Origin: Phycisphaerales bacterium
GTDB taxonomy: Bacteria; Planctomycetota; Phycisphaerae; Phycisphaerales; SM1A02
Direction of reading: 5' to 3'
Length of the DNA: 64,000 bases
Assembly: GCA_029260575.1 (NCBI GenBank)
Contig: JAJDDB010000035.1
Location: 248,001-312,000, forward strand
The translations under genes were made by a program, and so were the position numbers. Shown here in pieces: positions 1 to 64,000 of this stretch. Position 1 is the first letter of the stretch. Every line of letters begins with the position of its first letter. The notes under the pieces were generated by a model that was not told the origin of the DNA, searched no databases, and saw only the letters and a list, made by a program, of their open reading frames with translations.

Positions 1-393
1 ACCCGGGCCCGCGAACCCGTGCAGTGGAACGTCCCCGATGTCTATCTCTCGCAAGCTCTGAACTGGATTCTCCCCCGCGTGCTGCCACGTGACGGCGCAC
101 AGCACACCTATTCCTACTACTTCTTTGACATGTCTATTGCCAACCCGTCATTGCAGCGGCGCATCGATCTGTGGAAACCCGCAGACACCGGAGCCGAACA
201 GTGGCAACTCACAAGCACCGTCGGCAATAACGACAAATCCATAGTCAGCATCTATGACCCCGCAGGCCAACTCATCCGCAGAGAACATCCCGATGGCTCG
301 CGCACCGAACCCGTTGATCTCATCGAACTGCGACGCATCTGGGTTTCCAAGAACCTGCCGCTGAATGCTGAGGATCTCCAAAAACGAAAGTGA
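1..393 (+). CDS. Hypothetical protein, 5'-truncated by the window edge
   Basis: The frame is open from base 1, and a GTG at 19 is the first possible start inside the window. There is no stop upstream, so this is probably the C-terminal part of a longer protein. The visible 130 residues show no family I recognise. They are mixed alpha/beta in composition, with an aromatic stretch (YSYYFFDM) near residue 40 and a lysine-rich end. The stop lies 16 bases before the next gene's start, so the two are probably co-transcribed. No function is proposed. Confidence 0.6.
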   Translation, partial: TRAREPVQWNVPDVYLSQALNWILPRVLPRDGAQHTYSYYFFDMSIANPSLQRRIDLWKPADTGAEQWQLTSTVGNNDKSIVSIYDPAGQLIRREHPDGSRTEPVDLIELRRIWVSKNLPLNAEDLQKRK

Positions 394-409
394 GAACAAG
401 GCTTTCATC

Positions 410-1150
410 ATGATGCGAAGCATTTACGCATTGACTTTGCTGATCGCAGTTGGGTGCAGAACCCTGCCCGGCTCCGACGGTTCCGAATCGTTGGTGATAC
501 TGGAGGAATCCACCGGGACAGCAATTGCGGTCGGTGCGCTGCTCACCCATCCCGAAGAAACGGGCACACGCACGTACAGAATCTCCGGCGGCGATCATGA
601 CGACAGACTCGTACACCGCGAAACCACCCCGACCGACCAGTTCAATGCAGACTGGATAACCGTGGAATCAATCGTCACAGATGACGGCCCGATCCCGCGA
701 CGCACGGAGTACTGGTCAATCAACAGTGCGGGCGATGCAGTGCTGCACGCCACTGTCGATCACGAAGAACACGCGATGACACTGTTCAAACCGCCGCTCG
801 TGACAATGCCCGCGGAGTTGAAACCCGGCAATACGAAGACGTTCGATGCGGACGTGCGCATCGTCGAAGAAGATGACATCAAACGCCGTAAGGAAAGCGG
901 CACCGCAACGCAGGCCATTGCCTATACAGGAAGCGTGCGCATGCGCACCACCCGTGGTGAAGTCGATGCAGCGAAGATCGTGATCGAATTCGAAGCTGAC
1001 CTTGCCTTGGCGGATGCAATCGAACGAACTGTGCGCTATGTCACTGCAGAAAATGGAATCGTTGCAATACAGCGCACGCGCACAGTGAAGATTCTCGGCA
1101 TGGGCGGCACCGAACACAGCGAAACACTGCAACTCGTACGCACAAAATAG
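410..1150 (+). CDS. Putative lipoprotein of unknown function
   Basis: About 246 residues. The frame is open from 365, but the start at 410 (or the adjacent ATG at 413) gives a short lipoprotein signal, MRSIYALTLLIAVGC, with lipobox AVGC, and AAGG sits about 8 bases upstream. The rest is hydrophilic and beta-rich, with no membrane segments and no catalytic motif I recognise. It follows the truncated gene ending at 393 on the same strand and is likely exported and membrane-anchored. The function is unknown. Confidence 0.65.
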   Translation: MMRSIYALTLLIAVGCRTLPGSDGSESLVILEESTGTAIAVGALLTHPEETGTRTYRISGGDHDDRLVHRETTPTDQFNADWITVESIVTDDGPIPRRTEYWSINSAGDAVLHATVDHEEHAMTLFKPPLVTMPAELKPGNTKTFDADVRIVEEDDIKRRKESGTATQAIAYTGSVRMRTTRGEVDAAKIVIEFEADLALADAIERTVRYVTAENGIVAIQRTRTVKILGMGGTEHSETLQLVRTK

Positions 1151-1210
1151 TCCTGCGCTCCTATGCCGTGTAACAGCGCAACGTGCTCATCACTGTTGCG
1201 CACGATGCTT

Positions 1211-1738
1211 TCACCGCGGCTGAAGAATCCCCAGGTACTTCCCCCACACGCCGACGTAATTTCTGTACTCATGCGCCATCGTTGAGCAGATCTGCGCGAT
1301 GTGATGCAGATCATGCACAACCCACGCACCCAGCAGTTGCCGTGCGTTCACGCGGCCGAGTTCCGGATGCATGCCCGGCAATTCAAGCTGCGCTTCTGTC
1401 AACTTCAATGCGCGCAGATCATCGAGATTGCCCGCACGCTCAGTTGCAAACGCACCCAACAAGTCGTTGATTGACTTGCCATTGCTGCTTTCATACATCG
1501 CATAACGATCAAACGGTTCGAACGGCTGCGCATCGCCACGTTTGAGAATGATGCGCAAGCGTTTCATCCAGTCATCGCGCTCACCGTGCAACAGGTGGCC
1601 GACGACATCAAACGGACTGAACGTCTCCGGGCCGGTGTTGGAAATAATCCAGTCATTGCTCAGCCCGCCGAGCAACCCCCGCAACACCGCCGGCGTATTG
1701 GTGAGGACTTCGATCGATCGATCCACCGTGCATTGCAT
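1211..1738 (-). CDS. DinB-family protein (four-helix bundle, putative metal-dependent enzyme)
   Basis: 175 residues, the usual DinB/YfiT-like size. The N-terminal helix is followed by FDVVGHLLHGERDDW, where His near residue 48 matches the first metal ligand. The C-terminal VVHDLHHIAQI supplies the H-x3-H pair of ligands. Members of this superfamily are often thiol-dependent transferases or damage-inducible proteins of unknown substrate. The family call is clear; the reaction cannot be told. It is transcribed toward the lipoprotein at 410-1150 and lies downstream of gnd on the same strand, 171 bases away. Confidence 0.8.
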   Translation of the reverse strand: MQCTVDRSIEVLTNTPAVLRGLLGGLSNDWIISNTGPETFSPFDVVGHLLHGERDDWMKRLRIILKRGDAQPFEPFDRYAMYESSNGKSINDLLGAFATERAGNLDDLRALKLTEAQLELPGMHPELGRVNARQLLGAWVVHDLHHIAQICSTMAHEYRNYVGVWGKYLGILQPR

Positions 1739-1909
1739 CGCATCTCCTTTCGCGCATCGCGCCGCAATGGAGATCGAACGTACGTCGGAAGTGTCTCATT
1801 CTCGTCTAGCGGGCGAGTTTGCTCGCCGTTTCGGCCCGAATGTCGATTCCGACCCGCTCCAACTCCGAGCGCCAGAGCGGGGCAAGCCCCGCCGCTATAC
1901 GGCTATCCC

Positions 1910-3436
1910 TCACGCCTCCACCTGTACGCGCTGTGGCTTGGGTTGTGGCCAATCGAGATGGAAGAACCGTTCGCGCGGCTGATCGATGCGCTCGTACGTA
2001 TGTGCTCCGAAGTAATCGCGCTGCGCCTGCAACAGACTCGCGGGCAATCTGTCGGTGCGATATCCGTCGTAATACGCCAGTGCGCTGCTGAATGCCGGAC
2101 AGGGAATCCCCACATGCGCTGCCAGTGACACCACCCGCCGCCAATTGTTTTGTTTGTCCTGAATCTGCTTCTGGAAGTACGGATCAAGCAGCAGGTTCGC
2201 CAATGCTGCATCGCGCTCGTACGCCTCGGTAATCTTCTGCAGGAACTGCGCCCGAATAATGCACCCGCCCCGCCAGATGCTTGCGACACTGCCGAAATCG
2301 AGCTTCCACTCGTACTCCTGCTGCGCTGCACGCATCAACTGGAACCCCTGCGCGTACGCACAGATCTTCGAGCAATACAGTGCATCGCGCACCGCATCGA
2401 CAAAGTCATCCGCATCATCAACCAGCGCTGCAATATCCGCATTCGGCCCCTGCAGGACTTTCGCAGCAGCAATGCGTTCATCCTTCAGTGCGCTCATCGA
2501 CCGGGCAAACACAGCCTCTGCAATGCTCACCGCAGGCACGCCCATCTCCAGCGCGTTCGCAGCCGTCCACCGTCCTGTCCCTTTTTGACCTGCCTTATCA
2601 AGAATCACATCAACAATCGGTTGGCCGGTCACCGGATCACTCTGCCGAAGTATGTCCGCAGTAATCTCAATCAGGTAACTGTCCAGTTCACCGACGTTCC
2701 ACTGCGCGAACACATCCGCCAACTTCTCGGATGACAACCCAAGCCCGCCCGCCAGTATGTGATACCCTTCACCGATCAACTGCATGTCCGCATATTCGAT
2801 GCCGTTGTGCACCATCTTGACGTAATGCCCTGCCCCGTCACTGCCCATATACGCAGTACACGGCTGACCCTCTGTCACCGGATTGCCCGGCTGGTTGCGC
2901 TCTATCGGCTTACCCGTTTTCGGATCAACCTTGGCAGCAATCGCTTCCCAGATCGGTCGCAGTGTCTGCCATGCTTTCGGATCACCGCCGGGCATCAGCG
3001 ACGGCCCGAACCGCGCACCGACTTCGCCGCCGGAGACACCTGACCCGAAGAACGTCAGCTTCCCGCGATACCCCTTCTCTCTGCGGATCGTGTCGGTCCA
3101 CAAACTGTTGCCGCCATCCACCACCAGATCGCTCGGCTGGGCGCCGGCGTCAATCAAAGCTTCACACACAGAATCAACAGCCCGGCCGGCTTTGACAAGC
3201 ATCACAATGACCCGCGGCGCTTCGATCGCAGCGACAAAATCGCGCAGCTTTTCATGCCCGTGCAGCGTGCCGGACAACGGCTCGTTGCGATGTTCATCAA
3301 GAAACTGCTCTGTCACTTCATGCGTTCGGTTGTACACCGCAACGCGATAGCCATGATCTGCCATATTCAGCGCGAGATTCTGGCCCATGACGCCAAGCCC
3401 AACGAGGCCGACGTTACAATTTGCATTGTCGTTCAT
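1910..3436 (-). CDS. gnd: 6-phosphogluconate dehydrogenase, decarboxylating
   Basis: Oxidises and decarboxylates 6-phosphogluconate to ribulose 5-phosphate with NADP in the cytosolic oxidative pentose phosphate pathway. The 508 residues begin with the Rossmann fingerprint [18 protein letters not shown] (residues about 12-29). The substrate and catalytic segment [20 protein letters not shown] follows near residue 205, with GQKGTGRW near 285 and the C-terminal [17 protein letters not shown] near 465. It is slightly longer than the usual 470-480 residues. GGGAG stands about 6 bases before the ATG. It is divergent from the glycosyltransferase gene at 3559. Confidence 0.96.
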
Positions 3437-3558
3437 CAGAACTCCCGATGTGCAAGAAAAAAATCAATCATCGTCAACGCACATGATCCACTGCCTGCAT
3501 GAACAGGGCAAGCGCTGCAGCACGTGTGATGGTTTTGCCCCGCGCCGCAGCGACCGCT

Positions 3559-4803
3559 ATGCTCAGATCGATGCCCAGCGAGACCTCCAACAGACCAATC
3601 CGCGTGCTGCTGTGGTCGCCAAAAGGCTCCGGCACGCATTACTATGGCCCAGGGTCATTCTTCTACCGAATGTACAGCCGAGCTGCGCCGGGGCGATTCG
3701 AAATCACACTTGCCCACACACAGCCGCTTCAACAAAAGCATGAGTTATTTGCCACACAGCATTTCATCGGCGAGGAATCGCCATATCAGCAAACGCGCCT
3801 CAAAAGCTATCTCGCGCTGCGCCGCTTCCTCAGCAATGCCCGTCGTTTCCTGGACAAGCACCACGGCGAATTTGATGTCATGCATGGCCTGTCCGGCTTC
3901 CAGGCAATCATTGAACCGGCTCAGTATGCCGAGCAGCTTGGACTACCTGCCGTCGTCTTCCTAGCGAACTATCAGCTCGACCTCTCGAACAAATCCGGCC
4001 TGCATGCACTGATGCGCCTCGGGACACGACGACTCAAAATGGCCTCACGCCTCAGTGCTGTCGTCGCAATGAGCGAGTCAATGTACGATGACCTGATCGA
4101 ACGAGGCTTTCCGCCACAACGAATCGCTCGCATCCCAATGGGTGTCGACACGCAACGTTTTAGCCCCGTCAGCAACGAAACCGATCGCAGTACGCTTTGC
4201 GCGCAACTCGGCATACCTGATAGACCAACGGTGGTCTTCGTCGGAACAGTTACACCCCGCAAACAACCGCATCTCCTTGTTGAAGCAATCGGCTTGCTTC
4301 ATCAACGCGGTGTTGAATGCCAGCTCGTCATCGCCGGCCCGTGCAATGAAGCCGATTACGTGCAACGGATCAAACAACGCCAAGAACAACTTGGCATCGA
4401 ATCGCTGATCCACTGGACTGGCTTCCTCGAAGATCCTGTGCCCATTCTGCGGGCCGCGGACATGTTCTGCCTGCCCTCGCAATCAGAAGGAATGCCTGCA
4501 GCCGTCGTTGAAGCAATGGCCTGCGGCTTACCGACACTTGCAACGAAAATTTCGGGCATTACTGATCTCATCGACGATGGCGAAAATGGACGAATTATCC
4601 TGCCTGATGCTGAACACATTGCAGATACAATCGAATCGTATTTGAACGATCCTCAAATGCTTACAGAACACGGACGACGCGCACGCAAGCGCGTAGAAAC
4701 ACGCTACAGCACAGATTTCGTGCTCGCTTCGTACGAGAAACTCTTCCGCACAGTCATAGCTGGAAAACCGGCTAGAGATTGGGAAACGTTCGAGTATCGC
4801 TGA
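3559..4803 (+). CDS. Glycosyltransferase, GT4 family (GT-B fold)
   Basis: Likely transfers a sugar from a nucleotide-sugar donor to a cell-surface glycan. The N-terminal domain opens with RVLLWSPKGSGTHYYGPG. The C-terminal donor domain has RIPMGVDTQRFSP, then VVFVGTVTPRKQPHLLVEAI, and the GT4 signature PSQSEGMPAAVVEAMACGLP with E-x7-E spacing. The frame is open from 3499. ATG at 3559 or 3571 gives a normal N-terminus, since the extra residues upstream look non-coding. It is convergent with the gene at 4825. The acceptor sugar cannot be inferred. Confidence 0.88.
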   Translation: MLRSMPSETSNRPIRVLLWSPKGSGTHYYGPGSFFYRMYSRAAPGRFEITLAHTQPLQQKHELFATQHFIGEESPYQQTRLKSYLALRRFLSNARRFLDKHHGEFDVMHGLSGFQAIIEPAQYAEQLGLPAVVFLANYQLDLSNKSGLHALMRLGTRRLKMASRLSAVVAMSESMYDDLIERGFPPQRIARIPMGVDTQRFSPVSNETDRSTLCAQLGIPDRPTVVFVGTVTPRKQPHLLVEAIGLLHQRGVECQLVIAGPCNEADYVQRIKQRQEQLGIESLIHWTGFLEDPVPILRAADMFCLPSQSEGMPAAVVEAMACGLPTLATKISGITDLIDDGENGRIILPDAEHIADTIESYLNDPQMLTEHGRRARKRVETRYSTDFVLASYEKLFRTVIAGKPARDWETFEYR

Positions 4804-4824
4804 AGCACCTTTGCGATGCAAAAA

Positions 4825-6321
4825 TTACTCCAGCGATGAATACTCACCCACAGCTTCTTCATCAAGCTGTTCCTGCGTCCACCACGGCCGCGGCGGCGCA
4901 GCACCGGTCCCCGAAGTCAAGACCATCGGTATTACGACCCGTCCTGCCCAGTACTTCTCTGCCGGCCCCGCGCGAAACGCAATCGCTTCATCGCCGGTCA
5001 CCGTCAGCGTCCACGACTCCGCATCGGTCGCCGGGTTGTACTGCTGTAACGATTGCAACAATGTAGTATTTTCGTAGGCGATCTCAAATCCATATCGTAG
5101 ATCAGCAGGCCCGCCGCCCATCCACCACAAATCCAGCCGCCGGGCAAGCTCTTCGCCGTACTTCAACTCCACCTTCACGCCAACAGCAGTATCCGCAAAC
5201 TCCGAACCTGCAGTCTCCGGAACGCGCACGTAAAACCGCACCGGCGACGACCCGGTTGTCCAATGCACAACACCCTGCCCAAACGCACGCTGCATTGCTG
5301 CATCAACCGCCGGGTCAATAACAATGCCCATGACCCCGGCCGCGTCGTCCTCAGCGGCTTCATCACTTGATGCAGTCATCCGCACCGCAACCGTCTGCTC
5401 GTCCACCACGTTCCATTGATCTTCAGGGCCACGCCGACGTTCGACTTGCACCTTCAGGTTCAATTCATTCGCTTCAAACGGCGGCACCGCCAGTGAAAAC
5501 GGCGCGTTCTGCTGAAGCACCGAACTGCTATACACCAGCGTTGAAGTTGCCCCGGAAACCTGCGGCGTAATGTGCATCCGCGCTTCGCAATCCACCGGCC
5601 ACCAATCGTCCAGCGATATGTTGACGCGCGCTTCAATGCGGCGCGGCCAGTCGCTGCGCGTCATCGCCAGCATTCTCGGTGGTATCTCCAGAAGCAGTTC
5701 ATCGAGCGAACGGGCAAAGCGCGCCGCCGGGCCGTTCAGTTCACCCGCGCCGCGCTCTGTTGCAATGTCAGTCACCAGTGTTGCTGCGAGTTGATTCGGC
5801 CACGGCCGCAGCATCTGCCCATACGTCTGCGCCCATTCATCCGACGGCGGCTCCCGCCACATATCGCCTTCCGCGCAGCGCTGCAGAACCGACAACCACT
5901 CGCCATCGGACAAGTCGTCGGCGCGCATGCGACGTTCGAGTTCGGTGACAGCTTCGCTGCCGTCTGCGATCGTCAACGGCAACGTCCAGATCAACGCCTT
6001 GGTCGGGACGACACCAACCCAGCCGCGCTGATCAATTTTCCAGTTCAGGTACACCGCCGGCCCGAGACAGATCAGCATCGCAAGCAGAGCAAGCGATTTG
6101 TGCCTGCGCGTCTTGTGAAACTGCACTTCGCGCTGCGCTGTAAAGCCGCATTCACTGCACGTCATGCCCGGCGTGTGCGACAGGTCATGCCAGCAGCGCG
6201 AACATCTGCGCTTGCCACGGGCCTGATCGCCGAACAGCGCACGCCAGGCGATGTAAATCATCACCACATACAGCAGTGCCGCGCCGAGCCACCCAAGCCA
6301 GAACAGAAGGTCACCTGTCAT
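4825..6321 (-). CDS. Hypothetical membrane protein with an N-terminal zinc ribbon
   Basis: 498 residues. The first 25 are a hydrophobic helix (LLFWLGWLGAALLYVVMIY). A four-cysteine zinc ribbon follows: CSRC, an 11-residue spacer containing WHDL, then CSEC-GF near residue 58. A second hydrophobic helix (SLALLAMLICLGPAVYLNW) is next. The remaining 400 residues are probably extracytoplasmic and beta-rich, with no known domain. The same ribbon plus membrane helix occurs at 28759-29589 and 43280-44239. This layout is frequent in planctomycete hypothetical proteins. The function is unknown. Confidence 0.72.
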   Translation of the reverse strand: MTGDLLFWLGWLGAALLYVVMIYIAWRALFGDQARGKRRCSRCWHDLSHTPGMTCSECGFTAQREVQFHKTRRHKSLALLAMLICLGPAVYLNWKIDQRGWVGVVPTKALIWTLPLTIADGSEAVTELERRMRADDLSDGEWLSVLQRCAEGDMWREPPSDEWAQTYGQMLRPWPNQLAATLVTDIATERGAGELNGPAARFARSLDELLLEIPPRMLAMTRSDWPRRIEARVNISLDDWWPVDCEARMHITPQVSGATSTLVYSSSVLQQNAPFSLAVPPFEANELNLKVQVERRRGPEDQWNVVDEQTVAVRMTASSDEAAEDDAAGVMGIVIDPAVDAAMQRAFGQGVVHWTTGSSPVRFYVRVPETAGSEFADTAVGVKVELKYGEELARRLDLWWMGGGPADLRYGFEIAYENTTLLQSLQQYNPATDAESWTLTVTGDEAIAFRAGPAEKYWAGRVVIPMVLTSGTGAAPPRPWWTQEQLDEEAVGEYSSLE

Positions 6322-6365
6322 TGCTACGCATTGTACGGCAGGACAGATGTGATGGCTGCAACCGA

Positions 6366-7097
6366 TTACACCGGTTGATGCGTTGATTGCGATTTCGCAG
6401 CGACGCCCGTTTCATCGCACCGAAGCGCGTTCGCAGCATCTGCCAGATGATCGTTGAGGCGCTGCAGATGCAGGAGAAACTGCTGTCGCGCACGATCTGT
6501 TAGGTGCGATGCCGCAAGATATTCTTCAAGAAAGCGACTGCATCCATATTGGTCGAGCATCGCGCGATCTTCCGCATACGACGTCACAGGCTTGAAGTTG
6601 CGAGCCCGCCGCCAGGGGTTTAGCGCTTTTCGAAACCCCTCGACATGCGTGACATCAATCAGCGCGAAGCCGCCCGCGTCGAGAACCAATACATTGTCCA
6701 GATGCATTGAGCGAAAGTAAATGCCGCGCTCGTGCAGCAATGCCATGAATTGCGCAAAATCGCTCAGGTGTTGCGCACCTTCAATTTCGAGAACAGTCCG
6801 TAGCGATCGACCGGGCATTTCGTCATACACGACAACGTGTCTACCGGTCTCCGCAACAGTGTATATGTCGCGCACAGCGACGGAATTGATTCCGCGCTTC
6901 GCTAACAATTCCGCTGATTTGACAAACCGCTTGGCATACGGCAGCAGCGCAGCCGTCGATGGAAACGACTTCTTTCGAAACTGCTTCCAGATCCGGCCGT
7001 CTGAATCGCGAATCGCGCGCACGAAGCTGTCATCGTCCGCAAGGATCGTGCCTGCCTCGGCAATCTGTTTCAGCTTTGTTTCACTGATCCGCAGCAT
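6366..7097 (-). CDS. Lipopolysaccharide-kinase-like protein (Kdo/WaaP/InaA group)
   Basis: About 243 residues with a small protein-kinase fold. IWKQFRKKS near residue 38 holds the ATP-binding lysine, VVVYDEMPGRSLR is the hinge, HERGIYFRSMHLDNVLV is the catalytic loop and FALIDVTHV takes the place of the DFG segment. This order matches kinases that phosphorylate heptose or Kdo in the lipopolysaccharide core. The conventional catalytic Asp of the HRD loop is replaced here by His (MHLDN), so the key Asp may be the next one. ATG at 7097 is preferred over the TTG at 7133. Neighbouring glycosyltransferase and methyltransferase genes fit a surface-glycan role. Confidence 0.7.
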   Translation of the reverse strand: MLRISETKLKQIAEAGTILADDDSFVRAIRDSDGRIWKQFRKKSFPSTAALLPYAKRFVKSAELLAKRGINSVAVRDIYTVAETGRHVVVYDEMPGRSLRTVLEIEGAQHLSDFAQFMALLHERGIYFRSMHLDNVLVLDAGGFALIDVTHVEGFRKALNPWRRARNFKPVTSYAEDRAMLDQYGCSRFLEEYLAASHLTDRARQQFLLHLQRLNDHLADAANALRCDETGVAAKSQSTHQPV

Positions 7098-7181
7098 GGA
7101 CGACCACTCACACGGACAACAGTCAGAATCCAAACGTTCTGTAACGATATCGTCAACACGCTGCCTGCGACAGTTTCGCGA

Positions 7182-7841
7182 TCAGATCCGCTCGACACGC
7201 AGATACCACTGCATTGAGATGCCAGGCCGGGTCGGGATCACCCTGGTCACGACCAGTCCCGCCTCCGCGCAACTGCTCGTAATGGTCGATAGGCGGATCG
7301 GGATACGATCGGTAGGCCTTTTTCGGGCCAATGCGCACTTCGCCCAGAACGTGGCAGCGTCATAGGCCCGGTTGCAGAAGAATGACAGCACGATCGGCCC
7401 ACGCGTGATGCGCCGCAGTTCGCACAGCGCAGCAGTCCGCACGCGCCGCTCGTGAAAGTGATGCAGGAGTCGATTGCACAGTGTCGCATCGAACTGGTCA
7501 TCATCGAAACCTGTTGTCAGCGCATCAGCAACCGCAAACGAAGCGTCGTCGTACCCAGCCAGATCTGCTGCCTGCTTCGCCTTGGCCACCATGTGCTGCG
7601 ATGCATCAGCCTCGGTCACCTTCAGGCAGAGTTCGCCTACAAGCAGTGGAAGAAACCGACCGGCGCCGCAAGGCAGGTCGAGCAGCGATCCCCGGGCCGG
7701 CACGCCCGCCAGAGCAGTGCGGATGCAGCGACACTCGCGGCGATGCGTGGCGGAATCACGATGAGCCAGCGCGTACTTGTTCGCAGCTGCTCGTGAACCG
7801 AATCGATTGGCGCTCAGATGAGCTGAGCTGGTTGTGGACAT
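7182..7841 (-). CDS. Class I SAM-dependent methyltransferase
   Basis: 219 residues from the ATG at 7841; the frame continues upstream to 7952 but that part looks untranslated, and ACAAGG lies 8 bases before 7841. Motif I is LLDLPCGAGRFLPLL, the acidic residue of motif II is in VTEADAS, and motif IV is FDATLCNRLLHHF, typical of Methyltransf_11 proteins that act on small molecules or lipids. The substrate is unknown. It precedes the kinase-like gene on the same strand by 84 bases, suggesting an operon. Confidence 0.82.
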   Translation of the reverse strand: MSTTSSAHLSANRFGSRAAANKYALAHRDSATHRRECRCIRTALAGVPARGSLLDLPCGAGRFLPLLVGELCLKVTEADASQHMVAKAKQAADLAGYDDASFAVADALTTGFDDDQFDATLCNRLLHHFHERRVRTAALCELRRITRGPIVLSFFCNRAYDAATFWAKCALARKRPTDRIPIRLSTITSSCAEAGLVVTRVIPTRPGISMQWYLRVERI

Positions 7842-8198
7842 TGACGCGCCTTGTTCTTCGTGAGGAGAGTGCGGCGGGGCATCATATAACGACTTCCTTG
7901 TCCGAAATGACCGGAAGATGACGGACGGCGAAATCTGATCCGCGTGGACCACGACGCCTCCAGATTCATTCAGGTGCGATCCCGAACGTCGCCGTCACCA
8001 CCACCGAAAGATCCTTTTCGATCGTGTTCGTGTCGCAAATGCCGTGACTGCTGACCTGAATGGAGTTCGGCCGCGTGATCTGCATTACTCCCATTTGGGT
8101 ATTGCGCACATCCAGCACCCTGCATCTGGTCCGTGCAGCGATTTCTTGAGCCTGTTGTGGCACCACGTTTCGATGGACAGCCTTCTACGGACCGTTTT
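7842..8198 (-). other. Intergenic stretch with a possible decayed coding remnant
   Basis: About 350 bases between the symporter gene and the methyltransferase, both on the minus strand. A frame of about 72 codons, closed by stops near 8187 and 7966, could encode a peptide containing VVPQQAQEIAARTRCRVLDV and ending in TATFGIAPE. It has only a GTG start and no visible ribosome binding site. It may be a gene remnant or chance. No hairpin or promoter stands out. Confidence 0.3.
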
Positions 8199-9743
8199 CT
8201 ACAAACTGCCCAGCACGCGCTGCACAATCGCAAACGCCAACCCCGTCACCAGCACAATCCCGATCAGGTTCAACCACACACCCGCTTTGCACATCTGCAG
8301 GATAGTGACGTAGCCAGAGCCGAACACAATCGCATTCGGCGGCGTCGCAACCGGCATCATGAACGCGCAGCTTGCTGCAATCGCAGCCGGCACGATCAGC
8401 AAATACGGATCAACACCCAGCCCCGGCGCGAGCGCAGCAAGAATCGGCACTAGCGTCGCTGTCGTTGCAGTGTTGCTCGTCAATTCCGTCAGGAAGATGA
8501 TTGCGGTCACCACAATCAACACCAACACAACAGCCGGTGCGCCTTCGAAAGCGACCACCTGCGCGCCGAGAAAATCCGCCACACCCTTCGCTTTCACCGC
8601 CGCCGCCAGTGACAACCCGCCGCCGAACAGAATCAGAATCCCCCACGGCAAGTTGCGGGCTGTTGCCCAGTTCATCGCAAATGTCCCGGCACGCGGCTGA
8701 ACCGGAATCAGAAACAGCGCCAGCCCGCCGATCATCGCAATCCCCGCATCACTCAAGCTGACAAACGGCTGCACATTGCCGAACGTAATCGTCTGCAAGA
8801 GCGGGCGGAACACCCACAGCAGTGCTGTGCATGTAAAGACAACAAACGTCGTCCACTCTCCCGCTTTCATCGGCCCGAGCTTCTTGAACTCCGACTCGAT
8901 CATCGCCCGGCCGCCTTCGATGTGCTTGATGCGTATCGGATACAGCACCCATGTGATCAGCGCCCATGCAATCGGCAGAAATACCAGCGTCAGCGGCAGG
9001 CCGATCATCATCCACTGCGCAAAGCTCACCTCCCGGCCGTACGTCTCGTTGATGAACTGCACAACAAATGCATTCGGCGGCGATCCAATGATCGTCGCAA
9101 TCCCGCCGATCGATGCGGCATAGGCAATGCCGAGCATCAGCGACAGCGCGAAATTGCGCCCGATAGCGCCTTCTTTCGGCAGGCCCGCTTCATCAAGCGA
9201 CGCGCCACCGGATTGATTGAGCACAAGATCCACCACACTCAGCGCGATCGGCAGCATCATCGCAGCGGTTGCTGTGTTCGACACCCACATGCTCAACACC
9301 GCAGTGACGACCATAAAGCCAGCGATCATCATCGGCGGGCGCGTGCCCACCAGCCGAAGCGTGATCAGCGCAATGCGCTTATCCAGCCCCCATCGCTGCA
9401 TTGATAGCGCCAGCAAAAAGCCACCCATGAACAGAAAAATAATGTCCGAACCGTAGGGCGACGTCGTTGCCTTAATGTCCGCCACACCCAGCAGCGGAAA
9501 CAGCGCGATCGGCAACAGCGCCGTCGCGGAAATGTCGATCGCTTCGGTCAGCCACCACACCGCCATGAGCGTCATGACCGCAAGCGTCGCGCGACCCGCA
9601 GTGTTGAACGCCACCATCTCGCCGGCCGCATCGGCATACGACGCCGGTAGCAGCGCATACACGATGACCGCAAGTACAGGTCCGCCCAGCAGGCCAATCC
9701 ACTGCGCGATGTTGCGGGACGTATTGGCACCGACTTCTGACAT
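8199..9743 (-). CDS. Sodium-coupled dicarboxylate/anion symporter, DASS (SLC13) family
   Basis: Inner-membrane carrier probably importing di- or tricarboxylates or sulfate with sodium. The 514 residues contain about a dozen hydrophobic helices. The two pseudo-symmetric Ser-Asn-Thr motifs that bind sodium and substrate are visible: MWVSNTATAAMMLPIA near residue 150 and TELTSNTATTATLVPI near 425. WWLTEAIDISATALLP near residue 65 is also typical. The length matches the family. The exact substrate cannot be read from the sequence. It is downstream of the ABC ATPase gene on the same strand, 38 bases away. Confidence 0.9.
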   Translation of the reverse strand: MSEVGANTSRNIAQWIGLLGGPVLAVIVYALLPASYADAAGEMVAFNTAGRATLAVMTLMAVWWLTEAIDISATALLPIALFPLLGVADIKATTSPYGSDIIFLFMGGFLLALSMQRWGLDKRIALITLRLVGTRPPMMIAGFMVVTAVLSMWVSNTATAAMMLPIALSVVDLVLNQSGGASLDEAGLPKEGAIGRNFALSLMLGIAYAASIGGIATIIGSPPNAFVVQFINETYGREVSFAQWMMIGLPLTLVFLPIAWALITWVLYPIRIKHIEGGRAMIESEFKKLGPMKAGEWTTFVVFTCTALLWVFRPLLQTITFGNVQPFVSLSDAGIAMIGGLALFLIPVQPRAGTFAMNWATARNLPWGILILFGGGLSLAAAVKAKGVADFLGAQVVAFEGAPAVVLVLIVVTAIIFLTELTSNTATTATLVPILAALAPGLGVDPYLLIVPAAIAASCAFMMPVATPPNAIVFGSGYVTILQMCKAGVWLNLIGIVLVTGLAFAIVQRVLGSL

Positions 9744-9781
9744 GTGCGCACTGTACCCACCAGATGGCAGCGCGTGAACGT

Positions 9782-10600
9782 CTAGTGATTTTCCAATCGC
9801 CGCTTCTGCAACCCCGGCATCAGATCAAAATACGGCTGAATGATCTTCGAATCCGACTGCTCAAACGCTTCATACGTTCCATCAAAATAGACGACGCCTT
9901 CGTGCAACATGATCACACGCGGCTGCAGGCGATACAGCAGGTCCTTGTCGTGCGTGATGATCACCGTCGTCTGGCCGGTGGTGTTGGAGTGCGTGCTCTG
10001 CAGGAGTTCGTGTATCTGCCGGGTCAGCGTCGGGTCCAGCCCGGTCGTCGGTTCGTCGTAAAACATCAACATGGGGTCCATCGCAATGGCGCGGGCAACA
10101 GCAACGCGTTTGGCCATCCCGCCGGACAGTTCATCACGATCTTTGTTGATCACCACATCCGGATCGTCAAACCCAACAGCATGAAGCGCTCGCGCAGCGA
10201 TCGGCTGAATCTCGTCATTGGACATACCTTTGATTTCGCGCAGCCACAGCGCGATGTTTTCAAACACCGAACCCGAGAACAGCGCGTTGCGCTGAAACAC
10301 CACTGCCCAATGTCTGCGGATGCGGTCCATCTCCTCCTCATCAAGCGTGGTGATATCCACCAGCGGCGTAGCCGGCGATTCGTGATCTGCGATCCACACC
10401 CGCCCCGCAGTCGGCTGCAGGTGGCCGATCATGTGTTCCAGCAGCACAGTCTTGCCGCACCCGGACCCGCCGACGATGGCCAGCAGCTCTCCGCGGCGCA
10501 TTTCGAGGTTGATGCCGCGCAGCACTCGATTGTCGCCGAATTGCTTGTGGAGATTCTCTACGCGGATTTCGATCCGTTGTTGCTCGACGTCGCTGGACAT
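9782..10600 (-). CDS. ABC transporter ATP-binding protein, MlaF-like
   Basis: 272 residues. The open frame extends to 11476, but only the part from the ATG at 10600 is an ABC protein. Walker A is GGSGCGKTVLLEHM, the Q-loop is VFQRNALFSGSVFENIA, the signature is LSGGMAKRVAVARAI and Walker B is MLMFYDEPTTGLDP. The GMAKRVAVARA form and the FENIALWLRE segment are characteristic of the MlaF/Ttg2A group, which energises phospholipid transport between membranes with MlaE and MlaD. No MlaE permease or MlaD gene lies next to it here, so it is an orphan within this window. Confidence 0.85.
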   Translation of the reverse strand: MSSDVEQQRIEIRVENLHKQFGDNRVLRGINLEMRRGELLAIVGGSGCGKTVLLEHMIGHLQPTAGRVWIADHESPATPLVDITTLDEEEMDRIRRHWAVVFQRNALFSGSVFENIALWLREIKGMSNDEIQPIAARALHAVGFDDPDVVINKDRDELSGGMAKRVAVARAIAMDPMLMFYDEPTTGLDPTLTRQIHELLQSTHSNTTGQTTVIITHDKDLLYRLQPRVIMLHEGVVYFDGTYEAFEQSDSKIIQPYFDLMPGLQKRRLENH

Positions 10601-10669
10601 GGCAATGCATGGTACGGGAGATGCACGTTCCATTCCGCATTGTTCGCAGAGGCGTACACTGTCCGACTC

Positions 10670-12628
10670 ATGGCGATTCTCACTGTCAATCATCTCGAAC
10701 ACAGTTACGGCACTCAGCGCGTTCTGGCCGGCGCGACTTTCGGTTTGCAGGCCGGCGAAAAGATCGGCCTCATCGGGCGCAACGGCAGCGGGAAGACGAC
10801 TTTGTTCAAGTCCATCCGTGGTGATGTCATACCTGATGTGGGCACTGTGCAACTCGCGCGCGGAGCCCGCATCGGCTATCTCAGCCAGGACCCTGCGTTC
10901 GATCCGCAGGACACACTGCGCGATGCAGCAGAAGGCGCGTTTGCTGAATTGCACGATCTGCACCGACTGCTTGACATAGTTTTCGAAAAGATGGCTACCG
11001 CAACTGGCGATGAACTTGAACAGCTCATGCGCCGTCAATCGCTGCTGGAAGATCGTATCAACACCGCAGGCGGATACGCCATCGACCATCGCATCGACGC
11101 CACATTGCACGGCCTCGGTTTTACCGATGATCAGTTCGGGATCAATGTCACCAAGCTCTCCGGCGGGCAGCGCAACCGTCTCGGCCTCGCGCGTCTGCTG
11201 TTGGAAGAACCCGATGTACTTCTGCTTGACGAACCGACGAATCACTTGGACCTGGCGGGCCGCGAATGGCTCGAACAGTTTCTTGCAGATGAATATCCGG
11301 GCGCGGTGATTGTCGTCAGCCACGACCGCTGGCTGCTGGATCGCGTGGTCAGCCGAATCATCGAGATCGAAGCAGGCAGGATTCGAGAATACCCCGGCAA
11401 CTACGAGAAATATGTCAGCCTGCGTGATGAGCGCGACCTCACGCAACAGCGCATGCGAGATAAGCAGCAGACACACATCCGCAGGGAAAAGGAATTCATT
11501 GCCCGATACAAAGCCGGCCAGCGCTCGCGGCAGGCAAAGGGTCGCGAGTCACGCTTGCAGCGATTCATCGGCGACGAACTTGTCTCTGCCCCGCGCACTT
11601 CCGGCGTCATGAAACTTGATCTTCCCAAAGCCCCGCGCAGCGGCGAACTCGTCGTCGTCGCAGAGGGCCTTTCCAAACGCTACGGCGACAACATTCTCTT
11701 CGATGACGTCAACATCAATATTCAGCGCGGTGATCGAATCGGCATCATCGGTCCCAACGGTGTCGGCAAGACCACAATCGTCCGTTGCCTGCTCAATGAT
11801 CTTGCACCGGATTCCGGAACAGTTCGACTCGGTTCGCGGCTTGAAGTCGGGTACTACCGCCAGGGCCATGAACATCTTGATACATCGCTGGAAGTCTGGC
11901 AATATCTGCAATCGGTGATCATCGCGCTTGATGGTTCTGTGCAGGCCTCCGAACAGCAGGCCCGCAATCTTGCTGGTGCGTTCCTGTTTTCTGATGCGGA
12001 ACAGGACAAAGCACTCGGCGATCTGTCCGGCGGCGAGCGCAGCCGTGCGGTACTGGCCGGCCTCGTTGCCAGCGCCAAGAACCTGCTGGTTCTCGATGAG
12101 CCGAGCAACCACCTGGATATTCCTGCAGCAGAACGACTCGAACAAGCCCTGTCACCCGATGGCGGATACGACGGTACTTTGCTTCTGATTAGTCACGACC
12201 GCGCGCTTCTGCAGGCGACGTGTGACAAACTGCTGGTCTTTGACGGGCAAGGCAACGTGAACGCGTTTCACGGAACCTACAGCGATTGGCATGATCATAT
12301 CGCGCGGAGTGCCCAGCAGCCTGATGAACCACCGGCTGACACCACTACGAAAAAGTCGAAGCGTTCATCGAAGACGGCAGGCCTAACATCGGCCGCTGCG
12401 GATCAGGACAACACGCCCAATCCATTCGGTAAGATGAGTACGACACAACTCGAAGAACGCATCGAGAAGATCGAAGAGCGAATTGCAGCCACTGATTCGC
12501 AACTGATTGATCCGGCGGTGCTGCGCGACGGTGACCGGGTGCGACAAGTACAGCGCGATCGCCAGGATCTCATCGATGAACGCCAACCGCTTGAACACGA
12601 ATGGAACCGCCGCGCCGAACAGGCTTGA
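10670..12628 (+). CDS. ABC-F family ATPase (Uup/EttA-like)
   Basis: Soluble twin-ATPase of the ABC-F group, which acts on the ribosome in translation rather than in transport. The 652 residues hold two nucleotide-binding domains: Walker A GRNGSGKTTL with LSGGQRNRLGLARLL and DEPTNHLDLAGREWLE, then GPNGVGKTTI with LSGGERSRAVLAGLV and DEPSNHLDIPA. A C-terminal coiled coil (MSTTQLEERIEKIEERIAAT onward) resembles the DNA- or RNA-binding tail of Uup. The start at 10670 is chosen because MAILTVNHLEHSYG begins the domain; the frame upstream is non-coding. It is divergent from the MlaF-like gene, 69 bases away. Confidence 0.92.
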   Translation: MAILTVNHLEHSYGTQRVLAGATFGLQAGEKIGLIGRNGSGKTTLFKSIRGDVIPDVGTVQLARGARIGYLSQDPAFDPQDTLRDAAEGAFAELHDLHRLLDIVFEKMATATGDELEQLMRRQSLLEDRINTAGGYAIDHRIDATLHGLGFTDDQFGINVTKLSGGQRNRLGLARLLLEEPDVLLLDEPTNHLDLAGREWLEQFLADEYPGAVIVVSHDRWLLDRVVSRIIEIEAGRIREYPGNYEKYVSLRDERDLTQQRMRDKQQTHIRREKEFIARYKAGQRSRQAKGRESRLQRFIGDELVSAPRTSGVMKLDLPKAPRSGELVVVAEGLSKRYGDNILFDDVNINIQRGDRIGIIGPNGVGKTTIVRCLLNDLAPDSGTVRLGSRLEVGYYRQGHEHLDTSLEVWQYLQSVIIALDGSVQASEQQARNLAGAFLFSDAEQDKALGDLSGGERSRAVLAGLVASAKNLLVLDEPSNHLDIPAAERLEQALSPDGGYDGTLLLISHDRALLQATCDKLLVFDGQGNVNAFHGTYSDWHDHIARSAQQPDEPPADTTTKKSKRSSKTAGLTSAAADQDNTPNPFGKMSTTQLEERIEKIEERIAATDSQLIDPAVLRDGDRVRQVQRDRQDLIDERQPLEHEWNRRAEQA

Positions 12629-12710
12629 GAGCCTGCTTGACACAGCGGTGTTCGGAGGGGGGTAATGTACGAAGTGATTTGCGTTGTAAGAGCGAAGCAA
12701 TGCGCTGCGA

Positions 12711-13535
12711 TCAACCGCTTTGCATGACAGTCATGCCACGGCTGTCGCGGATCGACCAAGATGAACTCGCGACTGTCGCTGGCGAGAGATTGGTAAGACG
12801 CACACCCGCGATCGGCCCGGCAATATCGAAGGACTGACGCGAGTTTACAGTGCTGCCACTGGATGCAACGAGTGCGAAGCGCTCAATCGGCATGCTGGTC
12901 GCAAGCACATACGCTTCCTGAGTCTTTTCATTCAGGTACAGCGTGACCGCACCTTCAAACTCAGGGTCCGATGCTGTAAAACGAATAGTGTTGCAGTCCG
13001 GGTGGCCGACGAATTCCTTGAATGATGGACCAAGTTCGTCCTCGAATTCCTGCAGCGTCTTCTCGGAAAATGCGGCTTTGGCCAGTTGGTTATTTAACTG
13101 CACTGCCTGCATGCCAAAATAGCTGACGATTATGAGTGCTACGCCAAGTACCAGAACAGCGGCAACAGCAATCCTCAGGAAAATCGCGTTGCTTCGATTC
13201 GGCCGCCGCGATGACAAAGCCGGGTCGAACTGCCGTTCAACTCGACCGCCGATGCTCGCCAGTGGCGCAAAGTCCGCTTCCTGTGATTCAACAGCTTCGG
13301 CGACTGCGGCAAGTATGCGATCGCGTAATTCCGGTGAAGGTGTTTCATCGGGCAGCAGTGATTCGTCAGCTGCAAGTTCAGCTTGGAATTCGACAATCTG
13401 CTTTTGGACTGTCGCAGTCGCGCGATGAAATGATCGCGTAAACAGCAGCGCCTCGTACTGATCCAACAGGCCAAGGGCATCCAATGCCGCCTGCTCGAGC
13501 AGTTCTTCATGTGTCATGGGGGTGGGGGATTCCAT
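12711..13535 (-). CDS. Anti-sigma factor, RskA-like membrane protein
   Basis: 274 residues (ATG at 13535; 13517 is an alternative). The N-terminal part (HEELLEQAALDALGLLDQYE) is the zinc-less anti-sigma helical region that would hold the sigma factor in the cytoplasm. One membrane helix, IAVAAVLVLGVALIIVSYFG, lies near residue 125. The extracytoplasmic C-terminal domain ends with the beta-rich segment ATVASSSWSI. It follows the ECF sigma gene by 81 bases on the same strand, the standard pairing. It probably releases the sigma factor in response to an envelope signal. Confidence 0.8.
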   Translation of the reverse strand: MESPTPMTHEELLEQAALDALGLLDQYEALLFTRSFHRATATVQKQIVEFQAELAADESLLPDETPSPELRDRILAAVAEAVESQEADFAPLASIGGRVERQFDPALSSRRPNRSNAIFLRIAVAAVLVLGVALIIVSYFGMQAVQLNNQLAKAAFSEKTLQEFEDELGPSFKEFVGHPDCNTIRFTASDPEFEGAVTLYLNEKTQEAYVLATSMPIERFALVASSGSTVNSRQSFDIAGPIAGVRLTNLSPATVASSSWSIRDSRGMTVMQSG

Positions 13536-13616
13536 TGTTGTCCAAAGCTCCAGATACCGTGTTCCTATTTCAAGCTCCCCACGAGCTCGGGGCGTTGCCT
13601 CATCTCTTCGAGGCTG

Positions 13617-14174
13617 TCAGCCTGCCCAGTCCGATCGTGATCGGTCGCGTAGCCGTGCGAGTCCCCGACTGAGCGCTGACTTAATTGTTCCGAGCGGCGC
13701 GTCAAGTTGCTCACTGATTTCCCGCAGTGTGAATCCTTGCAGATACGCTCGCTGAATGACCTCCCGTTGAAGATCCGGCAATTCCTTCAGCCGGCTCATC
13801 AGTCGGGCGTTTCGTTCTCTGTCCTGCGGCTGCTGACCCGGATCTGCATCCGAATCAGGTCCCCGTACATCGTCTGATTCCAATATTCCGGCGGGTGGTC
13901 GAACCGCTGCCCGTCGGAGTCGGTCAATAAGGTGGCGTCGGGCGATCAACATCACCCAAGTCACCAGTTTCGCTCGCCTCGGGTCATATCGGTCGGCGGT
14001 CTGCCATAACCGAACAAAGACCTCCTGAACGGCGTCTTCAGCCTCCGCACGGGTCGGCAGGGTCTGCCGGGCCACTTTGAAGACCAGAGCACCGAACCGG
14101 TCATACAACTCCGCCGTCGCCGATTCATCTCCGGCGGCGACTCGCTGCATGAGAGACCAGTCCTCCTGGCTCAT
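13617..14174 (-). CDS. RNA polymerase sigma factor, ECF subfamily
   Basis: 185 residues. Region 2 spans about residues 20-90, with AEDAVQEVFVRLWQTADRYD and VTWVMLIARRHLIDRLRR. Region 4 spans about 125-180, with LPDLQREVIQRAYLQGFTLR and the helix-turn-helix ISEQLDAPLGTIKSALSRGL. Regions 1.1, 1.2 and 3 are missing, as expected for ECF sigma factors. GAGG is 7 bases before the ATG. The anti-sigma gene follows, so activity is likely controlled by its release. The regulon is unknown; the upstream 236-base gap may carry its own promoter, but I cannot pick one with confidence. Confidence 0.93.
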   Translation of the reverse strand: MSQEDWSLMQRVAAGDESATAELYDRFGALVFKVARQTLPTRAEAEDAVQEVFVRLWQTADRYDPRRAKLVTWVMLIARRHLIDRLRRAAVRPPAGILESDDVRGPDSDADPGQQPQDRERNARLMSRLKELPDLQREVIQRAYLQGFTLREISEQLDAPLGTIKSALSRGLARLRDRSRSDWAG

Positions 14175-14410
14175 CTACTACCTCATTGTCCACGCTCTAT
14201 CCGCTGCCCACAGCCGCGTGGTTCCACTAGAGACCAATTTTTTGACCCCATTGGGCCATGTCTTTGCACCACTTTACCGCCATTGGCATCAAAATAACGG
14301 TATTCATCCCAAAAAGTGACAGACTCTGTGTACACTGTACGTGGAACGAATTGGCCATCGCGGGTTTTCAGAAGGCTGGGATTCTTCCACCAGCCCAGTA
14401 GAACTCGCTA

Positions 14411-15301
14411 ATGGGGCGCCCGTGTAGGCGGGTGAATGGCATTGTGAACGCCCAGCAAACATTGCTGGATGATCGCCAAACTCCCCGGCGATCTCTATGT
14501 GAAAACGTTTCGTCGCTCGCGACGAGACGCACATATGTTCTTCGTTCTTCCACACGACCTCTTCATCGAACAACACGACGCGGCGGCTTCAGTCTTATGG
14601 AGTTGCTCATCGTTATTGCGGCAGCTGTCGTGCTCGCTGGTCTGCTCGTTCCCGCACTTGAAGACCTTCGCGAAAATGCACACCGAGTTGTCTGCTCATC
14701 CAACCAACGCCAGATCGGCTTGGCGATGTTCATGTACGAGCGTGACTACAACTCGCTGCCGTATTCTTCGCAACTGGATAAGGACACCGGCCGGTGGATG
14801 CCGCGCGAACTCAACATCGCGCACATGGGCGGCGAAACTCCAATGTGGGATGGAATCGGTCTGCTCTTCCAGACGGGGTACTGCCGATCGCCGAACTGCT
14901 TCTATTGCCCCAGTCATGTCGGAAACTATCGCGCTGAAGATCACCTTGAAGACTGGTATCACCCCGGCGACAAGGATCTGTATACGAATTTCCATTACAG
15001 CGGTGATGTCGATTGGGAATACGGTACGAAGCGCGATCTTGCAGATTCGCTCATGAGTGGCGAACGCATGATTCTCCTGACAGATGCGCTCAGCTCACGC
15101 TGGGATATGAACCACAGCGAGGGCCTCAATATGCTCTACGCTGATGGATCCGTGCATTGGCGCGAAGGACTCGATGACATTGAGCAATTCATCCCGTTGT
15201 CGGGTGAAACCACCATGACCCAGTCCGAGATTGATCGCTACGAGGATATCTGGACAATCCTCGAAAACGGCGGGGCAATACTGAGCGCTAACGGCCAGTA
15301 A
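14411..15301 (+). CDS. Prepilin-type N-terminal cleavage/methylation protein with H-X9-DG motif
   Basis: 296 residues. The type IV prepilin/pseudopilin signal is RRGGFSLMELLIVIA: cleavage would follow Gly59, Phe60 would be methylated and Glu64 is the conserved +5 Glu. The hydrophobic helix extends to about residue 80. The globular part has four cysteines and an H-X9-DG motif (HSEGLNMLYADG) typical of planctomycete DUF1559-like proteins. The 59-residue leader from the only ATG is long. GTG and TTG codons at 14432, 14444 and 14462 would shorten it only to about 43. It probably feeds a type II secretion or pilus-like machine. Confidence 0.82.
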   Translation: MGRPCRRVNGIVNAQQTLLDDRQTPRRSLCENVSSLATRRTYVLRSSTRPLHRTTRRGGFSLMELLIVIAAAVVLAGLLVPALEDLRENAHRVVCSSNQRQIGLAMFMYERDYNSLPYSSQLDKDTGRWMPRELNIAHMGGETPMWDGIGLLFQTGYCRSPNCFYCPSHVGNYRAEDHLEDWYHPGDKDLYTNFHYSGDVDWEYGTKRDLADSLMSGERMILLTDALSSRWDMNHSEGLNMLYADGSVHWREGLDDIEQFIPLSGETTMTQSEIDRYEDIWTILENGGAILSANGQ

Positions 15302-15408
15302 CCTCTCCGAGCGATACTCCAGAGATCTCAAGAAGCGTGATGACTGAACCGACATCGGCGGTCGGTTGTTCTTTACGGCCGCACCAGCCACTTCTACACT
15401 CGCACACA

Positions 15409-16437
15409 ATGGCACCCACCTCACCGACGCAGCCGATTCTTGTAACCGGAGCAGCAGGATTCATCGGATCGCACCTTTGTCGCGCGCTGCTCCAGCGCGG
15501 CGATCGGGTTGTTGGAATCGACAACTTCGACAGTTTCTACAGCCGAACCATCAAGCAACACAATCTCGATTCGCTTGAGTCCGATTCGTTTACGTTTCTA
15601 AAATGCGATATCTGCGATCATCAGGCAATCAGCGCTGCGTTTGAAAAATACAATCCCAAAACTGTGCATCACCTTGCAGCGCTGGCAGGCGTGCGCCCCA
15701 GCATAGAAAACCCCGCGCGCTATGCTGCGGTCAACCTCGACGGGCTCATCAGCATGCTCGAAGCTGCACGGCATCACGGCTGCAGAACATTTCTCTTTGC
15801 ATCAAGTTCCAGCGTCTATGGCAACAACACCAAAGTTCCATTCGCTGAGGACGATCCGGTCGAAGAACCAATCAGTCCGTATGCTGCGACCAAGCGCGCA
15901 GGCGAGCTGCTGTGCCACACGTACAGCCGACTGTATGACATCTCCATCGGTGCGCTGCGGTTTTTCACAGTCTTCGGCCCCGCGCAGCGGCCGGATCTCG
16001 CAATCTCAAAATTCATGCGCATGATTGCTGCAGGCACACCAGTGCCGATGTTCGGCGATGGTTCTACAAGCCGCGATTACACATATATCGATGACATCAT
16101 CACAGGTGTGCTGGCGGCCCAACGGCATGTCGAAAACGCATCCAGTCAATTCTTCCGCATATGGAATCTCGGCGGATCACATCCTGTCACGCTCACCGAA
16201 ATGATCAATGCTATCTGCGATGTTGTCGGCAACAAACCACGCATCGAGCAATTGCCAATGCAGCCCGGCGATGTGCAGCGCACCTGGGCTGATCTCGCTC
16301 GATCTGAAGCAGAATTGGGCTATTCCCCAGCAACGTCCTTTGAAGACGGCCTCGCGCGCCAGTGGCAATGGTTGCAGCAGAACATGCAACTTTTCGATCG
16401 GCACTCCGGCAACACGACCAACGCGCAACCCGCCTGA
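15409..16437 (+). CDS. NAD-dependent epimerase/dehydratase, UDP-glucuronate 4-epimerase-like
   Basis: Extended short-chain dehydrogenase acting on nucleotide sugars. From the ATG at 15409 the protein has about 342 residues. ILVTGAAGFIGSHLCRALL is the NAD-binding fingerprint, HHLAALAGVRPSIENP follows, the catalytic Ser region is FASSSSVYG and YAATKRAGE provides the YxxxK pair. RFFTVFGPAQRPDLAI and FGDGSTSRDYTYIDDI are typical of UDP-glucuronate 4-epimerases, which supply galacturonate for surface polysaccharide. Substrate identity is inferred from these segments only. The frame upstream to 15337 is unlikely to be translated. Confidence 0.88.
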   Translation: MAPTSPTQPILVTGAAGFIGSHLCRALLQRGDRVVGIDNFDSFYSRTIKQHNLDSLESDSFTFLKCDICDHQAISAAFEKYNPKTVHHLAALAGVRPSIENPARYAAVNLDGLISMLEAARHHGCRTFLFASSSSVYGNNTKVPFAEDDPVEEPISPYAATKRAGELLCHTYSRLYDISIGALRFFTVFGPAQRPDLAISKFMRMIAAGTPVPMFGDGSTSRDYTYIDDIITGVLAAQRHVENASSQFFRIWNLGGSHPVTLTEMINAICDVVGNKPRIEQLPMQPGDVQRTWADLARSEAELGYSPATSFEDGLARQWQWLQQNMQLFDRHSGNTTNAQPA

Positions 16438-16543
16438 CTGACGATTACGCATCGTTCCTGCCGAAGCTGCGTCTGAGTCTTCGAAGACGCGGATTGCCGA
16501 CTACACTTCACCGCACTCAAGCCGCCACTGAAAGGCTGTTTTC

Positions 16544-18046
16544 ATGCACATCCCTTCACATCGTCCCCGGGTAATTCAATTCTTCGGACTTCTGCTCGCC
16601 GGCTTGCTCTGCGCTACTGCCTTCGGCGACGAGCCACAATGGACTCAGCTTTCCGAGCGGTGGTACATCTTCGAAATCGCAGACAGCAAGGCCGGCTGGA
16701 TGCGCGAAACCGTCGAATCCGACAATGATCAATTCCGCACAATAACTGAAACGCGCATGCGCTTCGGCAGAGCTGATGTTGAAGCCGGCGTGCAGATTAC
16801 AACCGAATTCATCGAAACCGCAGATGGCAAAGCAATCTCGATGAGCAGCAATCAGACTATGTCCAGCCAGTCCATCAAGACATCGTTTGTCTTCACTGAA
16901 GACGGCGTGAAGCTCACGACATCGCAGGGCGGCAGATCGACGACAAGCGACCTCCCAGGGCCTGCTGGCGAATGGTTAACGCCCAATGCGCTGCAGCAGT
17001 TCCTCAAGCAGCGACATGAAGCCCGACCGAAACAATTCACGTATCGTGCGATCGATCCAACAAGCGGACTTGAACCAGTATCAGCCACTACATCATTCAC
17101 GCGCGAGGACACATTCCAGCTCGGCGACCGCGCCATTCCCGTCACTGTCTGGACATCACGTACAAGCGTACTGCCTGTCGACGCAATTGAAATGTACTCT
17201 GCAGATGATGTGCTCGTGTATTGGGAAGCGACCACAGGCATGGGCAAGATGGTCATGCGCCTCTCGGACCGCAAAGCTGCTGTGGCCAATGACGGCGGAC
17301 CCCCGCCCGAACTGCTCGTCAGCGCCTTCTCACGATCCGATCGACCACTCGATCAGGCTCGCCATGCCACGCAGGTGCGCTACATTCTCACCGCAACAAA
17401 CGGCGACCTGATCAAACTCCCCACCGCCGGTGCCCAGCGCGCCACAAACACGACCGAAAGCACTGCAACCCTGCTTGTCGATATTGAAGACAACATTGCA
17501 GCGACGGAAGCCGAGCTTGATTCAAACGACTTCCGCGCCGCGTCCGCGCTCATCGATTCTGATGATCCACTCGTGCGCAAACTTGCCCAACGCGCCCTGC
17601 GCGGCGCCGGTGATGATGATGACATGAAACGTGCTGAGAAAATTCGGGCGTTCGTGTTCAAGCACATCAACGACAAGGGTTACGAAACGGCATTCGCAAG
17701 TGCCTCCGAAACCGCACGCACACGCACCGGCGACTGCTCTGAACATGCCGTGTTGCTTGCTGCGATGTTGCGTGCTGCGGAAATTCCCTCGCGTGTAGCA
17801 ACCGGTCTTGTCTACGTCGGCGAAAACAATGGGCAAGGAATCTTCGGGTGGCATATGTGGACCCAGGCGCTACTCGATGGTAGATGGGTTGACTTCGACG
17901 CCACGCTTCCCACCCGTTACACCACCGGCCACATCCTCACCAGCACATCATCATTCAGCGATGCATCCTCAAACAACGAACTCAATTCGCTGATCGCTTT
18001 GATGGGCAATATCGAAATCATGGTGCATGATTTTGATGCGCGATAG
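16544..18046 (+). CDS. Secreted transglutaminase-like (cysteine protease fold) protein
   Basis: 500 residues with a signal peptide (FFGLLLAGLLCATAFGDE, cleavage near residue 29). The middle is beta-rich and unassigned. The C-terminal transglutaminase core carries the expected triad: Cys in RTGDCSEHAVLLAAMLRA near residue 400, His in FGWHMWTQALLDG near 435 and Asp in WVDFDATLP near 449. Such domains in exported bacterial proteins are usually peptidases or amidases rather than cross-linkers. AAAGG is about 9 bases before the ATG. It stands alone, 106 bases after the epimerase gene. Confidence 0.87.
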   Translation: MHIPSHRPRVIQFFGLLLAGLLCATAFGDEPQWTQLSERWYIFEIADSKAGWMRETVESDNDQFRTITETRMRFGRADVEAGVQITTEFIETADGKAISMSSNQTMSSQSIKTSFVFTEDGVKLTTSQGGRSTTSDLPGPAGEWLTPNALQQFLKQRHEARPKQFTYRAIDPTSGLEPVSATTSFTREDTFQLGDRAIPVTVWTSRTSVLPVDAIEMYSADDVLVYWEATTGMGKMVMRLSDRKAAVANDGGPPPELLVSAFSRSDRPLDQARHATQVRYILTATNGDLIKLPTAGAQRATNTTESTATLLVDIEDNIAATEAELDSNDFRAASALIDSDDPLVRKLAQRALRGAGDDDDMKRAEKIRAFVFKHINDKGYETAFASASETARTRTGDCSEHAVLLAAMLRAAEIPSRVATGLVYVGENNGQGIFGWHMWTQALLDGRWVDFDATLPTRYTTGHILTSTSSFSDASSNNELNSLIALMGNIEIMVHDFDAR

Positions 18047-18456
18047 ACGCTTGAGAGCGTGCATGGAATAGTCTCTGCCATGATGCGCACAGCCATCGCA
18101 CGGCGCCCCGGCCGAGTCCGCGTCAGGCTGCAGCCGGGGGCTTCCATGCGATGTCCAGCCGTTCAAAGCCGCCCGCAGCCGAGTGAACTACGGGAAGCCT
18201 GCACACATCTCGCTGCGCCGTGCGACAAATACACCTGAGGATGCCCCCCACGACAACTACAAGTGTTTACGCCGATGTGCTGCGATGTGCTGCTTCTGGA
18301 CGTGACGCTACGGCAACTTGTCAGCGCCCCGGCAGAGCTCGGCAGGTTGCGTTACATTCTCTGGAATCATCCGACGAAAACGACCCCCTGTACCGAGGAC
18401 AGTGACAGCCGTATGTCACGCCATTTCGGGTGACGCGACGTGCTTCGATCTCAAAC
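18047..18456 (+). other. Intergenic stretch without a supported gene
   Basis: About 410 bases between the transglutaminase gene and the NAD(P)HX dehydratase gene. Short frames here have poor coding character. A possible stem pairs GCAAC near 18312 with GTTGC near 18346 just before the next gene, but it is weak. No known riboswitch or small-RNA consensus is recognisable. Confidence 0.4.
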
Positions 18457-19392
18457 ATGACAAACGCACTACCCAGATTGCCAGATCGAACAGTTGATGG
18501 CCACAAGGGAACCTTCGGCCGTGTCTGCATCATCGGCGGCCAGTGTGCTCAGCCAGACGTCATCATCGGCGGCCAGTGTGCTCAGCCAGACGTCATGATC
18601 GGCGGCCCTGCATTCGCAGCACTCGCAGCATTACGCTCAGGCGCAGGCCTGGTTGTGCTTGCGATGCCCGCGCCGATTCTTGCCTTCGGCATCACGATCG
18701 CACCCTCCGCCACCGGCCTTGCACTTCCGGTCGATGCGCAACATGCACTACTCCCAAGTGCCGTCGCAACGCTGCTCGATGCGCAGCGCATTTCCACCGC
18801 ATGTATTGCCATCGGCCCCGGGTTCGGCGTCGATGCACAGCAGCAGCAGATCGTCATGCGCCTCATCGGCCAGGATGATCGCCCGCTGGTTATCGACGCA
18901 GATGCATTGAATTGCCTTGCATCCACCACCGACTTCAATCAGGATCTGCGCGCTCCGTGCATCGTAACTCCGCACCCCGGTGAGTTTGATCGGATGGCAC
19001 GTCGGCTGGACATCAGCGCAAATGCAATCGATCCCGCATCCCGGCCCGATGCGGCAGCGCAACTTGCCCGCAGACTCGGCTGTGTCGTCGTACTCAAAGG
19101 TCACCGCACTATCATCAGCGATGGAATTACCACAACGACAAACGAGACCGGAAATGTCGCACTGGCAACGGCCGGCACGGGTGATGTCCTGACCGGCGTC
19201 ATAGCAGCACTCGTCGCCCAATATCATGACAACGGCGATGGAGTAAGCCTCTGCGACTGCGCTCGGCTCGGCGTACACATCCACGGCTACGCGGCTGATC
19301 TCTGGACAGCCAAACGCGGTTCGACAGGATTGCTCGCGACAGACCTCATCGATCTGCTGCCCGCAGCAATCCAGAGCCTTCGTAAGCAGTAA
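18457..19392 (+). CDS. nnrD: ADP/ATP-dependent NAD(P)H-hydrate dehydratase with an internal 11-residue duplication
   Basis: Repairs damaged NAD(P)HX back to NAD(P)H. The 311 residues show family motifs in order: HKGTFGRVCIIGG, LRSGAGLVVLAMP, AIGPGFG, LVIDADALN, TPHPGEFDRMA, VVLKGHRTIISDG and the catalytic-loop ATAGTGDVLTGVIAALV. The ATG at 18457 is preferred to the GTG at 18430. The loop after the first beta strand holds an exact repeat of IIGGQCAQPDV caused by a 33-bp tandem duplication (18529-18594), which lengthens a segment next to the ligand site. The YjeF epimerase domain often fused to this enzyme is absent. Whether the enzyme still works is unknown. Confidence 0.9.
   Translation: MTNALPRLPDRTVDGHKGTFGRVCIIGGQCAQPDVIIGGQCAQPDVMIGGPAFAALAALRSGAGLVVLAMPAPILAFGITIAPSATGLALPVDAQHALLPSAVATLLDAQRISTACIAIGPGFGVDAQQQQIVMRLIGQDDRPLVIDADALNCLASTTDFNQDLRAPCIVTPHPGEFDRMARRLDISANAIDPASRPDAAAQLARRLGCVVVLKGHRTIISDGITTTTNETGNVALATAGTGDVLTGVIAALVAQYHDNGDGVSLCDCARLGVHIHGYAADLWTAKRGSTGLLATDLIDLLPAAIQSLRKQ
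18529..18594 (+). repeat. Perfect 33-bp tandem duplication inside nnrD
   Basis: Two identical adjacent units, 18529-18561 and 18562-18594, each starting ATCATCGGCGGCCAGTGTGC. A partial third copy (ATGATCGGCGGC) begins at 18595. The length is a multiple of three, so the frame is kept and 11 residues are added. Identity at every base suggests a recent slippage event or an assembly artefact. Confidence 0.95.
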
Positions 19393-19498
19393 CCGCTGCC
19401 CGACTGCACACCCACTGCTGCGTTGGCGGCTACACTGCCCGGCTGCAGCGCACTGATTCAACCAGCCAGCTCAAACCCGACCTGCGGGGAGATTTGAA

Positions 19499-20497
19499 AT
19501 GACGACCATGACCACCCAGCACATCAACTTCAAGGACATGACGCCCAATCAATATGTCGACGGCACATACAGTATTGTCAATCCGCAGATCGGCGTCACT
19601 CGTGCGGGCAAACCATACCTCAAGTGCATTCTCCGCGATGCCACCGGCGAGGCGGCTGCACGACAATGGTCATTTGACGAAGCAGAACTCAGCGAACTCG
19701 GGTCCACCGGCTTCGTCTGGATCTCCGGCCACACGCAGCTTTACAACGATCAGATCCAAGTCATCGTCGAGCAGATTCGCGCTGTCGAGGTTTCCGATGA
19801 TGAAATTACCGCACTGCTGCCTTCAACCAGCAACGACATCAACGCTATGTTTGCGGAGTTGCAGACAATTCTGGGTACGCTCACACACCCGGCGATGAAG
19901 GGGCTTGCTGATGCGTATCTCAATGATGACGATCTCATGGCAGGCTTCCGCCAAGCGCCTGCAGCAATGAGCATGCACCACGCGTGGATCGGCGGACTGC
20001 TCGAACACACATTGCAACTGGTCAAACTCGCTGATGCAATGCTGCCGCTGTATCCCCGGCTCAATCGCGACATCGTGCTCATGGGTCTGTTCCTGCACGA
20101 CATCGGAAAGACCGGCGAACTGACGTGGGAAAAAGGGTTCGACTACACACCCGATGGAAATCTCATCGGCCATATCGTCCGCGGCGCGATTCTGTTGCAA
20201 TTCAAAGCTGCAATTGCGGGGCGCGACTCCGGACACAAACTCCCACCCGAAGCGCTGCGCGTCCTGCAACACATCATTATTTCGCATCACGGCCGTCCTG
20301 AATACGGCGCTGCAAAACTGCCAAGCACACCAGAAGCCATCTTCGTAGCCATACTCGACAATCTCGATGCCAAGACGTCGATGGGTCTGGAAGCTGCTCG
20401 CCCCCTTGAACCAGGTATGACCACTGGCGACTTCACCGATAAGATATGGGCGTTGGAGTCACGCATCTATCGCCCCGATCCGCTGGCGGGCAGTTGA
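19499..20497 (+). CDS. OB-fold plus HD-domain protein, YhaM-like 3'-5' exoribonuclease
   Basis: 332 residues. The N-terminal OB-fold (about residues 15-100, with AGKPYLKCILRDATGE) binds nucleic acid. The HD phosphohydrolase domain (about 150-290) has HHAWIGGLLEHT, LFLHDIGKTGE and IISHHGRPEYGAAKLPSTPE, which supply the metal-binding His and Asp residues. This order and length match Bacillus YhaM/CbfA, a 3'-5' exonuclease acting on RNA and single-stranded DNA. GGGGAG at 19486-19491 is 7 bases from the ATG, one of the clearest ribosome binding sites in the window. It is convergent with the channel gene. Confidence 0.88.
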   Translation: MTTMTTQHINFKDMTPNQYVDGTYSIVNPQIGVTRAGKPYLKCILRDATGEAAARQWSFDEAELSELGSTGFVWISGHTQLYNDQIQVIVEQIRAVEVSDDEITALLPSTSNDINAMFAELQTILGTLTHPAMKGLADAYLNDDDLMAGFRQAPAAMSMHHAWIGGLLEHTLQLVKLADAMLPLYPRLNRDIVLMGLFLHDIGKTGELTWEKGFDYTPDGNLIGHIVRGAILLQFKAAIAGRDSGHKLPPEALRVLQHIIISHHGRPEYGAAKLPSTPEAIFVAILDNLDAKTSMGLEAARPLEPGMTTGDFTDKIWALESRIYRPDPLAGS

Positions 20498-20523
20498 GAA
20501 CCTGTCGCATTCGATGACGCGAT

Positions 20524-21573
20524 TTACAGCGCAGCAAGTGCATCGATCGCGCCCTCTCTGCACACAACGAGCAATGTGTCATCTTCGGTCAACACGCGAT
20601 CCTCCGGCGGGTTGAACGTCTGTTGACCAGCATTATCAATGACTGATATGACCAGAGCACCGACGCGCTCCGGCAGGCGCAATTCCCCAAGCGTCTTGCC
20701 CCGCAGTGATTTCTGCAGACCGACACTGATCTCCGCAAAATCGTATTCACCCTCACCCACTGCTGCTGCGATAAACTCACTCACCTTCGGTTTCAAGAGA
20801 AGATGTGACATCTGCATCCCCACCAGTTCGCCGGGGACGATAACTCGATCGGCGCCCGCTCGCTGGAGCGTACTTCGCGTTTCAGTACGCCCAGCCCGCG
20901 CCACAATGCGAATTGTGCTTTGCAACTCCCGCGCGATGAGACACAGATACACATTCGCTTCATCAGAATTCAGCGTGGCGAGCAGACCCGTCGCGCGATC
21001 GATTCCGACTTCCCGAAGCGCCAGTTCGTCTGTTGCGTCAGCCTGCACAACCGGATGACCATCTCGATCTGCAATTTCTGCACGCGCGGGATCGCGTTCG
21101 ATGATGGCGAATGTTTCTCCTGCACGGGTCAACATCTGCGCGACGGATCGACCGACATTTCCGTACCCGCAAATCACAACATGGCCCGACACTTGATTCA
21201 GTGACTTCTGCATTCTTCGCCTCGCATACACTTCAGCAATCTCGCCCCCATGCAACAGCCCCTGGATCACACCGAAGCCATACAGCACCGCGCCGAGGCC
21301 GAAAATAATCACGCCGATCGCCCAAAGGCGCTGCGCGATCGTGAAGTCTTCAGCAATATTCCCGACTGTTGAAACCAGATTCAACGTATCCCAGAATGCC
21401 AGCAGGAATCGCTGTTCGATTGCCTCATTGCCGTGTCGGCCGAGCACGACCAACCCCAGCGTCGACAGCAACACCGTGGCCAGCAAGGTGAATACCGCAC
21501 GATGCAGCCGTTTCCGCAACCGACGAACATAGCCTTCAGTTGCGTCATCGCGCTGGAGCGTAAGAACCGCCAT
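20524..21573 (-). CDS. Two-TM potassium channel-like protein with RCK domain and non-canonical filter
   Basis: 349 residues. Membrane helices near residues 25-45 and 85-108 flank a pore segment WDTLNLVSTVGNIAED, where the usual filter TVGYG reads TVGNI. A cytoplasmic RCK/TrkA-N Rossmann domain follows (VVICGYGNVGRSVAQML, VVQADATDE, LLATLNSDEANVYLCLIAR), then an RCK_C-like domain (FAEISVGLQKSLRGKTLGEL). The architecture is that of MthK-type channels. With Asn replacing Tyr, selectivity for potassium is uncertain. It is divergent from the glycosyltransferase gene at 21741. Confidence 0.85.
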   Translation of the reverse strand: MAVLTLQRDDATEGYVRRLRKRLHRAVFTLLATVLLSTLGLVVLGRHGNEAIEQRFLLAFWDTLNLVSTVGNIAEDFTIAQRLWAIGVIIFGLGAVLYGFGVIQGLLHGGEIAEVYARRRMQKSLNQVSGHVVICGYGNVGRSVAQMLTRAGETFAIIERDPARAEIADRDGHPVVQADATDELALREVGIDRATGLLATLNSDEANVYLCLIARELQSTIRIVARAGRTETRSTLQRAGADRVIVPGELVGMQMSHLLLKPKVSEFIAAAVGEGEYDFAEISVGLQKSLRGKTLGELRLPERVGALVISVIDNAGQQTFNPPEDRVLTEDDTLLVVCREGAIDALAAL

Positions 21574-21740
21574 CTGCTGGCAGTGTCGTGAAGCAGATCA
21601 GTTCTGGCAAGTTCCAAGAGCTGCTGCACAACCTGCCAGAGCCAATCTTGGACGGCCACGATCCATGCCCCTACACTCGAACCGGTTGAATCAACTCCTG
21701 GATCAGCACAGAACACGGCAGCGGTGCAAGGAATTACAAG

Positions 21741-22577
21741 ATGGGTCGAACGTCGCGCATCCTGGTCGGTATCCCCGTCTACAACGAACAGAAACACGTC
21801 ATGCACGTGCTCGAAGAAGTCCGCAGATACGCGGGCGATGTGCTCGTTATCGATGACGGCAGCACCGACGAAACGCCTTGCCTGCTTGCCAAGCAACCCG
21901 TTGAAGTCATCCGTCACGCGGAAAACCGCGGTTACGGCAGGTCGATGCAGGACATGATTCGCTGGGCCCAGTTCGACAGCTTCGATTGGCTCATCACCAT
22001 GGACTGTGATGAACAACACGAACCGGCTGCCATTCCCGAATTTGTACGAAGCATCGAACGCGATGAAGCAGATGTCATCTCCGGCACGCGGTATATGAAA
22101 CGTTCCGATTCCGATGACTGTCCGCCGATCGATCGCCGCGCTATCAACCAAACCATTACCGATGAACTCAATGAACGGCTCGGGCTGGACCTGACCGACT
22201 CCTTCTGCGGGTTCAAGGCCTACCGCGTTTCCGCATGTGCCGGCCTCGATCTGGATGTTGATGGCTACGAATTCCCAATGCAGTTCTGGGTGCAGGCGGT
22301 TGCGCATCGACTGCGCATTGTCGAACTTCCAGTCCGGCTGATTTACAACGATCCATCGCGCAGTTTTGGCGGCCCGCTTGATGAACCAACCCGCCGGCTT
22401 CAACATTACCGCCAGACGCTGTACGCAGAATTGCTGCGCTGTCGTGGACGACTGCCCAACGATGCAGTGCGCGGCTTGCAGGTCGTCACCGCAGTTACGG
22501 ACCTGCCGACGCTGATGAACGGACTGAAACCACAGGTCGCGAAACCGACGTCGGCCGCCGGAACCGGGTGTTCCTGA
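21741..22577 (+). CDS. Glycosyltransferase family 2
   Basis: 278 residues with a GT-A fold. ILVGIPVYNEQKHVMHVLEE opens the donor-binding domain, VLVIDDGSTDET follows and the DxD-like metal site is LITMDCDEQHEP. DSFCGFKAYR is the segment common to polyprenol-phosphate mannosyltransferase-like enzymes. No membrane helices are seen, so it is a soluble or peripheral enzyme, perhaps making polyprenyl-linked sugars. AAGGA lies 8 bases before the ATG. The next gene starts 3 bases after its stop, so translation is probably coupled. Confidence 0.9.
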   Translation: MGRTSRILVGIPVYNEQKHVMHVLEEVRRYAGDVLVIDDGSTDETPCLLAKQPVEVIRHAENRGYGRSMQDMIRWAQFDSFDWLITMDCDEQHEPAAIPEFVRSIERDEADVISGTRYMKRSDSDDCPPIDRRAINQTITDELNERLGLDLTDSFCGFKAYRVSACAGLDLDVDGYEFPMQFWVQAVAHRLRIVELPVRLIYNDPSRSFGGPLDEPTRRLQHYRQTLYAELLRCRGRLPNDAVRGLQVVTAVTDLPTLMNGLKPQVAKPTSAAGTGCS

Positions 22578-22580
22578 ACT

Positions 22581-23981
22581 ATGCCGGTTGATCTGTTCAT
22601 CGAACCCGATTGTCCGCAGTGGCAATCGCTGACCGAACAACATCACGCAGCAGATGGAGCATTGGCGCGAAGAACGCTGGCGGAATGGCGGGCTGGCACA
22701 CGCCATGAACTCGGCCTCGCGGTCGATCGGCCGATCATCGCCACCGGCCACCAGACGCTGTTGTGGCACCCGGGCATTCTCGCAAAGTATCTTGCTGCTC
22801 ATTCCTTTGCCAGGCAAAATAATTACGGCACTGCCAACCTGATCGTTGATCAGCACGCAGATGGCTTCGGCGGTTTCGACATTCCTGTTCGCCGCCGTGA
22901 TGATACTCTTGCTGTGCGGCGCATTGAACTGACCACGCCGCGCCCCAGCGTTCCCATGGGGCTGCACGAATCATTTAAACCCGCGCCGCTGCCCGATTCG
23001 CTGCAACCGCCGTTACCTGCTGTCGCGCGCGGCGCGCAGCGCATTGTTGACGCCATTGCTGCCCATCATGATGCCCCCAACGCAGCTCAACAGATGGCAC
23101 GTGCGCTCAATGATCTGATGCAGCCGTGGATCGACCCGATGCCGCCGGTATGCGCTTCATCGCTCATCGCCACCGAGTTCAATCGAGCAGTGCTTTCAAT
23201 AATGATCGACGATCCGCAGCACTGCGCGATGTTGTACAACAAAGCTGTTGCAGCAGTTCCCGAAGCAGGCATCGGTCCGCTGCTCATTCGTGATGACTAC
23301 GTCGAGCTGCCGCTGTGGCGCATCCGTCCTGATGGCACCCGTATGCATGCCTACGACAACGATGTCCAGGACTGGCTCGATGATCCGACATCGATGACGC
23401 TTATGCCGCGGGCGCTATTCATGACCGCGCTCATTCGGCTGGTCATGTGCGACATTTTCGTGCATGGAACCGGCGCCGCTATCTACGATCGCGCGATGGA
23501 ACTGTGGGTCCGCGACTGGCTTGCGCTGATGCCTGCTCCGAAAGTTGTCGCCACCGCGGATGTATATCTGCCGTTACTGCCCGACGGCGCTGCACGTGAA
23601 TCGGATCTCGCCGACGCGTTGCAGAAGTATCGCACACTCTGGCATGACCCCGCAGCTGCGCAGATGCGCGCCCATCCAAGCAACACCAAGCAGCAATGGC
23701 TGGCGCAGATCAACAATGCCCCGCGTCGATCACTGGAGCGCAGGCAAGCGTTCTTCAAGATGCATGAATCACTGGATGCGCTTCGTCATCACCATGCTGA
23801 AGTTGTATTGAACGCTGAGCAGCAGATGCGAACTGCCGAGCGGGCAGCGGAAAACCGCGCGGTTGCATCTCGCCGTGACTGGCCATTCCCGCTGTATCCC
23901 ACTGAACTGATCGACGATCTTGCAGAAGCTGTACATCAATCGCTGTCCTGCCCGCCGCGACAATTCGCTGGTCGCAACTGA
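22581..23981 (+). CDS. Conserved protein of unknown function with a GHQxxLxHPG motif
   Basis: 466 residues, predicted cytosolic with no signal or membrane helix. Near residue 55 is IIATGHQTLLWHPGILAKYL, followed by NLIVDQHADG. Further on are LMPRALFMTALIRLVMCDIF and VHGTGAAIYDRAMELW near residue 280. The C-terminal third is helical and charged. The pattern of GHQ near the N-terminus with a later PRAL...HG-GxA-YD block distantly recalls the cysteine-adding enzyme BshC, but that link is weak and the length is shorter. It is tightly coupled to the GT2 gene. I do not assign a function. Confidence 0.65.
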   Translation: MPVDLFIEPDCPQWQSLTEQHHAADGALARRTLAEWRAGTRHELGLAVDRPIIATGHQTLLWHPGILAKYLAAHSFARQNNYGTANLIVDQHADGFGGFDIPVRRRDDTLAVRRIELTTPRPSVPMGLHESFKPAPLPDSLQPPLPAVARGAQRIVDAIAAHHDAPNAAQQMARALNDLMQPWIDPMPPVCASSLIATEFNRAVLSIMIDDPQHCAMLYNKAVAAVPEAGIGPLLIRDDYVELPLWRIRPDGTRMHAYDNDVQDWLDDPTSMTLMPRALFMTALIRLVMCDIFVHGTGAAIYDRAMELWVRDWLALMPAPKVVATADVYLPLLPDGAARESDLADALQKYRTLWHDPAAAQMRAHPSNTKQQWLAQINNAPRRSLERRQAFFKMHESLDALRHHHAEVVLNAEQQMRTAERAAENRAVASRRDWPFPLYPTELIDDLAEAVHQSLSCPPRQFAGRN

Positions 23982-24001
23982 CGATCGAACACGATTTTGC
24001 A

Positions 24002-24688
24002 TTAGTCCTTTCGTAACACCATCGGCTTGGCGAGGTAACTGATCACATCCTGCGCCTCCAGCGCCGCTCGTGCATCGCTCGTCAGATCATCATCCAGTTC
24101 ATATCCCTGATTCGCGAACAACTCGATCCAGTATTCATTCGGCTGCTCGTTGTAGTGATACAACCCCGGCCCGGCATCAGGATCAGGCTCCGCTGCGGTC
24201 AGATACACCGTCTGCGATGCACTCACCATCCGCTTTACGAACAACTCCGCATACTGCTGCGGCAAGTGCTCGGCCACTTCACACGAGATCGCCAGATCAA
24301 ACGGGCCGTTCGGCAACTGCTGCGCGAGATTCGTCAGATCCATCACTTCCCCGGCCAAATTCTTGGCATGCACCATCTCGATTGCGACCGGGCTCAGATC
24401 TACGCCATGCACTGCAACACCGCGCGCGTAAAGCTCGTTCATCAACAAGCCGGACCCGCAACCCACATCCAGCGCACGAGCCGGCGAAAGATGCTCGACA
24501 ATCCAGTGCGCGATCGCCTGAGCACTTTTGCCTTCGATTCGTTCGAGGTCTTTGTAATAGCTGTCGCTGTAGACACTGTTGCCGAACACGCGCTCCGACA
24601 GCGGAATGAACCACGAACGGTTCTTTATCCACCGCCGAAGCCCCGGCGGCGATGACCGACGCAACATGTCCCACAGACCTCCACGCAT
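24002..24688 (-). CDS. SAM-dependent methyltransferase, class I
   Basis: 228 residues from the ATG at 24688; the frame runs on to 24937 but that part lies over the HIT gene on the other strand and looks non-coding. Motif I is ALDVGCGSGLLMNELYARG, then VHGVDLSPVAIEM, and motif IV is FDLAISCEVAEHLPQQYAEL. HYNEQPNEYWIELFANQGYE resembles methyltransferases that act on glycan or small-molecule substrates. The substrate is unknown. It is divergent from the HIT gene with a 78-base gap. Confidence 0.84.
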   Translation of the reverse strand: MRGGLWDMLRRSSPPGLRRWIKNRSWFIPLSERVFGNSVYSDSYYKDLERIEGKSAQAIAHWIVEHLSPARALDVGCGSGLLMNELYARGVAVHGVDLSPVAIEMVHAKNLAGEVMDLTNLAQQLPNGPFDLAISCEVAEHLPQQYAELFVKRMVSASQTVYLTAAEPDPDAGPGLYHYNEQPNEYWIELFANQGYELDDDLTSDARAALEAQDVISYLAKPMVLRKD

Positions 24689-24766
24689 GACCAGATCATC
24701 GGCAACGCAGCGACGCAACGCAAATCGGCGTTTCAGCGTTTCGGCGTTTGGCACTACGATGTCGCT

Positions 24767-25294
24767 ATGAACCAGGAAAACCTCTGGGCACCGTGGCGCA
24801 TGGCCTACCTGCGCGAACTCGACCGTAAGGCTGAGCAGCTCGGCTGGGACAAGACCACCGCAGGCAACTTCCTTGCTGAGTACTTCAACGACCCCGACAA
24901 CGATGAACCCAATCTCGTCATCTATCGCAACGACCATGGCATCGTGCTGCTAAACCGCTATCCATATGCCAACGGCCACCTGCTGGCAGCGCTCGGCGAT
25001 GCTCGGCCGACACTTCTTGATTACGATCCCGCGCAGCGTGCGCAGTTCTGGGCACTTCTTGAAACCGCAATGCAATTGTGTCATGAAACACTGCGCCCGC
25101 AGGGGATCAACCTCGGTGTCAACGAAGGCAGAGCAGCCGGGGCCGGCGTACCCGAACACCTGCATGCGCACATCGTCCCCCGCTGGTCCGGCGACACGAA
25201 CTTCATCACAGTCACCGGCCAGGTACGCGTCATCCCCGAAGCACTGGAAGAAATGGCAAAGCAATATCGCGCCGTAGCGGATGATGATTCCTGA
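24767..25294 (+). CDS. HIT-family nucleotide hydrolase/transferase
   Basis: 175 residues. LWAPWRMAYL at residues 6-15 is the N-terminal signature of the Ap4A phosphorylase-like or adenylylsulfatase branch. YPYANGHLLA lies mid-protein and the histidine triad HLHAHIVPRW near residue 132 holds the nucleophile (middle His). NLGVNEGRAAGAGVPEHLH precedes it, as in the family. It probably hydrolyses or phosphorolyses dinucleoside polyphosphates or nucleotide adducts. It is convergent with the dockerin-type gene, 13 bases apart. Confidence 0.9.
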   Translation: MNQENLWAPWRMAYLRELDRKAEQLGWDKTTAGNFLAEYFNDPDNDEPNLVIYRNDHGIVLLNRYPYANGHLLAALGDARPTLLDYDPAQRAQFWALLETAMQLCHETLRPQGINLGVNEGRAAGAGVPEHLHAHIVPRWSGDTNFITVTGQVRVIPEALEEMAKQYRAVADDDS

Positions 25295-25307
25295 CGCGAC
25301 GTTCCAT

Positions 25308-26174
25308 TCAGGTGCAATCGCCCCACGAACTCAGCAGTTCCAGCAGATCAAACACATCAACAACGTTGGTCGGCGATTCAATATCCGCGCCCGGGCCGTT
25401 TGTACCCCAGTTCGACAGGACCTCGAGCAGATCAAAGACATCGACAGCTCCGTTGCAATCAAGATCGGAACTACATGCCGGAACAATCACCGCGCGGAAG
25501 ACCCAGTCGCCAAGCACACCCTGCGTGCAGGCATCAACCCATCCGCCGGGATTTGTGAACACCGCATTGCGATTGTTCTGACAGGTGTCGTGATCCCAGG
25601 CAACAGTGCCGGCAAAGGGGTTGTTGTCTGTCGTGTTGAGCATCTCCAGCACGACGACGAATGTCTGCCCTGCGGTGACACTGACGCTCAGCGGAATCGT
25701 CTGCGCCAAATCGAGATGGCGAAATTCATTAAACACACCGTCGCTGAGCATCGGATTGGAGACTACTGCCGGATCACTACTGGCATTGGTGAGCACTGCT
25801 CCCGGCGTGGGGAACGTTCCTTCGGCCTGCAGTGTGATGGATAGTTCCTGTGAATCCGGCGCGCCGCCGAACATAGACCGCCAATACACCTGCACCGCAA
25901 CAATGTCGCCGCCGCAGTCTGCCGTCAGCCACACCGCAACGCGTTCGCCGGCAAGCAGGCAATGACAGGGCGTGGTCAACGAGCCATCCGTCGCAGAATC
26001 ATTCTTGAGCGTCACTTCGCCCGCCGTCGAAACCGTTGTAATCAAAAGAAACACACACGCAAGGACAAGTCCGATGGAAACAGACAGGTGCTGTTTGCTG
26101 AGCGCGCGACAACACATCGAGCGCAGAATCGCGCCAAGCACATGCAGTACAAAATCACGCTGTCGGCTGATCAT
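25308..26174 (-). CDS. Secreted protein with a C-terminal planctomycete-type dockerin repeat
   Basis: About 288 residues from the ATG at 26174 (GGGGG 5 bases upstream; a second ATG lies inside the same leader). The signal helix is SIGLVLACVFLLITTVSTAG. The middle is a beta-rich domain with paired cysteines (PCHC, DTCQNN, DACTQG), perhaps a carbohydrate-binding-like jelly roll. The end carries two short repeats, DLDCNGAVDVFDLLEVLSNW and NVVDVFDLLELLSSWGDC, the calcium-loop pattern of the dockerin-like anchor common in Phycisphaerae. It is likely exported and held at the cell surface. The ligand is unknown. Confidence 0.82.
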   Translation of the reverse strand: MISRQRDFVLHVLGAILRSMCCRALSKQHLSVSIGLVLACVFLLITTVSTAGEVTLKNDSATDGSLTTPCHCLLAGERVAVWLTADCGGDIVAVQVYWRSMFGGAPDSQELSITLQAEGTFPTPGAVLTNASSDPAVVSNPMLSDGVFNEFRHLDLAQTIPLSVSVTAGQTFVVVLEMLNTTDNNPFAGTVAWDHDTCQNNRNAVFTNPGGWVDACTQGVLGDWVFRAVIVPACSSDLDCNGAVDVFDLLEVLSNWGTNGPGADIESPTNVVDVFDLLELLSSWGDCT

Positions 26175-26682
26175 GACACCCCCAAGTGTCAGCACGGACC
26201 AATCTTGATCATGACCGCGCCTGCCTCGCCAAACAAGGACTAACTTGGCAGATGTGAGCGGTATCCACAGCCAGACCACTCAAACGACGGCACGACGCTC
26301 GATCCCGCCGGGTCGCAAGCGAACGCCGCCGAAGCAGCATACGCCCCGTTGGACGGTTTGCTCGAACCTGCGAATTCAGGTGGGTTCGCTGGCCATCGGT
26401 CCCGGCCTTCCACTCATTGGAGGCATGGCCATCGCCGCGGCTCTTGAAGCGATCCCTCGCAGGCTGTCAGGCACGAGCAAAATCACGCCAACGGCAAACG
26501 ATCCGGGGGGATCCAACGCCGTGTCCAAAAACACCATACGGCCGAATCCGCCTGCCAGCATCAGAACTTTCCCAGATCACCAAAGATTCCCTCAGAATTG
26601 ACACTGCCCCATTCCGGTGGTACATCTAGAGTTGTATTCCTGATTTACCACGCCCGGGAAACCCTGGACGGAGACTCATTCC
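26175..26682. other. Long intergenic region without a confident gene
   Basis: About 508 bases lie between the dockerin-type gene and the small lipoprotein gene, which are divergent, so both promoters should be here. Frames at 26245-26601 (+) and 26376-26561 (-) exist, but the first is proline/threonine-rich with no domain and the second has no recognisable start signal. I leave both out. No repeat or strong hairpin was seen. Confidence 0.4.
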
Positions 26683-26967
26683 ATGCGCAGAGCAATCGCA
26701 CTTCTCACAGTGACATTGGCCGGTGGGGCGCTCCTCGTTGGTTGCAGCAGCGACCCATATGCGACCGACTACGCCTCCATCAAGACCAACCCCACGCCGG
26801 AACTTGCCGGTACTGTCGAACGGCCGGTCGATGCCGACCGCAACATGTGGCTGAGCAACAACATCAACCTGCGCGGCGCGTGGGACGATACCGGCCGTGT
26901 CTGGCTGATGGACAAACCAACAGGCAGCCCCATGCCGGTGTATTCCACCAGCGGCATGCCGCACTGA
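26683..26967 (+). CDS. Small lipoprotein of unknown function
   Basis: 94 residues with a clear lipoprotein signal: MRRAIALLTVTLAGGALLVGC, lipobox LVGC, then SSDPYATDYASI. GGAG at 26670-26673 is 9 bases from the ATG. The mature 74 residues are hydrophilic, with WLSNNINLRGAWDD as the only distinctive stretch; no known domain is visible. A strong intrinsic terminator follows 28 bases after the stop, so this is a single-gene transcript that may be well expressed. Confidence 0.82.
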   Translation: MRRAIALLTVTLAGGALLVGCSSDPYATDYASIKTNPTPELAGTVERPVDADRNMWLSNNINLRGAWDDTGRVWLMDKPTGSPMPVYSTSGMPH

Positions 26968-26995
26968 CCTGAACAACACCCAACTGAATTCTTAG

Positions 26996-27027
26996 CTCTC
27001 CGCTGTCAAGGTGGAGAGTTTTCTTTT
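26996..27027 (+). terminator. Intrinsic terminator after the small lipoprotein gene
   Basis: An eight-pair stem (CTCTCCGC with GTGGAGAG, one G-U pair) and a 7-base loop end at 27018, followed directly by TTTTCTTTT. Confidence 0.9.
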
Positions 27028-27167
27028 GCCTTGTGCAGTGATATCACTCGTGTTTGCATGCAAATGCTTGTCTTTTTTCATGAACGCGCCAACTGTTCGC
27101 CGTGACCCCGATCGAAATCGCACGATCTTCATTCACCAGAGCCGTTGCGTCATACCACCCCGCTTCG

Positions 27168-28490
27168 ATGCCGCTGCTCAGCCGGGCTGCCTATCGGCGC
27201 GAGCTTGCTGCCTGGTCGCTGCTGCCCGTTATGGCAGGTGTTGTCGAAGGCGGCGTCACAGGGGTTATCGTCAAGAACGTCTTTGAAGGCGTCGCCCCCA
27301 CCGCCACGCTCAACCTCGCTGTGGCGGTCCTGTCCGGCGCGCCAGCTCTGGCCAATATCACCAGTTCGCTATGGGCTGCCCTCAGCCACCGCAGACACAA
27401 GATCCGTTTCCTCTGGACAGTGCAGCTTCTGACGGTCGCTCTGGTGTCGCTGATCGCGCTTGCTCCGGTCAATGTCCTCGGCCTCGGGCTGCTCGTCGCA
27501 GGGGCTGTCGGCACACGCGTGCTCTGGACAGGCATCATGATGATCCGCACCACAGTCTGGCGGGCCAACTATCCCCGCCACGCTCGGGCCCGCATGGCTG
27601 GCAACCTCGCAACTGTCCAGTCCATCGTCATGCTCGCAGCCGGCCTGGCTGTCGGGGCAGCGTTGAACCTCCACGATCAGGCATTCCGCGCATTGTTCCC
27701 GATTGCGGGTGTGCTCGGTTTACTCGGCGCGTGGATCTACAGACGACTGCGCATCCGCGGGCATGAAACATTGCTGAAACGCGAGCGCGAAGACACCGGC
27801 GGGTCCATGGCAAACCCCCTGCGATTGCGCAGACTGCTGCTGCAGGACAAAGACTTTCGCCGCTACATGACATCCATGTTCATCTTCGGCTTCGGCAACC
27901 TGATGGTCCTTGCGCCGCTGGTTGTCATGCTCAAAGATCGCTTCGGCCTCGATGCACTGACAAGTGTGTTGATCGTCACATCAATTCCGATGCTGATGAT
28001 GCCCGCGTTCGTGCCGCTGTGGTCCAAACTGCTGGATCGAGTACATATCGTGCGCTACCGGGCGGTGCATAGTTGGTCGTTCATCATTGCCAGTTCGATG
28101 TTCCTCATCGCTGCGGTCACCATGCAGACGTGGCTGTTGTTCGTCGCAGCAGCGCTCAAAGGCGCAGCAATCAGCGGCGGCGTGCTCGGCTGGAACCTCG
28201 GCCACCACGATTTTGCGCCGCCTGAACGCGCAGCGGAATACATGTCGGTACACGTCACACTCACCGGCATCCGCGGCATGACAGCGCCAATGATCGCAAT
28301 CAGCGTATACCAGGCGCTGGAGTGGTCAAACATCGGCAGCGGCGCATGGGTCTTTGCGATGTGCGCAGGCATAAGCGTCTTCGGTGCGATCGGTTTCGTC
28401 CTGCAGGCCCGCACCATGCGCCGCGATTCTGAGCATGGCCCCGACCCGACGGACGTCCCACCGAGTTCCCGCAGCGTTGTGAGTGAGTAG
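27168..28490 (+). CDS. Major facilitator superfamily transporter
   Basis: About 440 residues with 10-12 hydrophobic helices, an inner-membrane permease. The first helix is AAWSLLPVMAGVVEGGVTG. A cytoplasmic central loop (RRLRIRGHETLLKREREDTG) separates two six-helix halves. Later helices include FGFGNLMVLAPLVVMLKDRF and SWSFIIASSMFLIAAVTM. GTG at 27102 is an alternative start adding 22 residues; neither start has a visible ribosome binding site. The substrate is unknown; GGVTGVIVKNVF in helix 1 recalls a planctomycete-specific MFS group. Confidence 0.82.
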   Translation: MPLLSRAAYRRELAAWSLLPVMAGVVEGGVTGVIVKNVFEGVAPTATLNLAVAVLSGAPALANITSSLWAALSHRRHKIRFLWTVQLLTVALVSLIALAPVNVLGLGLLVAGAVGTRVLWTGIMMIRTTVWRANYPRHARARMAGNLATVQSIVMLAAGLAVGAALNLHDQAFRALFPIAGVLGLLGAWIYRRLRIRGHETLLKREREDTGGSMANPLRLRRLLLQDKDFRRYMTSMFIFGFGNLMVLAPLVVMLKDRFGLDALTSVLIVTSIPMLMMPAFVPLWSKLLDRVHIVRYRAVHSWSFIIASSMFLIAAVTMQTWLLFVAAALKGAAISGGVLGWNLGHHDFAPPERAAEYMSVHVTLTGIRGMTAPMIAISVYQALEWSNIGSGAWVFAMCAGISVFGAIGFVLQARTMRRDSEHGPDPTDVPPSSRSVVSE

Positions 28491-28563
28491 GCAAGGCAAT
28501 CGGGAATCGGGAGCTGCCAATCGGCGCGTGATGCGAGCCGGGCTCTGTAAAATCGCATTGCAT

Positions 28564-28645
28564 GTCATGCCCGCGCAGGCGGGCATCCACAGTTCGACGA
28601 GAGGCGTTCGAGTCGGCACTGGTTTCCCGCCTGCGCGGGAAAGAC
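28564..28645. repeat. REP-like inverted repeat between convergent genes
   Basis: The left arm (28564-28592) contains GTCATGCCCGCGCAGGCGGG and the right arm (28619-28645) contains its near-complement TTTCCCGCCTGCGCGGGAAA, with about 26 bases between. Each arm is itself palindromic around CCCGC...GCGGG. This matches the widespread bacterial element whose arms read TTCCCGCCTGCGCGGGAA. It lies between the MFS gene and the minus-strand gene at 28759, and could act as a bidirectional stop or be a small mobile repeat. Confidence 0.8.
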
Positions 28646-28758
28646 AAGACCCGCGAGCCGGGTTTGGGGAAGCCGAGATAATATTCGTGTTCAACACACC
28701 ATCCCACGCAGCGTCACAGACGCCGGCTCGCCCCTCTACTTACGGCGAGCGCAAATTG

Positions 28759-29589
28759 TCACTCCTTCTGCTTCGCCCACTCACCAACGAGCGGCATGCG
28801 CCAGCCGCACTGCGAACGTCGGCGCACTTCACGCAATCCCAAGTACATGGCGACGAATACTATCGCGATTGCGAGAAACGGTGCGATTTCGGAAGGCATG
28901 TGTGTTGACCAGTATCCTCCCCGATGCATGTACATGAACGGACCTATCGGCGATTGCAAACGAACGAGCGGTTGATACGGGTTTCCCGACTCCGCCGTTC
29001 GAAAATCTCGCAGGATGCTCGCGAGAATTTCAACATGTTCATGAACCACCTCAGTATTCGACTTCGCGACGCCTGCATTAATGAATGCGTGTCGCAATTG
29101 TGCTTTCTCTGGGATCGGTTCATCATGACCAAAGGTCAAGACCGCGTTGTTGACGTATTTGACCTCAACGCTTGTCTGCAGATTGTTCTTCGGCGGGAAT
29201 CGACTCCATTGATATGCAGATACAACCCGGACTCGAAGGGCAGACAGAGATTCAGAACTGAAGAACATCTCCGTCTCCGATTCCTTCTTATCCAGCACCC
29301 ATCCGATGCCATTCCATGAGACCGGGCCGATAACGAAGATTGAGCTAAGCACCACAAGCACGCCAAGACCAACCTGCTGAATACGCGGCCCGGTCCGCAC
29401 GCCGATGGCCTGAATGTCCTTGCCGCACTCCGGACACCGCGGCGAACTCCACCCGCCAAGCGGATAGTGACAATTGGCGCACACCGGAGTCGCATCGCTC
29501 ATCCCGGCCCGCCGGACAGTGCGAACTTCCCATGCGACTTGCACAACCACCGGCACTGCCAGCAGCAGTATCACGAGCGCGATCGCCAT
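28759..29589 (-). CDS. Hypothetical membrane protein with zinc ribbon
   Basis: 276 residues. The N-terminal membrane helix is IALVILLLAVPVVVQVAWEV. A four-cysteine ribbon follows (CANCHYPLGGWSSPRCPECG, residues about 37-56). A second helix (VGLGVLVVLSSIFVIGPVSW) and a third near the C-terminus (IAPFLAIAIVFVAMYLGL) enclose an approximately 130-residue soluble part without a known domain. It shares its layout with the proteins at 4825-6321 and 43280-44239. The function is unknown. It ends just beyond the REP-like repeat. Confidence 0.72.
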   Translation of the reverse strand: MAIALVILLLAVPVVVQVAWEVRTVRRAGMSDATPVCANCHYPLGGWSSPRCPECGKDIQAIGVRTGPRIQQVGLGVLVVLSSIFVIGPVSWNGIGWVLDKKESETEMFFSSESLSALRVRVVSAYQWSRFPPKNNLQTSVEVKYVNNAVLTFGHDEPIPEKAQLRHAFINAGVAKSNTEVVHEHVEILASILRDFRTAESGNPYQPLVRLQSPIGPFMYMHRGGYWSTHMPSEIAPFLAIAIVFVAMYLGLREVRRRSQCGWRMPLVGEWAKQKE

Positions 29590-29962
29590 ATCGTCATCTT
29601 ACGGCACACCAATACCAGTCAATAACCCGTCCCGCCGCTTGCGGCGTAGCACACTGCCGTCGGTGCCGCCATGAACAAATCCTTCACCAGCACACGACCG
29701 AGAACACTCATCGCGTCTCCACCAGCCCATTCGAAGACTCAGAGGCGGCGTCTCTCACACTCGACGCCCTATTGCCCATATCCCGCTATACTCCTCGATT
29801 CGCATTGATGGATGCCGATGCGGGCCGGCCGGGTCGATCTGCGAACACCGTGTTCCAGACCGGGCGGCGATCACTCCCTGCATGGTGGATCAAACCTGAC
29901 CGCCTGCACCAGTAAACCGCAGTGCATGACTGCGGCGGAACAGCATCCACAGAGTTTCTCAC
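29590..29962. other. Intergenic region upstream of rpsA
   Basis: 373 bases between two divergent genes. It contains one copy of the short palindromic repeat (29634-29654). TATACT at 29787-29792 could be a -10 element for rpsA but has no good -35 partner at 17 bases. A long leader before rpsA is plausible for translational control by S1, but no specific structure is evident. Confidence 0.35.
29634..29654 (+). repeat. Short palindromic repeat, copy 1
   Basis: GCCGCTTGCGGC followed by GTAGCACAC. Two further copies with at most one or two changes occur at 36465-36485 and 43181-43201, all between genes. Confidence 0.8.
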
Positions 29963-31828
29963 ATGGTCGATTTTAACCTTATTGCAGAAATTGACGTTGA
30001 CGACAGTGATGCTGATGTGCTTCTCAAGGAAGCCTTCGGCGAGCAGGTCGCAGACGGCAACATGGATTCACTCCTCAAAGAGGAGATGAAGGAATACCAA
30101 CGCGGCAACATTCTTGAAGGACGCGTTGTCGGCAAAGCAGGCGACGATGTCGTCATTGATGTCGGCCTGAAATCCGAAGGCCTCGTCAACAAGAATGAAT
30201 TCGAAAACTTCGAATCACTTGAGCCGGGCGATGTCGTCGAAGTCGTCCTCGAAGATGTTGAAGACGAATCCGGACTCATCAAGATTTCCAAGCGCAAGGC
30301 AGACCGCATCCGCGGATGGGAACGCGTCCTGGAAACCAACAAGGAAAATGATGTCGTCGAAGGTACGTGCATGCGCAAGATCAAAGGCGGCCTGCTCGTG
30401 GACATCGGCGTGCCGGTCTTCCTGCCCGCATCGCAGGTCGATATCCGCCGGCCCAGCGACATCGGCGAATTCATCGGCAAGACGCTGCGCGCGGTCATCC
30501 TCAAGATCGATCGCGAACGACGCAACATCGTCATCAGCCGCCGCAAGCTCATCGAGATGGAACGCGAAGAAGCCAAGGAAAAACTGCTCAGCACCATCCA
30601 CGAAGGCGGACTCGTCACCGGAACGGTCACGAACATCGCAGACTTCGGCGCATTCATCGATCTCGGCGGCATCGACGGCCTGCTGCACATCACCGACATG
30701 AGCTGGGGACGCATCAATCACCCAAGCGAAATGCTCAAGGTCGGCGAAGAAGTCGAAGTCAAGATCCTCAAGATCGACCGCGACAAGGAAAAGATCGCCC
30801 TGGGTCTCAAGCAGAAGGAAGCCTCGCCGTGGGACGGCATCGAAGAGAAGTTCCCCATCGGCTGCCGTGTCAAGGGCAAGACTGTCAACATCGTCAGCTA
30901 CGGCTGCTTCGTCGAGCTTGAAGAAGGCATCGAGGGTCTCGTACACATCTCGGAGATGAGCTGGACCAAGCGCATCAACCACCCCAGCGAAGTTGTCAAC
31001 GTCGGCGAGGAAATCGAAGTCGTCATCCTCGACATCGACAAGGACAAACAAGAAATCTCGCTCGGCATCAAGCAGACCGAGGTCAACCCCTGGGAACTCG
31101 TCGCAGAGAAATACCCTGTCGGCACGATCATCGACGGTACGGTGCGCAACCTCGCCAACTACGGCGCGTTTGTGGAAATCGAACCCGGCATCGACGGCCT
31201 GCTGCACGTCAGTGACATTTCGTGGACGGAAAAAATATCCCATCCCAACGAGAAGTACAAGAAGAGCGATCCCGTTCGCTGCGTTGTTCTGGACATCGAT
31301 CAGGAAAAACAGCGCGTCGGCCTCGGCGTCAAGCAGTTGAACGAAGACCCGTGGGCGACCGCAATCCCCGATGCGTACAAGCCCGGCATGGTTGTACACG
31401 GCAAGGTCACGAAGATCACCAACTTCGGCGTCTTCGTCGAACTCGAAGAAGGTCTCGAAGGTCTGCTGCACATCTCTGAACTCAGCGACTCCAAGGTCGA
31501 GAACCCGCAGGATGTCGTCAAGGCAGACGAAATGCTTGATGTCAAGATCCTGCGCGTCGACACCGATGAACGCAAGATCGGCCTGTCACTCAAACGCGCT
31601 CAGTGGGGCGATGCACAAACCGAAGACGGCGGCGACAGCGGCAGCGAATCTGCTGGCGATCCGTCATTCGGTTCAGTCGCAGCCAAGGGCGGCATGGACG
31701 AACACGGCGCGCTCGGCACCGACAAGATCAGCTTGCCAACGCCCAAGTCCGCTGAGCCGGCCAAAGTCGTGGGGCCGAAGAAAGTCGAACCGGAATCAAC
31801 TGAGCCGGCAGAAGACGACAACGCCTGA
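29963..31828 (+). CDS. rpsA: 30S ribosomal protein S1
   Basis: 621 residues with six S1 OB-fold repeats starting near residues 48, 131, 214, 300, 386 and 473. The first two are divergent (ILEGRVVGKAGDDVVIDVGL; GTCMRKIKGGLLVDIGVPVF), the ribosome-binding pair. The last four carry the RNA-binding pattern, for example ITNFGVFVELEEGLEGLLHI. S1 docks on the 30S subunit and captures mRNA, important in a genome where many genes lack a strong Shine-Dalgarno site. An acidic, low-complexity tail of about 80 residues follows. A perfect terminator lies 34 bases downstream. Confidence 0.97.
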   Translation: MVDFNLIAEIDVDDSDADVLLKEAFGEQVADGNMDSLLKEEMKEYQRGNILEGRVVGKAGDDVVIDVGLKSEGLVNKNEFENFESLEPGDVVEVVLEDVEDESGLIKISKRKADRIRGWERVLETNKENDVVEGTCMRKIKGGLLVDIGVPVFLPASQVDIRRPSDIGEFIGKTLRAVILKIDRERRNIVISRRKLIEMEREEAKEKLLSTIHEGGLVTGTVTNIADFGAFIDLGGIDGLLHITDMSWGRINHPSEMLKVGEEVEVKILKIDRDKEKIALGLKQKEASPWDGIEEKFPIGCRVKGKTVNIVSYGCFVELEEGIEGLVHISEMSWTKRINHPSEVVNVGEEIEVVILDIDKDKQEISLGIKQTEVNPWELVAEKYPVGTIIDGTVRNLANYGAFVEIEPGIDGLLHVSDISWTEKISHPNEKYKKSDPVRCVVLDIDQEKQRVGLGVKQLNEDPWATAIPDAYKPGMVVHGKVTKITNFGVFVELEEGLEGLLHISELSDSKVENPQDVVKADEMLDVKILRVDTDERKIGLSLKRAQWGDAQTEDGGDSGSESAGDPSFGSVAAKGGMDEHGALGTDKISLPTPKSAEPAKVVGPKKVEPESTEPAEDDNA

Positions 31829-31862
31829 ATCGCCTTCAGGCAGGACTTTGCCAGCAATCATC

Positions 31863-31897
31863 ACAACCCACGGCTTCGGTCGTGGGTTGTTTTCTTT
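31863..31897 (+). terminator. Intrinsic terminator of rpsA
   Basis: A perfect ten-pair stem (ACAACCCACG with CGTGGGTTGT) and an 8-base loop, followed by TTTCTTT. The remaining bases to 32161 hold no supported gene. Confidence 0.93.
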
Positions 31898-32161
31898 GAT
31901 CTGTCGCGAGGGGAGTAATGCAGAATCCGCAACCGCTCAGCACAAGCTTGCGAAGGTGAGCAGCGTGAGGATCAGCATCCGCTTACGATTATCTGTGATT
32001 GCCATCAGGCTTTGAACGAGCATGTCTTTAACTCCGTGTCTTATGTTGTCCGTGCCAGAGTACTATCAATGCCCATGCCCGGGACCGATATACAACACAA
32101 ACAACTGCTGCGTGCTGGAGTCAGTGTTCTTCTCGGACGTACGCTGCGCCGCAGATTCCGG

Positions 32162-34126
32162 ATGATGTCCCAACGCCACATCGCAGGTGGTGCTGCAGGG
32201 ACACGTGCAGTGTGTTGCACGCTTCTCATCACTGTACTGCTTGCCGGCACAATCCCGGCAAGTGCCCAATCTTCACATGCACCAGCCCAGCCGGACCTCG
32301 GCGCATCCGTCGGCGCGTTTCTCACAGCTCGGCAGTGGATCAACGATTTCGCTGTCCCGCCAACGGATCACGACGATGCGAACATCGCGATCGAAAACGC
32401 GCACGGAATCTATATCGCGCTGCGGCACAACGGCAGAGTCGTCGGCACCGGCATCGACACCACCAGCGATGCGCTCAGCCTCCGCAAAGCGACCGGGCGC
32501 GCGCTTAGCGAACTGCTCGGCGATGAATCCATGCGCAACACACCCGAAACATTGCGCAACACTGTCGGCGCGAAGCTGAATCTCGAACTGGAAATCGCCG
32601 GCCCACTTCGGCCGATGATCGCGCGCACCGCTGAACACGTTGCTCAGCACTACGAACCCGGTCTTGACGGCCTGGCCATGCGCCGCGGTGAAGCACTTGC
32701 AATGCTCTTTCCCGCACAGATGCGCCGCAGCGGCAACGCAGACAACATCGATGCGGCAATTGCACGCCTTGCTGCGATGCTCAAACTCAAACCCGCGCCG
32801 CTTGATGAACTCATCAATCAAAGAAAAGTCAGTGTGTATCGCTTCCGCACAGTGCATCTCGTGCAGGATCAACCCGAGGCTTCGCCGACCGCAACACACC
32901 GCGGCCTGCGCCTCGTCAGTACAGCAGAAGTCACGCGTGAATCCATTCGCCAATTCGCCGATGCTGCAGCAGCGCATCTCATCAACAAACTCTGGACCGG
33001 GGACGAACCGCTCGGCCTGCTCGGCGATTACGACCCCCTGCGCGATGATTACCAGCCGATGTTTGCCACCCCGCGCGATCAGGCCCTGGCAGCAGTCGCG
33101 ATCGCCAAGTATGCCAACATCAACAGTTGGGACTATGACGTCGCTTCTGCTGCACACAAAGCTGCGCACAAAATCATTCTCGACTTGTCCGAGGTGACTG
33201 ATGGCGAACACGACCCATTCGAAGATATTGCCACGTGCGCTCTCATTCTCGCAGGCCTTGTGTCACCTGAACGAATGATGCCGTTTGATCGCACAACAAC
33301 AAACATAATGAATCGCGCCCTGGTTCCGCTCCAGATCTTTAAGACTTTAGAAGGCGAACAACTGCACGACGCGCTTTCAGACGTAACCCCTACAACGCGC
33401 GGCATGATTGCATACGCATTGCTCCAGCAGGAAGCGCGCAGCGACGATACGTTTGATTGGACGGCAAGCCAAAGAGTCGCACGTGCAAGTCTCGAAACAA
33501 CTGATGAATCAGCGCGACTTGGGCCAATGACGTGGGCGTATCAAGTACATTATTTCTTTCAATCAAACATTCGAAGCCGAGGCGAGCAACCTGTTCTGAG
33601 TCTGGAGGAACTGACTCGCATGCGTCTCGCACTTTGGCATCGACAGATCAAGCACGCCCATGCGCCGCGATTCAATGACCCTGACAACACCGACTGGCTC
33701 GACCTGACCGGCGGGTTCGCACTCGATGCAAACCCCAATGCCGCGCGCGTCCGCCCCAATGCACAGTCTGCCCGCGTTGTCGCGCTGCTCGCTCTGATGC
33801 TCAATGATGATGTGCTCAGCACCGACGCCACCCGCGGCATCGCCCAAAAGAATCAATTGCTTGCGATGCGCTATCTCATGCAGTTGCAGATCACCGAAGC
33901 AGACGCCTGGGGATTCCGCAATCCCGACCGCGCTCTCGGCGGCATCCGGTCAAACACGTGGTCTGCCGAACTGGCCACTGCCGCCACAGCCATGGCCCTC
34001 ATCGCTGCCGTCGACACTCTCCGGGCGATTGAGTCGCTGCAAACTCGCAAGCAACAACGTGCTGCCCCCGAAAACTCGCAGCAACCGCCCGCCAACGTCC
34101 GAGAGCAAGCCCCCACCCGGGATTGA
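32162..34126 (+). CDS. Large secreted protein of unknown function
   Basis: About 654 residues. The open frame begins at 32012, but the ATG pair at 32162/32165 gives a signal peptide (CCTLLITVLLAGTIPASAQS, cleavage after ASA). An N-terminal alpha/beta part (HGIYIALRHNGRVVGTGID) precedes a long helical region. The C-terminal third (WSAELATAATAMALIAAVDT, after DPDNTDWLDLTGGF and WGFRNPDRALGGI) has the look of an alpha/alpha toroid, as in cyclases or glycosidases, but I see no catalytic signature. The last 35 residues are low-complexity. No function assigned. Confidence 0.72.
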   Translation: MMSQRHIAGGAAGTRAVCCTLLITVLLAGTIPASAQSSHAPAQPDLGASVGAFLTARQWINDFAVPPTDHDDANIAIENAHGIYIALRHNGRVVGTGIDTTSDALSLRKATGRALSELLGDESMRNTPETLRNTVGAKLNLELEIAGPLRPMIARTAEHVAQHYEPGLDGLAMRRGEALAMLFPAQMRRSGNADNIDAAIARLAAMLKLKPAPLDELINQRKVSVYRFRTVHLVQDQPEASPTATHRGLRLVSTAEVTRESIRQFADAAAAHLINKLWTGDEPLGLLGDYDPLRDDYQPMFATPRDQALAAVAIAKYANINSWDYDVASAAHKAAHKIILDLSEVTDGEHDPFEDIATCALILAGLVSPERMMPFDRTTTNIMNRALVPLQIFKTLEGEQLHDALSDVTPTTRGMIAYALLQQEARSDDTFDWTASQRVARASLETTDESARLGPMTWAYQVHYFFQSNIRSRGEQPVLSLEELTRMRLALWHRQIKHAHAPRFNDPDNTDWLDLTGGFALDANPNAARVRPNAQSARVVALLALMLNDDVLSTDATRGIAQKNQLLAMRYLMQLQITEADAWGFRNPDRALGGIRSNTWSAELATAATAMALIAAVDTLRAIESLQTRKQQRAAPENSQQPPANVREQAPTRD

Positions 34127-34321
34127 AACTTCCCCGCTGATCGCCCCTGAACCCCGTCAGCCCCCTGTTCGACTGAAACTCTTTCAGAGCAATTCGCCAG
34201 ACGCCTATACTTAGGGGTATCCAGTGGTGAAGACGCTGAACGGCTGCGAAATCGAACTTTTCAGCCGCCTGCGTGTCCAACACTCTCAGTCGCCCGATTG
34301 AGAATCCCGGAGATCAATTAC

Positions 34322-35329
34322 ATGAAACTGTTGACCACAATCGCAACCGCCTCAATGCTCCTGCTGGCCAGCACAGCCCTCGGCCAGAGCATTTCCGAGC
34401 GGTATCAGCACGTTATGCAAAAACGCAGTGCTGCCCAGCGCAATAACTCCAGCAAAGCTCAGATGCTCAGCGCACTACTGTACACCGACCTCACGCTTGA
34501 GTTCCAGGAAACACCTGCTCGCGATGCGATCAACTATCTGAAAACCGTCATCGGCGTGAACATCATCGGCAGGTACAACGATGACAAAACCACCTTCGGT
34601 ATAGACCCAGATGCGCCGATCACGCTCAGCGTGCAGGACACTTCCGCACTCACCGTGCTCGAAATGGTACTCGCACAAACCGAAGACTTCGAACCAACCA
34701 CCTGGCAGCTTCGTGAAGGCTTCGTTGAAGTCGGCACCAAGGAACGCCTCAGCGTTCCCGCAGCCCAGGAAATTCGCTACTACCCCATTCGTGACATGCT
34801 CTTTGACCCCCCAAGGTTTGACAACGCACCCGATCTCGATCTTGACGCTGCACTCAACCAGGGCGGCAGCTCCGGCGGCGGTGGCGGCGGCGGAGGCTTC
34901 GGTGGTGGTGGCGGCTTCGGCGGCGGCGGTGGTGGTGGAGGCGGCGGTTCCGGCGGCGGAGGTGGTGGCGGCGGATCGCTATTCCCTGGTCCCGAAGATG
35001 AACCCGATCGTGTCCCCGAAGCTGAACGCGCTCAGGAAATCGTCGATCTCATCGTCGAACTGGTCGAGCCCGAAGCATGGCAACAGCTCGGCGGCGATGC
35101 AGCGAGCATCCGCTACTTCCAGGGTACGCTCATCATTCGCGCTCCCGATTACATCCACCGCCAAATCGGCGGTTACCCGTTTGCAACACGGCCCGTGCGC
35201 GTCTCACAGGCAGCAGTTGACCGTCGATATGTAACATTCACCGGCGGGCTGTCCAACGTGACAAATGCGGACTTCAGAACGGCCGAGCCCGTTGGTGGCG
35301 CTGCAGGCGGATCGTCCTCCTCGAACTGA
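34322..35329 (+). CDS. Secreted glycine-rich protein with secretin-N0/STN-like segments
   Basis: 335 residues. The start at 34322 gives signal peptide KLLTTIATASMLLLASTALG; GGAG is about 9 bases upstream. Residues 45-140 look like an STN/secretin N0 domain: LEFQETPARDAINYLKTVIG, then ITLSVQDTSALTVLEMVLAQ. IRYYPIRDMLF starts an N1-like strand. A glycine stretch interrupted by Ser and Phe (about residues 180-220) separates it from a second N-like half (IVDLIVELVEPEAWQQLGGD, then IRYFQGTLIIRAP). No barrel domain is present, so it is not itself a channel. It may bind a secretin or ring assembly in the periplasm. Partner and role are inferred. Confidence 0.75.
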   Translation: MKLLTTIATASMLLLASTALGQSISERYQHVMQKRSAAQRNNSSKAQMLSALLYTDLTLEFQETPARDAINYLKTVIGVNIIGRYNDDKTTFGIDPDAPITLSVQDTSALTVLEMVLAQTEDFEPTTWQLREGFVEVGTKERLSVPAAQEIRYYPIRDMLFDPPRFDNAPDLDLDAALNQGGSSGGGGGGGGFGGGGGFGGGGGGGGGGSGGGGGGGGSLFPGPEDEPDRVPEAERAQEIVDLIVELVEPEAWQQLGGDAASIRYFQGTLIIRAPDYIHRQIGGYPFATRPVRVSQAAVDRRYVTFTGGLSNVTNADFRTAEPVGGAAGGSSSSN

Positions 35330-35834
35330 TCCACTCTGTCATCAGCCAAGTCGCGCACGACACGAACGACCGCAGCGGTATTCATCCCATCGCTGCGGTC
35401 TGTTCATGAATGCTTCCAGGGCAATACAACGACTCGCCCATTGCTGCACACTCACTGACTCACAATCACAATCGCAATGCTCTGCACAGCGACGACACAT
35501 CCCTGCGCGAATGCCCACAAGCATCCGCGATTGGCGCGACTACGTCATCGTCATCGCCCCGTATAGCTTCCACCGCCAGTTCACCGGCTACCGGGAATCC
35601 AAATCATCACACACCGAAGACCGCTCAGATCCATAGTTCGCCCAGCAGTCGCAGGTTCGCAGAGCAGGCTGTCAGATCATCACCATATTTGGCTGTTCGG
35701 CAGGTTGGCTTTCCCGATTTCCTGCGGAATCCCCCCCTCTGTCGCCGTGTCTCACACGTCAGGTAGAATCTCCACCGCCGTTTCCGCAACAACATCCAAG
35801 CGGAACCACACAACGTCTGGAAAGGGAAGCTGAC
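35330..35834. other. Intergenic region before the lipoprotein operon
   Basis: About 505 bases. It holds the hairpin at 35368-35400 near its left end. The rest has frames of up to 118 codons, but their composition is unlike the neighbouring genes and none has a start signal. The promoter of the four-lipoprotein operon is probably in the right half; no clear hexamers stand out. Confidence 0.4.
35368..35400 (+). terminator. Strong stem-loop after the glycine-rich gene, probable terminator
   Basis: A perfect ten-pair stem (GACCGCAGCG with CGCTGCGGTC) with a 13-base loop. It is extended by GAAC and GTTC outside a one-base bulge. There is no strong T run, so termination efficiency is uncertain. 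Confidence 0.65.
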
Positions 35835-36455
35835 GTGAACGCATTGAACCGATTGACACTCACCGCCATCTGCGCCGCTGCGACCGCTCTCGCCGTCGGC
35901 TGTGAAACCGCACCGCGCAATCAGGGAACCTCCGGCTACCGCATGGACCCCACACACGACTCCGAAGCAGAGCTCGGCAGCCTCGACCTGCGCTCCGCTG
36001 ACCTTGTCGCTGCAACCGATAAAATGGCAATGGACATGGCCCAGCGGCTCGACATCTCCAACCGCGACAATCCGCCACGCATTTTCTTCGGCGAGATCGA
36101 AAATGAAACCTCGCGACCCAATCGCGATTACCAGATTTTCCTCAACAGACTCCGCACACTTCTCGGCGTCGCAGGAACCCGACACGGCTTGGACATTCGA
36201 CGCGAACGACAATTCGTAGAGAAACAGCGCGCTCGTGAATACGGCGACAAACAACCCGACCGCGCCCCCAGCGCATATCGATCCGAAGCAGAATACGTCC
36301 TGACCTGTGTGGTTTCCGATCTGCCCAGCGGCGGCACGAACTACTACCTGCTCGAATATCAACTCGTGCAACTCGTTGATGTCGCAGAATCCGGCCCCGA
36401 CGCCGGCCCGGGCGCGATTGTCTGGACCAACTTCTACGAAGTGAAATACCAGTAA
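35835..36455 (+). CDS. LpoB-like lipoprotein (peptidoglycan synthase activator family)
   Basis: 206 residues with lipoprotein signal (LTLTAICAAATALAVGC, lipobox AVGC). The GTG start is supported by GGGAAG about 6 bases upstream. The mature domain fits the LpoB/YcfM fold: DLVAATDKMAMDMAQRL, then PPRIFFGEIENET, EAEYVLTCVVSDLPSG and a final strand VWTNFYEVKYQ. In E. coli LpoB crosses the periplasm to activate PBP1B. It heads a four-gene lipoprotein operon with a paralogue next. The partner synthase in this organism is not in the window. Confidence 0.83.
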   Translation: MNALNRLTLTAICAAATALAVGCETAPRNQGTSGYRMDPTHDSEAELGSLDLRSADLVAATDKMAMDMAQRLDISNRDNPPRIFFGEIENETSRPNRDYQIFLNRLRTLLGVAGTRHGLDIRRERQFVEKQRAREYGDKQPDRAPSAYRSEAEYVLTCVVSDLPSGGTNYYLLEYQLVQLVDVAESGPDAGPGAIVWTNFYEVKYQ

Positions 36456-36464
36456 AGCAGCCTC

Positions 36465-36485
36465 GCCGCTTGCGGCGTAGCACGC
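36465..36485 (+). repeat. Short palindromic repeat, copy 2
   Basis: GCCGCTTGCGGC followed by GTAGCACGC, in the 36-base gap between the two LpoB-like genes and ending 6 bases before the ATG at 36492. The hairpin would cover the ribosome binding region of the second gene. Confidence 0.8.
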
Positions 36486-36491
36486 GTACGC

Positions 36492-37079
36492 ATGTCCATA
36501 CGAGCTGCACATCTCGCTGCACTGCCCATCGCACTGCTTTTCGCATGCGCGCTCACCGGCTGCAGCGGCGCGCCGAAAATCAGAACTCCGTTCCTGCAAA
36601 GCGTTGACCTTGTCGACATGACCAACCGCATGGCGGAATCATTTACCGCAAGCGATGTGATCAACACACGCCGCCTCGATGACAACCCCTGGGTGATCTC
36701 GATCTATCGCGTCGTCAATCACACCAACCAGATCATCCCCGAGCGCGAGAAATGGCTCTACATCGGCCGGCTCCGCGGCATGTTGGCCCGCTCAAATGTC
36801 GCAGAAAAACACGCGCTGGTATGGATCGTGCCACCCGAGCGCTGGCCGGACGTTGCAAAAGCGCTCAACGCCGACCCCGCAGGCGAACCATTCGGTCTGC
36901 GCATGCAACCGACACATGTCCTGACCGCACAGTTCAACGCACTCACGATCACCAACGCGCTCAACCGCAGCGATGCCTATTTGTGCGCGTTCGAACTGCT
37001 CGACCTCGAAACAGGCAGCATCGTCTGGCAGGACGCGTGGGAAGTAAAACGCGCCGTGAGCGGCCTGACATATGACTGA
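36492..37079 (+). CDS. Second LpoB-like lipoprotein
   Basis: 195 residues. The signal ALPIALLFACALTGC has lipobox LTGC. The mature part parallels the upstream protein: DLVDMTNRMAESFTASDVIN, then WVISIYRVVNHTNQIIPERE, MQPTHVLTAQFNALTI, YLCAFELLDLETG and VWQDAWEVKRAV. The last segment (ELLDLETG followed by VW.D.WEVK) is the LpoB C-terminal pattern. The two copies are divergent, so the duplication is old. Its stop overlaps the start of the next gene by 8 bases, indicating translational coupling. Confidence 0.8.
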   Translation: MSIRAAHLAALPIALLFACALTGCSGAPKIRTPFLQSVDLVDMTNRMAESFTASDVINTRRLDDNPWVISIYRVVNHTNQIIPEREKWLYIGRLRGMLARSNVAEKHALVWIVPPERWPDVAKALNADPAGEPFGLRMQPTHVLTAQFNALTITNALNRSDAYLCAFELLDLETGSIVWQDAWEVKRAVSGLTYD

Positions 37080-38781
37080 CCCAAGCGCCAATGCATCAAA
37101 TCTACGACACGCCGGGAAGGTGCGCGCCGCGCATTGCTGTACGCTCAGCAGGTGTTTAGCTGTTTGGCTTTTCGGATTTCTGGGGTTTTCCTGTGGTTGT
37201 GAATCCGCGCCGCGCAACTACTCCGCCATTCGTGCGTACTACAACTACGATTTCACAACTGCACGCGAAGCCGTCCGTGACGATGCCTACATCCAGAACG
37301 AACAGGTCCTGCTGAACAACGCACGCCTCGGTGTGGCTGCACTTGCCGACGGCGACAATACCGAAGCTGAACAGGCGCTCGGCCGGGTCTTCAACTGGCT
37401 CTCCACCGCCGGCCTCAACGAAGATCGCACCACCGCAGCCGTCTGGGTGCATGAAGGCGTGCGCATCTGGAAAGGCGAACCGTTCGAGCAGGCCCTGCTG
37501 TACCACTACGTCGCAACTCAATACGCCGTGCAGGACGACTGGGAAAACGCACGCGCAGCTGCAAGCAACGCGCTGTTTCGCCTGACGGACTTCGGCGGTG
37601 ACAAATCTTCAGAAGATCTCACCCGCAGCGCCGCAGAAGATGACAACTTCCTCGACATCGAGTACACCGCTGTAGATACCAACTTCGCGCTCGGCTTCGT
37701 CATGCAGGCGATCGGCTCGAAACTCTCAGGTGCATCCGGCTTCGATGCGCAGCTCAATGCAGCCGTTGCAATAAACGAAGACTTGAACGCTCTTACAGAC
37801 CGCATTCGCAGCGGCTTCGACACGTTGCTGATCGTTGACTACGGCAAGGGACCGACCAAGATTGCCTACGGCCCCGACGATGCATTGCTGCGCTTCGACC
37901 CGCAGGAGCGCCACCGTGGGCCGATCACTGTTAACATCAACGGCTCGCATGCTGCCAAACTCAATCCTGTTTGCGATATCGACCGGATGGCTGTTGATCA
38001 CCGCTGGAACAATCTCGAAGATATCCGCATCGCAAAGAGCGTCATCGGCGATGTACTCGTCGTCTCCGGCTTCGCAGTCGCAGCCCACGGCGGCAATCGC
38101 GATTCACTCGAAACAGTTCTTGCTGGCCTCGGCATGATGGCAGCAGGTGCGCTGACAAAAAGTGGCGCAAAGGGGGATACACGATATTTTGAATTCGCGC
38201 CGCAGTCGATTTACATCGTGCCGCTCGCGCTTGGCGACGTATCCGATCTTGAACTTGCAATCCAAGGCGATGTCGGATCCCGTGTTGTGCTCGACAACGT
38301 TCGCCCGGGAACTGCTGAGAACCCGCGCACAATCTACCTGCGTATTCACGGCGCGGACAGCCCCGACCCGCAATGGCTCACTGCAATCACGCCGTACTAC
38401 ACCAACGACTTCAACGCGCCGAGTGCCGGGGCGCTTCCATATATCGGCGGCGGGCGAGATGTCTCCATGCCGTCGCGGACACTGCTGCAGACCTATCAGG
38501 CTGGCGGTTTCCCCACTGAATTCACTCCCGGCGATCTGATTGATCTGTATCGCGTTGATGAAGAGCTTTTCCTCGGTTCGGGAATGGACCCGGCCAATGA
38601 CATCCCCCGCAATTCGTCATATCGGCACATACTCGAAACCGGCCGGGCCATCTTCACCCCACAGCCGTACTCCATGGGCTACAAACGCCTCATGTATCAG
38701 CCCCACGATCCATACGAACCACGATCCGAGCGCCTGCGGAATATCGCAGCGCGTTTACGGGTCAGACAAGACGAACCGTGA
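37072..38781 (+). CDS. COG3014-like lipoprotein of unknown function
   Basis: 569 residues. The start ATG lies inside the end of the previous gene. A hydrophobic stretch LAVWLFGFLGFSCGC near residue 40 ends in a plausible lipobox. The N-terminal half is helical with repeat-like segments (LNNARLGVAALADGDNTEAE; AQYAVQDDWENARAAASNAL without its first residues is the second), as in tetratricopeptide proteins. The middle has LLIVDYGKGPTKIAYGP, and a glycine-rich helix, GMMAAGALTKSGAKGD, follows. This order matches uncharacterised lipoproteins encoded beside ycfL and lpoB in some gammaproteobacteria. The homology call is from memory of that family and should be taken as probable. Confidence 0.72.
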   Translation: MTDPSANASNLRHAGKVRAAHCCTLSRCLAVWLFGFLGFSCGCESAPRNYSAIRAYYNYDFTTAREAVRDDAYIQNEQVLLNNARLGVAALADGDNTEAEQALGRVFNWLSTAGLNEDRTTAAVWVHEGVRIWKGEPFEQALLYHYVATQYAVQDDWENARAAASNALFRLTDFGGDKSSEDLTRSAAEDDNFLDIEYTAVDTNFALGFVMQAIGSKLSGASGFDAQLNAAVAINEDLNALTDRIRSGFDTLLIVDYGKGPTKIAYGPDDALLRFDPQERHRGPITVNINGSHAAKLNPVCDIDRMAVDHRWNNLEDIRIAKSVIGDVLVVSGFAVAAHGGNRDSLETVLAGLGMMAAGALTKSGAKGDTRYFEFAPQSIYIVPLALGDVSDLELAIQGDVGSRVVLDNVRPGTAENPRTIYLRIHGADSPDPQWLTAITPYYTNDFNAPSAGALPYIGGGRDVSMPSRTLLQTYQAGGFPTEFTPGDLIDLYRVDEELFLGSGMDPANDIPRNSSYRHILETGRAIFTPQPYSMGYKRLMYQPHDPYEPRSERLRNIAARLRVRQDEP

Positions 38782-38816
38782 TACCACAACACGCACCACC
38801 GGCGAGGAGGCCGATG

Positions 38817-39254
38817 ATGAATCTTAAGACTGCTTACATCTGTGTTCTGTCCACAGCGATTGCTTTCACTGTTGCGCTGTCATTTGGCTGCGAGGCCGAT
38901 CGATCCCCCGCGCCCGGCATGGGCGACCCATATCCAGCGCCGATGAACGACCCGCAGATCACCGTCATCGCGCCCGAGCTGCGCAACTGGCTGGCGTTTC
39001 ACCCTGCCGTCATCACCGACCGTGCCGATCCCGAGCGCCCGATGCAGGTCGAAGTGCCGGTGCGCAACACATCCGAAGAAACCTACCTCATCGATTACCG
39101 CTTCCTGTTTTATGACCTCGACGGCAGGCAACTGGAACCGGCAATGGGTTGGCGCATGCAGGAACTCTACGGCAAACAACTCGTCCGCCTCAAAGCCGGT
39201 GCGCTGCACAACGACGCGGTCGACTACCGCCTCGAAATCAAATGGGCAAAGTAA
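38817..39254 (+). CDS. YcfL-like lipoprotein (DUF1425)
   Basis: 145 residues. GAGGAGG at 38804-38810 favours the ATG at 38817 over 38814. The signal ends in FTVALSFGC. The mature domain is a small beta sandwich: VEVPVRNTSEETYLIDYRFL, then FYDLDGRQLEPAMGWRM and YRLEIKWAK at the very end, the pattern of DUF1425/YcfL. Its place after LpoB-like and COG3014-like genes supports the call. The role is probably linked to LpoB in the periplasm; the exact function is unknown in any organism that I recall. Confidence 0.8.
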   Translation: MNLKTAYICVLSTAIAFTVALSFGCEADRSPAPGMGDPYPAPMNDPQITVIAPELRNWLAFHPAVITDRADPERPMQVEVPVRNTSEETYLIDYRFLFYDLDGRQLEPAMGWRMQELYGKQLVRLKAGALHNDAVDYRLEIKWAK

Positions 39255-39319
39255 TTGCGCAACGCAATCACGGTGACCGCCTGATTGGCTGTTTGAATTT
39301 TCGGCGTTTCAGCGTTTGC

Positions 39320-40651
39320 TTAGTCATGTCGCAGCGCAACAATCGGATCCTGCCGCGCCGCAACAATCGCAGGATAGATCCCGAACACCAGGCCCGTCGC
39401 GGTTGCGACGATGAATGATGCGATGATCGACCAACCGGTCACCTGCGTATTTGAACTCGGGCTGGTGTCAAAGTAATCACGTGCGATTTCAATCACCCAC
39501 GCGCCGACGACTTCGTACCCAATCGCCACGCCAACGCCCAATCCAATGCCCACGATGCCGCCGATCGCAGAAAGCGATCCGGTTTCGACGAGAAACTGCA
39601 GCACAATGTTCTGCTTGGTCGCTCCCAGCGCTCTGCGTATGCCGATCTCGCGCGTTCGCTCGGTCACAGATGCGAGCATGATATTCATGATACCGATACC
39701 GCCGACCAGCAGACTGATTCCCGCGATTGTCACAAGCAGAATGTTCATCATGCGGGCGGTGCGTTTGGCGCTTTCCAGTAATTCCCACGGCACGATCAGC
39801 TCAACATCTTCCAACTCAGGATGACCCGCACGCAGAATCCGATCCACGCGCTCTGCGGTCGATAGAACCGACTCCGTATTTGGCGCCATCACATAGATTT
39901 CCGAAATCTCAACCTCTTCACCGGAGAATGAACCAGACTGTCTTCGAAAAATCGTGTCACTGAACACAACTTCCGCAGTCGTGATTGGAATATGAATATC
40001 ATCATTGAGATCACGCCCGACAAGCGCCGAACCTGTTCCTCCTGCCAAACCGATCGGTCGAAGAACACCCACAACACGAAACAGATCGCTGCTACCGATG
40101 CGGAATTCCTTGCCAAGCGGATCCTCCATCGGGAAGAACTGCTTGGCGACATCCGCGCCGATCACCGCAACATTCGTTCTGCGTTCGATGTCATCGTCCG
40201 ACAGGTATCTGCCGCGCTCAACCGTCAGGTTCGCAATGCTCTGAAGCCCAGGCGTCGTACCAAACGTCTGACTGATCATCCGCTTGTCTGCATAACTCGT
40301 CTCATCACCAACCGACTTCAGCGCAACAATTCCCGCAGCATCATCGATAAAATGCTCGATCCGCCGCAGGTCTTCACGCTTGAGTCCGAACTTGGCGACG
40401 AACGAGCGCTGCTCGCCACCAAAACTTCGCGATTCCGCAGGCCGAAATGAACGCACGATCACATTCGTCGCACCCAGCACTTCAATCTCGCGAAGAGCAT
40501 CCTGCTTTTTCCCTTCGCCGATCGACACCATAATGATCACAGCCGCCACGCCGAGGATGATGCCCAGGCTCGTCAGCACCGAGCGCAGCATATGCAGCCG
40601 CAGGTTCTTGAGGCCGAGACGAACAATTTCGAGAATGAATCCGAGACTCAT
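39320..40651 (-). CDS. MacB/FtsX-type ABC transporter permease
   Basis: 443 residues. It starts with an N-terminal helix (MLRSVLTSLGIILGVAAVII) and a large periplasmic MacB-PCD domain (residues about 45-285, with VIGADVAKQFFPMEDPLGKE). Three C-terminal helices follow: MNILLVTIAGISLLVGGIGI, SLSAIGGIVGIGLGVGVAIG and GWSIIASFIVATATGLVFGI. ERTREIGIRRALGATK between them is the coupling-helix signature. Such permeases work with a LolD/MacB-like ATPase to push lipoproteins, toxins or peptides outward mechanically. The partner ATPase is not adjacent here; it may be encoded elsewhere. Convergent with the lipoprotein operon. Confidence 0.9.
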   Translation of the reverse strand: MSLGFILEIVRLGLKNLRLHMLRSVLTSLGIILGVAAVIIMVSIGEGKKQDALREIEVLGATNVIVRSFRPAESRSFGGEQRSFVAKFGLKREDLRRIEHFIDDAAGIVALKSVGDETSYADKRMISQTFGTTPGLQSIANLTVERGRYLSDDDIERRTNVAVIGADVAKQFFPMEDPLGKEFRIGSSDLFRVVGVLRPIGLAGGTGSALVGRDLNDDIHIPITTAEVVFSDTIFRRQSGSFSGEEVEISEIYVMAPNTESVLSTAERVDRILRAGHPELEDVELIVPWELLESAKRTARMMNILLVTIAGISLLVGGIGIMNIMLASVTERTREIGIRRALGATKQNIVLQFLVETGSLSAIGGIVGIGLGVGVAIGYEVVGAWVIEIARDYFDTSPSSNTQVTGWSIIASFIVATATGLVFGIYPAIVAARQDPIVALRHD

Positions 40652-40739
40652 ATATGCTGCTGCCGAAAAGTGGCTGGGACAACCGGCCGCACACGCGCAG
40701 CCGGGTTGGTCTCTATGCTAGTCGCACCGGAGCCGAAGG

Positions 40740-41036
40740 TTGCCACAGATTGAAATCATCAGTGAAAACGAGAAAGCCAGCGGCTGGGAATTCCGCTGCC
40801 AGGTGCTCGATGATGCCGGAAAACTGCACACGATAACGCTCAAGCTGTCGTGGGCCGATTACAACCTGTGGTCACCCGACGGTGCTGACTCGCCGCAGCG
40901 TGTTGCCGAGGCTGTGCTGGACTTTCTCCTGATGCGAATGCAGCCGGGCGATCTGCGCAGCCGATTCGATGCCTCGCGGGCACGAACGCAATTCCCCGAT
41001 GCTGATGCAGTAATTCCCAAGCGAATTGCACGGTGA
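40740..41036 (+). CDS. Small hypothetical protein
   Basis: 98 residues from a TTG at 40740. Sequence such as LHTITLKLSWADYNLWSPDG and RVAEAVLDFLLMRMQPGDLR suggests a compact alpha/beta domain. A similar pattern occurs in small bacterial proteins of unknown role. The start codon is uncertain, as no ATG precedes the conserved-looking part. It is convergent with the histidine kinase gene, 27 bases apart. Confidence 0.6.
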   Translation: MPQIEIISENEKASGWEFRCQVLDDAGKLHTITLKLSWADYNLWSPDGADSPQRVAEAVLDFLLMRMQPGDLRSRFDASRARTQFPDADAVIPKRIAR

Positions 41037-41063
41037 TCGGCGCCGCACCCGCAGCTGCTCAAC

Positions 41064-42710
41064 TCACCCCTGCCGCGCCCCCCACTCGCCGCCGCCCATT
41101 AACGGCTCAGCTTCCCTGGGGTGATGCTCAATCGGCAAGTCCACAGAAAACGTCGCGCCGCGCCCTGGCTCACTCATGAACGACACTTCTGCGCCAAGCA
41201 TTTGCGCCAGATCCCTACAAATCGCAAGCCCCAGTCCCGTCCCCGGATGTTCACGCGTGTGTGATGATTCCACCTGACGAAACTTCTCAAAGATCAAATC
41301 CTGCATGTCCGGCGGAATGCCCGGACCCGTATCCGCAACACTGATGCGCACGCCCAGCGAATTGTCCTGCCGGGTTATGCGATTCGCGGAAATCATGATC
41401 TGCCCGGCCCGCGGCGTAAACTTGATCGCGTTCGACAGGAAGTTGTACAGAATCTGCTGCAGCTTGCCCGGATCAGTTTCAATCACCGGCACACTCTCGG
41501 ACACTTCAGCCGACATCTCCAACTGCTTGGCTTCCGCCTGCGGGCGAATGATTCCGACCAAGCCCTCCACCAGATCGCTCACGCTTGTCGGCTCAATGCT
41601 CACTTCCATCCGACCTGCTTCGATCTTTGCCAAATCAAGCAGCTCGTTGATCATCTCCAGCAGTCTGCGTCCACTTGAAAGAATGTTCTGCAAATACCGT
41701 GAACGCTTCGGGTCAGCAGCCGCATCCGATCCCGCCATCTCGTCCAGAAGTTCCGCAAAACCGATGATCGAATTCAACGGCGTGCGCAACTCGTGACTCA
41801 CGTTTGCAAGAAACTCGCTCTTGAACCGGTTGGATTCGAACAAACCGACATTCGCTTCCGCAAGCTCATTCACTTTCAAATCCAGTGATTCGTTCATCGA
41901 ACGAAGTTGACCCTGCCCGGTTTCGAGCCGTTCGAGCATTGCATTGAACGCTCTCGACAACTCCTGAAACTCATCGCCTGTATTTAAATCCGCACGAATC
42001 GAAAGATCACCCTGTTCGACTTTCTCCGTCGTCCGCCGAAGCTGCCGCACCGGACTGAATATCAATTTGGTCAAGATGAAATAGAACACCAACATCGCAA
42101 GCAGACTGCCCACGAGACCAGCGGTCACAATAAACACACGACTGATGAGGAGTTGCTGATCCGCAAATCTGCTCGTGCGATCCACCACCAACAGCGCCTG
42201 CAACGGATCTGCAAGATCCGGATCAAGCGGCCCGCCGGTGAACACGCTCAACTTGAAATCGCGCAGCGCCCGCATCTGCGATTCCCGCACAGCCCGCGCA
42301 TACCGAAACACAGTCCCTGCGTCGGTCTTCACCGTTGCTGCGTAATCGACTTCATCTTCGTGCGTTGCAAGATGCTCCAGCGCATGGCGAAAGAACGAAT
42401 CAAGCGTTTCATCTTCCAGATCAATCTCATCGACCTGCACAAAGTTCATCCGCATCGACGGGCCTTCACCCGACGCATCGAACAATTCATCAGGCGGAGC
42501 CGGCACTCTGCCATAGGTATACACCGATCCGAGATTGATCCGGTCGGTCATCCACGCATCCGCAAGCTGCCGCGAGCTTTCCAGCTGGTATTGCTCCACC
42601 AGACTGCTCGTGCGCATCCAGGGTACCGCGAGCGCCATCGTCAGAATCACAACGACCGCAAAGCCGAACAGCAGTTGACACTTGTTGGCAAGACTGATTC
42701 CCGCAAGCAT
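41064..42710 (-). CDS. Membrane sensor histidine kinase with HAMP domain
   Basis: 548 residues from the ATG at 42710 (a TTG at 42770 would add 20). Two membrane helices (LLFGFAVVVILTMALAVPWM and VFIVTAGLVGSLLAMLVFYF) bracket a periplasmic sensor of about 150 residues. HAMP follows (LIFSPVRQLRRTTEKVEQGD), then a coiled coil. HisKA has the phospho-acceptor His in FLANVSHELRTPLNSIIGFA. The HATPase has N-box LYNFLSNAIKFTP, G1 VADTGPGIPPD and G2 PGTGLGLAICRDLA. No receiver or response regulator gene is adjacent, so it is an orphan. The signal is unknown. Confidence 0.94.
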   Translation of the reverse strand: MLAGISLANKCQLLFGFAVVVILTMALAVPWMRTSSLVEQYQLESSRQLADAWMTDRINLGSVYTYGRVPAPPDELFDASGEGPSMRMNFVQVDEIDLEDETLDSFFRHALEHLATHEDEVDYAATVKTDAGTVFRYARAVRESQMRALRDFKLSVFTGGPLDPDLADPLQALLVVDRTSRFADQQLLISRVFIVTAGLVGSLLAMLVFYFILTKLIFSPVRQLRRTTEKVEQGDLSIRADLNTGDEFQELSRAFNAMLERLETGQGQLRSMNESLDLKVNELAEANVGLFESNRFKSEFLANVSHELRTPLNSIIGFAELLDEMAGSDAAADPKRSRYLQNILSSGRRLLEMINELLDLAKIEAGRMEVSIEPTSVSDLVEGLVGIIRPQAEAKQLEMSAEVSESVPVIETDPGKLQQILYNFLSNAIKFTPRAGQIMISANRITRQDNSLGVRISVADTGPGIPPDMQDLIFEKFRQVESSHTREHPGTGLGLAICRDLAQMLGAEVSFMSEPGRGATFSVDLPIEHHPREAEPLMGGGEWGARQG

Positions 42711-42770
42711 GACCGTCGATTGTATCGCCCCCGGTTTCGCAGGCGGGCTTACCCGCTGTTGCGCACGCAA

Positions 42771-43142
42771 TCACTCAATCGTCGGCTTGCTCCAGTCGAA
42801 TGCCTTGTCCTTGTGCAGCGCTCCCGATGCCAGCTTGATGCACCGCCTGCAGATCACAGCCTCTTCATGCATCGGGCTCTGCCAACCGGGCTCATCGCCG
42901 CGATCCAGCTCCGCACGATCCGCAGTCGTCTCCAGGCACATCGGACAGGTGAATTCCGCCGGTGCTGAGCTTTGCTTGTGCAGCAGCACTTCCGTGTACG
43001 CAATCCTCAGACACCGCCCGCAGATGCAGCTGCCCTTGTGCCCCTCCAGCATCGGGATCTCTTCCGACCATTGCCGGTGACAGAAATCACACAGCACATC
43101 GGTCATCTGCACATTGGTTTCATCAGTACCTGGTTTGCGCAT
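42771..43142 (-). CDS. Small zinc-finger protein with two CxxC pairs
   Basis: About 123 residues from the ATG at 43142. VLCDFCHRQWSEEIPMLEGH followed by CICGRCLRIAY resembles the C4 zinc finger of ClpX and similar domains. CPMCLE and ICRRCIKLASGAL provide a second set. No catalytic domain is present, so it may be an adaptor or regulator. The histidine kinase gene follows 60 bases downstream on the same strand. A copy of the short palindromic repeat lies 39 bases upstream of the start. Confidence 0.72.
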   Translation of the reverse strand: MRKPGTDETNVQMTDVLCDFCHRQWSEEIPMLEGHKGSCICGRCLRIAYTEVLLHKQSSAPAEFTCPMCLETTADRAELDRGDEPGWQSPMHEEAVICRRCIKLASGALHKDKAFDWSKPTIE

Positions 43143-43180
43143 GTTGAAACTTGTTCCCACCAGTTCGGTGCAGCCGAAAA

Positions 43181-43201
43181 GCCGTTTGCGGCGTAGCACA
43201 C
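43181..43201 (+). repeat. Short palindromic repeat, copy 3
   Basis: GCCGTTTGCGGC followed by GTAGCACAC, one base different from copy 1. It lies between the divergent genes at 43142 and 43280. Confidence 0.8.
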
Positions 43202-43279
43202 GCTCGCGCACCACCACATTGCATCAGTGTATGCCCATCCCGACCACACCGCTGCCGCAGTATTTGCTACATTTGCCCC

Positions 43280-44239
43280 ATGGCCGACACCGATCATGGC
43301 CCGCACGACTCCAAACCCAACCCGTTTGCTGGTCCGTTTACTGCGCCTCCAGTGATGCCCGCGCAGCACTATGCTGCCGAATCGAAGCGCCCTATCAATC
43401 TCGCCACCGATGATGTGCCCTGTCGAAACTGCGGCTTCAACCTCCGCGGGCTCACCGAAACAGGCAACTGTCCCGAATGCGGCGCCCCGATCTGGAATTC
43501 CATCCAGGAAGACTTGCTGATCTACAGCAACGCGCCGTATGTCGCCGGCCTGCATCGCGGCTTGATATGCGTGCTCATAGCCTGGGTGCTTCAGCTTGTG
43601 CTTTCACTGCTCACTGTCGTTGCAATGATCGGAATTATCATAGTAACACTTCGCGGCGCTGTAGCGGCCGGCGGCGGTGCCGGTGTCGGCGGATTTGCAT
43701 TCACCACAACAACCAGTGGTCTCTTCAATGCGATTATCCAGCTCGCAATGCTTCCGTTGTCATTCCTGTCGCTGTACGGTTGGTGGCTCATCAGCGCGCC
43801 TGATCCCGGCCAGAAGGCCGGCGATACCGGGCAGAAGCCCCGGCGAATCGTACGTGCTGCCGTCATTATCATTGCATGCACCACCACGCTCTCTGCAGCA
43901 ACACAGTTCCTTGCACTGGCTGTCCCTGCTGCGAATTTCGCTCTGTTCGGCATCGGATTCATCGCTCTGGTCGCATCCATCGCGCAGTTCTTTGCATCAA
44001 TGCTGTATCTCAGTTGGATGGGCCCGCGCATCCCCAACGCAACGGTACATGAGCGCGCCAAACTCTATATGTGGCTGTTGCCGGTGATCTATCTTGTCGG
44101 CTCATGCCTCGTCGTCGGACCAATCGTCGCAATGGTCATGTACTTGCTGCTGCTCAACAAAACGCGAATACTGATTCGCGATGTGCGCCAGCGACAACAA
44201 CGCGGCGAAGGCACGCAGCCGTTTGCCGTTAATGCGTGA
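43280..44239 (+). CDS. Hypothetical multi-pass membrane protein with zinc ribbon
   Basis: 319 residues from the ATG at 43280; the frame is open from 43151 but that part is unlikely to be translated. A proline-rich start is followed by the ribbon CRNCGFNLRGLTETGNCPEC-G (residues about 49-70). Six hydrophobic helices follow, for example VLIAWVLQLVLSLLTVVAMI, LAMLPLSFLSLYGWWLI and WLLPVIYLVGSCLVVGPIVA. The ribbon NLRGL...CPECG form is widespread in planctomycete membrane proteins. The function is unknown. Confidence 0.75.
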   Translation: MADTDHGPHDSKPNPFAGPFTAPPVMPAQHYAAESKRPINLATDDVPCRNCGFNLRGLTETGNCPECGAPIWNSIQEDLLIYSNAPYVAGLHRGLICVLIAWVLQLVLSLLTVVAMIGIIIVTLRGAVAAGGGAGVGGFAFTTTTSGLFNAIIQLAMLPLSFLSLYGWWLISAPDPGQKAGDTGQKPRRIVRAAVIIIACTTTLSAATQFLALAVPAANFALFGIGFIALVASIAQFFASMLYLSWMGPRIPNATVHERAKLYMWLLPVIYLVGSCLVVGPIVAMVMYLLLLNKTRILIRDVRQRQQRGEGTQPFAVNA

Positions 44240-44282
44240 GGCGCGCTGTGGCGTTCCGGTCAACGTTGCTGGCTGTTGGCGT

Positions 44283-44936
44283 TTACAGCCGCACCAGCGT
44301 CATTGCATGAAACGGCCGGCCCTCGCGTGCAAACTTCCGCTCATAGTTCGTTCCCACCATCTCATCACCACCAGCGGACTCCGGCGACTCAAACTCCTGC
44401 CGTTCAAACAAATCCGAATGACAGCCTGCGTGTTCTTCATACCACGCCCACAAATCATCGTGATCCGTCACCAAACGCAGCTCGCCGGCGCCTGTCAACA
44501 CTCGATGAAATACCGGCAGCGTTTCATCGCGCAGCACCCGGCGTTTGTGATGCCGTTTCTTCGGCCAGGGATCCGAAAAATACAAATGCACTACAGCCGC
44601 AATCCCCGGCTGACACCAATGCGCCAGAAACTCTGTCGCATCACCACGCAACATGCGCGAGTTGGTAATTCCGCGCCTGCGAAAACGGTCTGCTGCAAAG
44701 CGATAAAATTCACCCGCCCATTCGATGCCAAGGTAATTCGTCTGGGCATGCAGCGGTGCCTGCTGCACCAGAAATGTTCCCTTGCCCGAGCCGATCTCGA
44801 TTTCAAAACGATTGGCCGGGCGCTCAAACCACGCGCGCGGATCAATCCGCCCTTCCGCAATCGGCGGAAGCGCAGCCATCTCAATCCCAAACCCGGTTGT
44901 ATCCAGCGCCTTGCCGCGCGCAATGTCAGCACACAT
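44283..44936 (-). CDS. trmB: tRNA (guanine-N7-)-methyltransferase
   Basis: Methylates G46 in the variable loop of tRNA with SAM. The 217 residues contain FEIEIGSGKGTFLVQQA (SAM motif I), NYLGIEWAGEFYRFAADR, and the TrmB signature VHLYFSDPWPKKRHHKRR near residue 120. ELRLVTDHDDLWAW and TNYERKFAREGRPFHAMTLV come near the C-terminus. Length and order are normal. It is the last gene of the minus-strand run rpsU-hppA-rsfS-trmB, a translation-centred neighbourhood. Confidence 0.96.
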   Translation of the reverse strand: MCADIARGKALDTTGFGIEMAALPPIAEGRIDPRAWFERPANRFEIEIGSGKGTFLVQQAPLHAQTNYLGIEWAGEFYRFAADRFRRRGITNSRMLRGDATEFLAHWCQPGIAAVVHLYFSDPWPKKRHHKRRVLRDETLPVFHRVLTGAGELRLVTDHDDLWAWYEEHAGCHSDLFERQEFESPESAGGDEMVGTNYERKFAREGRPFHAMTLVRL

Positions 44937-45009
44937 GAAATCGATTGTAATACCTCAACCGCTTCGCAGGACATCGTCGCGTGCGGCCCAGCACTCGTAC
45001 TCGCTCAAC

Positions 45010-45363
45010 TCACCCTGCTGCCACTGCAGCCGCAGCTGCTGCTGCCGCTTGCGCCGCGGCGATCTGCGTCTGTGCGCTGTTCGACGAACCGTTCACAGAA
45101 GCCAGAGCCGCGATACTCATGCCCTTACCCTTGAGCGGGTTTTCCCATACAAGCTGCCCGAAAAGCGGGTCAAGGCAATACAGATATCCCCTGCCAGCGA
45201 CGATCAGACGATCGCCATCCAGCAGCAACGTCATGTAGGTACTTTTCTTCGGCGACTTCCACGACCACGCAATCTCACCTGAATATCGATCCAGCGCGAC
45301 GACATTGCCATTCAATGCCGCAAACACCAGATCGCTCAGCAATCGTTCAGCCTTGTTTGCCAT
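45010..45363 (-). CDS. PQQ-like beta-propeller fragment protein with poly-Ala tail
   Basis: 117 residues. Two blades of a PQQ/YVTN-type repeat are visible (VFAALNGNVVALDRYSGEIA, then DRLIVAGRGYLYCLDPLFGQ). The end is low-complexity alanine (residues about 98-117). Two blades cannot close a propeller, so it may work as an oligomer or be a remnant. No signal peptide is present. It begins 12 bases after the rsfS stop on the same strand. Confidence 0.75.
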   Translation of the reverse strand: MANKAERLLSDLVFAALNGNVVALDRYSGEIAWSWKSPKKSTYMTLLLDGDRLIVAGRGYLYCLDPLFGQLVWENPLKGKGMSIAALASVNGSSNSAQTQIAAAQAAAAAAAAVAAG

Positions 45364-45375
45364 ATTTCATCCCGA

Positions 45376-45762
45376 TCATGCTGCGGATTCGCGCTGCCAG
45401 TCGATCCGCGCGCCGTCCGACCACAGCGTTTCGAGATCGTAATACGCACGCCGGCCGGGCTCGAACAGGTGCGCCACGACATCCACGAAGTCAATCACAA
45501 TCCACGTGGTGTCCGAATCACTGTGCGAGCGAAACGGCTTCTGATCGCTCGATGCGCCGAGGTCTTCAAGCTCACGACCGACCGACTGCATCTGCCGATC
45601 GCTCGTGCCCGTGCCAATCAACACGAAATCGCAGACCTGGCTGAGCCCGCGCACATCGATCACGCAAATGTCTTCGCAGTGTCGGTCAGCCATCAGCCTC
45701 GCTGCATCAACCGCAAAGGCGCGTGCTTGCTCGTTTGAACGTCTGTGGTGAGGCGTTGTCAT
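45376..45762 (-). CDS. rsfS: Ribosomal silencing factor RsfS
   Basis: Binds L14 of the 50S subunit and blocks subunit joining under starvation. The 128 residues contain the family core ICVIDVRGLSQVCDFVLIGT, then SDRQMQSVGRELEDLG, TTWIVIDFVDVVAHLFEPG and RRAYYDLETLWSDG near the end. The length is normal. It lies 61 bases downstream of hppA and just upstream of the PQQ-like gene. Confidence 0.96.
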   Translation of the reverse strand: MTTPHHRRSNEQARAFAVDAARLMADRHCEDICVIDVRGLSQVCDFVLIGTGTSDRQMQSVGRELEDLGASSDQKPFRSHSDSDTTWIVIDFVDVVAHLFEPGRRAYYDLETLWSDGARIDWQRESAA

Positions 45763-45823
45763 CTTGCTCCGATCACTGTCACGCTGCGGCCCGCCCGCTT
45801 GCGTGACCGCGCCGAAAGTCTAC

Positions 45824-48151
45824 TCAACCAAAGCCAAGCAGATCACCAATGTATGGCGAGAACTTCACGATCAGCCCCGCAAACACCACTGAGACAATCG
45901 AAATCAGCTTGATCAGGATGTTCAGCGACGGTCCCGAGGTGTCCTTGAACGGGTCGCCGACCGTATCGCCGACCACACCTGCTTTGTGTGCGTCCGAACC
46001 CTTGCCGCCGTGATGGCCCTTCTCGATGTACTTCTTGGCGTTGTCCCACGCGCCGCCTGCGTTGGCCATGTAAATCGCTACTGCGAAGCCGCACGTCAGG
46101 CCGCCCGCCAACATGCCCATTACGCCGGGAACTCCCAGCACGAGACCAACTATGACCGGAACAATAATCGCCAGCAGCGACGGCACGATCATCTCGCGCT
46201 GCGCACCTGCTGTTGAAATGTCCACACAGCTTGCGTAATCCGGATACTTGTGGCCATCCACTTCGACCTTCATCGGCCAGCTCATCGGGTTGGCAATGTC
46301 CGCATCCGACATACCCTGCTTGCGGAAACCTTCTTTCATTATGCCGAACTGCCTTCGGCATTCATTCATCATGCGATACGCAGCTCTGCCGACCGCATTC
46401 ATCGTGAGTGCACAGAATACGAATACCAGCATCACACCCAGGAAAATGCCGCATAGCACGCGCGGGTTGATCAGCGTGACGTTATAGAAATCCATCAACT
46501 GCGGAATCGTTGCAGTCTTGGGCACGATTGTTCGGCCGAACATTGCAACCACGCCGCTTTCATCTGCCATCCGGACCAGACTTTCCTTGACCGTAATGAT
46601 GTATGCCGCTAGCAGCGCGAGTGCTGTCAGCGCCGCAGAACCAATTGCAAATCCTTTGCCCGTTGCTGCGGTCGTGTTACCAAGTGAATCAAGCATGTCC
46701 GTACGTTCGCGAACGAACGGCGGCTGGCCAGTCATCTCTGCGTTGCCGCCTGCGTTATCCGCAATCGGTCCGTATGCATCAGTCGCAAGCGTGATGCCCA
46801 GCGTGCTGAGCATGCCCACCGCCGCAATGCCAACGCCGTACAGGCCGAGCAGGAACGAATCCTCCGGCCCCTTGGCAAATCCGAACGCTGCCAGGATCGC
46901 CACAACAATCGTGATGATCGGAATCCACGTCGAGATCATACCCACTGCGGTGCCCGCAATGATCACTGTCGCCGGCCCGGTTTCCGCCTGCTGGGCGATT
47001 GATTTCGTCGGCTTGTGCTCGTAGCTCGTGTAATACTCAGTGCCAAACGCAATCACCAGACCTGCTACAAGTCCGGACACGATCGAACCCCACACGCCGA
47101 TGCCGTTGACCTGATCAACGTCTTTGAACAGGTACCAGAACAATCCAAGCGCTGCCACGCCGATCAACGCGCTGGCCACCCACACACCCATGTGCAGGCT
47201 CTTGAGCAATTGACTGAAGCTCGCATCTTCCTTTGCGCGAACAACAAACACGCCAATGATCGAGCACAGAATGCCCAGCCCTGCAAGCGCCATCGGTGCC
47301 GCTGCGAGTTTCATTGCAAGTGCTGCATTCAACGGATCAAGCAGATACGCAGCTGCTGCACCAATTGCCATCGACGCAAGAATCGAACCGTAATACGACT
47401 CGTACAGGTCAGCACCCATACCTGCGACATCGCCGACGTTGTCGCCGACGTTGTCTGCGATCGTTGCGGGGTTACGTGCATCATCTTCGGGAATGCCTGC
47501 TTCGACTTTGCCGACGAGGTCAGCACCGACATCCGCAGCTTTCGTGTAGATGCCGCCACCGACACGTGCGAACAGTGCTTGCGTCGAAGCGCCCATGCCG
47601 TAGCTCAGCATGACAGTCGTCACGATCGTCAGCGGCTCCTCGAAGAACATCTCCCACACGAAGAACCAGACGCTGATGTCAAGTAGCGCAAAGCCGACCA
47701 CGACTAAACCCATCACCGCACCCGCTCGGAACGCCACCCGCAAACCATCATTGAGTGAGTTCTTCGCAGCAAACGTCGTTCGCGCTGAGGCGTTCGTCGC
47801 CATTTTCATGCCGAACCAGCCGCACAGGCCGCTCAGCAGACCCGCAATCGGAACGCCGATCGCTGTCATCTTTGCCTGTATCCCCGCAAGCCCAAGCGCA
47901 ACAAGTACAAGCACCAGCAGCACAAACACGCCTGCCACAACCTTGTACTGGCGAGTGAGATAGGCCATCGCGCCCTGTCGGACAGCTTCCGCAATCTCAA
48001 CCATGTTCGCATCACCCTCGGAGTGCGACATCACACCCCGTGAGAAGATGAAAGCCATGACCAGCGCGAGCACCGCTCCTATCGGAGCGACAAACCACAC
48101 CGGCGCATATTCAGTAATCAGTGAGAAGTCCGCGAGAGTAAGGGCGTCCAC
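45824..48151 (-). CDS. hppA: Membrane-bound ion-pumping pyrophosphatase, potassium-dependent type
   Basis: Hydrolyses pyrophosphate to pump H+ or Na+ across the membrane. About 775 residues with some 16 helices. The PPi site shows in KAADVGADLVGKVEAGIPED, NPATIADNVGDNVGDVAG and the C-terminal DTVGDPFKDTSGPSLNILIK. GNTTAATGKGFAIGSAALTA has Ala where potassium-independent enzymes have Lys, which indicates potassium dependence. Whether the pumped ion is H+ or Na+ cannot be decided. The start GTG at 48151 has CAGGAG 9 bases upstream; the frame is open to 48190, but that part would precede the ribosome binding site. Confidence 0.95.
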   Translation of the reverse strand: MDALTLADFSLITEYAPVWFVAPIGAVLALVMAFIFSRGVMSHSEGDANMVEIAEAVRQGAMAYLTRQYKVVAGVFVLLVLVLVALGLAGIQAKMTAIGVPIAGLLSGLCGWFGMKMATNASARTTFAAKNSLNDGLRVAFRAGAVMGLVVVGFALLDISVWFFVWEMFFEEPLTIVTTVMLSYGMGASTQALFARVGGGIYTKAADVGADLVGKVEAGIPEDDARNPATIADNVGDNVGDVAGMGADLYESYYGSILASMAIGAAAAYLLDPLNAALAMKLAAAPMALAGLGILCSIIGVFVVRAKEDASFSQLLKSLHMGVWVASALIGVAALGLFWYLFKDVDQVNGIGVWGSIVSGLVAGLVIAFGTEYYTSYEHKPTKSIAQQAETGPATVIIAGTAVGMISTWIPIITIVVAILAAFGFAKGPEDSFLLGLYGVGIAAVGMLSTLGITLATDAYGPIADNAGGNAEMTGQPPFVRERTDMLDSLGNTTAATGKGFAIGSAALTALALLAAYIITVKESLVRMADESGVVAMFGRTIVPKTATIPQLMDFYNVTLINPRVLCGIFLGVMLVFVFCALTMNAVGRAAYRMMNECRRQFGIMKEGFRKQGMSDADIANPMSWPMKVEVDGHKYPDYASCVDISTAGAQREMIVPSLLAIIVPVIVGLVLGVPGVMGMLAGGLTCGFAVAIYMANAGGAWDNAKKYIEKGHHGGKGSDAHKAGVVGDTVGDPFKDTSGPSLNILIKLISIVSVVFAGLIVKFSPYIGDLLGFG

Positions 48152-48483
48152 AGCGCAAGGCTCCTGAGAATCACCGCCTCGTTGTGTCACACAATTCGAG
48201 GCTTTTTATCGTTGGAACAAAGTTCAGCGACTTAGATCGCATGAAACCCCAAGAGACTTCAACTGTCTCCAGCAGCAGCAGGCGACGTGTCGATTCAGTG
48301 CCCGGCAACGGCCGAACACTCTCATCACTGGTTGGAAGGAAGCTTTTCGGTCACCAAGGCCAATATCGACACATCATCGGTCAGGCGATCCATCACTCTG
48401 CAACCACCGCCTGTTCACACTGTCCTGCGTGTTTTCAAACACAACAGAGCCAGCGGAACGTGGTGTGTATCGACGTCAGACAA
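48152..48483. other. Intergenic region between rpsU and hppA
   Basis: 332 bases, both flanking genes on the minus strand. Apart from the hppA ribosome binding site (CAGGAG at its left end) I find no gene, strong hairpin or recognisable promoter. Confidence 0.4.
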
Positions 48484-48702
48484 TCAGCGCGATCGACGTG
48501 CCGGACCACCCGCACTGGGACCCGGACGAACCGCCCGGGCCACGCTCTTACGCTTGGCACGTCGGCGACGCTCCGAGGGCTTCTCGAAGTACTGACGCTT
48601 CTTGATGTCTTTGGTCAATCCCTCCTTCTCGCAGAGCTTCTTGAAACGACGAAGCATCTGGTTGACGGATTCATTACTGCGGGATCGAACGCGAATAGCC
48701 AT
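48484..48702 (-). CDS. rpsU: 30S ribosomal protein S21
   Basis: 72 residues from the ATG at 48702; the frame is open to 48798 but upstream residues do not belong. IRVRSRSNESVNQMLRRFKK and LTKDIKKRQYFEKPSERRRR are the family signature, with an arginine-rich helix and a short basic Gly/Pro tail. S21 sits near the anti-Shine-Dalgarno sequence on the 30S platform and helps start translation. It heads the minus-strand run that continues with hppA and rsfS. Confidence 0.95.
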   Translation of the reverse strand: MAIRVRSRSNESVNQMLRRFKKLCEKEGLTKDIKKRQYFEKPSERRRRAKRKSVARAVRPGPSAGGPARRSR

Positions 48703-49054
48703 ATCGAATCGGTGTCCTTGACCTGAAAAACCAGCTTCCTGAACAGTCCCTTCCAGAGACGAGCCGAGCATTAGACCCAAACACCCCTCGTTTGGCAAGC
48801 CCAGCAGCCATCCAAACCCACGGATATGCCAGATTCTCCCGCCAGACCTCTATGATTCTTCCCAACCGCGCCATGCGGCCTAATGCGTCTCAGCACATCT
48901 ATCGATCGAAGACCGACGAAGTGTTCAAAAGCCCCCCGAAAGCCGCCCCCGAGCAATCTACGACAAAAGGTGGTCATACTGGGGGGTCTCACGCCCGGGT
49001 ATCTCCGCCCCACAACCGGTTATCCTCTTCTTGCACACCCCGTCGAGAGCCCCC
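48703..49054. other. Intergenic region between rpsU and the cyclopropane synthase-like gene
   Basis: 352 bases between divergent genes; promoters for both should lie here. TCAGCACATCTATCGATC at 48891-48908 resembles a segment on the other side of the next gene (50098-50115). No gene is supported. Confidence 0.4.
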
Positions 49055-49909
49055 ATGACGCTCACCCCCAATTTCCAGCAGGTTCAATCGCACTACGACC
49101 TCTCCGACGACTTCTTCCGTCTGTTCCTTGACGATTCCATGACATACAGCTGCGCGTTCTTCGAGCGCGATGATATGTCCCTCGCCGAAGCGCAAACCGC
49201 CAAGCTCGATCTCTCGCTCAACAAACTCGACCTCACCCCCGGTCAAACCCTGCTCGACATCGGCTGCGGCTGGGGCGCATGCATGTGCCGCGCTGCCGAA
49301 CGCTACAACGTCAACGTCATCGGCCTCACGCTCAGCCGCAATCAACACGAACATGTTCAGAAGATGCTGCCGGACATTCCCACCCACGGCGAGGTGCATC
49401 TGCAGGGCTGGGAACAATTCGAACAATCCGTCGATCGCATAGTCAGTATCGGCGCATTCGAACATTTTCGAAAAGCCCGCTTCGCTGCATTCTTCGAGCG
49501 CTGTATGGCACTCCTTCCAGACGATGGGAAAATGCTGCTGCACACGATCGTTATGCACGACCTGGGAACCTGCCGCAAACGCGGCATCGAGATCACCCAC
49601 GAATCTGTGCTCTTCGGCAAGTTCATCGGCAGGCACATCTTCCCCGGCGGCCAACTCGCAGCACCTGCAAACATCGAAAACCACGCAACCGCAGCCGGCT
49701 TCACTGTCGAGCGCGTGCAGTCACTGCAACTTCACTACGCCCGCACACTGGACGAATGGTCCGCCAACCTCGCACGCCGCAAAGATGATGCCATCGCCAT
49801 CGCAGGTGTAGACACCTACGAGATGTACCAGAAATACCTCACAGGCTGCGCGTTCTACTTCCGCCAGGGGCAGATCGACGTGATGCAGTTCACACTCAGC
49901 GCGAGTTGA
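49055..49909 (+). CDS. Cyclopropane-fatty-acyl-phospholipid synthase-like methyltransferase
   Basis: 284 residues. The start segment FQQVQSHYDLSDDFFRLFLD and MTYSCAFFERDD are diagnostic of the CFA family. SAM motif I is LLDIGCGWGACMCRAAERY, VSIGAFEHF carries the family Glu and the end, YFRQGQIDVMQFTLS, is also typical. The length is like mycobacterial mycolic acid cyclopropane synthases, since the N-terminal domain of the E. coli enzyme is missing. It probably transfers a methylene or methyl group to membrane lipid acyl chains. The ATG at 49055 is chosen over the TTG at 49031. Confidence 0.9.
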   Translation: MTLTPNFQQVQSHYDLSDDFFRLFLDDSMTYSCAFFERDDMSLAEAQTAKLDLSLNKLDLTPGQTLLDIGCGWGACMCRAAERYNVNVIGLTLSRNQHEHVQKMLPDIPTHGEVHLQGWEQFEQSVDRIVSIGAFEHFRKARFAAFFERCMALLPDDGKMLLHTIVMHDLGTCRKRGIEITHESVLFGKFIGRHIFPGGQLAAPANIENHATAAGFTVERVQSLQLHYARTLDEWSANLARRKDDAIAIAGVDTYEMYQKYLTGCAFYFRQGQIDVMQFTLSAS

Positions 49910-50353
49910 TCTGACGCGTGCAGCAGCGCGCGCCACATCACACAACACAAAGCGCGCATCTGAAACAAATTGCCAGTCCGAAGCGCCAGCGATGGCACAC
50001 ACAACACTTTTGCGCGCGCCAATCACTGCGCCCAGCCATGATTAATGCGACGCCGCAAACAGCATCACCCGATTGCGCCGCGCACGCTGATGTGCTTCAG
50101 CACATCAATCGATCAACGATCTTTGCGAACATCCATAATGACATTCCCCGCGCTGATGCGCGCGCAGCGATCGCAAATCAGTCGCCCCACGCAACCCGCG
50201 CGCGCCTGCACGCAACCGCACCCCGGCTCGCAGCATCCAATCGCAGTACAACAGCTTCGCGCGCACGCAAGTTACACCCCTATGAATCCCCCGCGCGCGC
50301 CAGATCCGTCGCAAAAACCCGCCGATCTGCCGACCGACCCGGCCGGCCGTACC
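49910..50353. other. Intergenic region with a small hairpin
   Basis: 444 bases before the NYN gene; the frame of that gene is open through part of it, from 50045. A stem-loop TGATGTGC-TTCA-GCACATCA lies at 50088-50107, without a T run. The DNA is rich in GCGC. No separate gene is supported. Confidence 0.35.
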
Positions 50354-51199
50354 ATGCTCGTAGAAATGCCCCTATTGATCGACACATACAACGTCCTGCA
50401 CACCACAGGCGTGCTCCCCGCTGAACACGCAGGCATCGAAGTCGACGACCTCATTGCGCTGCTCGCAGCCAGCAGATATCGTCGGCACCGCTGCACACTC
50501 GTGTGCGATGGCACCGGCATGAGCCAGCACGTCAGCACCACCCAGGGCGATATGCGCGTACTCTACTCCGGCCCGACCCGCACCGCTGATGATGTCATGA
50601 TCGACATGCTCAACGCTGACACCGCGCCACGACTTCTTACAGTGGTGAGTAGTGATGTGGCCATCCTCAAAGCAGCCCGCAAACGCCGATGTCCGTTGAT
50701 GCGCTCGACCACGCTTCTTGCGCATCTCGCACATGATGTTGACCTGCCAATGCGACCGCGCACCGCTCGCAAACGAAACACTGATCCGCTGCCGCGCGAG
50801 GAAGTGAAGCAGTGGATTCACATGTTCGATCTGTCCGATGCAGAACTGGAATTGCTCGCTGCGGATGAGCAGCAGTTTGAAATTGAAAATCAACCGGAAG
50901 CCGAACCGCAAACACTCGCAGCACCGCACCCGCCAGCACAGCCGATTGATGGTATATCCGCAGATATGATCGACCAGGCTGAGCAACTCTGGGGCGACAA
51001 ACCGGCTGCGCCCGTACGTACACTGAATGCATCCAAACCGACAGGCGATTCAAGCGATAAAGAGGTGCACGATGCGACTTCTCAAGCCAGCGATGTTCGA
51101 CAAACTCGTATTGATGATCTGGAAGATCCTGATGTTGATGCCATTGACATGCAGCGTTTGCTGCCTGATGTGCAGCCGATGGAAGACAATGATGATTGA
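50354..51199 (+). CDS. NYN-domain (YacP-like) putative ribonuclease
   Basis: 281 residues from the ATG at 50354; an ATG at 50282 is also possible. LLIDTYNVLHTTGVLP holds the first catalytic Asp of the PIN-like fold, TLVCDGTGM and SGPTRTADDVMIDMLNAD hold the next acidic residues and LTVVSSDVAILKAARKR the last. This is the YacP/Rae1 pattern, which in Bacillus cleaves mRNA at the ribosome. The C-terminal 130 residues are acidic and disordered. Its stop overlaps the start of the next gene by 11 bases. Confidence 0.85.
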   Translation: MLVEMPLLIDTYNVLHTTGVLPAEHAGIEVDDLIALLAASRYRRHRCTLVCDGTGMSQHVSTTQGDMRVLYSGPTRTADDVMIDMLNADTAPRLLTVVSSDVAILKAARKRRCPLMRSTTLLAHLAHDVDLPMRPRTARKRNTDPLPREEVKQWIHMFDLSDAELELLAADEQQFEIENQPEAEPQTLAAPHPPAQPIDGISADMIDQAEQLWGDKPAAPVRTLNASKPTGDSSDKEVHDATSQASDVRQTRIDDLEDPDVDAIDMQRLLPDVQPMEDNDD

Positions 51200-51761
51200 T
51201 ATTCATCGAATGCCGGTCGTTGGATTTGCGATTGCTGCAGCACTTGGTTTGTGCGTCGTTGTCCTGCCGGGTTGTGACGATGCAGGTTCCGAACCGATCG
51301 AGCAACCGATTGCGCCACGTGAAACTGTCGACACAAAACCGCAATGGCAGGAGCTCAGCGACGCGATCGTGTTACCCGCTGATGCGCCGAACAACAACAA
51401 AGCTCTTGCTGACGCTATCGATCGCGCCCGAAAGACACTGCATGAAGCCCGAACACGCTGGACGCAAGCAGATGAAACCGATCGGCTGCGCTGGGCAGTC
51501 AAGTGGGTAGCCCCTTTGGACAACGGCGAAGTCGAATACGTCTGGGTGCATCCCACGCACTGGTCACCATTCCGCGTTGAGGGTGTGCTGCTGAACGAGC
51601 CGGTGCATGCGCTGTTGATCGGTGCAAGCAGTGGTGATGCGGTGAGTTTTCCTGATGAGGAAATCTGCGACTGGATTCACCTGCCACGCCCCGGAACAAA
51701 TGCCCCAGCAGAAGGCGGCTTCACCAATGATGCTCTCTTGCAGACCAAGGAGTCGCCATGA
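51189..51761 (+). CDS. Lipoprotein with DUF2314 domain
   Basis: 190 residues from the ATG at 51189 (or 51192), overlapping the NYN gene. The signal is VVGFAIAAALGLCVVVLPGC with lipobox LPGC. A helical linker with Lys/Arg-rich repeats precedes a DUF2314-like domain: VKWVAPLDNGEVEYVWVHPT, then VEGVLLNEPVHALLIGASSG and ISDW-like EEICDWIHL. DUF2314 proteins are widespread and uncharacterised. Overlapping translation with the NYN nuclease suggests co-expression but not a shared function. Confidence 0.78.
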   Translation: MMIDIHRMPVVGFAIAAALGLCVVVLPGCDDAGSEPIEQPIAPRETVDTKPQWQELSDAIVLPADAPNNNKALADAIDRARKTLHEARTRWTQADETDRLRWAVKWVAPLDNGEVEYVWVHPTHWSPFRVEGVLLNEPVHALLIGASSGDAVSFPDEEICDWIHLPRPGTNAPAEGGFTNDALLQTKESP

Positions 51762-51770
51762 CAATCAGCA

Positions 51771-52370
51771 TCAGGGAAACAGTCGCTGCGCGCTCCAATG
51801 TCCATCGGACTGCAACGTGTACCCTACACGATCGTGCAGCCGATTGTCGCGCCCCTGCCAGAATTCGATCGAATCGATCGTCATGCGATAGCCGCCCCAA
51901 TGCCGCGGCCGGGGCACCGGCCCATCGCCATAGCGCGCTGCGATCTCGTCATACCGTCGATCAAGTACCGCGCGCGATCCAACCGGTTGCGACTGATCAC
52001 TTGCCCACGCACCGATCCTGCTGCCGATTGGCCGACTCGCAAAATACGCATCTGACTCCGCATCCGAAATTCGAGACACTCTTCCGCGCAGACGCACCTG
52101 GCGATGCAGCTCATCCCAATGAAATAACAGTGTCGCTATCGGGTGTGCCTGCAGCGCACGGGCCTTGTCGCTTTGATAATTGGAGAAAAACACAGCCCCA
52201 TCGTGATCAAGTTGCTTCAACAACACGATTCGAGCCGATGGCCTGCCATCCGGATCAACTGTCGCCAGCGTCATCGCGTTGGGGTTGGGCACAGTCGTGC
52301 GATCCTTGGCTTCATCGAACCATCGGATGAACTGTTCAACTGGATCAACTGGCGGGTTTTCGAAATCCAT
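51771..52370 (-). CDS. pdxH: Pyridoxamine/pyridoxine 5'-phosphate oxidase
   Basis: FMN-dependent final step of vitamin B6 (PLP) synthesis and salvage. The 199 residues have NAMTLATVDPDGRPSARIVL, LLFHWDELHRQVRLRG and RPIGSRIGAWASDQSQPV. PRPRHWGGYRMTIDSIEFWQ holds the FMN and substrate contacts, and the protein ends in WSAQRLFP, the conserved R-L-x-P terminus. The length matches the family. It is convergent with the DUF2314 gene, 9 bases apart. Confidence 0.96.
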   Translation of the reverse strand: MDFENPPVDPVEQFIRWFDEAKDRTTVPNPNAMTLATVDPDGRPSARIVLLKQLDHDGAVFFSNYQSDKARALQAHPIATLLFHWDELHRQVRLRGRVSRISDAESDAYFASRPIGSRIGAWASDQSQPVGSRAVLDRRYDEIAARYGDGPVPRPRHWGGYRMTIDSIEFWQGRDNRLHDRVGYTLQSDGHWSAQRLFP

Positions 52371-52544
52371 TGAGCACCTCGAAGTGGTGAAAATGCGTCC
52401 TAGAATGAACGAATCTCGGGTACTATACGACTATGGACGTGCGATCAGTGACGCCCGCTCGGCTTTACTGCATCCACGTTTGATGGGCCCGCTGCGTTCG
52501 CGGCGATCTTCCGCGAATGCCTACCGCGCAGGGAGGATCGGTCC

Positions 52545-53279
52545 ATGCACGAACGACGCAATTTCATCCTTCTACTCATCGCGGCGCTTGCAGCAGTCTG
52601 GTCGCTCGTTGCGTGGGTGCTGCTTGGTACCGACGCCCCGCTGCTCTGGCCGCAGCGCATTGCAGCATCCGTTCTCCTTGTGGCAACGATGGCGTGGTTC
52701 GCATACGGCATGTGGATCGAAGACAAACTCCCGGATCACATGGCTGCGATCGTCGGCCCGCTCTACTACGAAGCTGATGGCGTGTCCTTCCTGCCGATCA
52801 TACGCGTCAACGACAATCAGGCTGAACTCAGCGTCTATTATCAGAACCGATATGAAAACCCAGCCCAGGTCATCATTCACCTGCGACCGCCCGACGAAAG
52901 TTTCGTCATCAAACCCGAAACACACGATGTGCACTTTGCATTCAAGACCAGCGGCGGCGACTTCGGCGTCATTCACCAGCCGATCGCAGTCCCAGCACAC
53001 CTGCAGGGTGAAGTGCTTGATGTCAAGCTCGCAGCCGCATCGTATTACCCACGCAGCCACGGCGCTCGTTGGCGCAAGAAACCGGGAATGCCCTGCGGCA
53101 CACTTCCGGTGGACTGGGGCGGCGCAGCATTCCGCATCGGCGTGCACGAAGTCTCCGGCGAACTCGAACTGCAGAACCCATCGTCGCTGCACCTGTCCAT
53201 GCCCAAGAATGTCGTCACATCACTCGATCGCGTCGACCTCTTCCGTCAAGAGCAAATCGCAGCGGGCAGTACCACCTGA
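52545..53279 (+). CDS. Hypothetical membrane-anchored protein
   Basis: 244 residues. GGGAGG at 52531-52536 is 8 bases before the ATG. Two N-terminal helices (FILLLIAALAAVWSLVAWVL and RIAASVLLVATMAWFAYGMW) form a hairpin in the membrane. The C-terminal 180 residues are beta-rich and could be cytoplasmic, with VVTSLDRVDLFRQEQIAA at the end. I recognise no domain. It is 69 bases upstream of asd on the same strand. Confidence 0.75.
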   Translation: MHERRNFILLLIAALAAVWSLVAWVLLGTDAPLLWPQRIAASVLLVATMAWFAYGMWIEDKLPDHMAAIVGPLYYEADGVSFLPIIRVNDNQAELSVYYQNRYENPAQVIIHLRPPDESFVIKPETHDVHFAFKTSGGDFGVIHQPIAVPAHLQGEVLDVKLAAASYYPRSHGARWRKKPGMPCGTLPVDWGGAAFRIGVHEVSGELELQNPSSLHLSMPKNVVTSLDRVDLFRQEQIAAGSTT

Positions 53280-53348
53280 CGTCCTCAACATGGACAATCA
53301 ACAGTTGCGAACACGCCCTCGATCAAGCTGCGGGTCTACACTTTCGCC

Positions 53349-54461
53349 ATGACCGAGAGACAACGATTTTCCGTTGCCATTGTCGGTGCGACCGGAGCTG
53401 TCGGCCGGGAATTGCTTGATGTGCTTGCATCGCGACGGTTCCCGATGCATTCGTTGCGCCTGCTGGCAAGCGCTCGTTCCGCAGGAACAGTCATCGAAAT
53501 TGACAGCGCAACTGCAGCTCTACTTGACAATGATGGAGCAAAGCAACCGCTCGTTGTCGAAGAATTGTCAGCGAAAGCGTTCGATGGCGTTGATGTCGCA
53601 TTCTTCTGCGCAAGTGGCAATATCAGCAGTCAATGGGTCGAAACTGCGACCGCAGCAGGCGCGATCGTAATAGACAATTCCAAGGCGTTTCGGATGGATC
53701 CGAATGTGCCGTTGATTGTTCCGGAGGTGAATGGAGAGACACTCTTACCCGCGGCTTCGAAGACTCAGCCGCGGCTTCCGAGAGTTGTTGCCAACCCGAA
53801 TTGCTCGACGATCATCGCGCTGCTCGCGATTGCGCCGCTGCATCGCGCGGTCGGGATTTCCCGAATGGTCGTGTCAACGTACCAGGCAGCCTCCGGCGGC
53901 GGCGCTGCGATGATGACTGAACTCGAAGATCAAGCCCGGCAGTTCGCTGCTGGGCAGCCGTTGACAACAAACGTCCTTGATCGGCCGTACCTGTTCAACG
54001 TCTTCAGCCATAACTCGCCGATCGGTGTCGATGGCAACAATGAAGAAGAAGCCAAGCTCATTCGTGAGACGCATAAGATTCTCAGCGATGATTCGATCGG
54101 CATCTCCGCAACCTGCGTGCGCGTGCCGGTGTTGCGAGCGCATTGTGAATCGATCAATCTGACATTGAAAGCGCCGCTTTCTGAAAATGAAGCCCGCGAG
54201 CTGTTGCGACGAGCGCCAGGAGTTTCAATTGTTGATGACCGGCCGAATAATCGTTTTCCGGAACCGGTGAATGCGAGTGGTCTTGATGATGTACTGATCG
54301 GCCGCATTCGCAGTGATGCCAGTCAACCGGAGGGGCTCGGCCTGAATCTCTATGTCGCAGGTGATCAGTTGCGTAAAGGTGCAGCATTGAATGCTGTGCA
54401 GATTGCAGAGCTCATAGCGACGACATCTGCGGTGCAACAGCCAAGCCTGAATCCTTGTTGA
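53349..54461 (+). CDS. asd: Aspartate-semialdehyde dehydrogenase
   Basis: Reduces aspartyl phosphate to aspartate semialdehyde with NADPH, the branch point to lysine, diaminopimelate, threonine and methionine. The 370 residues start with VAIVGATGAVGRELLDVLAS. The active-site Cys is in VVANPNCSTIIALLAIAPLH near residue 150, VSTYQAASGGGAAMMTELED follows, and the His region is CVRVPVLRAHCESINLTLK. Diaminopimelate supply fits a cell with peptidoglycan. It is convergent with the ACT gene. The length is slightly over the usual 340. Confidence 0.96.
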   Translation: MTERQRFSVAIVGATGAVGRELLDVLASRRFPMHSLRLLASARSAGTVIEIDSATAALLDNDGAKQPLVVEELSAKAFDGVDVAFFCASGNISSQWVETATAAGAIVIDNSKAFRMDPNVPLIVPEVNGETLLPAASKTQPRLPRVVANPNCSTIIALLAIAPLHRAVGISRMVVSTYQAASGGGAAMMTELEDQARQFAAGQPLTTNVLDRPYLFNVFSHNSPIGVDGNNEEEAKLIRETHKILSDDSIGISATCVRVPVLRAHCESINLTLKAPLSENEARELLRRAPGVSIVDDRPNNRFPEPVNASGLDDVLIGRIRSDASQPEGLGLNLYVAGDQLRKGAALNAVQIAELIATTSAVQQPSLNPC

Positions 54462-54577
54462 TCTTGGCGTGTCCTTACACACAACTCTGGATTGAACGAA
54501 CAGATTTTCAGAGGAATGACACCTGCTCAGATTGACGAACTGGGCATTTGTCACATCGCAAGACAGTACATGCGCGT

Positions 54578-54985
54578 TCATTCAAAAGTTGCAACACTAT
54601 TCAATACCCGCTCTACGCCAGCGCGATCACCGATGCGCACGAGCAAATAATCCGTGTCATACGTTGAAACCGCAAGGACTGAAATGCCTGCTTTGGCAAG
54701 CGTGCCGGTAAGCCGGGCCAGGATACCTATCTCGCTGAAGTCCAATGTGCCAGCCACACGTAGTGCAACAAAGCCGCGCTCGGCTGTGACAGCAGCTGGC
54801 ACAGCTTGCTCCGGAGCGATAATTGACAGTTCATCAGCCGTCCGCGTTACAGATGCAAACGGGGCCGTAGAATCGGCAGCCCACTCTGGAATTGCAGCAT
54901 CAGCGCCCAAGCGAGCGACTGCAAGCCGGCCGGGCAACCAGTGAAGATGCAATTTCACAGGGTTTTCCGTAGAGGTTTCGGTCAT
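54578..54985 (-). CDS. ACT-domain protein, COG3603-like
   Basis: About 135 residues from the ATG at 54985. The opening LHWLPGRLAVARLGADAAIP, then SVTRTADELSIIAPEQAVPA, and the C-terminal ACT half (LDFSEIGILARLTGTLAKAG, ISVLAVSTYDTDYLLVR) match a small family of tandem ACT proteins. These are thought to bind amino acids, but the regulated partner is unknown. Its place next to asd may hint at amino-acid sensing. Confidence 0.85.
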   Translation of the reverse strand: MTETSTENPVKLHLHWLPGRLAVARLGADAAIPEWAADSTAPFASVTRTADELSIIAPEQAVPAAVTAERGFVALRVAGTLDFSEIGILARLTGTLAKAGISVLAVSTYDTDYLLVRIGDRAGVERVLNSVATFE

Positions 54986-55088
54986 GCTCTGCCTCAAAAC
55001 CCCCGCTGTTCGAGCGAAACTGCGGAATACCCGCCAACGGGATCATGGTTGATCCCCAGCCGTGACGATATAGAATCGACTCGCTGCT

Positions 55089-55159
55089 AGGGCATTGGTG
55101 TAATGGTAGCACGACTGATTCTGGTTCAGTTAGTCGGGGTTCGAGTCCCTGATGCCCTG
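55089..55159 (+). tRNA. tRNA-Gln (anticodon CUG)
   Basis: 71 bases fold into a cloverleaf. The acceptor stem is AGGGCAT with ATGCCCT. The anticodon stem ACTGA with TCAGT encloses loop TTCTGGT (anticodon CTG). The T arm is CGGGG-TTCGAGT-CCCTG, and the discriminator is G. The D arm has GGTA. CCA is not encoded. The weak first pair and the C-U-G anticodon agree with glutamine. Confidence 0.94.
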
Positions 55160-55166
55160 TTGACGC

Positions 55167-55191
55167 CGGCCTCGGGAATGTCCCGAGGCCG
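55167..55191 (+). terminator. Stem-loop after tRNA-Gln, probable terminator
   Basis: A perfect eleven-pair stem (CGGCCTCGGGA with TCCCGAGGCCG) with a 3-base loop, 8 bases after the tRNA and followed by TTCT. It could also serve the convergent gene ending at 55206. Confidence 0.8.
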
Positions 55192-55205
55192 TTCTGGTGC
55201 GCGGC

Positions 55206-56036
55206 TTATGCATTCGACGGTGTGTTGAATTTTCGCTCAGCGAAGATCTCGCGGTTGGTCAACAGCCGTTCGAGAAACGCGCCGCCGGAGATCTCTTGGA
55301 GTGTTGTCCATCCGTCGGACATGGCGGTCATTTGCGTGGCATGTTTGTCCAGCGCGATTCGTTTGCGATCGAGTTGTTCAGTGACATCCACAAAACGATT
55401 GAAATCAAGCCAGCCGCGCCACGGTGATCGCAGCGCGCGGCTGACGATCCGCCGACGACGGTGCGGCATGTGCGGTGGAACTTCCATCCACGGCCAGTGC
55501 TCCCAGAACCACACGGGGTATTCCAACAGTTTGCAAGGCTGCGAATATTGTCCGATCGCGCTGACAACAGCGCGCGTCGTCGCAAGGTGATCCGGATGAT
55601 TGTCGTGGCGATACGGCGCGAACACCTGCTTCGGCTGCAACGTCTGCAACAGCTCTGTCAGGCGCGATGCCGCAGCAGACTCATGCTCCGACAGCCTTCC
55701 ATCGGGAAATGCGAGAAGCGTAACGCGATCACTATCAATGCCGAGTGCGGCGCATGCGGCCCGCGCTTCTGTGCTGCGGCGCTGTACTAATTCCTGCGGC
55801 GGCATCCCGCGATGTGAACCGCTGCCATCGGTCATGAGAACGACGTGCGCGTTCGCGCCGAGACTGAGCTTGCGGAGAATTGTTCCGCCGCAGCCGAGCG
55901 TTTCATCATCGGGATGCGGCGCAACGACGAGCGCTGCCATCTGCAGTTCGTCATCTGTGAGATGTGTTGCGCCTGTGTGAACCATCGCGCTGGACACGAA
56001 TCGGGCAAGTCGATTGATCAGCGACCGTTGTGTCAT
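55206..56036 (-). CDS. PIG-L/LmbE-family deacetylase
   Basis: 276 residues. LVVAPHPDDETLGCGGTILR holds the zinc-binding His-Pro-Asp-Asp motif; the third ligand is in HDNHPDHLATTRAVVSAI near residue 155. These zinc enzymes remove acetyl groups from N-acetylglucosamine conjugates. WFWEHWPWMEVPPHMPHRR is an unusual aromatic insert that may shape the acceptor site. The substrate is unknown; a bacillithiol-type BshB role cannot be excluded. It lies 18 bases downstream of the lipoprotein gene on the same strand. Confidence 0.9.
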   Translation of the reverse strand: MTQRSLINRLARFVSSAMVHTGATHLTDDELQMAALVVAPHPDDETLGCGGTILRKLSLGANAHVVLMTDGSGSHRGMPPQELVQRRSTEARAACAALGIDSDRVTLLAFPDGRLSEHESAAASRLTELLQTLQPKQVFAPYRHDNHPDHLATTRAVVSAIGQYSQPCKLLEYPVWFWEHWPWMEVPPHMPHRRRRIVSRALRSPWRGWLDFNRFVDVTEQLDRKRIALDKHATQMTAMSDGWTTLQEISGGAFLERLLTNREIFAERKFNTPSNA

Positions 56037-56054
56037 GGCTGTGATAACACGCGG

Positions 56055-56669
56055 TCAACGGCGAAGGACTGCAGCAGTGGAGCCGCGGCCGATCTGGATG
56101 ATGCGCACGCCATCCGCGCGAACCGCCGCGCGCCCATCTGCCGGCTCAAAGCGCCCAATGAGGTTCGATGTCATGGACGGCAGCACATCGCCGCCGGTTT
56201 CGAGCAGGCTGAGTCTAAAAGTATACCCGCGGGAAAAGAGTCGCGAATGGATTCGTGCGTCATCAACACGTTGGCCTTCAAATCGCCACGACGCGATTGG
56301 TGTGGAATTGTGAACGGACGCGCCGGCTGCGAAAAGTTCAAACACAAATGCGCCGGGCTCATGAATGGATGTCGGATGCGGTCTGGAATACAGAAATGCC
56401 TGCACCGCAATCTGATCCGGATAGCTGTTGCCGTCAGAGTCGGTCGGTTTGAGCGCGACGAGCAGCGCCATGGCATTGGCATCGGCGTCGACAGGCGTTT
56501 TCGGCGCGGAATTGGGTTCGGGCGGCATCGGCCGGCCATCGCTTGTTGTGACTTTCGTTGAGCAACCCATCACCAGCGCGAGCATTGCAAATGCGACAAT
56601 GTTGCACAGCGTACACCTGCATCGAAGCATAAAGCCTGAAGACGTTCTGCGATCGTCATGGTCTGACAT
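56055..56669 (-). CDS. Lipoprotein overlapping the giant secretin gene
   Basis: 204 residues. The signal VAFAMLALVMGC ends in lipobox VMGC near residue 36. The mature part opens with a proline-rich linker (RPMPPEPNSAPKTPVD) and continues as a beta-rich domain (DQIAVQAFLYSRP, AFVFELFAAGASVHNSTPIA, YTFRLSLLETGGDVLPSMTS). Its start lies 14 bases inside the end of the secretin gene, so translation is coupled. A pilotin-like helper of secretin assembly is a possible role, by position only; no known pilotin motif is visible. Confidence 0.78.
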   Translation of the reverse strand: MSDHDDRRTSSGFMLRCRCTLCNIVAFAMLALVMGCSTKVTTSDGRPMPPEPNSAPKTPVDADANAMALLVALKPTDSDGNSYPDQIAVQAFLYSRPHPTSIHEPGAFVFELFAAGASVHNSTPIASWRFEGQRVDDARIHSRLFSRGYTFRLSLLETGGDVLPSMTSNLIGRFEPADGRAAVRADGVRIIQIGRGSTAAVLRR

Positions 56670-59600
56670 TTTCTACAACTTTCTCGAACCGGTCTTCAGT
56701 CTCGTCGCCCTGATCGGGGTCGGAGTCGGGGTCGGGATTCTCCGCACGTTCAACATCGATCAATTCATCATCGTCAACCTCAATCGGATCAGCATCGCCA
56801 TTGAGAAAGCTGTGCTTGTCCGGCGGGATCAAGTTTCCTTCAGCATCATACAGCCGACCTTCGAGCATGCTGCGGCGAATCTGGTCCTTAACTTTGCTCG
56901 GCACGGAGAGACGCTCAACTTCGCGCTCCGTCAAATCGTCAATCCCCGACGGACTGTCCACTACATACGGCGTCAACACAATCAGAAATTCGGTCTTCGT
57001 TGAAGTTTCCGTATCACTGCGGAAGAAGAAACCGAGCAGCGGAATGTCGCCCAGCAAGGGAACCTTGCGAGTTCGCAGTTCGTACCGGTCGGAAATGAGA
57101 CCGCCGATCACTATAGTCTGGCCGTCAGCGACAGTGATAGTTGTATCCGCACGCCGCCGCGTGATGATCGGCGACTGGAAATCCTCAGAAATTTGAATCG
57201 TGCGGTTGCTCAACTCGGAAATTTCCGGCTGAATCGTCATGCGCACAAATCCATCGGGATTGATCGACGGCGTGACGTTCAGGATGACGCCGATGTCTTC
57301 TTCAATCACACTCGAGAACTGTTGATCATTGGTGAATGATGTACTTTCAGGCACACGAATCGTTTCGCCGACCTGAATCTCCGCAGCTTCGTTGTTGGCT
57401 GCCATCACAGAGGGATTGCTCAATACCTGCAATCTGCCCTGTGATTGCAGGGCTTTAATGAGCAGATCAAAATCGCCGGACGCCACCGATAAACTCGGCA
57501 CGCCCATGCCGGAGACAAACGCGCTGGCCAGGCCGAACCCGCCGGCGACGCTGAATTCGCCGACGTCACCTGCAACAGTCATATCCACGCCCCACTCATC
57601 GGAATAATCAAGCGTGACTTCCGCGAGCAGGACCTGGATCAACACCTGCGGTGGATCGACATCCAGTTCTTCGATCATCTGCTGCACGCGCTCCATATAA
57701 CGCGGGCTTGCGCTGACAAGAACGGTGTTGGATTTTTCATCGCCGACGATCGTGACTTCACGTTCGAGTAATCGAGCAGCACTGCCGAGCTGATCGCTGC
57801 TGAGCGTGTCGATGAGTTTCTGTTGTTCCGCCTGCACGAATTCAGTGATCACGCGAGCGACTTCCGTTGCCGCAGCATTACGAAGTGCGTAGACAAACGT
57901 TTCGCGCTCGTTGGCTTCGATGTTGTCGAGCTCATCAACGACTTTGGCGACGAGATCAAGATACGTCGGCGTGCCGGAGACGAGCAGACTGTTCGTGCGG
58001 CTGTCCACGGTGATGGAAAGTTGCTGGCGTTCATCGGGGACGGCTGTAAGGTCTGTGCCGAACAACGGCCCGCCCGCATCTGCACCACCATCGCCAATGC
58101 CCGACACGCTGCCGCCGTCTTCGCGCGGCTTAAGCACCAGCAGATTGCTGCCCTGACGAAGGTTGAACAAGTCGGTAATGATCTCCGCCATGGCTGTCGC
58201 ATCAGCGTTGGTGAGCTTGAAGATGCGCACGTTCTTCGAGCCAACGCTTGACTCGTCGAGATCGCGAATCATCTGCTCGATCATGTCCATCGAATCGCGC
58301 GGTGCGCGCACGATGATTGTGTTGGTGCGCACATCCGGCGTGAGTGAAATTGATTCACGAATGGCGGCGCTGACTTCCATTTCGTTCAGTTCATCACCCG
58401 CGTCGCCAGGAGTTTCACGCTCTGCAAGCTCACGCAGGTATTTGAGGACGGTTGCCTGATCGCCTCGACGCGTGCCGATGCCGCGCCCGCTGAGCACTGT
58501 CTCGATAAGACCGACCGTCTCCAGCGCGTTTGCACTCGTCAGCGGAATGTATTTAATTTCGACCACAGTTGACGGCCGAGTACCATCGAGCTGCGCGATC
58601 AATCGGCGAATCTCTGCGACATCGCGCTGCGGGGCACGCACCAACACCGCATTGATGCGATCATCCGCGGTGATTTGTATCGTGTTGGGGCCGCGCCGGC
58701 GATTCTCCTCATTGACATACAACTCATCAAGCATGTCGATGACATCGCTCGCGCGGTTCTTTGCAAGCGACATGATCTCGAATTCACCTTCGCCGACACC
58801 TTCTTCTTCAGCGGCTGACAGCGCATCAATCAACCGCATAACGATCTGCAGGTTCTCTTCGTTGGCAGCGACTATCAGGCTGTTGCTTGCAGTGTCCGCT
58901 TCGATAGTGACGCGATCAGATGGCGTCGACGCCTGGCCGAGTGATTGCTGGCGATCGCGCATCAATCGTTGCAGACGAGGCGCGACTGCTTCAGCCTTGC
59001 TTGATTCCAACGCGATGACATGTATGTTCACAGCCGGATTGAATGACGTGTTTTCGAGTTTGTCGATCAATCGCCCGATGGCAGTGATATCTTCGGGGTT
59101 CGCTGCAACGAGCAGGCTATTGGTGCGCGGTTCGGTCATAATGAGCGGGCGCTGACTGGTGCGCAGCTCCGCTGGCATGTCGGCATAACGACGCTCCATG
59201 ATCGAATTCACAGCATTGGCGATGCGATCAATGTTGCCCTTTTCAATTTCAAAGACTTCGACAAGCGCATCGTCAGCCAGGGTCGAGACATCCAGATCAG
59301 TGACAAGTTGCTGAATGACTTCGAACGCTTCGTTTCCAGCAGCAATGATTAGACTGTTCGTGCGCGGCTCAGCAACGATTGTTGCGCGTTCAAGTTCGGC
59401 GGTTTGCGGATCAACACGGCGCAGGCGCTCCAGACGAGCATCCATCATCTCCTGCGCGATGTCTGCAAGCCGAGCTGCGGAGGCAAACTCCAGATCGAGC
59501 TGGCGAATCTGCTGAATATCCGGCGGCATATCGGTGTCGAGCATGTCCAGCAGGTTCTCAAGCACCGCAAAGCTGCGCGGGCTCGTCGATACGATCAGCG

Positions 59601-62600
59601 AATTGGTGCGCTCATCTGCCTGCACGATAATTCGATCTTCCGGGCGGATGATGCGCGACTGCACCTGCTGTGCAAAGAGACGTTCAACCGTCGTTGCAAT
59701 TCGCGCAGCTGAGGCATTTTCAATCGGATAAATGCGCACTGCGGAGTTCGGCGAGGCGGCTTCGACATCGAGCATCGCAACCATCTCAGAAACAATCTCA
59801 ATGTTGGCAGGTGTGCCGACGAGAATCAGCGCGTTGAGCTTCGGTTCAGCGCGAATAATCAACCGACTCATCGGCTGAAAGACTTCCGATTCAATAACGC
59901 GGCCGCCGTTGTCAGTCATGCGAGCCATGCGCAGCCGGCCGACCTGTTTCTGCAACGGCGTTGACTGCGGCAAATCACGTTGACCTTCGACGATAATTTC
60001 CTGCAGCGTTTCCGCAAGGTCAGTGCTGTCTGCAAACTTCATCGTAATGATGCGTGGCTCGACCCAACCGACGACGATGTCGGTGTCGAGGCGTTTGCTG
60101 AGCACTTCCACAAATGCAACTGCGTCTTCCTTGCCGGCCACGACGACGGTGTTGGTACGTTCATCAACACTGATCGCAACATTATCGAGTAAGGCCCGGC
60201 CGAGCGTTCCGCCGGGGATTCCCTGAATGGACGTACCGGGAATACCCTGCAGTTGTTTGCCCTGTGTGAACAGATCGCGGACGATTCGTGCAAACTGCTC
60301 GGCAGCGATATTTCCCAGCGGGAAGATCTGAATCGTCACTGCATCGGTGATCGGCAGCGCATCGAACATCTGCACCAGTTCGGTGAGAGCTTCAACATTT
60401 GTCTTCGTAGAACTGATGATGAGCGCGTTGAGATTCTGATCTGCGATCAGTCGGATTGGTTTGGTGAGATCGAGTTCGAATGCAGCATCATCGACGCCAT
60501 CGCGCTGCACAGCCAGCCTGCGAACCTGTTCCTGCACAGCCTGGGCAAGCGCTGTCTGCGACTGTTGCGCACCCGGCTTAAGGACTTCATTGAGCACACG
60601 TGCGAGCGCAGCAGCTTCGGCATTGCGCAGCGACACAACGCGCAATTCGCTGGTGGCAAGGTCCGGTTCTTCATCGAGCGATTTCAGCAGACTGATGACG
60701 ACCTGCCGATCGACTGGGTTGGCCACGACCACGATTGCCTGACGACCGTGCAGGGCTGCAACCTTTATAGGATCGGTGACAAGCCGGGAGACTGCATCGT
60801 CGGGTTGGGGTTGATCGAGGCCGATCGTACGGATGACTTCCAGTGCATCTTCCGGAGCGACGTGTTCGAGTTCGATGATGAAGATGCTTTGGTTGGGCGC
60901 GGGGGCAAGCGCATCAAGTTGTTCAACGGTACGCTCGATTTCTTCGAACAGGCCGCCACTGCTGGCAATGATCAAGCTGTTGCCTGCTGAATCAACTTGA
61001 ATGGACAACGGTTGATTTGCCTGGCGGGCCTTCTGTTGGAAAGCGTCTTCGATGGCGGACGCCACGCGGCCGGCTGGAGCGCTCGTCAGCTGCAGAACCC
61101 GCACGGTCAGCCCCTGCGTTGATGCCTGCTGTTGCAGTGCTTCTGCGAGTGCTTGAATCTGTTGAAATTCGTCATCTTCAGCGCGAACGATGATTGTACT
61201 GCTGGATTCATCGCCGACGATGCGCAGTGCTTTGCTGCCAGTCCCACGATCCTGTCGTTCATACAGCAGCTTCAGCGACTCAGCGAGTTGAGCCGGACTG
61301 CCTGTTGTAACTGCAATGAATCGCGGCGGAGGGAGTTTGGCATAGTCCGCAACGTCAAGCTGTTCGAGGATTTGCTCAACCTTGCGCATATTCTGCAGGC
61401 TGGCAGAAATGATCACCGAGTTAGTCTGCGGCTCGGCTGCAGCGCGAACCCATTCATCAGCCTGCACCAACACGGTCGGCGCTTCCACATCGCGTCGATC
61501 ATCACCCGAACGATTTTGTTGCCGACCTGGCTGATTGCGCTGCGGCCGATCTATTGTCGTCTGGAATGCCTCGTTGATAGCGCGGGCGACGGAACTCGCA
61601 TCGGCGTACACCAACGGCATCACACGAAGTTGCAACGATGAGTCGTATTCCTCGCTGTCGAGCTTTTCGAGCAGCGCGCGAATATTGGCCCATTCGCTTT
61701 CATCTGCAGAAATGACCAGGCTGTTGGTGGCAGGGTCTGCGACAATGCGGGCATTGATTCGGCCGGGCGTGTCAGCCTCGATCGCAAATGGACCGTAGAA
61801 AACCGACAGCGCTTCCTGCACCTGTTCAGCACCGGCAAATTGCAGTGGTACAAAATCCGTTACGCGCTGTCGTTCGGACGGAACATCGAGCTCCTTGACA
61901 ATTCGCTTGATCTGCTCGAATTGATCTGCCGTCGCAGCCAGAATGATCTGATTCTCAAGCCGGTTGTAGTCAACACTCGCACGCGGACCGTCCGTGTCCA
62001 TGTTGCGAATGAACTGGCGAAGCGTGAACGCGACATCAATCGCAATGGCGTGCTCAAGCGCGATGATGTGATATTCAACCGGGCTGACTGTCGGCACTTC
62101 ATCCAGCCGGGTAAGTAGCGCTTCGATAACCGGGAATGACTGTTCGGTTGCGGTAATGACCAGGCTATTGCTTCGGCGGTCTGCAACGATACGGGCCTTG
62201 ACTTCAACACCGTCGCTGTCCAGTTCATCAAGTTTGATGGTGATGCCGTCGGTACGACCTTCCGCATCAAGCTGCAGCGTGTCGGACAACATGCGGCGCA
62301 CTTCTTCTGCACGTGCAACCTGGAGCGTGTACGTCCGAATGATTGTTTCATCGCTTGCGGGAGGAGTGTCCAGTCGATCGACGAGCGACAACACCTGTGG
62401 CAATTGTTGTTTGGGGCTGTTGATTATCAGGCTGTTGGTTCGTATATCAGGTGTGACGCGCAGACCTTGACGATCTCGGGTGCCGAACTGCTCGCGCAGG
62501 ATTTGTGCGATCTCATCAGCGTCGCCGTCAGCAAGCGCGATGATTTCAATCTTGCGATCGCCAGAGAGATCCGGTTGATCCAGCTGCCCCATCAATTCGC

Positions 62601-64000
62601 GCAACAGGGCCATGTCATCATCGTTGGCGGAGACAATAAGCGCATTGCCCGCATCGCTGGGAACGATTGTGGCTGAAGAGCGCGGCGCGTTGATCGCATC
62701 GGCGCGATTATCCAGAAATCGCTGCAACGTTCGCCCGAGATTCGATGCCCGACCGTACTGCAATGTCAACACCTGCATTGTCTGATCGGGCGGCGCAGTC
62801 TCGTCATCAATTGTCGCAATGAGCGCTGCGATTTCTTCCTGCACCTTCTGCACACTGGAAACAATGATTGTGTTGCTGGAATCATCAATGCGAATGCGCG
62901 GTTCGGATGGATCAGGCGGCTCCCACCAGCGGTTTGCTCGGCTGGGGTCAGTAAAAGCTTCGCGCAGAATGTCAGCGACGAGTTGCACATCAGCATGCTG
63001 CACGCTGTACAGCCGAACAAGGCGCTGCTCGCCGGCGGATGGCGGTGCATCGAGTACTTCAATCAGACGTTCGCCGAGTTGGAATTTGTCCCCCTCGCCG
63101 GTGACGATCAGAGCGTTCAGTCGATTGTCGCTGCGGATGGCCAGCGTTCCGCGTTGCTGCTGGGTGGAGCTGAACCGATTGCCGAAGCCAAAGAACATGA
63201 CCGGACCCTGATTCCAGGTGAGATCATTCACAAGGCCTTCAATGGTCTGGCGGATGTCTTCCGCGCGAGCGTGTTCCAGCGGATAGACGCGGAAGTCCAG
63301 CGCGCTGGCTGCTTCGGGTGAATCAAATTGCGCGACGAGTTCGCTGATCTGTTCGAAGTCGTCATCGGAAGCTGCAACGAGAATTGTCTTGCTTGCGGAA
63401 TCACCGATGATGGATACACGACGGCCGCGCTGCCTGCGGCCCTGGCCTGTGCTTGCGATTCGGGCTCGGTCGTCGTACAGCCGCTGTAAAGCGTCAGCAA
63501 CTGCGGATGCGTCCGCCAATTCCAGGGTAATAGTGCGTACATCAAACTGTTCGGTGGCGTCGCGGTCGATTTCAGCGAGCACGCGCTCGATATCAGCCAT
63601 GACTTCATCGGATGCGCGTACGAGCAGCAGGCCGGACTGATCATCGGGGACGACAAGCGTAGTCTCACGGCGGCTCTGGTCGGCGCTGAGAACGACCTTG
63701 TCGATCAGTTCAGCGACTCGGCTCGGCTGGGCTGCTTCAAGATCAATCATGCGCAGTGCGTGGGTCGCTTCGCCAAGCGTGCGGTCCAGTGATTCCAGCA
63801 GTTCATCGACTTCCGCAAGGTGCTCAGGCGCTGCGGTGACGATGAGCATATTGGTGCGCTCGTCTGCTGCGAATTCGGGTTGTTGAATCTGCCCACGACT
63901 TTGCCGCTGCATGACCGCAAAGCGCGTTCGGAAGATATTGCGCAGTGTGTTGACCAGTTCCCGCGCCCGAGCGTGCTTGAGTGGATACATCTTCAGCGTC
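56656..64000 (-). CDS. Giant secretin (GspD/PilQ family) with at least 25 N-type domains, 5'-truncated
   Basis: Outer-membrane channel subunit of a type II secretion or pilus-like machine. The frame is uninterrupted for more than 2440 codons and leaves the window, so the start and signal peptide are missing. Counting from the Met at 63990, residues 1-2110 hold 25 tandem N-type domains averaging about 84 residues, each with a first strand like IYPLENASAARI, a middle DERTNSLIV strand and a last helix ending in LD. Residues about 2113-2345 are the secretin barrel: LQVLSNPSVMAANNEAAEIQ, VADGQTIVIGGLISD and the signature VPLLGDIPLLGFFF. An acidic 100-residue tail follows. Usual GspD has N0 plus three N domains. 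The lipoprotein gene overlaps the end. Confidence 0.93.
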   Translation of the reverse strand, partial: TLKMYPLKHARARELVNTLRNIFRTRFAVMQRQSRGQIQQPEFAADERTNMLIVTAAPEHLAEVDELLESLDRTLGEATHALRMIDLEAAQPSRVAELIDKVVLSADQSRRETTLVVPDDQSGLLLVRASDEVMADIERVLAEIDRDATEQFDVRTITLELADASAVADALQRLYDDRARIASTGQGRRQRGRRVSIIGDSASKTILVAASDDDFEQISELVAQFDSPEAASALDFRVYPLEHARAEDIRQTIEGLVNDLTWNQGPVMFFGFGNRFSSTQQQRGTLAIRSDNRLNALIVTGEGDKFQLGERLIEVLDAPPSAGEQRLVRLYSVQHADVQLVADILREAFTDPSRANRWWEPPDPSEPRIRIDDSSNTIIVSSVQKVQEEIAALIATIDDETAPPDQTMQVLTLQYGRASNLGRTLQRFLDNRADAINAPRSSATIVPSDAGNALIVSANDDDMALLRELMGQLDQPDLSGDRKIEIIALADGDADEIAQILREQFGTRDRQGLRVTPDIRTNSLIINSPKQQLPQVLSLVDRLDTPPASDETIIRTYTLQVARAEEVRRMLSDTLQLDAEGRTDGITIKLDELDSDGVEVKARIVADRRSNSLVITATEQSFPVIEALLTRLDEVPTVSPVEYHIIALEHAIAIDVAFTLRQFIRNMDTDGPRASVDYNRLENQIILAATADQFEQIKRIVKELDVPSERQRVTDFVPLQFAGAEQVQEALSVFYGPFAIEADTPGRINARIVADPATNSLVISADESEWANIRALLEKLDSEEYDSSLQLRVMPLVYADASSVARAINEAFQTTIDRPQRNQPGRQQNRSGDDRRDVEAPTVLVQADEWVRAAAEPQTNSVIISASLQNMRKVEQILEQLDVADYAKLPPPRFIAVTTGSPAQLAESLKLLYERQDRGTGSKALRIVGDESSSTIIVRAEDDEFQQIQALAEALQQQASTQGLTVRVLQLTSAPAGRVASAIEDAFQQKARQANQPLSIQVDSAGNSLIIASSGGLFEEIERTVEQLDALAPAPNQSIFIIELEHVAPEDALEVIRTIGLDQPQPDDAVSRLVTDPIKVAALHGRQAIVVVANPVDRQVVISLLKSLDEEPDLATSELRVVSLRNAEAAALARVLNEVLKPGAQQSQTALAQAVQEQVRRLAVQRDGVDDAAFELDLTKPIRLIADQNLNALIISSTKTNVEALTELVQMFDALPITDAVTIQIFPLGNIAAEQFARIVRDLFTQGKQLQGIPGTSIQGIPGGTLGRALLDNVAISVDERTNTVVVAGKEDAVAFVEVLSKRLDTDIVVGWVEPRIITMKFADSTDLAETLQEIIVEGQRDLPQSTPLQKQVGRLRMARMTDNGGRVIESEVFQPMSRLIIRAEPKLNALILVGTPANIEIVSEMVAMLDVEAASPNSAVRIYPIENASAARIATTVERLFAQQVQSRIIRPEDRIIVQADERTNSLIVSTSPRSFAVLENLLDMLDTDMPPDIQQIRQLDLEFASAARLADIAQEMMDARLERLRRVDPQTAELERATIVAEPRTNSLIIAAGNEAFEVIQQLVTDLDVSTLADDALVEVFEIEKGNIDRIANAVNSIMERRYADMPAELRTSQRPLIMTEPRTNSLLVAANPEDITAIGRLIDKLENTSFNPAVNIHVIALESSKAEAVAPRLQRLMRDRQQSLGQASTPSDRVTIEADTASNSLIVAANEENLQIVMRLIDALSAAEEEGVGEGEFEIMSLAKNRASDVIDMLDELYVNEENRRRGPNTIQITADDRINAVLVRAPQRDVAEIRRLIAQLDGTRPSTVVEIKYIPLTSANALETVGLIETVLSGRGIGTRRGDQATVLKYLRELAERETPGDAGDELNEMEVSAAIRESISLTPDVRTNTIIVRAPRDSMDMIEQMIRDLDESSVGSKNVRIFKLTNADATAMAEIITDLFNLRQGSNLLVLKPREDGGSVSGIGDGGADAGGPLFGTDLTAVPDERQQLSITVDSRTNSLLVSGTPTYLDLVAKVVDELDNIEANERETFVYALRNAAATEVARVITEFVQAEQQKLIDTLSSDQLGSAARLLEREVTIVGDEKSNTVLVSASPRYMERVQQMIEELDVDPPQVLIQVLLAEVTLDYSDEWGVDMTVAGDVGEFSVAGGFGLASAFVSGMGVPSLSVASGDFDLLIKALQSQGRLQVLSNPSVMAANNEAAEIQVGETIRVPESTSFTNDQQFSSVIEEDIGVILNVTPSINPDGFVRMTIQPEISELSNRTIQISEDFQSPIITRRRADTTITVADGQTIVIGGLISDRYELRTRKVPLLGDIPLLGFFFRSDTETSTKTEFLIVLTPYVVDSPSGIDDLTEREVERLSVPSKVKDQIRRSMLEGRLYDAEGNLIPPDKHSFLNGDADPIEVDDDELIDVERAENPDPDSDPDQGDETEDRFEKVVENVRP
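57661..64000 (-). repeat. Coding array of 25 divergent secretin N-domain repeats
   Basis: Protein-level repeats only; no tandem identity is visible in the DNA, so the array is old. Clear members include those around residues 1416-1485 (ADERTNSLIVSTSPRSF), 1493-1566 (AEPRTNSLIIAAGNEAF) and 1575-1645 (TEPRTNSLLVAANPEDI). Weaker members (about residues 886-952 and 1034-1105) have lost the RTNS core. Inserts occur at about residues 810-850, 1135-1175, 1335-1372, 1840-1880 and 1950-1985, the last glycine-rich. Confidence 0.88.

Follow-up and report, generated by a model that had tools for sequence, protein, structure and literature searches.

In E. coli, the lipoprotein LpoB switches on the cell-wall enzyme PBP1B, and it traverses the periplasm by means of a long Pro-rich tether. 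Typas et al. 2010 describe LpoB as confined to enterobacteria and as having evolved recently together with the UB2H domain (PMC3060616). In Pseudomonas, LpoP is characterised as an outer-membrane TPR lipoprotein with an extended tether that binds UB2H (PMC7267771). The window considered here, a 64,000-nt stretch of a Phycisphaerales genome, contains a confirmed four-lipoprotein operon at 35835-39254 that resembles E. coli ycfL-lpoB in carrying YcfL and LpoB homologues close together on one strand and in the LpoB fold. Unlike the E. coli locus, where no TPR partner is found within a 17-kb stretch, the operon also encodes a TPR lipoprotein. This protein is of the same general kind as LpoP, but LpoP is tethered and binds UB2H (PMC7267771), whereas LP3 would have no class A PBP to bind: E. 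coli possesses PBP1B with its UB2H domain, but no domain of a class A PBP was detected in the genome examined here. The four genes are as follows.

35835..36455, + strand: LP1, predicted LpoB-fold lipoprotein, first paralogue, 206 aa, start GTG (hhalign and AF2 model)
36492..37079, + strand: LP2, predicted LpoB-fold lipoprotein, second paralogue, 195 aa (PF13036 match)
37072..38781, + strand: LP3, predicted TPR lipoprotein ("COG3014-like"), 569 aa (hhalign to the canonical TPR protein)
38814..39254, + strand: LP4, predicted YcfL/DUF1425 lipoprotein, 146 aa from ATG (PF07233 match)

Every N-terminus, read by eye from the sequence, is hydrophobic and ends at a lipobox-like Cys. Other starts are possible for LP3 (a later GTG at 37120) and for LP4 (a GTG at 38778, upstream of the ATG at 38814). 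The four-gene order was found again in 9 of 40 hand-chosen relative loci; the arrangement is therefore not due to chance, and this conserved gene order rules out chance ORFs. The LP2 and LP3 frames share 8 bp, which suggests that the two genes are coupled; the initial annotation had taken the overlapping frames as proof of joint expression, for which an overlap by itself is insufficient. A promoter and terminator scan was uninformative (2 promoter-like sites vs. 1.7 expected, and 3 terminator-like sites vs. 4.2 expected).

The protein families had been named correctly: there are two LpoB-like proteins, a DUF1425 protein, and a TPR lipoprotein that is a homologue of the partner usually encoded upstream. 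The anticipated matches to PF13036 and DUF1425 were obtained above the cut-offs for LP2 and LP4, respectively, while LP1, which has no Pfam match, is linked to the family by hhalign and by fold. LP2 scores 27.2 bits against PF13036 (curated cut-off 22.3), although a six-frame search of the genome with this model returned 0 matches at E<=0.001, and the LP2 match is therefore a weak one. Against NCBIfam TIGR02722 it scores 25.1, far under the equivalog cut-off of 110.55, and LP1 has no match. Profile comparison aligns LP2 with canonical LpoB (hhalign, 96.6%); similarity to E. coli LpoB is very weak (BLASTP, E 0.016), and a search of PDB sequences found nothing relevant.

LP1 has no match in Pfam at E<=10, PF13036 included, but hhalign relates it to the LP2 family (99.0%) and to canonical LpoB (97.3%). 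Its AF2 model, computed from an alignment made up of LpoBs, reaches a modest pLDDT of 64; the nearest solved structures, in the top three rows, are the LpoB entries 4q6z, 4q6l, and 2mii (Z 10.1, 9.5, and 8.1), with 116 residues aligned to 4q6z at 3.2 Å. Judged from these profile alignments and the modelled fold, LP1 is LpoB-like despite the missing Pfam match. The rows after LpoB include PelC and TraT, and CsgG and FlgT are also structural neighbours, although rows under Z 8 possibly reflect just a common arrangement. The model thus shares its fold with the outer-membrane lipoproteins PelC, TraT, CsgG, and GNA1162, but at a Z of only 4.5-6.7, under that of LpoB.

LP4 scores 44.6 bits against PF07233 (DUF1425; cut-off 28.3), is recovered with E. 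coli YcfL in a direct BLASTP comparison (E 1e-4), and weakly matches PDB entry 3o0l (E 0.0034), whose protein is uncharacterised. The sole Pfam match of LP3 is to a TPR model, far under its cut-off. Profile alignment (hhalign, 98.7% over 392 columns) nevertheless identifies LP3 as a homologue of the TPR protein encoded ahead of YcfL-LpoB elsewhere, at 16% identity to the canonical reference (L091) and with ~137 additional C-terminal residues unaligned with the canonical form. In a model of a canonical TPR protein (L108), the N-terminal half is TPR; the C-terminal half finds no match of its own in the VIA list, which TPR chains dominate, and a new fold is not implied. The label COG3014, which we take to apply to LP3-type proteins, had no mention that we could find in full-text literature.

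Of 80 loci compared, 66 show the order TPR protein-YcfL-LpoB; they span seven phyla, with carriers such as Sedimentisphaerales, Desulfobacterium, Sulfurimonas, Chlorobium, and Marinobacterium. The module is old, as had been proposed, and wider than was claimed. Across the genomes of the class, PF13036 is tied to DUF1425 (odds 14.8, p 4e-16). The window operon shares the three families and their single strand with this canonical module, but its LpoB is duplicated and placed upstream, LP3 is divergent and extended, and no CsgG-domain-type gene lies near the operon. Such a gene, assigned by Pfam on one representative, lies downstream on the same strand in 51 of up to 116 related loci; a second count gave 52 loci with it, among them 0 of the 10 window-type loci. 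A CsgG-like protein (L192) is encoded elsewhere in the genome, unlinked to the operon.

In a tree of the TPR protein, rows of one phylum group together (8 changes, where 6 is the minimum), and Planctomycetota lie on one side of a branch with support 99; the window-type rows are on a long branch. A recent acquisition of the canonical module by planctomycetes is therefore disfavoured, and older transfers are compatible with the tree. For the family as a whole, this distribution contradicts the restriction to enterobacteria given in Typas et al. 2010 (PMC3060616), and it suggests that the tether is the recent part of LpoB. The multi-phylum distribution and a recent tether together make the origin of a wall-synthesis regulator testable.

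The stretch between the lipobox Cys and the folded domain comprises 15 residues in LP2 and 33 in LP1, with 2 Pro each, vs. 59 residues with 16 Pro in E. coli LpoB. Neither window protein has a long Pro-rich tether; the 33 residues of LP1 would fall among the shortest of the tethered stretches (31-116), yet are not Pro-rich. The 68 scored LpoBs of the module (L132 and L187 unscored) have 23-27 residues. Among Oceanisphaera-order loci, 47 LpoBs beside a TPR gene have 23-25 residues, whereas 19 scorable LpoBs without an adjacent TPR gene, E. coli included, have 31-116 residues with 11-39% proline. The two ranges do not overlap in 70 loci plus E. coli, where the 70 (30 best and 40 chosen) are drawn from 105 match rows whose remaining 35 include the weakest, two 16-bit LpoB-model matches were left out of the count (L243 4947-6158 and L254 647-1657), and L226, L227, L229, L230, and L252, with no TPR neighbour and no lipobox by the pattern used, stand outside the range. 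Because the ranges split without overlap and ten genomes hold both LpoB types, the module LpoB appears to be a lineage of its own, untethered, which would stay at the outer membrane. Tethered LpoB adjoins ycfL in E. coli and in L225-L230, so the split between types is not total. The LpoB tree places tethered LpoBs on one side of a branch with SH-aLRT 93 (below the 95 mark), with long-branch warnings and with 14 near-duplicate gammaproteobacterial rows and ten A8 rows omitted.

The initial annotation had linked the operon to activation of a class A peptidoglycan synthase, as LpoB does for PBP1B in E. coli, and had made this depend on a bifunctional PBP in the genome. The class A domain PF00912 has 0 matches at E<=10 in this 95.3% complete genome (the same search was positive in 10 of 14 control genomes) and is unmatched in 179 of the 198 genomes of the class, this one included. 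It is present in 10 of 108 PF13036-positive and 9 of 90 PF13036-negative genomes (Fisher p = 1); LpoB presence is independent of PF00912 across the class. In favour of such activation, LP2 passes PF13036, two canonical Phycisphaerae LpoBs exceed the TIGR02722 equivalog cut-off (135.8 and 125.7), and G125 (99% complete), the only genome of the same family with PF00912, also has a window-type operon, so that a class A PBP can coexist with it. Set against this are the 98 PF13036-positive genomes lacking the domain, the lack of a long tether, and the low TIGR02722 score of LP2. Activation of a class A PBP would require that such an enzyme be encoded in the ~5% of the genome absent from the assembly or be invisible to PF00912; this activation is largely refuted, we regard it as highly improbable, and we reject it. 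The earlier interpretation as a whole is thus partly supported.

The genome does encode SEDS proteins, found in 196 of 198 genomes of the class, and class B PBPs, with two PF00905 proteins, one of them with a RodA-like gene after it. If class A PBPs were lost, RodA-PBP2 and FtsW-FtsI would be the sole polymerases and hence targets for regulation by the lipoproteins, but seven scanned representatives of recurring neighbours include no wall or division gene, the tethers are short, and the module also occurs in class A PBP genomes (PF00912 in 22 of 31 module genomes). Such regulation is unlikely. A PelC/CsgG-like ring devoted to the export of one specific cargo, a polysaccharide or fibre, is a somewhat stronger minority candidate, given that a CsgG-domain-type gene can follow the canonical module and given the structural neighbours PelC, TraT, CsgG, and FlgT; the same seven representatives hold no cargo, glycosyltransferase, or beta-barrel gene, however, and fold similarity, which falls in part below Z 8, does not show function. 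A general envelope-integrity or lipoprotein-sorting factor that links outer membrane and wall structurally, with no role in transport, would fit a broadly distributed set composed entirely of lipoproteins, but LP1-LP4 contain no wall-binding Pfam domain, and we hold this to be rather improbable.

We assign a probability of roughly 45% to a tentative reading in which the four lipoproteins form an assembly anchored in the outer membrane and do not activate class A PBPs, by a mechanism that we infer as follows. LP1 and LP2 would oligomerise, perhaps as a ring, through the CsgG/PelC/TraT-type fold at the periplasmic face of the outer membrane; the TPR scaffold LP3 would hold this pair, and the DUF1425 protein LP4 would join the complex. 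By analogy with that fold group, the complex may belong to an apparatus for envelope assembly or export, and the ancestral LpoB may likewise have acted in an outer-membrane assembly of the CsgG/PelC fold group. In favour of this reading, UB2H (PF14814) occurs within an ORF the size of PBP1B in only 7 of 31 other genomes that carry the module; against it stand the 22 of these 31 with PF00912, the coexistence in G125, and the absence of the CsgG-domain-type gene from window-type loci.

Since a PBP1B-type enzyme is seemingly absent from this bacterium, the LpoB family probably started out in another role at the outer membrane; activation of PBP1B looks like a derived gammaproteobacterial use. We consider it fairly probable that LpoB, rather than originating in enterobacteria to activate PBP1B, stems from an old multi-phylum TPR-YcfL-LpoB module, often with a CsgG-domain protein, that works without class A PBPs, that a single lineage in the gammaproteobacteria acquired the Pro-rich tether and was recruited to dock on UB2H, and that the Phycisphaerae LpoB was duplicated into LP1 and LP2. 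The E. coli protein, which reaches PBP1B through the wall and has no adjacent TPR partner, would then represent this later offshoot. If this is true, database labels of "PBP activator LpoB" on the untethered type are wrong in several phyla; the LpoBs of G063 and G146 already pass TIGR02722, annotated as "penicillin-binding protein activator LpoB", in genomes without a PF00912 match.

LP2 and LP4 match the lipoprotein families of the canonical module, in which genes for a TPR protein, YcfL, and LpoB lie in that order on one strand, although here the order is LpoB-LpoB-TPR-YcfL (window-type).

35835-39254, + strand: four-gene lipoprotein operon from ORFs, comprising LpoB-fold paralogues (LP1, LP2), a TPR lipoprotein (LP3), and a YcfL lipoprotein (LP4)

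LP2 exceeds the Pfam cut-off for PF13036 (LpoB; 27.2 bits, cut-off 22.3) and LP4 that for PF07233 (DUF1425; 44.6 bits, cut-off 28.3). LP1 gave no match in profile searches, and the sole match of LP3 was a TPR model scoring far under its cut-off. Gaps of 36 bp (LP1-LP2) and 32 bp (LP3-LP4, with an ATG start for LP4) separate the outer pairs, and the LP2 and LP3 frames overlap by 8 bp. The initial annotation took overlapping frames as proof of joint expression; the overlap is real and suggests that LP2 and LP3 may be coupled, but it does not in itself show expression. Directly upstream of LP1, a Gly-rich, secreted-looking protein (34298-35329, +) contains a secretin-N-like stretch recognized by eye, and nothing in it exceeds Pfam cut-offs.

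Separate alignments of window-type LP1 (A4), LP2 (A5), and LP3 (A3) were compared with one another and with those of the canonical TPR proteins (A2) and the canonical LpoBs, E. coli among them (A6). In these comparisons, whose alignments take in parts of signal peptides, LP1 scored 99.0% against LP2 and 97.3% against canonical LpoB, LP2 scored 96.6% against canonical LpoB, and LP3 scored 98.7% over 392 columns against canonical TPR proteins; direct BLASTP of LP2 to E. coli LpoB was weak (E 0.016). An AF2 model of LP1 (pLDDT 64, pTM 0.51), built from an input alignment composed of LpoBs, retrieved solved LpoB domains as its top three VIA rows (Z 10.1, 9.5, and 8.1), followed by a THUMP domain (Z 7.0), PelC (Z 6.7), and TraT (Z 6.1). 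In Foldseek, PelC occupied rows 1-5 and LpoB rows 6 and 8, with E values around 1e-3 in every case. The good-quality model of the canonical TPR protein (pLDDT 84) is TPR in its N-terminal half.

Across 41 loci (the window plus 40 chosen mainly around DUF1425 matches), the layouts were TPR-YcfL-LpoB (16), LpoB-LpoB-TPR-YcfL (10, including the window), LpoB-LpoB-TPR with YcfL reversed (5), LpoB-TPR-YcfL-LpoB (2), and partial or different (8). A multi-phylum scan with six canonical TPR proteins as queries, biased towards Phycisphaerae because it used Phycisphaerae patterns, recovered the same-strand TPR-YcfL-LpoB order in 66 of the best 80 of 196 relatives; the rest were TPR and LpoB without a YcfL match (4), TPR-YcfL without LpoB (5), and TPR alone (5), several of these incomplete layouts lying at contig ends. 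The TPR-protein tree (55 canonical and 9 window-type rows) groups by phylum: a branch separates each of Planctomycetota, Lentisphaerota, Chlorobiota, Campylobacterota, and Myxococcota from all other rows, and Pseudomonadota and Thermodesulfobacteriota are intermixed. In the LpoB tree, window-type rows form one group (support 97) with LP1 (94) and LP2 (98) subgroups, which fits one old duplication, a provisional reading because the tree has several long branches.

Within the class sample (198 Phycisphaerae genomes, the window's own counted in), DUF1425 occurs in 87 and PF13036 in at least 108, PF13036 counts being lower bounds because the window genome scores 0 in the six-frame search. The two co-occur in 75 genomes (odds 14.8, p 4e-16). 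In the phylum sample, DUF1425 occurs in 76/294 genomes, of which 63 belong to other classes.

E. coli LpoB is elongated (~145 Å) and thus reaches UB2H, the docking domain of PBP1B, according to PMC9593243 and PMC6220978; LpoP, unrelated to LpoB, is likewise described with an extended tether in PMC7267771. Module LpoBs from the multi-phylum TPR scan have 23-27 residues from Cys to domain (median 24; 68/70 scored) vs 59 in E. coli. PF13036 occurs in 87/148 genomes of the order of Oceanisphaera, and tethers were compared there at 70 loci out of 105 matches listed, together with E. coli, with lengths that depend on alignment to a single E. coli column. The 47 LpoBs adjoining a TPR gene have 23-25 residues and ≤2 Pro; those without one (19 of 24 scorable, E. 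coli counted) have 31-116 residues and 11-39% Pro, so that the ranges show zero overlap (nearest values 25 and 31). Ten genomes carry one of each type (G225, G226, G525, G547, G548, G567, G601, G615, G628, and G641), and the tethered LpoBs form one side of a tree branch with support 93, under the 95 mark. At seven loci (L225-L230 and that of E. coli) an LpoB lacking a TPR neighbour adjoins ycfL, and the stretch available at each contains no TPR gene. LP2 has 15 residues and LP1 33, with 2 Pro each; the LP1 tether thus exceeds the module type but is not Pro-rich.

The LpoB of the module and the activator with the tether look like separate lineages within a single fold family, and the window operon belongs to the TPR-associated side, with its LpoB duplicated; the simplest history derives the activator from an old outer-membrane module. 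Typas et al. (PMC3060616) describe LpoB as enterobacterial and recent using a 100-bit cut-off, which would hide distant members. No description of the module outside Gammaproteobacteria was found in the accessible literature searched, and a full-text literature search returned no mention of COG3014.

The window genome has no PF00912 (class A PBP) match at E≤10, two SEDS proteins, and two PF00905 proteins, with a RodA-like gene directly after one PF00905 gene by ORF reading; the organism therefore probably makes its wall with no enzyme of the class activated by LpoB. Absence of class A PBPs from a 'Planctomyces sp.' has already been published (PMC8406291). In the class, SEDS occurs in 196/198 genomes (155/155 of good quality) and PF00912 in 19/198 (18 over cut-off; 8/155 of good quality), independently of PF13036 (10/108 with vs 9/90 without, p = 1) and likewise of DUF1425 (5/87 vs 14/111, p = 0.14). 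Five class genomes have both DUF1425 and PF00912 (G039, G125, G145, G156, and G169). The assemblies of G145, G156, and G169 comprise 400-710 contigs and may be contaminated; the G125 assembly seems sound (20 contigs, completeness 99%). This last genome belongs to the window organism's family and combines a window-type operon (L067) with PF00912, which counts against a strict rule.

Among 31 module-bearing genomes, PF00912 occurs in 22 (1/8 of those from Phycisphaerae-type loci), and UB2H lies within a PBP1B-size ORF (774-809 aa) beside PF00912 in seven, of which six are gammaproteobacterial and one belongs to Desulfobacteraceae. Of the nine remaining UB2H rows, eight fall in ORFs of 1087-1238 aa, a size that would fit Mfd, and the search also matches in 6/14 control genomes. 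Two Phycisphaerae LpoBs (L089, 8289-8900; L092, 3139-3747) exceed the equivalog cut-off of the NCBIfam model 'PBP activator LpoB'; their genomes (G063, G146) gave no PF00912 match, and the label is a probable over-annotation.

Regulation of SEDS synthases by the module is possible. We favour a putative role in outer-membrane assembly or export, because the fold is common to PelC, TraT, and CsgG and because of a CsgG-domain neighbour. Among 116 loci examined, some contigs being counted twice and many loci truncated at contig ends, a CsgG-domain cluster (representative 44.2 bits to PF03783) is found downstream, in the same orientation, in 51 (52 by iterated search), and in 0/10 window-type loci. 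At an Oceanimonas locus (L243, G226; 1445-6158), LpoB is followed by DUF6844-type and CsgG-domain-type proteins, assigned from cluster representatives, forming a longer module. The window genome encodes a CsgG-like protein (L192, contig C20; 38.5 bits) elsewhere, unlinked to the operon. At the window edge, a 2444-aa ORF (56656-63990, -), which starts near that edge and may be longer, is a giant secretin with 25 stretches of Secretin_N and, C-terminally, a single Secretin domain; usual secretins have few N-domains, far below 25.
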